Shown: positions 1 to 34,877, counted from the first letter of the stretch. The stretch is 34,877 nucleotides of DNA from Magnetococcales bacterium (GCA_015231265.1 JADGBX010000014.1:1-34877), one strand, 5' to 3'. A program made the numbers and translations. The notes: a model not told the origin generated them from the sequence alone.

Positions 1-77
1 TCAACGCCCTGGAGCAGTCAAAAAGCTCTGCTCCAGAAGGTGGGCAGATTTAGATAATTATTAGCCGTGATCGGTAT
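1..77 (+). repeat. Left copy of a perfect direct repeat; encodes the last ~21 codons of an IS630-type transposase plus the element end
   Basis: tcaacgccctggagcagtcaaaaagctctgctccagaaggtgggcagatttagataattattagccgtgatcggtat is identical to 286..362; may extend left of the window. Confidence 0.9.
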
Positions 78-82
78 TAGTT

Positions 83-349
83 GGTGATCAAGCAGGTTGG
101 CATCTCGCCAAGGAACTCCGATGGCCAGACAATCTGACTTTCATTCCCTTACCGGCAGCCTCTCCCGAGTTAAATCCTACGGAGCAGGTCTGGGAGCAAC
201 TGCGAGATGATGATCTGTCAAATTGTTGCTTCACTGATTATGAGGACATAGTCGATAGCGCATGCCAAGCTTGGAACAATTTCACTCAACGCCCTGGAGC
301 AGTCAAAAAGCTCTGCTCCAGAAGGTGGGCAGATTTAGATAATTATTAG
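83..349 (+). pseudogene. IS630-family transposase C-terminal remnant (DDE_3-like)
   Basis: Frame from 83 reads GDQAGWHLAKELRWPDNLTFIPLPAASPELNPTEQVWEQLRDDDLSNCCFTDYEDIVDSACQAWNNFTQRPGAVKKLCSRRWADLDNY*; the LPxxSPELNPxEQVWxxLR motif is typical of IS630 transposases; no start or N-terminal domain. Confidence 0.85.
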
Positions 350-362
350 CCGTGATCGGTAT
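286..362 (+). repeat. Right copy of the 77-bp direct repeat (IS630 end)
   Basis: Identical to 1..77. Confidence 0.9.
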
Positions 363-544
363 AAAACCGACAGACTTGAAACGCTTGACGAATTTATGGG
401 TATCAAATGTTAGTGATGATGCCATAACCCTTACCTCCTGAAAACAGCATACCATTTCCAGTGATGGGTTGAATCATGAAAGTACAGGGGAAGGAAAAAA
501 CAGAGGCAAGAGATGCTCTTAGAAAGAGAAGTGAGCACAAACCG

Positions 545-1288
545 CTACTCATCAATGCAGTTGGCCTTGGCGCGGATCTCTTCCATGGTCGCCCACAGCA
601 CGATGTCATCGTTATCGTCTTTAGCGGTGCCGGTGGTATTGTTGTTGTCGTAACCGGTAGCATCGTAGATTCTATCGTCCGCATCGGCAGACACGCTACC
701 AACGGCGGTATCCGTCACACCGCCGGGTCTCTTTTTGTGATCGGTGTTGCGGTAGGAGTTCTCGACGGCATTGAAGCCATTGCTCCAGATGACAAAAGCG
801 ACGTTGTCAATCTCAGCAGTAATGGCTGCTGGAGAGACCTCCCTTTCCGTATCTATCTTGATGAAGGCACCATCGGTCCCCCCATTGCCCGCGCTCTCCG
901 GATAATCGTCGTGGGTTCTGTCAAAGAGTGCATCGTTACAGAGCGCATCTTTCTCAGTCAGACGATTATCATAGGCATAGAAGATGGTATTTCCAAAGCC
1001 ATCGGCATAGCGTGGAATGACTGTCTTGAACTCATCATATTCCGGCAGCTTTTTGTTCGCTACCGCATAACCAATGAGAGCCGCTCGATTGGACTCCATA
1101 TAGTCGGTATTGTGCACGCGCTTGTTTTGCGAGGGATCAGGGATCAGGTGCACCATCATCGCCAGAAAGGCTCCCATGGCAATCATACCCAGGGAGAGGC
1201 CGATCAGACCAAAACCGGCTTCTTTTGAAACTACCCCACCCTGTTTCTTAAACATCCGGCAAAAAGCTGTGTCACTGTCCGTGGTCAT
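545..1288 (-). CDS. Pilin-like protein with atypical N-terminal helix (no Glu5)
   Basis: Leader ending in G then FGLIGLSLGMIAMGAFLAMM; start taken at ATG 1288, which overlaps the upstream TGA (ATGA); ORF track start is 1303. Confidence 0.75.
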   Translation of the reverse strand: MTTDSDTAFCRMFKKQGGVVSKEAGFGLIGLSLGMIAMGAFLAMMVHLIPDPSQNKRVHNTDYMESNRAALIGYAVANKKLPEYDEFKTVIPRYADGFGNTIFYAYDNRLTEKDALCNDALFDRTHDDYPESAGNGGTDGAFIKIDTEREVSPAAITAEIDNVAFVIWSNGFNAVENSYRNTDHKKRPGGVTDTAVGSVSADADDRIYDATGYDNNNTTGTAKDDNDDIVLWATMEEIRAKANCIDE

Positions 1289-2757
1289 GGGACAACCATC
1301 CAATTCAAATAGATCGTATCAATACCACCGTTCAAATCAACTGCAGAATGCCAAGTATCTGGAGCAGGTGGCACATCATCCTCCACCATCATTCCAACAT
1401 AAACCTGTGTCGAATTGGTGGAATAAACATACGGGGCCAGTCTCATTTCCGTAAACCCGCTGCTAGAAACAGGAGTAAGAAACACTTGACTTGGAGATGA
1501 AGAAAGGTTGCAAGTGGAAATATCGATGACAGTCCCAACTTCGTTTCCACTGTCTGTCCAAGTTGATCCAGGAGTTGTTGTACCTGAACAAAAATCACTT
1601 CCTGATCCAGAGCTCGAAACAAACAGGTCAAAATCCTTGGAAGCCTCATTTCCTGCAGCATCTTTTACGTGCACTGTAAATGAATATGTGTTTGCAGTTG
1701 ACGATCCAAATGTCGTATCACTGCTATGCTTTGCAATTGGGACATATGGAGTTTGGTCATCACTCACTCCCGTTGCCCATGTTGCACTTCCTTGCGCATT
1801 ATTGGCACATGTGGCTGTTGTTCCGCCAGAGCCATCATTGCCAAGTCCATCGTTGTAGACGATGGGAACAGGGTTTGAATTGACGTTACTGTCAAGGTAG
1901 GAAGCCCCGACATCATCCTGAAACCCTGTGCCGTCATAGTAGTCAAGAAAGAAGCCTGCAATCGTATTGGCAACAGCAGCACCTTCCGTCTCAATGCACC
2001 ACTGATATGGGGCAACACCACCCTCAATATAGATCCTACTCTCAGAACTACTGCTAGTTTCCAAATATATTTTACCCTCCTTTGCATCCTGAACCCTATC
2101 CGTCAGGAAGCGAATGCCTGGGCCACAATCGGCCTTCTCCTTCAGCTCGGCCAGCGTCACCCAGGAGAAGAGGTCATCCATGTAGGAGCCTGAGGTTTGA
2201 TCGTCGTATTTGGGAACAGTAAAGGTGTAGGGTGTATCAGGTAAAGGTGAATAGGACGCCGTTGACACACCGCCATTATAGAGCGTTGTGTTGCTGTGGT
2301 TGCCCTTGGCATCAAATCCGGTACTCCAGATTACAAAGGCGACATTATTGACCGTTGCAGTCTCATTTTTCAGTGGATACTGAACGGAGAGATTGGTTTC
2401 ATTGACATTGCAGATGTCGGCAACCTCATCCGGATCAGGGTTCTCGTTGTACAGAGTCCCTGAGTAAAGATAGAAAACTCTATTGCTCAGTTCGTCGGTG
2501 ATATTAGGAACCGCAGACTTAAAACTATCGAGATTGGGAATCTGCCTATTGCTCCCTGAATACCCTTTGACCGTCTCGGCAATCTTCTGGACAGCCACTT
2601 CGTTCTTGGCCTTGGAGGACATCTTGGCCGTCGGGGTGTAGACCGAGAGACTGGCGGCGGTGACCAGACCGATGATGATCATCACAAGGGAGAGTTCGAC
2701 CAGACTGAACCCGGCCTGTCGGCTCACGGATGCTGTTGCAACGGTCACTTGACGCAT
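1285..2757 (-). CDS. Type IV prepilin-like protein with long C-terminal extension
   Basis: QAGFSLVELSLVMIIIGLVTAAS prepilin cleavage/methylation motif; Ser/Thr/Gly/Asp-rich beta-type C-terminus including YSFTVHVKDAAGNEASKDFDLFVSS. Confidence 0.85.
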   Translation of the reverse strand: MRQVTVATASVSRQAGFSLVELSLVMIIIGLVTAASLSVYTPTAKMSSKAKNEVAVQKIAETVKGYSGSNRQIPNLDSFKSAVPNITDELSNRVFYLYSGTLYNENPDPDEVADICNVNETNLSVQYPLKNETATVNNVAFVIWSTGFDAKGNHSNTTLYNGGVSTASYSPLPDTPYTFTVPKYDDQTSGSYMDDLFSWVTLAELKEKADCGPGIRFLTDRVQDAKEGKIYLETSSSSESRIYIEGGVAPYQWCIETEGAAVANTIAGFFLDYYDGTGFQDDVGASYLDSNVNSNPVPIVYNDGLGNDGSGGTTATCANNAQGSATWATGVSDDQTPYVPIAKHSSDTTFGSSTANTYSFTVHVKDAAGNEASKDFDLFVSSSGSGSDFCSGTTTPGSTWTDSGNEVGTVIDISTCNLSSSPSQVFLTPVSSSGFTEMRLAPYVYSTNSTQVYVGMMVEDDVPPAPDTWHSAVDLNGGIDTIYLNWMVVP

Positions 2758-2918
2758 AATCGGTCACTCCCTGTGCCATCGGTTTCTGATGGTCAACTGA
2801 ATAATCATATCTTAAAAGTGAGACTTCATGATGACGTACATCACGACTCTCGAGTATATCCTACTTTGATCCCTCACGGCATCAATAAGTTTCCCCAATT
2901 CCATCCTCTTCCCCGCTA

Positions 2919-4142
2919 TCAGGCTCCAATAAGCTGATAGAGCGGCATGAACATGGAGAGAAGAAGAACGATAAACACACCACCGCCGATAAAGAGAGCG
3001 ATGGGCTGGATCAGATCCGAGATGTTCTCGATCAGCTCCGTCAGTTTGCGATCATACTCCTCGGCCGCGTAGTCCAACTGCTCACTGAGCGAACCACTCT
3101 GCTCACCAACACCGATCATGCGCACCACGAACGGGGGGAAAATCTCACCGGCTGCAAAGGAGTCGCGCAGACCATTACCTTGTATCAAGCTCTCCCGAAC
3201 GATCCCCATCTTCTGCTTGTACACCTGATTGGTGAGAGAGCTGTACATGATATCGATACTGGTCATCACATCCACACCGGAGCGCAACATCAGACTGAAA
3301 TACTCGGTGATGAACGCCAGATTGGAGTTGTTGATGATTGGCCGCAGTATGGGAAGATGCAAGAATATCCAGTGCATATACCATCGAAATCGCAGGTTCT
3401 TCTTCATCGTATATTTGATCAAGAAAACAATTGTGACAATCGTTACCAGCACGGAGATGGCATATTCCTGAAGAAAGTCGGAGAGCGCAATCACCGTGAT
3501 GGTCAACTGGGGCAGCTCCATCTCGAAGCTCTCGAACATATCCATCATCATGGGTACCACCCAGACCAGCCAGAAGGCAGCGGCACCAAAAATGGCAACC
3601 AAGGTGATGATGGGATAGCGCAACGCCCGCTTCACACCGGAGCGCATGCGGTCCACTTTAACCATATGTTTGGAGGCGTCCTTAACGGTGAGATCGAGGT
3701 TTCCGGTCTCCTCACCGATGCGGAACAGATAGACGATATTCTCTGGAAAAAACCGCTCCCACTTACTGGCTGCTTCGGAGAAATTGGACCCGGTCTCGAT
3801 CCGGTAGACCATATCCCCGCCTACTTTGGCAATCGTCTGGTTGTCACTGGAAGCGATGGTGTCTTTGACCGCAGGAAGAATCGGGATGCCCGCCTTGAGC
3901 ATAATGGCAATGTTATTGAGCAGCTCGGCAATGTCGGAAACGGACCAACGATACTCGAAAAACTGGTCGATACGGGCAACGACCTTTCCCAGTTTTTCTG
4001 GAAGAGGTTTGACGAAGATGACCGCCGAACCCTGCTGCTCCAGGTAGGTAATGGCAGACATGGCACTATCGAAGGGGAGCTCCATGAGCCCGGTCTTCAT
4101 CTTGCCCTTCTCGGTAATCACCTTGTAGTGGAAAAAGGCCAT
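2919..4142 (-). CDS. mshG: GspF/PilC/MshG-family inner-membrane platform protein
   Basis: 407 aa; two repeated T2SSF-like domains with TM segments; PIALFIGGGVFIVLLLSMFMPLYQLIGA C-terminus; adjacent to a GspE-type ATPase. Confidence 0.88.
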   Translation of the reverse strand: MAFFHYKVITEKGKMKTGLMELPFDSAMSAITYLEQQGSAVIFVKPLPEKLGKVVARIDQFFEYRWSVSDIAELLNNIAIMLKAGIPILPAVKDTIASSDNQTIAKVGGDMVYRIETGSNFSEAASKWERFFPENIVYLFRIGEETGNLDLTVKDASKHMVKVDRMRSGVKRALRYPIITLVAIFGAAAFWLVWVVPMMMDMFESFEMELPQLTITVIALSDFLQEYAISVLVTIVTIVFLIKYTMKKNLRFRWYMHWIFLHLPILRPIINNSNLAFITEYFSLMLRSGVDVMTSIDIMYSSLTNQVYKQKMGIVRESLIQGNGLRDSFAAGEIFPPFVVRMIGVGEQSGSLSEQLDYAAEEYDRKLTELIENISDLIQPIALFIGGGVFIVLLLSMFMPLYQLIGA

Positions 4143-4301
4143 GGCCCATCACTCCCCCGCCAACCCATAACGGCTGCTCGGTAACTTGTATAATTGCTCA
4201 ATAAAAGGAGACTGACACGACCCCCCGGCCCCATGGACATCGTGCCCGTCCTATACACTTCCCACACGCAGAAGAGACGGCATCATCCCGAAAAACAGTC
4301 G

Positions 4302-5975
4302 TCAGTAGCCGAGAACACGCACCACTTCAGCAACGGAGACATCGCCATTCTTAACTTTGGCCACCGCTGAGGCGAACACATCCCGGAAGCCGGTTCTTTT
4401 TGCAGTCTTCAGAATCACATCCATCTGCTCATCACGCGCAATCTGTGCCCTGATCTCCCGATTGGGCCGCAGAATCTCATAGATCAGAGTTCGGCCCAAG
4501 TGGCCGGTTCCATGACATGCTTCGCACCCCTTACCGCGATAGAGTGCTTCGATGGTCTCGTCACCCAGGTATTTCAACTCCGCAGGGCTGGGTCGATACG
4601 CTTCCTTGCAGGTGGGGCAGATCCGCCGCACCAGACGCTGACTCACCACACCGGCCAGCGTATCGGAGAGCATGAACGACGGGATATCCAGCGAACGCAG
4701 TCGTGGAATGGCACCGACGGCGGTGTTCGTATGCAGAGTCGAGAGCACCAAATGGCCCGTTTCCGAGGCCGACACCGCCGTGTGCGCCGTCTCACCATCA
4801 CGAATCTCACCCACGAGGATCACATCGGGATCGTGGCGCAGGAAGAATCGGATAGCGCTGGAAAAGGTGTAGCCCGCTCGGTCGTTGATCTGTGTCTGAC
4901 GGATGAGCGGAATACGATATTCAATGGGGTTCTCAACAGTAAGCACATGCTTGCGGGTCAAATCCAGCGTTCGCACCGCCGCATAAAGGGTGGTGGTCTT
5001 ACCGGAACCGGTTGGGCCCGTCAACAGAACAATCCCGAACGGTTCATTGAAGATCTGCTTCAGCCGCTTGATATCTTCTTCGAAAAATCCAAGCTGCTGA
5101 AGGCCCATGAAGTCACCTTTGGCCGGCAGCAGACGAATGACGACGTTTTCGCCAAAGGGACAGACCGTTGTCGAAACACGGAAATCGTAGTTGTTGTTGA
5201 GGATCACTTCGGAGAAGCTGCCGTCCTGAGGCAACCTCTGCTCGGCGATATCCATGTCGGCTCGCATCTTCAACGTGGTGATCAACCGCTTGAAGGAGAG
5301 AGGAAGGGAAAACATGGAACGCATCACGCCATCCACCCGGAAGGCGACACTGATAGTGAGATCCATGGGGCGGATGTGAACGTCCGATGCTCTGTTCTTA
5401 ACGGCCAACTGGAAAAGATGGCTGATAAAGGTGTCCATGGATCGCACACCATCGGCATCAGCACCAAGCAGTCGAATCTCCTGCTCGATCAACTTTTCGA
5501 CAGGATTTTCAAGGAAATAGTAGTAGTACTGGACGGAGTTCTGAATCTTACCACGCTCACCCTGGACGATTTTGGCGCGCAATCCCGTCCGCTGATTGAC
5601 CAGACGCTCCAGACTATCCACATCATCACTGGCGGAAACCACCAGCAACTCGCCATCCCCTTCACGGCGAACCGGGAGAAAGTTGCCGTTGAGGCACATG
5701 GTCATGTTGAACAGGCGTAGCGTCGTCTCATCGGGTGCGACCTGATCCACGTCCATGTAGGGACGCTTGTCCTGATCGGCAATGGTGGTCGCAACATCGT
5801 ACTGAGAGACGAAACCCAATCGTTCCAGAATCTCACCCAGCTTTTCACTGGTCACCTTCTGATCCTGAAGCGCTAGCTGAATATGGCCATCGTTGATCAA
5901 CCCCTTATCCTGGAGCAGAACACCAATGGGCTTCTTTCTTACCTGTGCACCTTCCATATCCAGCCCCCTATCCAC
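4302..5975 (-). CDS. mshE: GspE/PilB/MshE-family assembly ATPase with N-terminal MshEN-like motifs
   Basis: Walker A GPTGSGKTTTLYA, Walker B DPDVILVGEIRD, tetracysteine CPTC...CEAC; N-terminus PIGVLLQDKGLINDGHIQLALQDQ and KLGEILERLGFVSQYDVATTIADQ. Confidence 0.92.
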   Translation of the reverse strand: MDRGLDMEGAQVRKKPIGVLLQDKGLINDGHIQLALQDQKVTSEKLGEILERLGFVSQYDVATTIADQDKRPYMDVDQVAPDETTLRLFNMTMCLNGNFLPVRREGDGELLVVSASDDVDSLERLVNQRTGLRAKIVQGERGKIQNSVQYYYYFLENPVEKLIEQEIRLLGADADGVRSMDTFISHLFQLAVKNRASDVHIRPMDLTISVAFRVDGVMRSMFSLPLSFKRLITTLKMRADMDIAEQRLPQDGSFSEVILNNNYDFRVSTTVCPFGENVVIRLLPAKGDFMGLQQLGFFEEDIKRLKQIFNEPFGIVLLTGPTGSGKTTTLYAAVRTLDLTRKHVLTVENPIEYRIPLIRQTQINDRAGYTFSSAIRFFLRHDPDVILVGEIRDGETAHTAVSASETGHLVLSTLHTNTAVGAIPRLRSLDIPSFMLSDTLAGVVSQRLVRRICPTCKEAYRPSPAELKYLGDETIEALYRGKGCEACHGTGHLGRTLIYEILRPNREIRAQIARDEQMDVILKTAKRTGFRDVFASAVAKVKNGDVSVAEVVRVLGY

Positions 5976-6088
5976 CTGATTGAACTATCGCTCATAACCT
6001 GCACACTTACATGAGACTGCTCTATTCTACACTCTCTCGATGCCCGATAGAATCGGCAAAGAGGTTTAAGACGTGTTGACATTCAACC

Positions 6089-8911
6089 CTAGTAGTTCGT
6101 GATCAGCCCCTTCACTGCATACTTGCGCTCCAGAACACTCTTCAACACCTCGGCATCCTCCATATCCTGAAAGGCACCACTGCGCACCACCCACCATGTC
6201 GACCTGGAAGCCGAAGAACGAACCGGTTTGATCACTGCAGGAAATCCGTCCCGTACCAAACGGTCTCTCAGAGCGACCGCCAATGACTCTCGATCGAAAG
6301 AGGCAACCTGAACCGACAGTGTTGAGGGCCGCCTCGGGGTGCGCTTCTGCTTCTCCTGTACCGGAACAGGCTTGACGCGTTTACGCTTTTGGGGGGCACT
6401 GCCAACCGTCGTCGTTTTCCGCCCTTTGGCGGCATGCACCAATCTATAGAGCGTCGTTACATCAGGATAACCGGTCTCCGTCATACCGATTCCCTTCTGA
6501 AATGCCGTCAGTGACCGCATGGTGTTGCGCCCGACGTTACCATCCAGAGGAAAACGGTAGTAGCCCAGTTTGGCAAGCAGCTTCTGCAACTTGGTTACTT
6601 CGTCGCTCTGCATGCCATAGTAGAAGCGATCCAGCGTGATCGGAGATTTCCAGAAAATGAGTGTCTCTTCCTCTATACCGGTATCAACGCGAAAGAGGTG
6701 CTCTCTGTTTTGCGGCTCCTCACCAGGGCGAAGACGTACTAAGGAGAGTCCTTCCTGACGCACGATGCGCTGGGCAATTTCATCAATCCAGCCATCGTCC
6801 AACGCTCTGGCAAAGGTGTCGTGATGCTCTTCAAGGCCATACGCTTCAAGGAATGGCCGCAGTCCCGGATAGTTACTTCCCACAACAGCGGGGTTCAAAT
6901 CGGCTTCTGCGCCAGAACCTTCTCCTCGAACTGCGGCGTTACGCACACGGCGCATCTCATCACGCACCCGCATCATTTCACGCTCTGCCCGTTTACGAGC
7001 CTGTTCCGCCTCCTTCAACGCCTTGGCTGACGACGCCTGCATGCGTTTTAGTTCCGCTTCGGCCTCTTCTCGAACAGCACTCTCCTTCTCAAGAGCACGG
7101 GCTTCGGCTTCAGCCTGGACACGAGAAAGCTGCTGCTCAGCCCGTCGTCGGATACGTTCCGCCTCTTCCATCGCTTTGGAAGCAGCCTGTTTGACCCGTT
7201 CCGCCTCCTCTCGGGCTGTGGACGCTTCCGACAACGCTTTGTCACGTGCCATGTGCGCTTCGGCCAGCGCTTGAGACTGTTTCTGTGCAGTTTGTTGCAA
7301 CCGTTCAAGAACAGCTTGACGCTTGGCCAAAAACATTTCAGCATTATCACGAGCTTTTCTGGCGCCCTGCAGCACCTCTTCCCGCTTCTGGGCTTCCAGA
7401 GCCGCTTTTCGCGCTTCGGCACGCGCTTCGCTGCGCGTCTCTTGACTGGATTGCGACGCAAGAAGCAGTGCTTTGGCTGCCTGACGTTTGGCCAGTGACG
7501 CTGCCTCCTCGGCAGCAGCTTGAGCCTCTCGTGCTCTCTCAAGATGCTCTTCTTGGGCGTTCAATTTTGCCAACGCTTCGGCACGCAGGGCTTGAACACG
7601 CAGCGCATCCGCTTTGATACGCGCCATCTCTGCCCGAGCCTTCTCCTCCTCCGTTTTTGCCCGGGCAACTTCTGCCTTGGCCTTCTCCTGAGCAACACGG
7701 GCTGAGATGGTCTCGGATTTTGCCTGCTCCTTGGCGCGCTTGGCACGAGCAAACTCCGCTTCCGCCTGGGCACGAAGATTCTCAATGCTCACGGCATCGG
7801 TCATCGGCAGAGAAACCGGTTTGGAAGAGATCGTCTCTTCATGGGCCGTCGGAGTGTGCAACACACCGTGTTTTTCAAGAAACGACAAGAGATAAGGTCC
7901 GGAAACATAGGCTGCACCGGCAAGAATCGCTCCCCCAATCAACCACAGAACAACACCCATAAGTTTGGATGGTGTCCGCTCCCCACCGACTTCGGCTGGC
8001 GGGCTGAGCCCCACCTCCTCTGAGATCTCCTGAATCAGAGCCCGGCTCATTTTTGACGTGTTATAAGCGAAGAGACCGTAGAGCGCACGATCCATCAACT
8101 TATTGATCAATCGCGGATTACCATCGGTCAATTCATGAATAAGACGGAACGCCCTATCCGGAATCGTGATACCACCATGACCACCGGCGGCGTTAATCTT
8201 GAAAAAGGCGTACTGCTTGAGATCATCGAGAGAGAGGGGCTGAACCCGCCCATGTACGACCACTCGGCTCTTGAGCTGCCGTAGCTCATGGCTGTTGAGC
8301 TTCTCCTCCAACTCCGGCTGACCCACTAGAAGAATCTGAACCAGTTTTTCGGCATTGGTCTCCAGATTGGAGATCATGCGAATCAGCTCAAGACTGTCTT
8401 TGGTAAGGTTTTGCGCATCGTCCACCACAAGAGCACAGTTGATACCCTTGTGGTAACGATCCATCAGGAAATCGTTCAGGACAGAAAGATGCCTCTGGGG
8501 AACCGCATCATCCACTTCGATACCAAAATCACGATTGATTTCAGCGAGAAGGTCCAATCCCTGCAGATAGGTATTGAGAACCAGAGCGGTCTCGATCTGC
8601 TGCCCTTCCATGATCCGGAGTAGGCGCTGACTGATGGTGGTTTTGCCCAGCCCGACCTCACCGGTCAGAATCATGAACCCCTTACGGGTTTGGATACAGT
8701 GCAGAGTCTCTGCGATTAGAGAATCGATACGTGAGGGGAGATAGAAGGAGTCGACATCAGGAGCAACGGGAAAGGGGTTCTTCTGCAACCCCAGGAAGTC
8801 GAGATAGGCCTCTCTCTGAGAGGCCATGGCAGCCAGTTCCGAAAAGGTCGCATTTCCGGCAGCAGATGCAGCCGCATCACTCTGTGGGTTGCCCTGTGGC
8901 TTTTGAGTCAT
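6089..8911 (-). CDS. AAA+ ATPase (MshM/ExeA-like) with TM segment, long coiled coil, peptidoglycan-binding-like and SPOR-like C-terminal regions
   Basis: NPFPVAPD...GFMILTGEVGLGKTT (Walker A), CALVVDDAQNL (Walker B); TM LMGVVLWLIGGAILAGAAYV; ~290 residues rich in A/E/R/K; MQSDEVTKLQKLLAKLGYYRFPLDGNVGRNTMRSLTAFQKGIGM (PG_binding_1-like); LSVQVASFDRESLAVALRDRLVRDGFPAVI...WWVVRSGAF (SPOR-like). Confidence 0.88.
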   Translation of the reverse strand: MTQKPQGNPQSDAAASAAGNATFSELAAMASQREAYLDFLGLQKNPFPVAPDVDSFYLPSRIDSLIAETLHCIQTRKGFMILTGEVGLGKTTISQRLLRIMEGQQIETALVLNTYLQGLDLLAEINRDFGIEVDDAVPQRHLSVLNDFLMDRYHKGINCALVVDDAQNLTKDSLELIRMISNLETNAEKLVQILLVGQPELEEKLNSHELRQLKSRVVVHGRVQPLSLDDLKQYAFFKINAAGGHGGITIPDRAFRLIHELTDGNPRLINKLMDRALYGLFAYNTSKMSRALIQEISEEVGLSPPAEVGGERTPSKLMGVVLWLIGGAILAGAAYVSGPYLLSFLEKHGVLHTPTAHEETISSKPVSLPMTDAVSIENLRAQAEAEFARAKRAKEQAKSETISARVAQEKAKAEVARAKTEEEKARAEMARIKADALRVQALRAEALAKLNAQEEHLERAREAQAAAEEAASLAKRQAAKALLLASQSSQETRSEARAEARKAALEAQKREEVLQGARKARDNAEMFLAKRQAVLERLQQTAQKQSQALAEAHMARDKALSEASTAREEAERVKQAASKAMEEAERIRRRAEQQLSRVQAEAEARALEKESAVREEAEAELKRMQASSAKALKEAEQARKRAEREMMRVRDEMRRVRNAAVRGEGSGAEADLNPAVVGSNYPGLRPFLEAYGLEEHHDTFARALDDGWIDEIAQRIVRQEGLSLVRLRPGEEPQNREHLFRVDTGIEEETLIFWKSPITLDRFYYGMQSDEVTKLQKLLAKLGYYRFPLDGNVGRNTMRSLTAFQKGIGMTETGYPDVTTLYRLVHAAKGRKTTTVGSAPQKRKRVKPVPVQEKQKRTPRRPSTLSVQVASFDRESLAVALRDRLVRDGFPAVIKPVRSSASRSTWWVVRSGAFQDMEDAEVLKSVLERKYAVKGLITNY

Positions 8912-9179
8912 TGTGCCTCGAAGACCATCCTGATGACATGACGCTAGGCAACGACAGAGGTCGCTGCTGCAAGAGAGAGAAGAGCCTACACCGGATCACC
9001 CGTCAGGATCTCAACGTTTTTTTCAATCAATCAACAGAGCCTTTGCCATGAACACGGTGCCCGTGAGGATAAGCGATAAAACCATGAAAATCACAGTGTA
9101 CAACGCCTTCCAGCCATCTCGGGGGAATACTGAAAATCACACCCACACAGGCCCCTTCCCCGAGCAGGAGGAGAAACGC

Positions 9180-10301
9180 TTAGAAACCCCTGTGGAAATA
9201 GCGCATGACATTGTGCAAACGCTTGTCGCCGGGATGGGTCCTGATCAAGCTACGAATGCGTGTCCGCGCCTCTTCCATTCTATTGGTCTTCATCTCGATC
9301 AACGCGAGATTGAATCCCGCTTCAAGATCATCCGGTTTCTTCTTGACTGCCATGGCGAAAAACTGACCGGCACGCGGAATATCCCGTTGTTTCAAGTGCC
9401 AGAAACCACGCATTTTTAACAAGAAGAGATTATCTCTCCCTTTGATGCGCTCCAGTTCCGCAAATGCGGACCGAACCGCCTCTACATCTCTGTTGTTCAT
9501 CGCCAACTTCAGATCCTGCACGCCTCGTGCAACCTCAAGTCTGTTATCTCGAGTCACAACGGTGGGCCTGACCGGCTCTTCAACGGCATCTTCGATATCA
9601 GCTTCCGGTATGGCATTATCCACATAAGTCTCTGGCTCGGGCTGAGAGAGACGAATGGGTGAAGGTTCGGGTTTGCTTTTGACTTCAGCGGGAACATCGG
9701 GAACTTCCGGCATCACATCATCCTGCATGATATCCGGAAGTGCAGCAAAAAGAGCATCGATATCTGAAGCATCGGAACGAGGTGTGGAGGGTGTTCCGGC
9801 CTTCTCCAACATCCCAATCATCGAATCGCCATCAACCGTTCCAGCTGCAGTGGGGACCGACACCTCAGCGAGGTTTGCAGGCGCAGGTTGGGCAGGTGCA
9901 GGAGGAGGCACCATGGGCGATTTGGCAGCAGGGAGGTTTCCTAGTGCAGCAGGAGCAATAGCGCCCTTTTGCGGAGACGGAATAGCGACCTTTTGGGAAG
10001 GAATTTTCCACGACACGGGTGCCGATTGACCAGCAGGTGCCGATTTAATCGGGGCTTTCTTCGCGACTGCAGTTTCCGACGACGACTCCATATCCGTCAA
10101 CATCCAGACATACACAGCCCCAGCGACGACAATAAGCCCAAATGCAGCCAGCATCCGCTTCTTGTCGAAGGTCGATTTGATTGAGTCTTCGTCATCCTTC
10201 TGGCCCTTCTTCTTACCGGCACCTTGGGCCAAACCCGGCCCAACACCCGCAGAATTAGGAGAGCCTTTCAGATTGCGCAGAGCGCGATAGATGACACTCA
10301 T
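9180..10301 (-). CDS. MshN-like membrane protein with C-terminal TPR region
   Basis: MSVIYRALRNLKG N-terminus, single TM (MLAAFGLIVVAGAVYVWML), Pro/Ala-rich linker, TPR-like C-terminus; start overlaps secretin stop (ATGA). Confidence 0.7.
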   Translation of the reverse strand: MSVIYRALRNLKGSPNSAGVGPGLAQGAGKKKGQKDDEDSIKSTFDKKRMLAAFGLIVVAGAVYVWMLTDMESSSETAVAKKAPIKSAPAGQSAPVSWKIPSQKVAIPSPQKGAIAPAALGNLPAAKSPMVPPPAPAQPAPANLAEVSVPTAAGTVDGDSMIGMLEKAGTPSTPRSDASDIDALFAALPDIMQDDVMPEVPDVPAEVKSKPEPSPIRLSQPEPETYVDNAIPEADIEDAVEEPVRPTVVTRDNRLEVARGVQDLKLAMNNRDVEAVRSAFAELERIKGRDNLFLLKMRGFWHLKQRDIPRAGQFFAMAVKKKPDDLEAGFNLALIEMKTNRMEEARTRIRSLIRTHPGDKRLHNVMRYFHRGF

Positions 10302-12025
10302 AGAATCTGTACCCGCAGCATGATGACCAGTTCACTAACGATTTCCGAATTCTGATCCTTGGTGAAAAGACGGCCCAACAGAGGAATCTCCGAAAGAACC
10401 GGGACACCCGTTCTGACTTCCGTCCTGTTTTTATCGATCAGGCCACCGATAAACACAGTATCGTTGTTATTGAGGTCCAGAACGGTGCTGATCTCCTTAA
10501 GATCAACCTGAGGCAGCGAGACAGCCGTTGTACTGGTACCAACCTGAGTCGGTGTGAGAGTGCTGGCCTGCACGTCACTCTGGATAGGATGAACCACCAG
10601 CGAGACCCGCCCTTCGTTGGAGATGAAGGGGATAACACCAAGAATCAAACCATCAAACACCGTTTCTGTCTGCACATCGACACCGGTGGTCGTAGCAGTG
10701 TCAGCCACGGTCACTTCCGTCTGTCGGATATAGGCACTGCTGCGTCCGACGCTGATCATGGCCGGTTGACCATGTTTTGCCCGAATACTGGGATTGGAAA
10801 GAACCTGAACTTCACCGAACTGCTTGAGCATGTCCAGAGCAACCAACCCGCTCCGTCCTGCCATTGCCAAACCGAATCCGGCAAGGCTGGCAATGGAACC
10901 GGTGCTCAGATCCGACGTCGTTGCTGAAGCGAAGTTACCGAGTCCGAAAGCTGGATTCTTAACACCCTGATCACCACTCCCTTTAAACGGGTATTGACCG
11001 GAATTGGTTGTGATGGATTGCGCAAGCCCACTTGAAGCGGAAACACTGTTGCGCAACAGCGCCCAATCGACACCGGCTCGAAACTGATCAGTCAGACGAA
11101 TCTCCATGATCCGCGCTTCAATCAGGATCTGACGACCCAGAATCTCTTTATAACGGTTGATCAGACCGGAGACCGTTTTCAATGCGGACGGTTTGGCTTT
11201 GACGTAGAGGGTGCCGGTCATCGAGTTCAGATGATAACTACCACCTCCAGCCGTTACGAGAGGCTGAATAATCTCGGTGATCTTCTGGTAAGGATTGGAA
11301 ACCGCCGGCCCTTGACCAGAAACATTGAAGGACCCTGTCATGCCACCGATAACATTGTTGGACGACGTAGCAGCACCAAGGACGTCACCACCAACACTGA
11401 AGTTGGTGGTCATGTTGGTTTCCATGAAGTCGAGATCGAAGACCGACTCCTGAAACAGCTCGACGCGCAAGACATTATCTTCGACCCGACCATAGAGATC
11501 AGCCGTCTGAAGGATCTCGCGGAACACGGTCGATGCTGGCACTTCGCTGAAGCTTACGCTCAGAATTGGCGGATTACTAACCACCTGCGGGTGCAGCAGC
11601 AGGTTCATATTGGTCTGCTTGGCAAGCGCCTGCAGCAGATGACGAACATCCGCCTTATCCATCTCCAGTGAGACCAGAATGTCATCCAACGGATCATATT
11701 CTGGCTCAACGGGATCGGGGGTCGGTGGTTGATCACCCTGGACCTGCATGTCCCGCGTGATCGTCTGCAGGCGATTGGCTGCGTCCTGTGACCCCTTCGT
11801 CAACAGTTCGTGTGGGTTGGTGCGCTTTGGAGAGCTCTCCAACTGCTCAAGATCCCGACGCAGTTCACTTTGGTGATCCTGCAATTTTTTCGACTCATCC
11901 ATGAGCCGGGCATGAGTTCTCTCAAGACTGGGAGGCGTATTCTCCGGCTCCTTGCCCATGGTTTGGCATCCCGCCAGCAGCGCAACCAACGCTGCTAATC
12001 CGCCCATATACCCAAGCAGTCTCAT
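10298..12025 (-). CDS. mshL: MshL-type secretin, predicted lipoprotein
   Basis: Lipobox LLAGC; ILIEARIMEIRLTDQFRAGVDW, VLSNPSIRAKHGQPAMISVG, VPVLSEIPLLGRLFTKDQNSEIVSELVIMLRVQIL secretin signature. Confidence 0.9.
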   Translation of the reverse strand: MRLLGYMGGLAALVALLAGCQTMGKEPENTPPSLERTHARLMDESKKLQDHQSELRRDLEQLESSPKRTNPHELLTKGSQDAANRLQTITRDMQVQGDQPPTPDPVEPEYDPLDDILVSLEMDKADVRHLLQALAKQTNMNLLLHPQVVSNPPILSVSFSEVPASTVFREILQTADLYGRVEDNVLRVELFQESVFDLDFMETNMTTNFSVGGDVLGAATSSNNVIGGMTGSFNVSGQGPAVSNPYQKITEIIQPLVTAGGGSYHLNSMTGTLYVKAKPSALKTVSGLINRYKEILGRQILIEARIMEIRLTDQFRAGVDWALLRNSVSASSGLAQSITTNSGQYPFKGSGDQGVKNPAFGLGNFASATTSDLSTGSIASLAGFGLAMAGRSGLVALDMLKQFGEVQVLSNPSIRAKHGQPAMISVGRSSAYIRQTEVTVADTATTTGVDVQTETVFDGLILGVIPFISNEGRVSLVVHPIQSDVQASTLTPTQVGTSTTAVSLPQVDLKEISTVLDLNNNDTVFIGGLIDKNRTEVRTGVPVLSEIPLLGRLFTKDQNSEIVSELVIMLRVQIL

Positions 12026-12492
12026 TGCCTCAGTCCCCGGAACCGCACGTCACTATGCCGTATGGCGCGTGCAACACATGAAAAAGAAAACCACATAATC
12101 TCCAGGAGGTTACAACACACGGCGACATGATTAAGAGCCACCCCCCAAGATTTCGTTGAAAAGTACACAATTTCAAACGTGATGGCAAGGAACAGCCCTT
12201 CTTGCATCCAAGAACGCCCCCTCAGTCACATTATACCATCTCGTATTCACTATCACTAAAAAGAGCCTTCCACCACCTGGATACACCAAAGAGTATGGGA
12301 GAGACGTTCTGCGTGATAGAGATAAGCGTTTCAAAGCACTATTCGTACCAATGTAGGTTATTAAATACATCTCACAACAGAATCGCCACCATCCTCATCG
12401 ACCCACAAAAAAATGCGTGCATGCCCACACTTCAGGAAGCGTCACGAAACTGACAATGCCACAAGCTCAGACACCTCTCAACCGGTATCTCG

Positions 12493-13437
12493 TCAATGAA
12501 CCGCCCTCTCTGATGATGAACGCAGCAACAGGCCGTCGAATAGTGACTGGAGGAGATCATAGTGTCTTGAATTCTCCTCCATTTTTTTTCCGGCACTCTT
12601 TATCTCTTTATGCTCAATCATCTCCGAGGTCGCCACCCCTACGGAGAGTCGTTTCAGAGACTCCCTTGCGGCAATTACCTCGCTCATGTGCGAACGACGC
12701 CCCAAAGAGACAAGCTCTTTCAAGAAACGTTTCGAATCCGCAACATCCCCATTATTCCAGCTCGCATGAGCCAGATGAAACAGTGCATCCACCTTACGAC
12801 CGAATCGATCTTCCACAAGCACCCGATCGGCCTCTTTCAACACGCCCTCGCTATCCAAGTCACCAAGATGAAAGGCAACGATGGGATAAGGCCAATCGAA
12901 CTGCTTCAGATACTCGTTCTTCTCTTCAAGGAGTTCCCGCCACTCAAGACCGGCACGCATTCTCGCCAGCACTAACCAGAGATAGGGATAGGGTGACGAG
13001 CGCTCAGGGCGCAATCGAACGAACTCTGCAAAATCCCACGCCGCATCATTGTATCTGCCAATGATAAAGTAAACCGTTCCCCGATTATAGCGCGCTTTTG
13101 CATTGTTGGGCTCCTGACGAAGCAGCATATCCAAATCATCGATCGATGCCTGATACCGACCGAGGCTTTTTAGCGCAACCGCACGATTATTCAAAACCAC
13201 CAATCGATCGACCGGATCCAGATCATTACTCTCCAACGCCTGACTAAACCAACGAATAGCGAGAGCAAAATGCCCAGCCCCTGCAGCGATCACCCCCTGC
13301 TGCGCACGCTCTGCCCCCGTGGACCAGGCAATCGATGGAACAAGCATCATCACCCACATCGAGACCGCGATCAGACCGTGTTTCATGGCAACCCCAACTC
13401 TCCCCCGCGCAGAAGACAACACCGTCCGTTCAAACAT
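12493..13437 (-). CDS. Secreted/periplasmic TPR protein
   Basis: Signal-like MKHGLIAVSMWVMMLVPSIAWSTGA (likely internal start), TPR-type repeats (LNNRAVALKSLGRYQASIDDLDMLLRQEPNNAKARYNRGTVYFIIGRYNDAAWDF). Confidence 0.72.
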   Translation of the reverse strand: MFERTVLSSARGRVGVAMKHGLIAVSMWVMMLVPSIAWSTGAERAQQGVIAAGAGHFALAIRWFSQALESNDLDPVDRLVVLNNRAVALKSLGRYQASIDDLDMLLRQEPNNAKARYNRGTVYFIIGRYNDAAWDFAEFVRLRPERSSPYPYLWLVLARMRAGLEWRELLEEKNEYLKQFDWPYPIVAFHLGDLDSEGVLKEADRVLVEDRFGRKVDALFHLAHASWNNGDVADSKRFLKELVSLGRRSHMSEVIAARESLKRLSVGVATSEMIEHKEIKSAGKKMEENSRHYDLLQSLFDGLLLRSSSERAVH

Positions 13438-13492
13438 CTCGTGCTGTCACAACAACACCGACACACACCAGACCATATGCACGCAGAAATCA

Positions 13493-13689
13493 AAGCGTGT
13501 CCTTGAGGCATGTTGACTTTCGGAGCAGATCCTCGTTTGTGCCTGAAAAAGTATCAGGCAAGACGTGAGCAGTGCGGTTTGGTACACCAAATGAGCGACG
13601 AACAACGCAGCATGACGCTTTTCAGTCCGAACCCGACGGGCTTGCGCCATGCCAGCGCGGATATGGGCGGAATGCCAACACGTCTCTAG
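13493..13689 (+). repeat. Degenerate copy (D) of the ~186-bp inverted-repeat element
   Basis: Shares gcgtgtcct, cgtttgtgcctgaaaa, caggcaaga, gcggtttgg and ccaaatgagcgacgaacaacgcagcatg with the copies at 32517 and 23747; ends degraded, limits approximate. Confidence 0.75.
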
Positions 13690-13820
13690 TTGTACAGACA
13701 GCCTTGCTGCTACACAAGCGGGCACACAATAGCATGCTGTTCTTAACATTCTTAGTCACGATTCAACGTCAGAATGGTTCGGACTTGTGTATCCGGCGCT
13801 TAATCACTACCCTCTTGAAC

Positions 13821-14768
13821 ATGGAAAGCGAACAGGAAGGACCCATCCCCCGCACACTGTTTATCACTGGCGCTAATGATCCCTACTTTACTGTGATCAC
13901 GTCGTTGCTGATGTCTTTTCGGCTGTTTGAGCCGAATCAGACGCTCATGGTGTGTGATTTCGGCCTCAGCAATGAGCAGTGCCGCTTTCTCTCCAGCCAG
14001 GGTATTCTTCTACCGATGCCGACGGACCTTAAGGGGGGGCTTCACCCTTTCTATTACAAGGCTTCCATCTGGAAATATGTCGAGCACATTGATTTCGACA
14101 GGCTGGTCTGGATCGATGGGGACTGCTTGATTGCCAATCCCGTCGCCAGAGAGATCAACAAGCACTTCTCTCCCCATATCGCTAAAGGGGCACCATTTAT
14201 GGGTGCATGCCAGGACTCCGTCGGAACGATTGGCCAGTTCTGCAACAATTTTGATGTCGCCCCGTTTGATAAACTCCTTGACCAACACGGCATCTCCCGA
14301 GACCTACCCTACCTCAACAGCGCCGTCTTCATGGTTAACTCCCATGAGATGCTCCGCGAGTGGCACCGTCTGATCTTTGAGATCGAGTCGCATATTCTAC
14401 ATGAACAGAATCTTTTCAATATTCTGACGTACACCCTGTTCGACAGCCCGGAACTGCTGGATAGAAGAATCTGGAACGTCCACGATCTACACCTCAACGA
14501 CTTGAAGGTAGAGACCGACACCGACGACCCTGCCCTGCCCTATCAAATCCTACTGAACGATGCTCCCGTACAACTTGCGCACGCCACATCTTTTCAGGGA
14601 CGCGCGGTGACCGCAAAACCCATGCGTATCCCCGTTGGAGATAGAGTCATAGACGGCTATGTCAGAACCACTAAAAACCCACATGTTGCCTATCTTTTTC
14701 AGAGCATGATGAGCTACTTCCTGCTCCAAAACAAAGCGGATCTCACTAAATGCGGTGTCTTGAACTGA
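13821..14768 (+). CDS. Glycosyltransferase-like (nucleotide-diphospho-sugar transferase type)
   Basis: PRTLFITGANDPYFTVITSLLMSFRLFEPNQTLMVCDFGLS...DRLVWIDGDCLIAN (DxD-like motif); ORF-track start 13572 lies inside the repeat, ATG 13821 (MESEQEG) preferred. Confidence 0.7.
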   Translation: MESEQEGPIPRTLFITGANDPYFTVITSLLMSFRLFEPNQTLMVCDFGLSNEQCRFLSSQGILLPMPTDLKGGLHPFYYKASIWKYVEHIDFDRLVWIDGDCLIANPVAREINKHFSPHIAKGAPFMGACQDSVGTIGQFCNNFDVAPFDKLLDQHGISRDLPYLNSAVFMVNSHEMLREWHRLIFEIESHILHEQNLFNILTYTLFDSPELLDRRIWNVHDLHLNDLKVETDTDDPALPYQILLNDAPVQLAHATSFQGRAVTAKPMRIPVGDRVIDGYVRTTKNPHVAYLFQSMMSYFLLQNKADLTKCGVLN

Positions 14769-14798
14769 AACAGACGACACCCTGCTGATCATTGATGC

Positions 14799-17243
14799 TT
14801 AGAAAGCAATCTCCAACATGGTGATATCATCAGCCTGTTCATCGCCGTGCTGATGCTCCTGAACCTCCTCCAGAACCTGCTCCAAGAGACACTCCCGCTC
14901 ATCCGGCTCCTGTGTCACTATCTCCTCAAGGCGCGCTTGACCGAACATCACCCCTTTGCTGTCATCCGCCTCAATTACACCGTCCGAGTAGGCATAAACC
15001 CTGTCCCCGGAATCAAGGGTGATGGATTGAACGGCTTCCTCAGGCATGAGAAGCTCATGAATCCCCAACGGCAGGTGCCGCGATTCAATACGTGTTGCCA
15101 CACGACCTGCCCGCACAACCAGCATCTCCGGCAAGCCCGCATTGAACAGCCGCAATCGCTTCTCGCTCATACTCACTTCGATAAGACCTGCCGTCAGATA
15201 GAAACCGGTCGGCAATTTCAACGTAAGTTTCCGATTCATCTCATCGATGATTTCGAGAAGATCCAGATCCTTGGCGGTCATACTGTAGAAGATATCCGAC
15301 ACCAAAGGGCCGCCGATTGCCGAAGGCAGACCATGCCCGGTAAAATCACCAATCAGAATATGCTGGAGGCCATTGGGACGCTGAGCAGAGAGAAGCAGAT
15401 CACCCGCCGTCTTCTCAACGGGAGCAAGCAGGAAACGCAGGACACCGGGGTCAAACTGGTCAGAGCTGCGAATCCTGACCAAAATATTTTCGATAAACTT
15501 CCTCTCAAATGCCAGTTTATCGCGATGGTGCTTAACATCCTCAAGCGCCTGCTCCAAAGCCTCATCCACCCTCTTACGCTCAACAACACTCGCCAGTGTT
15601 CCACTGATGAGAGAAAGAAATCGCTCATACGCCTGTGACCGCACTATCGACCGCTTCAAATGGACACTCAGAACACCGATAAGGCCGTCTGAAGTGATGA
15701 TCGGCATGCAGTAGTGGCTCTGATCCTCTTCTCTTTTAAAGTGTGTTTGGGCGTTTTCCTCCTGAGATAAGGAGAAAACCAGCGCCTTCCTGGAAGCCGC
15801 CTCACCGCACAGACACTGCCCATAAGGCACACGTGCGCATTCAGATCGCACGTCGGCGGGCAGACCCTCCGCGGAGACCAGTCGCAACTTCTCGCTCTCG
15901 GTATCATCTTGAAGGAAGAGCGCTCCCTGGGCATCAGCCTCGCGCAGCCATGAGAGCCGTAGTGTCTGGGCCAACGCTTGATCCAGCTGCTCTTGAAGGG
16001 GTGCTCCACTCAATGCGAAACGGAGAATCGCTTCCGTAGTATCCTGCACCTCTTGTGACAACCCCTCCATCCAGACCGCCCGCAAACGCCTGATACGAGT
16101 CCTCATAAAGAAGAAGGCACCGACAACAACCAGAATCGTTGCAACAAGATAGAAGAAAAGAAACTTCTTATTGATCAGGAAGAGATCATCGGCAACAACA
16201 TGTGCAGGTCGGATGACGACAAGTTTCCACTGATCCAAATAGGGTTTGAATCCTACGACATCATCGTATGGAGAGAAGAGCGTACCGACACTCTCGATCT
16301 CTGCCATACTGCTCACGGGCTCGACAGTTGCGTAGGTCACCAATCCCCCGTCAAAACGTTTCTGTCCATTGCCATGGGGTGCCATCCAGCGCCAAAGAGC
16401 CGGATGGCGGATGGCAAATGTCCGATCTCGATTCTTCGACCACATAAACCCCCAGAGGTCGTCATATCTCGGACCGACCATCCAGTAGCCCGTACTATTC
16501 AACAGATGGAGTTCACAGCCGACGCATAACTCACGTCCGTCCAATCCACTCAGCAGATTCCGACCTGCATAGTTGAGCACCAACATCCCGATACGCTTGC
16601 CATCGATGGCATGCAGCATCATGCCAAAACGGATCACCGGATTGAACGGCAGCTCCACCTTGCCGTACTCGATATTGAGATCAAAAGGGGAGACGTAAAC
16701 GGCATTGGGGGTCATGCGTTGGACGTTGGAGACGTAATAACGGTTGCTTTTATCCTGAAGCTGATCCTTGGCAACCAGCTCTGTTCTACCCCCCGTACGA
16801 TTAACACGAACCCGTTCACGCCCGTGCTCGTCCAATAGACGTGCTTGGAGAAAATCTGCCTTGCGATCTGAAAACGCAAAGAGCATCTCTTCAACACCAG
16901 CGATAAAGAGGTGATCTCGATTACTGAGGGAGTGCATCAACTGCACCTGACGGGCAAGGACTTGAATATCCGCCATCACTGCATTGAATACACCGATAAG
17001 ATAGCGTGAATGCACTCGTACAGCACTTCTATCTACTAACTCCATACGCTCCTGATAGCGCGCTGAATCGAAAGCATAGATGGTGAAGAATGCCAGGGAG
17101 AGAATGATATAAAACGGGAAAAAAGCCTGAGAAAAATATGCCAGACGCCACTTCTCTTCGTCAGGTGCTTGCAGGTCCTGCACATCGGAATCGCTGTTGT
17201 GCATATCCATTTCGCCAGAGTACCCTGGTAGCACCCGCCACAC
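14799..17243 (-). CDS. Membrane sensor - GAF - SpoIIE/PP2C-type serine phosphatase
   Basis: N-terminal TM and Cache-like extracytoplasmic region; GAF with GQCLCGEAA; GDLLLSAQRPNGLQHILIGDFTGHGLPSAIGGPLVSDIFY and RVYAYSDGVIEADDSKGVMFG (SpoIIE motifs). Confidence 0.85.
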   Translation of the reverse strand: MWRVLPGYSGEMDMHNSDSDVQDLQAPDEEKWRLAYFSQAFFPFYIILSLAFFTIYAFDSARYQERMELVDRSAVRVHSRYLIGVFNAVMADIQVLARQVQLMHSLSNRDHLFIAGVEEMLFAFSDRKADFLQARLLDEHGRERVRVNRTGGRTELVAKDQLQDKSNRYYVSNVQRMTPNAVYVSPFDLNIEYGKVELPFNPVIRFGMMLHAIDGKRIGMLVLNYAGRNLLSGLDGRELCVGCELHLLNSTGYWMVGPRYDDLWGFMWSKNRDRTFAIRHPALWRWMAPHGNGQKRFDGGLVTYATVEPVSSMAEIESVGTLFSPYDDVVGFKPYLDQWKLVVIRPAHVVADDLFLINKKFLFFYLVATILVVVGAFFFMRTRIRRLRAVWMEGLSQEVQDTTEAILRFALSGAPLQEQLDQALAQTLRLSWLREADAQGALFLQDDTESEKLRLVSAEGLPADVRSECARVPYGQCLCGEAASRKALVFSLSQEENAQTHFKREEDQSHYCMPIITSDGLIGVLSVHLKRSIVRSQAYERFLSLISGTLASVVERKRVDEALEQALEDVKHHRDKLAFERKFIENILVRIRSSDQFDPGVLRFLLAPVEKTAGDLLLSAQRPNGLQHILIGDFTGHGLPSAIGGPLVSDIFYSMTAKDLDLLEIIDEMNRKLTLKLPTGFYLTAGLIEVSMSEKRLRLFNAGLPEMLVVRAGRVATRIESRHLPLGIHELLMPEEAVQSITLDSGDRVYAYSDGVIEADDSKGVMFGQARLEEIVTQEPDERECLLEQVLEEVQEHQHGDEQADDITMLEIAF

Positions 17244-17573
17244 CGCAGGAGAGGAGGGAAAAGAGTCGCGTCACACAAGACCTGAACGGTCGATTTAGTC
17301 TCGCGAGATACCACCTGCACGCGTGACCAGTACTCTCCATCTCCAGTTTGACGGAATGCACTGCTGAAAAAAAGCGCGTATTGTCATAGCAGAATGGTAA
17401 TGTTGTAGGACAGAGTGTCACAGCTCTTGGGAGTTGGCAAGATCCACCCGGGACCCAAGAGCAGAGATTCGCATAGGACTCAACAGCTTGTTGCGTACAA
17501 CATCAACAACGCTCTTCAATGATCGATGACACATCCTCCACTTACACCCTCGCAAGAAAGGAATCCGGATACA

Positions 17574-18536
17574 ATGCAGACTCGACGAACAGTGCTTATC
17601 GGTTGGATCGTTACATTCCTTAGTCTCATGGGAGCCTCCCAGGCCTCCAGTGCACCACCTGTCGTGATCATGGCCGACGGCTTCGGAGATTGCTGTACCC
17701 ATCGAATGACCACACTGATTGATGGACTGAAATCCATGGGAGCGGTCTTCCCCGCCATTCAGAAGCGTGGACTCAGTGGCGGTTCGTATGGTGATCACGT
17801 CAATCCCTGGAACAGCCTGACGGGCACGGATCAGGGTTTTGGCGTCAACATGGATCTGAGTTCCTATCTTTCGGCCAATCCCGAGAGCCTGATGGGAGCG
17901 GCATCCAGTTTCATGAATGGAGGCGGGAACAACACCGCCTCACTCCTGCAGCAGAACAAAGAGAAGATCATGCAGGCTGTGCGCAAAGGGAGTGATGACC
18001 AGTTCATGACTGAAGTCTCCAGCTATGTTGATAGCTTGCCAAAAGATCAACCGGTGATCCTGATCGGACACAGTTTCGGGGCTGATTCCGTGACAAAAGT
18101 CGCCAAAAGAATCAGCCGTCCCATTCTCTTTCTCGGCGCCTTGGATCCTGTCGGAGCTGGTGGAATGCGGCGGATGACCAAGGATCGTGAGATTCCAGGC
18201 AATGTGATCTACTTCTATAATCGCTGGCAGGAGAACGAGGTGTTCCCGTTTGATTTTGGGAAATCAGGCGCTTTCGGCCACTGTCGTGCCAAAACATGCG
18301 ATCAGAAAGAACAGTCCGTCGCCAAAAAGAGCTCAGGAACCCGATCCGGCTCTTCACTGGGTCATATTCCCTTCCCCTCAGACCCGTTCATTCAGCAGGA
18401 GATCCTGACTATTATCAAGCAGCTTCTCAGCACAGGATCGGCAAAAAGTGGCAGTAGTTCTTCGGACAGCAACAACAGCCTATCGCCGAAATCTGTGATG
18501 GAGAATCTTCCGGCGTCGTTGCCGAAACTCTTCTGA
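17574..18536 (+). CDS. Exported alpha/beta hydrolase-like protein
   Basis: Signal-like MQTRRTVLIGWIVTFLSLMGASQASSA; nucleophile elbow VILIGHSFGADSV; ORF track starts at 17526. Confidence 0.7.
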   Translation: MQTRRTVLIGWIVTFLSLMGASQASSAPPVVIMADGFGDCCTHRMTTLIDGLKSMGAVFPAIQKRGLSGGSYGDHVNPWNSLTGTDQGFGVNMDLSSYLSANPESLMGAASSFMNGGGNNTASLLQQNKEKIMQAVRKGSDDQFMTEVSSYVDSLPKDQPVILIGHSFGADSVTKVAKRISRPILFLGALDPVGAGGMRRMTKDREIPGNVIYFYNRWQENEVFPFDFGKSGAFGHCRAKTCDQKEQSVAKKSSGTRSGSSLGHIPFPSDPFIQQEILTIIKQLLSTGSAKSGSSSSDSNNSLSPKSVMENLPASLPKLF

Positions 18537-18561
18537 ATGAGTAGGGCGTGTCAGACGGCTG

Positions 18562-20055
18562 TCACCTTGAAGGATCGTTCATCCGCCCGAGAAAAATCAC
18601 TTGGCCGCTGGAGCGCTGGATGATCATATAGAGGAAGGGATGATCGGCTCGAAAAACGGGTGGCGGAGGAGGAGGGGCTGAATCGGGAGCACAGCCCAAT
18701 GCCATGAGAATCGCTGTGGCTGCTGCCGCTTCAGCCCCCTCTTCATTCACCTCAACCCTGGTTTTGTGAATCACCTTCGAAATAGAGAGCGATCGGTCGG
18801 GGTCCAAGGTGCCGGTAATGCCGGAAAAATCGGCCTGGACATCATCAAACGGCAATGCCATACCCATCTCGATCAGAAGATCAGAAAGCTCCATACTCTC
18901 TTCCGTTTTGAAACGGGGCAGAAAGATCTGCACCTCCCTGTTGACCAGACTCCTGCGCCAGTCGGCAACTGCCTCTTCTGAAAGTGCCGCTTCCAGATCG
19001 GCAAGCTGGGCGAGGTCTCTGGGCAACAGAAACAGCATGGCATGGTCGGATGGGCTTGGTGGCGCCTCAGACACCATCAACTCCCCACCGTCCAAAACCC
19101 CATCTGACCGCTCTTCAGAGGGTGTTCTCAAATCGTCACCGGAGACCGCTTGCGGTTTTCTGACACCATAGACAAGCTCGATGATCTGCATCGACGTCCC
19201 TTCGCCGTACAGAACCTCCCGCGTATCCTGCATATAGGTTACCGGAACCGCCTCTGTTCCCACAGCAGGAAAGAAATCACCCTCCTGAGAGCATCCCGGA
19301 TCAAAAGGCACCATCCACGCCCCTTTGAAATAAAGAGCGTTCACAAGCACAAGGCGGGTCAATGGGGAGAGCATCTCGGGATCGATGATTTCAGGTATGC
19401 GTCCCCGTGTCTGTTCCGAGGTCCAACGATTGATCACACCGGCCGCTTCGACCGCCGCCTCCTGGTAATCCACCAGTTCATACTTGGAACCCAGGATATC
19501 CCGCACCAGTCGCAAATAACTCTCCCTGGGAGCATCACCGGTCTGCCCCCACAGACTGTTTGCCACACGGTAGGTAAGCCCACATCTCTCCGCGCTCTCG
19601 ATCATGGAATCTTGAAGCGCACCCACTGCCGCAATTAGACGTGCTTCGGAGAGTTCTGGAAGGGAAAGAATCTGCCGCATCTGTGCTGCAGTCTCGTTTC
19701 TGGCTCCCGCCAGGGCCATCGCCAGCGCTGTCACAATACTTGTCGGTGAGATGCACCGACTCTTGGCACTCTCTTGCCGTTGCTGAAACAGACGAAAAGC
19801 GAAACTGTTGATAGCATGAATCACAGCCTCTGCATCGGCAGAGAGCTTGCTCTCCCCCATCACGTCTCTTTGGTGAGAAGAGCTCAAGGCCGATGTAAAT
19901 GGTATGTGCGTTCGCTCCTCCTGTGCATATGTCACAGGCTCGTCGCTTGGAATGGCAATCACTTCATCAGTAGGAACGTGAGACGGAGTATCATCGGCCA
20001 CTGCATTATCTTTTCTTATCAAACGATTTATCAGTTTTTTCAGCTGACTCTCCAC
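18562..20055 (-). CDS. Serpin (serine protease inhibitor)
   Basis: FAFRLFQQ...CISPTSIVTALAMALAGARNETAAQM; LVLVNALYFKGAWMVPFD; IHKTRVEVNEEGAEAAAATA hinge; FRADHPFLYMIIQRSSGQVIFLGRMNDP. Confidence 0.93.
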   Translation of the reverse strand: MESQLKKLINRLIRKDNAVADDTPSHVPTDEVIAIPSDEPVTYAQEERTHIPFTSALSSSHQRDVMGESKLSADAEAVIHAINSFAFRLFQQRQESAKSRCISPTSIVTALAMALAGARNETAAQMRQILSLPELSEARLIAAVGALQDSMIESAERCGLTYRVANSLWGQTGDAPRESYLRLVRDILGSKYELVDYQEAAVEAAGVINRWTSEQTRGRIPEIIDPEMLSPLTRLVLVNALYFKGAWMVPFDPGCSQEGDFFPAVGTEAVPVTYMQDTREVLYGEGTSMQIIELVYGVRKPQAVSGDDLRTPSEERSDGVLDGGELMVSEAPPSPSDHAMLFLLPRDLAQLADLEAALSEEAVADWRRSLVNREVQIFLPRFKTEESMELSDLLIEMGMALPFDDVQADFSGITGTLDPDRSLSISKVIHKTRVEVNEEGAEAAAATAILMALGCAPDSAPPPPPPVFRADHPFLYMIIQRSSGQVIFLGRMNDPSR

Positions 20056-20279
20056 ACCCTGCCCCTTTCAACGATATCCAGGAATACTCATCATGAAGAG
20101 CCGGGAATAATCCTAAGATGATCATTTTTTTCTTCGTGGAACCCCGCTCAAGTGCACGAACGATGATACACCATTAAATCAACATATTAAGCATAAAATA
20201 TCTCTCTGACAGCCGCCATCATGGAACGGACAAAACGAGAAATCCAAAAAAACCGGCGCCACTCTAACACAGACCATGG

Positions 20280-20307
20280 TTGACAGTGAGCAAACGACCC
20301 GTATATT
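20280..20307 (+). promoter_or_regulatory. Predicted sigma70-type promoter upstream of the icd leader
   Basis: TTGACA (20280-20285), 16-nt spacer, TATATT (20302-20307). Confidence 0.55.
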
Positions 20308-20761
20308 AGACAACGCTTTAATTCAGCCTGCGGGCTGGCAAAAACGGTTTTCAGACTCTGGGTCCACAGCCTTTTTCGGGTCTCTTTTAATTAGGCTGCT
20401 TGGAGTTGGTCGAATCGGATCCAGATGGAATAGGGAGAGTTCCTGACTCTGGAAACATGGGATCACGGAGCGTGGCTTCATTTGGGGAAATGGCACGCAG
20501 GAACGGATCTTGAAACGCTAGGTATCGGAGCTGTTGTCTCCAATACACCGTTTTTTGCAGCCGACGGGCGCACAGCCCTCCTTCATGTCAAGCCAACACG
20601 CCACGACAACACAGTTTCACCTACATGCAATGGAGCCGGCATGCACGCCGGGCAGCCATTGAAACCGGGGCACAATACTCCCGTCCGTTGAGTGCAGTGG
20701 GAACGGGAAGGTGTACCCGAGCAGCCTGGATCAGTCTAAACAGACCCTTTGGGACGACTGA

Positions 20762-23020
<2,259 letters not shown>

Positions 23021-23081
23021 TTCCTAGCTGTTTCATAAACAGGTGATCAAGAACTGATACGATCTGATCCTCTGTTGTCGG

Positions 23082-23120
23082 AAAAAAAGCGGTCCCGGTT
23101 GAACTCCGGGGCCGCTTTTT
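23082..23120 (+). terminator. Rho-independent terminator downstream of icd
   Basis: aaaaaaagcggtcccggttgaactccggggccgcttttt: GC-rich stem with T-tract. Confidence 0.85.
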
Positions 23121-23171
23121 GCGTCTTAGGCTGCGTACCACTCATAACAACAAGATCCGATTAGCGGACAG

Positions 23172-23705
23172 ATGGACATGAAGGAGAAAACCGTGCCTAA
23201 CGGTGCTGAAAAGGGCTTTCTGTGGAAGAAATTCAATACTCTGAAAATCTTTGAAAAAATGATCTGCCTGGTGTTCCAGGTGATTCTGCTTTTCATCATC
23301 CTTGGCCTGCTTGTAGGAACAGCCAAACTGGTCCTGCAACTGGGCAATGTGATTCTGGACGGTCATCTGGCCAGCCACTTCCTGCATCTGATCTCGGACG
23401 TTCTCACTCTCTTTGTTCTGATCGAACTCTCCCGCTCACTGGTTGATTACTTCAGCACCAACCGACTTCGCCTCACCTTTATCGTCGATGCAGGCATTGT
23501 CTTTGTGCTGCGAGAGATTATGATCAAGCTGTTTGAACACAAGATCACCAACGAGCAGATATACGCCTTAGGCACACTTCTGCTGATTCTCGGGGTATTG
23601 AGAACATCGGCGGTAGTGGTCTTTCAACGTGAGAAGCAGATGACCGAAGCATCAGGAACAAAAGCAAAGGTGGAGAATCAGTGCCCGGTGTTAAAGGAAG
23701 CGTGA
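23172..23705 (+). CDS. PsiE-like phosphate-starvation-inducible family membrane protein
   Basis: 177 aa, several hydrophobic helices; HFLHLISDVLTLFVLIELSRSLVDYFSTNRLRLTFIVDAGIVFVLREIMIKLFEHK resembles PsiE. Confidence 0.75.
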   Translation: MDMKEKTVPNGAEKGFLWKKFNTLKIFEKMICLVFQVILLFIILGLLVGTAKLVLQLGNVILDGHLASHFLHLISDVLTLFVLIELSRSLVDYFSTNRLRLTFIVDAGIVFVLREIMIKLFEHKITNEQIYALGTLLLILGVLRTSAVVVFQREKQMTEASGTKAKVENQCPVLKEA

Positions 23706-23746
23706 TGGGGCAAAACAGGGATTGTACGGGGTAGGAGGTTCACAAC

Positions 23747-23932
23747 TAGGGCGTGTCCTCAATGAGAACGAATCAGCGTTTGTGACTGAAAATACAGCAG
23801 GCAATGCGTGAGGAGCGCGGTTTGGCACGGCCAAAGAAGCGACAAACAACGCAGCATGGTGCATTTACAGGCCAAACCCGAAAGGCAGGCGGCACGCCAG
23901 CGCGGTTTCGGGCTCATTGAGGACACGCTCTA
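23747..23932. repeat. ~186-bp inverted-repeat (MITE-like) element, copy B
   Basis: tagggcgtgtcctcaat...attgaggacacgctcta; same length as copy A, about 85-90% identical by hand alignment. Confidence 0.88.
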
Positions 23933-23951
23933 AGTAACCTGGAGGTGGTCC

Positions 23952-25076
23952 ATGATCGTTGGTGTCGTTAGAGAGATCCGTGCGGATGAATCCCGCGTCG
24001 CCCTCACTCCCGCAGGGGTGGCATCTCTGATCCAACGAGGCCACCAAGTACTGGTGGAACAGGAAGCTGGTGTGGCCAGCGGGTTTCCCGACACCCTCTA
24101 CCAACTCCAAGGGGCCGAAATAGTGGCCACTGCCAAAGAGGTGTTCCACACTGCCGAGATGATCGTCAAAGTGAAGGAGCCTCAACCCGAGGAGTTCGGG
24201 TTGCTTCGCAAAGGACAGATTCTCTTCACCTTCCTCCACTTGGCATCCTCATTGGAATTGACTCGGGGGGTGCTGGATTCCGGCTGTATCGCCATCGCCT
24301 ACGAGACCATTGAAGATACTCAAGGGAACCACCCCTTGTTAACACCCATGTCCGAGATCGCAGGACGTATGGCCGTTCAACAGGGAGCCCGTTTTTTGGA
24401 ACGCCCTGCCGGCGGCATCGGTATCCTGCTGGGAGGTGTTCCCGGCGTCGCACCAGCTTCTGTTGTTGTCTTGGGAGGGGGGTCCGTCGGCAGTGAAGCA
24501 GCTCGCATTGCTGCTGGTATGGGCGCATCGGTCACCCTGCTGGATATTGATCTGCAACGCCTGCGTTCACTGGAATACACCCTTCCGGCCAACGTCACCA
24601 CGCTCCACTCCAATCCCTCGACAGTGCGCCAGGTAATCCCCACAGCCCATCTGGTGATCAGTGGTGTCCTTCTGCCCGGAAAGCGTTCGCCCCATCTGAT
24701 CGATCGTGCCCTGCTGAAACAGATGCGCCCTGGAGCGGTTATCGTCGATGTTGCTATCGACCAGGGAGGATCGGTGGAGACATCTCGCCCCACCAGTCAC
24801 GCCTCTCCCACCTTTGTCGAAGAGGGCGTGATCCACTACTGTGTTCCCAACATGCCGGGAGCTCTTCCGGCAACAGCAACACACGCCCTGACCCAGGCGA
24901 CTCTGTCCCATATCATCACCCTAGCCGATGAGGGGTTCGTGGGAGCGCTGGGCAAGGATCCCTGCCTGCGCCCGGGAGTTGCCGTCATGAATGGTGAGAT
25001 CACCTGTCGTGGAGTGGCCGAAGCTTTCGATCTCACCTATGTTACTCTTGAGGATGCGCTCGGAACCCACACTTGA
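23952..25076 (+). CDS. ald: Alanine dehydrogenase
   Basis: MIVGVVREIRADESRVALTPAGVASLIQRGHQVLVE; VVVLGGGSVGSEAARIAAGMGASVTLLDID Rossmann motif; preceded by SD ggagg. Confidence 0.93.
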   Translation: MIVGVVREIRADESRVALTPAGVASLIQRGHQVLVEQEAGVASGFPDTLYQLQGAEIVATAKEVFHTAEMIVKVKEPQPEEFGLLRKGQILFTFLHLASSLELTRGVLDSGCIAIAYETIEDTQGNHPLLTPMSEIAGRMAVQQGARFLERPAGGIGILLGGVPGVAPASVVVLGGGSVGSEAARIAAGMGASVTLLDIDLQRLRSLEYTLPANVTTLHSNPSTVRQVIPTAHLVISGVLLPGKRSPHLIDRALLKQMRPGAVIVDVAIDQGGSVETSRPTSHASPTFVEEGVIHYCVPNMPGALPATATHALTQATLSHIITLADEGFVGALGKDPCLRPGVAVMNGEITCRGVAEAFDLTYVTLEDALGTHT

Positions 25077-25094
25077 CCACACAGGAACGCATTA

Positions 25095-25724
25095 ATGAGC
25101 ATTGAATTGTGGCTCACATACGTCATGACGCTCTTGGTATTCTTCGTGACGCCCGGCCCCAGTCACCTCTTGATGCTCTCCAACAGCCTGAGTCACGGTT
25201 ACAAGCAAGCCAGATTCACGGCATGGGGTGACCTCACGGCCAACACACTCCAGATTATCGTCGCTGGTTCCGGTATGGTAGGAGTCGTTTATGCTTCACA
25301 AGAGGCCTTTATCCTCCTCAAATGGGCCGGTGTCGCCTATCTAATCTATCTGGCTGTTCTAAAGTGGAGAAGCGCGTCACCCCCCTCCCCGGCACTACAC
25401 AAAGGCTTTTATTACAGTACGAGCCGACGACTCCTCTTCATGCAGGGGTTTCTAACCTCTGCTGCCAACCCGAAGGCTGTGGTATTCTTTGCGGCACTCT
25501 TTCCGCAGTTCCTCACTCCCGGCTCGGATCTATTTCTACAGATCACGCTTCTCGGTTTTACCTATATCGTGATGGATGGCCTATTCCTGCTCTTCTATGG
25601 CCGCTGTGCTGATTGGTTTTCACACTGCATGAAACAGCAAACACACGCGCTCTTGTCTCGACTCTCGGCACTCTGTCTGCTGGCAACGGCTGGGTTTCTG
25701 GCAGTACGAGGATTGGAAGAGTAG
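25095..25724 (+). CDS. LysE/RhtB-family amino-acid exporter
   Basis: LLVFFVTPGPSHLLMLSNSLSHGYKQARFTAWGDLTANTLQ; ~209 aa, about six hydrophobic segments. Confidence 0.88.
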   Translation: MSIELWLTYVMTLLVFFVTPGPSHLLMLSNSLSHGYKQARFTAWGDLTANTLQIIVAGSGMVGVVYASQEAFILLKWAGVAYLIYLAVLKWRSASPPSPALHKGFYYSTSRRLLFMQGFLTSAANPKAVVFFAALFPQFLTPGSDLFLQITLLGFTYIVMDGLFLLFYGRCADWFSHCMKQQTHALLSRLSALCLLATAGFLAVRGLEE

Positions 25725-25775
25725 ACACTCTTGGATCATTGGACATATCCAAGAGAAACCGAACAACCGAAGACT

Positions 25776-26684
25776 CTATCCTTCACAAATCACGCGATTC
25801 CTTCCCGCCTCTTTGGATCTATAGAGACAGGCATCAGCCTGTTCTATAGCGGATGCCGGTGCATCCTCCGGTTTTGGATCGATGAATGCACAGCCAACAC
25901 TGATGGTGACAACCTCTCCTGACGGAGACGCTTCATGGGGGATAGCCAACGCCATGACCGATTGCCGTAACCCTTCCGCTACCTGACAGGCCCCTTCCTG
26001 ATCGGTTCTCGGCAGCAGGGCCACGAACTCTTCGCCTCCATAACGGGCGACCAGATCGATATCCCGTTTGATAGCGTCTGATAGTGCTTGAGCAACCGCA
26101 CGTAAACAGTGATCTCCTTCCTGGTGACCGTAGTGGTCGTTGAACAGTTTGAAGTGGTCCACATCCATCATGATCAGAGAGAAGCCCCTCTTCTCACGAA
26201 TACTGCGATGCCATTCACTCTTCAGGGTACTCTCAAAGCGACGACGGTTCGCTATTCCGGTCAATCCATCCTGAAAACTCATGGACTCCAGACGCTCTCT
26301 GTAACGCTTCAGAGTGAGCTGGTTCTCCACCCGCATTTTGACAACACCCGGGCGAACCGGTTTGGGAATGAAGTCGGACGCTCCCAGTTCCAGACCAATA
26401 ACCTCTTCCTTTTCGCCATCCATCGCGGTGACGAAGATCACGGGGATCTCTTTGGTATCCTCGGACCCCTTCAGACGACGGCACACCTCAAACCCATCCA
26501 TCTCCGGCATATCGACATCCAAGAGCACCAGATCCGGCGGATCTTCATGGCACGCTTTCAGCGCATCAAGACCATTGGTGGCAAAGGTGACCTCATGCTC
26601 CTCACCAAGTGCCTCATAGAGTACTTGGATATTGGTCGGCATATCATCAACAAGGAGAATTTTTCCCGAGCATTTTTCGTCCAT
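25776..26684 (-). CDS. Response regulator with GGDEF output domain (diguanylate cyclase)
   Basis: ILLVDDMPTNIQVLYEAL...LVLLDVDMPEMDGFEVCRRLK REC; RDIDLVARYGGEEFVALLPR with I-site RDID. Confidence 0.93.
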   Translation of the reverse strand: MDEKCSGKILLVDDMPTNIQVLYEALGEEHEVTFATNGLDALKACHEDPPDLVLLDVDMPEMDGFEVCRRLKGSEDTKEIPVIFVTAMDGEKEEVIGLELGASDFIPKPVRPGVVKMRVENQLTLKRYRERLESMSFQDGLTGIANRRRFESTLKSEWHRSIREKRGFSLIMMDVDHFKLFNDHYGHQEGDHCLRAVAQALSDAIKRDIDLVARYGGEEFVALLPRTDQEGACQVAEGLRQSVMALAIPHEASPSGEVVTISVGCAFIDPKPEDAPASAIEQADACLYRSKEAGRNRVICEG

Positions 26685-26692
26685 GTCTCTCT

Positions 26693-29600
26693 TTACTTTT
26701 CATTTTTGTTGTCCAGAAACACATCGATGCGACGTATCGCTTCCGGATAATCCAGCCGGGCAACTGCTGCTTTCAGTTGTTCAGCCTCGTCCCCAAAACC
26801 ACCTGCATGAAGATTCTGCATGAGTTTTTCAAGCAGTGTCGCCGCCTTCATATCGTTTCGCTCAAGTGCAGTGCGAAGAGCAACGATTCCGTCCTGATCA
26901 AGAGAGTGGTGTACACTCTCACTTTTTCCGGTGTTTAATGCCTCACTCTGCTCCTCTGGCACGATTATCTTGGCTGCACTCTGCAACGCGATGTTCAATG
27001 CTTGATCAAAGTGTTGCAACGCTTCACCGAACGCCTGTGAATCATCGGATTTCAAGATCTTCTCAAGATGTGTCGAAGCGCGATTGAGTGTCATCGCCCC
27101 TAAATTTCCGGAAAGCCCTTTTACACCATGCACCAAACTTGCGGCACGCTCCATCTCCTTCTGTGCGATGAGAGAAGAGAGCTGTTCCGATGTGCCGGAG
27201 TGGTCATTGACGAATGCTGAAAGCAGTGTTTTGTAGAGCCGCTCCTTGCCATTGATCCGTGCAAGACCGGCTGTAATATCTAACCCTGGCAGAGAATCGG
27301 GCAAGTGGTGAGACCGGGCCTGTCCCAGAACACCTTCTGCATCACTCTTCACCTCAGGGTGTTTCTCGACAAATTGCCTCTTCTCCTCCTCACTTTTTGC
27401 TGGAATCAGAGTCTCTAACACTCTAAAGAGAGTCGTCACATCAATCGGTTTAGCAATGTGATCGCACATTCCGACCGCCTGGCACTTATCGACATCATGG
27501 CGCATGGCATTGGCGGTCATCGCCACAATCGGTGTGGTGAAACTCTGATCATCTGCCAGAAGCCTCTTCGTTGCTTCGTACCCATCCATGACCGGCATCT
27601 GGATATCCATCAAAATCAAGTCATAGGGTCTTTCACTGCGCTCTGCAACACGCTCCAGGGCAACCTGACCGTTTTCAGCCAACACTACACTGATATTGGC
27701 CCCTTCCAGAATCTCCTGTGCCACCTGCTGATTGATGCGATTATCTTCCACCAACAGAACTTCTGCTCCAAGAAAACGGTCGAGATCTGGAGAGAGGTCT
27801 CCACTCTTGCTCGCCCACGACCACTGGCTTCTCCCCGGCTCGTCCTGCAACGCATCTGGGTTAAAGGCACGCATAATACCGTTCAACAGAGTCGACGGTG
27901 TCACCGGTTTAGTCAGGAAGGTATCAACCCCCCCCAACTCAACCTGCTCCCGCATCTCCTCCCGTCCATAAGCTGAGACCATGATGCAGGCAGATGGCGT
28001 GGCGATTTCCGGATGATCCTGAATGTGTTGAATTGCGGTCAACCCATCCATGCCGGGCATCTTCCAATCCATGCAGATCACCTCGATGGGATCTTCCCCG
28101 GATAGGCTCCGTTGTTCAAGAAGAGCGATCGCCTCCTCACCCGATGAGGCTCCCAACGGCCTGAACGACATGATACGGAGGAAATTACACAGTATCTCCC
28201 GGGCCGTTGCATTATCGTCCACCACAAGAACCTGTTTGCCGATCATGGAACCCTCGGGCAATCGACACCAAGCCCCCTCATCCTCCGCACGCTTGAACCA
28301 GGCACTGAAACGAAACACCGATCCCTCGCCAGGGGTACTCTCTACAGAGATCTCACCATCCATCAACTCCACCAGTTGACGACAAATCGCCAATCCTAAT
28401 CCTGTACCGCCAAAACGCCGCGTGGTGGAGGTGTCGGCCTGGTTGAACGCCTGAAACAGTTGGCTCTGCTGCTCGGTGCTCAACCCGATCCCGGTATCTC
28501 GCACACTGAACAGCAGCTTGTTAGCCGTCTCATTCTCTTCAATTTGATCAACGGAAACCACCACTTCACCCACCTGGGTAAACTTGACGGCATTGGTGGC
28601 AAGATTGATGAGGATCTGCCCCAATCGGAATGGATCACCAACCATGTAACGGGGAACGCGGTCACACACATCGACCAGAAACTCCAACCCCTTCTCTTCA
28701 GCCCGAACCAAGACGATAGTCGTCAAATGCTCCAACACCTCTTCCAAGGAGAAGTCGGTCTCTTCAATCTCCAGTTTTCCCGACTCGATCTTTGAGAAGT
28801 CGAGGATATCGTTGATCACTCCCAACAGTCCCTGGGCAGAGGCGTTCATCTTGGTCACGTAGTCGGACTGTTTTGCGGAGAGTTGTGTATTGCCCAATAG
28901 ATGGCCCAAGCCGATCACGGCATTCAACGGGGTACGAATTTCGTGACTCATATTGGCGAGGAAATCGGACTTTGCCTGGTTGGCGGACTCGGCATCCTCT
29001 TTTGCCAACAGTAAACGATGATCGAGGTTCCTTCTTTGAATCAGCCCCGCCAGAGCCGTCGTCACCGTCTTCAGATACTCCTCGGCAGCGCTCTCGCGTT
29101 GCTGTCCCGGTTTCAGATAACAGACAAGGACACCCAGCAGAATCTCACCCGCCATGATCGGTACATTGTAGTGACCGTGGTCCTGCATATCTTCAAAGCG
29201 GGTTGAGTGGTGTTCATCGACACACGCCGCATGAACCATCTCTCTTTTCAGAGCAGCTTCTCCACAGAGACACTCCCCCAAGGCAACCGTCCGGCAGCGG
29301 GTCTTAATCTCAGCATGCAAGCCCTTCTCTGCTGCCAGATGCAGGAGTTCGTGCTCTTTGTCATACAGGAATATCCCTCCATCCCCCGTATGTGAGAAGA
29401 GGTCGGTCTGAAGAATAAGATCCAGGGAACGCCTGAGTTGAAGGGACATCTCCTCATGTTCAAGCCCCATCTGCAAGAGGCTGTTGATCACCTGCTGGAC
29501 CTTCTCATTGCGTTTGCTGAGCGTGATATCGGTAATGGTGCCGACATAACCGACCACCTCACCGTTATCGCTCTCCTGGGAAATGGCATTGCCGAGAACC

Positions 29601-32323
29601 CATGTCTCATTGCCATCCGGGTCACAGAAACGATACTCCTCCTGGAACAGCTCGCCGTTCGTGACCGACTGTTGCCATGCATCATAGATCCGCTGTCTAT
29701 CATCCCGATGAATCGCTTCGGACCACCCATCCCCCCTGGCCTGTTCCAGTGTCATACCGGCAACATCCAGCCACTTCTGGTTGGTATAGGTGCACCGTCC
29801 GTCACGATCGGTCTGAAACACTCCGACAGGTGCCAATGACGCAAGAGCAGTGAAGCGATCCAAACTGTCCTGAAGCGCCTTCTCCATCTCCACCCTTTTG
29901 GAAATATCCTGTACGGTTCCAACCATGCGTACCGGCTCGCCTGCTTCGTCACAGTACACTTTCCCCATCTCATAGACGGTTCGCATAGTGCCATCAGGAC
30001 GGACAATTCTGTGTTGAATCGTATAGGGTTTATCCGGATTCTGCATCGTCCGTGCAGTTGCCACTTTGACCAATTCCTGGTCATCGGGATGAACACTATT
30101 CAGAAACGACTCCAGTGTCGGCTCCCACTCGGCTTCATCCAATCCAAAGATTCGATAGATCTCCGACGACCAGGAAATGGTCCCGGAATAGATATCCCAA
30201 TCCCAGTTACCGATGGTGGCGATCCGTTGCGCCTCTTCGAGGCTGTCTCGACTCGCTTCCAGCTCGTGGGTCCTCTCTCGGATCATCCGTTCCAGATCCT
30301 GATTCAACTCTTCAAGGGCCATCTCCGCCAATTTACGTTCGGTCACGAGATGGTGGCCGACGACGATTCCGGTCGTTTCTCCCTGAAGACGATTGGCAGA
30401 GAGAACAAACCAACGCTGCTCATTGAGAGAGTGGCAGGCATACTCCACCCGAAAATGTGTCGCTTTTTCTTCCAGAATCTCGCTGAAACCCTCCAGAACC
30501 TGGACCGCCATACCACAATCAGACCCTGTTGCGTCATGACAGACATCCAGATAGTTGACACCGATCCACTCCTGTTCCGTCAGACAGGGAGATCCATTTT
30601 CAACACCGAATGATACCCAGGAGCGGTTGGCGGCGATGATCGCCCCCTCCTGATCCAACACCACGATATTGGCATCCATGGAGTCCAGAACGGAGCGGAT
30701 AAGATCCTGACTCTGTTTGAGCGATTGAGTACGCTCCTTAACCCTGAGTTCCAACTGCTGGATATTCTCCTGCAGTGCCATCTCCAACAGACGCCGACGC
30801 ATACTCATCCCCGAATAGAACCAGGCAATGATGGCGATGACCGAGGCAAGCAGAAGCCCGAACAGACTCACTGCAAAGCGAAATGAGGAGAGTTGAACCC
30901 GCACCATACCGGATGGTACTTGAGAGATCAGAAGCAACTCGGGCCACCCCTTACCCTCATTGCAATAGGCTGTAATAACCCCTTCTCTCAATCCGGGCTG
31001 GCTATTCACCAGGGCATGAATGAATACACCGTCATCCGTCTCTACAACACCAGCATCCAACCGCTTCACGCTCTTCCAAACCTCCGGATGAAAGCGTAAC
31101 AGGCGGTGATCCCTCTTCTCGGGAAACATGAAACCCCACAACCGATCCATCACCGGACCGTAGAGCCAATAGCCATCCCCATTCAACAGCATCAGGTCGC
31201 CATTCAACCGATCTGCCTGATCCCGCATATACGACAACAAGCTCGACCCCAGAATGTTGACAACGAGCACGCCCTGCTTCTGACCAAACGCATCAAAAAC
31301 CGGTGTTGCCATGCGCATCACCGGCTTCTTGGGGAGTTCGATATCACCATTTTCGATATTGAGATCAAGAGGGGAGATATAGATCTCCCCACGGTTCAAA
31401 AGGAAGGTTTTGGAAAAATAGTAACGATTGGCCTTATTCTGGAGATGCTCTTCCGGCACGAGCTCTATCTTTCCACTATTATAGTTGACTCGAAACAGCT
31501 CTTTTCCGGATGGATCCAACAGACGAATTTGATCAAAATAGCGTTTGTGTCTCATAAATGCCGACGCATCACTGAACAGACGCTCGAGTCGGACGGTAGG
31601 CATTTTGAAAAAATGGATGAACTCCTCCTGTTCCGAGAGGGACATCACATCTCCAGCAACAGCGTTGAGCTGCTGACTCAATATACTGCCAATGATATTC
31701 AGCTCCATGGCATCATTGGCAACAATGCTCTCCTGGCGGGTGTTCTCCTCCGAAGTGTAAATGGAAAAGAGCAGGATTTCACACGGAAGCGCCAGGGCGA
31801 GAAAGATCCCGATGAAGTGCATCGCTCTGGGACTGGTTATCTCCTTGTTTACTGAGCCGCCCATGACCGCGTGCCCGTGTGGATGGATGGCATCATCATG
31901 CCGCTGAACATCCTGCAACAACCAGATACTCAATGCCGGTCCGGCTATGATGGACAAGAGCGTGGCGTCTATTACGGTATCCAGCAGAGGGGAGAACCCC
32001 AACTTCAACAGATCCATCGTCAGCATCAAAGGAAACTCGGCCGCACAAATCACGATGACACAGCGTATGAGCACTGTCCCCAGCGTAATCGTTCTCTCCT
32101 TCAACACTCTAGGTAGAACACGGGAGATGATAAGAGCACAGACCAAAGCAACAGTAGAACTGTCAAGAAACGCCTCAACCCAGGGATTGACATGCCGAAA
32201 CCCAACCCCATGGATCAAGGCCATCATCAAACATTCCGCCAACCAGACAATTGCCATGATTATGGCAGTCAATGAGCGAAACGGCAGCGCGTTAGTATGC
32301 GTATTCATGAATTGAGATTTCAA
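26693..32323 (-). CDS. Large hybrid sensor histidine kinase (multi-TM - Cache-like - PAS - GAF - HisKA - HATPase - REC - REC - Hpt)
   Basis: [54 protein letters not shown]...[23 protein letters not shown]...[27 protein letters not shown]. Confidence 0.93.
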
Positions 32324-32516
32324 ACCAATGCGTAGTGATTCATAGTATTCCCCAACACTCCGAGCCTGGCTAGAGTGTCCAGTATGTATGATACGGGAAA
32401 CAACGAGATCGATCCATCTGATTCAAGATACTTTTATTTCACAATAAACCATGTTAAACCTTTCTGTACTCATTGTGTCATCGTCTTGCAGCCACAAGAC
32501 CGCATACCTCAGAAGT

Positions 32517-32702
32517 TAGGGCGTGTCCTCAATTAGGACGAAATCGCGTTTGTGCCTGAAAATGCAGCAGGCAAGGCGTGAGGAGCGTGGTTTGGCACGG
32601 CCAAATGAGCGACGAACAACGCAGCATGGTGCGTTGTCAGGCCAAACCCGAAGGGCTGGCGGTACGCAGGCGCGGTTTTGGGCTAATTGAGGACACGCCC
32701 TA
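32517..32702. repeat. ~186-bp inverted-repeat (MITE-like) element, copy A
   Basis: 20-bp perfect TIRs: tagggcgtgtcctcaattag / ctaattgaggacacgcccta. Confidence 0.92.
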
Positions 32703-32722
32703 GTTTTTTCTACTGAGAATCC

Positions 32723-33532
32723 GTGATGCCATTCTTATGGATCATTTCTGAAACCAGGAAACATCTCTTCCCACTCGTCACTCGAGTCATGCTCCTGGTT
32801 TTTGTTGCGCCTCTCTTTCTGTACGCCTCCCCGGCCTTCTCTGCAGACAGGGTGGAAGAGCCACGACACAACGACCGCCATCCATTTCAAATCAGCATCA
32901 AGATCAAGGAACCGGTACACAACGAAGCGGGCACAGGTTTTGCTGATCTGATTCTGAAAGAGGCGTTTAGACGTATTGGCAGGGAGGTGAATCTCTTCTA
33001 CCTGCCCGCAGCGCGCGGTATTCGCAATGTCAAGACGGGCATTGATGATGGCTTCTTTCCGGGCATCATTGAACTGGAGGAGAAACACCCGGATCTGATC
33101 CGCATCTCAGAAAGTGTGGGGGGAGCCAAAATCGTATTGGTTCATCATAATGCAGCAGGACCATTTGAGATCACGGAGTGGCATGATCTGAAACCTTACC
33201 GTATCGGGCGCATCCTTGGTTGGAACTCAATCATGACAATCGTTCCGGAAGGCACTGAGGTCATCGCTGTAGAGAATTTCGCTCAACTGGTCTCCATGCT
33301 CCGAAAAGGGCGTCTGGATATAGCCTTTGTCGGTCATTGGATGTTTCGCCTGTTCACGGAAAAACACGCAATCGATGATATCGCCTACTTGGAGCACCCG
33401 GTTAAACATGTCAAAGGCTATCTCTACGTCAACAAGAAACACGCAGAACTGAACGCTCCGCTCTCACAAGCACTTAAAGAGTTGAAGAAAGAGGGGTTTC
33501 TTTCTAGAGCAATACAACAAAGCCTTAAATAG
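32723..33532 (+). CDS. Periplasmic substrate-binding-like protein (SBP_bac_3 type)
   Basis: Signal-like N-terminus (VMLLVFVAPLFLYASPAFSA); GTGFADLILKEAFRRIGREVNLFYLPAARGIRNVKTGIDDGFFPG; exact start (GTG 32723 or a later ATG) uncertain. Confidence 0.78.
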   Translation: MMPFLWIISETRKHLFPLVTRVMLLVFVAPLFLYASPAFSADRVEEPRHNDRHPFQISIKIKEPVHNEAGTGFADLILKEAFRRIGREVNLFYLPAARGIRNVKTGIDDGFFPGIIELEEKHPDLIRISESVGGAKIVLVHHNAAGPFEITEWHDLKPYRIGRILGWNSIMTIVPEGTEVIAVENFAQLVSMLRKGRLDIAFVGHWMFRLFTEKHAIDDIAYLEHPVKHVKGYLYVNKKHAELNAPLSQALKELKKEGFLSRAIQQSLK

Positions 33533-33540
33533 AGACCTCT

Positions 33541-34692
33541 TCAGATCTCTCTGATGTCCGGAAAACGCATAACGACGGAAGTCCCCCTCCTCTCCGTTGT
33601 CTCCATAAAGATCTCACCACCCAGCGTCTCGGCAATCAATTTCGAAGAGTAGGTACCAAGACCCGTACCATTGGGTTTGCCCGTTGTCGCATATTTATCA
33701 AAAAAATGCTCTCGAATACTCTCGGCAACCAGCGTCGGATTATGGACTCCAATCTCAATTGGCGCAGTAGAATTCCCTAACTGACCAGACTGCATGGTAA
33801 TGGTAATCTCACTGTTAATCGGTTCAGCTTCTACGGCATTTTTGATCAAGTTGGCCATCATGGAATAGAAGAGCAACTCCTCACCCTCAACATAAAAGGA
33901 GTCACCTCGCTTCCATACAGCTCCATCAATAAACAGACGGGCGGTACGGTTCTGGTGCTCTTCAAGAATGCGTTGTACCACAGGGACGATATCCACCCGT
34001 TTGGGGTCCAACACATACTGACCCATTTCCATCTTTAACATATCCAACGACCGGTTGATCATTTCAAGCATCTGATACCCGGCCCGCTCCTGAAGGTGCA
34101 GAAGATCCTTATGTTCCTGATCGAGGGAAGCCTCTTCCAGAAGCAGGTTTGCAACACCAAGAATACCGTTGAGTGGCGCTTTGAGATCGTGACGGGAAAT
34201 CTGCTCCATCGTCTCGCGAAGTTTCAACATCTTCTCCAGCTCCGCATTGCGGGCACCCAACGATTTCAACGCCTTCTTCAACCGCATTTGCGTTCTCACC
34301 CGAGCAAGGATGATGGAAGGACGCAAAGGCTTGGCGATATAGTCAACAGCACCCAGGCTCAACCCCTTCTGCTCATCCTCCTCTTCAGTCAATGCCGTAA
34401 TGAAAATAATGGGAATATCCCGAGTCTCAGGATTCGCCTTCAACTGCCGACACACCTGATAGCCATCCATGCCGGGCATCTGAATATCCAGCAGCACCAT
34501 GTCGGGTCGTGGATCTGCAACCGCTCTCTCGAGTGCTTGCTCTCCATTCAGCGCGACCTTGATGAGATAGTCGTCCTTGAGAATATCGTTCAACACATTG
34601 ATATTCAGGCGCTCATCATCAACAATCATGATCCTCTGTTTTCGATAAGACATCGACTCTCTCCGGCCAACACTCACTGCACTCTTTCGCAA
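33541..34692 (-). CDS. Response regulator receiver - histidine kinase fusion
   Basis: IMIVDDERLNINVLNDIL...MVLLDIQMPGMDGYQVCRQLK; RHDLKAPLNGILGVANLL; NLIKNAVEAEP; GTGLGTYSSKLIAETLGGEI. Confidence 0.9.
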   Translation of the reverse strand: MRKSAVSVGRRESMSYRKQRIMIVDDERLNINVLNDILKDDYLIKVALNGEQALERAVADPRPDMVLLDIQMPGMDGYQVCRQLKANPETRDIPIIFITALTEEEDEQKGLSLGAVDYIAKPLRPSIILARVRTQMRLKKALKSLGARNAELEKMLKLRETMEQISRHDLKAPLNGILGVANLLLEEASLDQEHKDLLHLQERAGYQMLEMINRSLDMLKMEMGQYVLDPKRVDIVPVVQRILEEHQNRTARLFIDGAVWKRGDSFYVEGEELLFYSMMANLIKNAVEAEPINSEITITMQSGQLGNSTAPIEIGVHNPTLVAESIREHFFDKYATTGKPNGTGLGTYSSKLIAETLGGEIFMETTERRGTSVVMRFPDIREI

Positions 34693-34761
34693 TCCAGGGC
34701 TGATAATCCTCTACGCCACCCCATCACTTTCCGTAAACTACGATAAAGAACACCATCACAC

Positions 34762-34877
34762 TAGGGCGTGTCCTCAATTAGAACGAATCCGCGTTTGTGA
34801 CTGAAAATGCAGCAGGCAAGGCGTGAAGAACGCGGTTTGGCACGGCCAAATGAGCGACGAACAACGCAGCATGGTGC
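34762..34877. repeat. MITE-like element, copy C (cut by window end)
   Basis: tagggcgtgtcctcaattagaacgaatccgcgtttgtgactgaaaatgcagcaggcaaggcgtg...; matches the first ~116 bp of copies A and B. Confidence 0.88.

Follow-up and report, generated by a model that had tools for sequence, protein, structure and literature searches.

A SPOR domain and a long periplasmic helix on the MshM-like ATPase of MSHA-type pilus loci in Magnetococcales

Why would the ATPase of a pilus locus carry two predicted wall-binding domains and a helix longer than the periplasm? The gene that raises this question lies on a complete contig of 34,877 bases (the window) from a MAG of the Magnetococcales, a group of magnetic bacteria; the MAG has 459 contigs and is about 80% complete. 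In MSH (MSHA) systems mshE, mshG, mshL and mshM are mandatory (PMC6668835), and MshM is the part that is mandatory yet uncharacterised (PMC6668835, PMC9815625); we give the present finding moderate weight, since the V. cholerae protein is described as being of unknown function (PMC9815625). In order of transcription, the gene and its neighbours in the window are as follows.

10298-12025, minus strand: mshL, secretin (TIGR02519 pilus_MshL, 277 bits, cut-off 250.2)
9180-10301, minus strand: mshN-like gene, protein with TM segment and TPR (TPR_19), syntenic in all complete Magnetococcales loci seen
6089-8911, minus strand: mshM-like gene, a single intact ORF of 940 aa, with intact orthologues in 18 other Magnetococcales genomes
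4302-5975, minus strand: mshE, extension ATPase with MshEN c-di-GMP-binding motifs (T2SSE, MshEN; NF053729, 45.7 bits, cut-off 38)
2919-4142, minus strand: mshG, platform protein (T2SSF, 144 bits)
1285-2757, minus strand: prepilin-like protein (N_methyl, TIGR02532)
545-1303, minus strand: possible second prepilin-like protein, from a hydrophobic N-terminal stretch and the adjoining pilins; no Pfam or NCBIfam match

These four genes are all in the window: mshL is recognised by TIGR02519, mshE and mshG by T2SSE/MshEN and T2SSF together with synteny, and mshM as an ExeA-type AAA ATPase gene between mshL/N and mshE. A major pilin, mshA, is mandatory as well, and the prepilin-like gene with N_methyl at 1285-2757 is a candidate for it. 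The order L-N-ATPase-E-G recurs in every Magnetococcales locus that does not run into a contig end. Genes of a T2SS do not adjoin, and the window showed no recognisable ExeB/GspB gene; because the neighbours are msh genes, the 940-aa protein was filed as MshM and not as ExeA, and a mechanism like that of ExeA would have to rely on a different partner. The MshM/ExeA identity and the pilus context proposed in the initial annotation are supported by profile matches, structure prediction and conserved synteny, on which grounds the protein is assigned as the MshM of an MSHA-type (type IVa-like) pilus locus. Several Magnetococcales have homologues of mshJ, mshI and mshK downstream of the pilins. In the genome of the window, homologues of mshJ and mshI stand beside a prepilin-like gene at the end of another contig (C70; L216, 4780-6839). 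The window's msh locus stops at the contig end, and C70 probably carries its missing portion; with these homologues the pilus machine is probably complete. The idea that the long helix substitutes for a missing alignment complex, which the absence of mshJ/I/K near mshL in the window might suggest, was dropped in view of these downstream and C70 homologues. The same genome has, on contig C222 (L057, L217), a second complete-looking msh cluster whose MshM is 537 aa long and has neither SPOR nor the long helix; similar clusters occur in G011 and G007.

The initial annotation had placed the 940-aa ORF at exactly these coordinates and left the strand unstated. Its domain order, namely ATPase, TM segment, a stretch of A/E/R/K/Q, a peptidoglycan-binding motif and SPOR, proved right by Pfam, hydropathy and AlphaFold, and the parts are located as follows, all on the minus strand.

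8006-8806, minus strand: ExeA/MshM-type AAA ATPase, predicted cytoplasmic, aa 36-302 (Pfam AAA_22; TIGR03015-related)
8639-8662, minus strand: Walker A motif GEVGLGKT, aa 84-91, its G, K and T invariant or nearly so in the family alignment
7904-7969, minus strand: single transmembrane helix, aa 315-336 (hydropathy and AlphaFold)
7403-7798, minus strand: long helix, segment 1, aa 372-503, 132 residues (AlphaFold; Pro-free, A/E/R/K/Q-rich)
6923-7372, minus strand: long helix, segment 2, aa 514-663, 150 residues (AlphaFold; low-confidence break at about aa 488-518)
6641-6862, minus strand: EXD (a name coined here), predicted periplasmic alpha/beta domain, aa 684-757, conserved in most syntenic MshM and without a Pfam name
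6440-6607, minus strand: PG_binding_1, aa 769-824 (fold like the SleB N-terminal domain, 6tci)
6104-6322, minus strand: SPOR, aa 864-936, with Q868, W906 and R910 (RlpA SPOR fold)

The three Pfam families named beforehand all score above their cut-offs: AAA_22 at aa 76-205 (76 bits against 27), PG_binding_1 (PF01471) at aa 769-824 (41.9 bits against 23) and SPOR (PF05036) at aa 864-928 (33.8 bits against 21). TIGR03015, the XrtA/PEP-CTERM-associated ATPase, matches with 217.5 bits, which is under its curated cut-off of 324.5. The top hydropathy peak covers aa 318-336 (H=2.02) and AlphaFold places a helix at 314-331, so that the ExeA/GspA-type set of AAA, TM segment and PG_binding_1 is present in one protein. 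Since the window comes from a fragmented MAG, a frameshift or an assembly join of two separate genes had to be considered; the ORF is intact, however, and independent Magnetococcales genomes show the same plan in one ORF, with the long helix in G018 (20 contigs) and with a short linker in G010 (one contig). The orthologue in G018 is a single ORF of ~960 aa with 41% identity across residues 2-940, and this alignment, together with the gene at the same place in 18 other Magnetococcales genomes, excludes chance as the origin of the plan. We consider a two-gene artefact refuted by these orthologues and give it no probability.

The C-terminal 265 residues were modelled by AlphaFold with 43 sequences at a mean pLDDT of 88.5, and Foldseek was run with this model alone, the full-length model being judged too weak. 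EXD is modelled with three helices and three strands at a pLDDT of about 90; it has no Pfam match, and Foldseek of the C-terminal model matched it to no known fold. PG_binding_1 superposes on the SleB N-terminal domain 6tci (TMt 0.90, rmsd 1.3), and SPOR, in which AlphaFold gives the order beta-alpha-beta-beta-alpha-beta, on the RlpA SPOR domain 6i09/6i05 (TMt 0.83-0.84, rmsd 1.8); hence both folds named by the initial annotation were borne out. None of the Foldseek matches of the C-terminal model had an E below 0.001, probably because a three-domain query chain was matched piecewise. A profile search of PDB sequences reaches, in addition, the SPOR domains of FtsN, DedD and DamX. The EpsAB structure 4g54 is a weak Foldseek match (E 0.09), and the profile match to it spans the PG_binding_1 region.

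Five FtsN residues, Q251, S254, W283, R285 and I313, matter for septal localisation; in RlpA the corresponding residues include Q270, and R309 and R311 belong to a basic patch (PMC6895207). With WxxVRxG aligned by eye, Q868 of the window protein corresponds to FtsN Q251, W906 to W283 and R910 to RlpA R311, while S871 is at the position of S254. Among the 18 SPOR-bearing orthologues Q868 and W906 are invariant (18/18 each) and R910 is kept in 17/18. The position of FtsN R285 and RlpA R309 is occupied by V908, so the affinity for glycan could be weaker. Thus the glycan site looks functional, as far as residue conservation indicates, though it is not identical to those studied, and septal or polar targeting would be plausible. 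FtsN, RlpA and DamX share the SPOR fold and partly the Q...W...R glycan-contact pattern; they lie outside any pilus locus.

Orthologues were found in 19 of the 48 Magnetococcales genomes searched, the window's own included; many of these genomes are incomplete MAGs, and genome-contig loci that duplicate genomes already counted are excluded from the 19. The same architecture stands beside mshL and mshE genes in Magnetococcales loci, where the initial annotation had proposed to look for it. SPOR is present in 18 of the 19. In a Pfam scan of a 23-member set, which consists of the 19 and four more distant short relatives, PG_binding_1 was detected in every member and SPOR in 17 at E <= 0.1, and a family-specific profile with the alignment adds one further SPOR member. 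The only window-type MshM orthologue without SPOR is that of G013 (L040, 4261-7206), in which the msh locus is still present; mshE starts 13 bases past the mshM stop, so SPOR appears to have been really lost there.

A scan of genome contigs gave 80 loci. Syntenic msh loci with an MshM of the ATPase-TM-linker-PG_binding plan were found in Desulfobacterota, Burkholderiales, Gammaproteobacteria and Nitrospirota, among other groups, and the complete syntenic MshM-like ORFs outside Magnetococcales are mostly about 475-630 aa long, with AAA, TM segment, short linker, usually EXD, and PG_binding_1. The MshM of Desulfobacterota, Burkholderiales and Gammaproteobacteria shares with the window protein the place in mshL-(N)-M-E-G, the AAA domain, TM segment and PG_binding_1, and in most of the closer ones EXD, but has no SPOR and no long helix. 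Hence the fusion of ATPase and peptidoglycan-binding domain that the initial annotation had singled out is present, but MshM is commonly built this way in many msh loci, and the fusion is nothing special here. With the family-made profile no SPOR was detected in complete syntenic MshM-like ORFs outside the order, and 399 genomes sampled from the phylum yielded, among the matches examined, no MshM with SPOR outside the order. Long ORFs from outside the order that might have been SPOR variants, such as an 828-aa open frame in G206, are ordinary short MshM or GspA-type proteins once the start codon is set. In plasmids, the matches listed span the AAA domain only. As judged from these comparisons, the features specific to Magnetococcales are the SPOR domain and the long helix, and the AAA/PG_binding plan is ordinary.

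In a tree of the single AAA domain, with the trait columns left out, the 19 Magnetococcales MshM fall on one side of a branch with support 79/90 (not starred). On this tree SPOR needs at least 2 changes and the helix 3; L050, which is placed inside a helix-bearing clade (98/69), has probably lost the helix. An A/E/R/K/Q-rich spacer of 325-479 residues is found in 14 of the 19 orthologues (342 in the window protein), and in the other five the spacer has only 58-90 residues and is mostly Pro-rich. The long helix is dispensable, judging from these five natural variants with a short linker instead. Moreover, the one-contig genome G010 has a SPOR version without the long helix, and thus the functions of SPOR and helix would be separable across natural variants.

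In the window protein the Pro-free, A/E/R/K/Q-rich helical core covers aa 370-673 (304 residues) and would measure about 44-46 nm if straight, computed at 0.15 nm per residue; in the long-helix orthologues the core has 317-475 residues (48-71 nm). The initial annotation spoke of a very long coiled coil; the helix is long, but it is not a uniformly strong heptad coiled coil. By global Fourier analysis the hydrophobic periodicity of 3.5 residues is not above shuffles (p about 0.2), and 'coiled coil' is therefore to be read as long amphipathic helix. Locally windowed periodicity is above shuffles (z = 5-6, likewise at 3.6 and 3.67), opposite charges at i+4 exceed them (z = 2.4) and like charges are depleted, the shuffles preserving composition only. 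The full-length AlphaFold model, with helices at 372-503 and 514-663, is weak (mean pLDDT 65, pTM 0.30). A conserved central hinge or hairpin was considered on account of its weak mid-break and rejected, because the weakest position of the helix is scattered over 0.19-0.86 of its length in the orthologues. A second weak spot, about 80-90 residues in, recurs in several orthologues and is deleted in the window protein. Expansion of the helix through DNA tandem repeats was also considered, and no such repeats were found. One stretch of the helix is similar in sequence across several families, which is consistent with a common origin.

The periplasm measures about 30 nm and the distance from outer membrane to wall 12-25 nm, according to PMC9239104. 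The claim that the helix is longer than the periplasm thus holds, and a straight perpendicular helix does not fit: it would have to slant or follow the wall, bend or fold back on itself. An unusual envelope, which had been offered as another way out, is supported by nothing observed. TolA, the middle part of which is a long helix, resembles this MshM in being membrane-anchored and periplasmic with a C-terminal binding head; it has no ATPase, another head and other partners. TolA extends through the periplasm (PMC12927319), and by analogy the long helix might be a stiff strut or force transmitter to the outer membrane, with the head touching outer-membrane parts and not the wall. A length of 292-304 residues, greater than the distance between the two membranes, and the strong local amphipathic and charge periodicity would fit such a strut. 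However, the head consists of two wall-binding folds, five of the 19 orthologues do without the long helix, and a spacer of 325-479 residues without a conserved central hinge is too variable for a measured strut, so we regard this explanation as improbable.

We favour, with some confidence, another reading: that MshM is an ExeA/GspA-like factor which couples the MshL secretin to peptidoglycan, that through SPOR it gains affinity for the denuded glycan of septa or new poles, and that the helix is a length-tolerant tether. ExeA/GspA of the T2SS (Aeromonas, Vibrio) shares the cytoplasmic AAA ATPase, the single TM helix and the periplasmic, peptidoglycan-binding PG_binding_1; it differs in having the partner ExeB/GspB in the T2SS, and neither SPOR nor a long helix is reported there. 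GspA has a cysteine-peptidase-like region (PMC9239104). In the case of ExeA, binding to peptidoglycan drives the formation of ExeAB multimers, and the ExeD secretin does not assemble without it (PMC4098917). By the same logic the AAA ATPase of MshM would lie in the cytoplasm, anchored in the inner membrane by its one TM helix, and the periplasmic part would bind peptidoglycan in two ways, through PG_binding_1 as in ExeA/GspA and through SPOR, which would prefer glycan that amidases have denuded at septa and new poles. MshM would probably multimerise on the wall like ExeA and, perhaps with MshN, help MshL to insert through peptidoglycan and to stay in it, preferentially where it is denuded; the helix of 130 + 150 residues would serve as a slack tether or spacer that links the membrane to the wall-binding head. 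MshN is a reported homologue of TadD, itself needed for assembly of the Tad secretin (PMC6668835).

The peptidoglycan-binding domains could instead be passive anchors against pulling force, the ATPase regulating extension of the pilus, together with MshE or PilT for instance, with no part in secretin assembly or choice of site. For V. cholerae a possible part of MshM in pilus dynamics has been put forward (PMC9815625), and in almost every locus seen mshM directly adjoins mshE. ExeA/GspA, the closest architecture that has been studied, has its role in secretin assembly, however (PMC4098917), and with PG_binding_1 already present a site-specific SPOR would be superfluous for plain anchoring; we consider this alternative possible but rather unlikely. 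SPOR proteins often act in division, and the domain is unusually abundant in Magnetococcales, so that a DamX-like membrane protein, acting mainly in cell division and merely located in the msh locus, might also be thought of. But the mshL/N/E/G synteny is conserved across several phyla, and ATPase, EXD and PG_binding_1 are orthologous to those of MshM in other lineages, which makes a division factor very improbable.

Wall-binding modules in pilus and secretin machines have precedents. According to PMC9239104 and PMC6617341, the Legionella T2SS secretin LspD has an N-terminal SPOR domain; SPOR is thus used there too within a secretin machine, likewise of the type IV filament superfamily, but on the secretin itself, and here on the accessory ATPase. 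In P. aeruginosa the peptidoglycan-binding AMIN domains of PilQ recruit the pilus machine to division sites (PMC5285504); AMIN is likewise a pilus module that binds denuded peptidoglycan, but belongs to another domain family and is on the secretin. MshL gave no AMIN match in the Pfam scan of the window. Experiments on Magnetococcales MshM were not found in the literature, and in the SPOR, secretin and pilus literature that was open to the search, most subscription journals being outside it, there was no description of AAA, long helix, PG_binding_1 and SPOR together on an MshM. SPOR in the Legionella secretin and AAA-PG_binding in GspA were already known, and what appears new is their combination with a long helix on MshM.

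MshM follows the ExeA plan in most loci examined, wall-binding head included, and a single lineage has gained a further, putatively site-selective wall-binding domain along with a spacer longer than the periplasm. This gives a specific hypothesis for MshM, wall-coupled assembly or placement of the secretin, and suggests how Magnetococcales might anchor or place their pili. Tentatively, the SPOR domain of MshM may direct installation of the Magnetococcales MSHA pilus to division sites or new poles by reading denuded glycan, a task that PilQ AMIN has in Pseudomonas, the over-long helix letting the wall-bound head move relative to the ATPase.

Rfam and tRNA scans of the window returned nothing. 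The window also encodes a serpin (18562-20055, minus strand; PF00079, E=2e-91), a family uncommon in bacteria. The plus-strand ORFs 13572-14768 and 17526-18536 have no Pfam match at E<=0.001; by eye only, the former is glycosyltransferase-like and the latter resembles an exported alpha/beta hydrolase. A SpoIIE phosphatase (14799-17243) and a hybrid histidine kinase of 1876 aa (26693-32323), both on the minus strand, have HK_sensor_dom_bact (PF21623) in common, and a GGDEF response regulator (25776-26684) is encoded directly downstream of the kinase. Across whole genomes, SPOR matches at E<=1e-6 have a median of 14 per genome in this and 30 other Magnetococcales, against 3 in 89 other Pseudomonadota. 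Several large Magnetococcales ORFs bear two or three SPOR copies, and a 709-aa protein near the msh locus of G010 (L056, 659-2788) has several SPOR-like repeats in its translation as read by eye.
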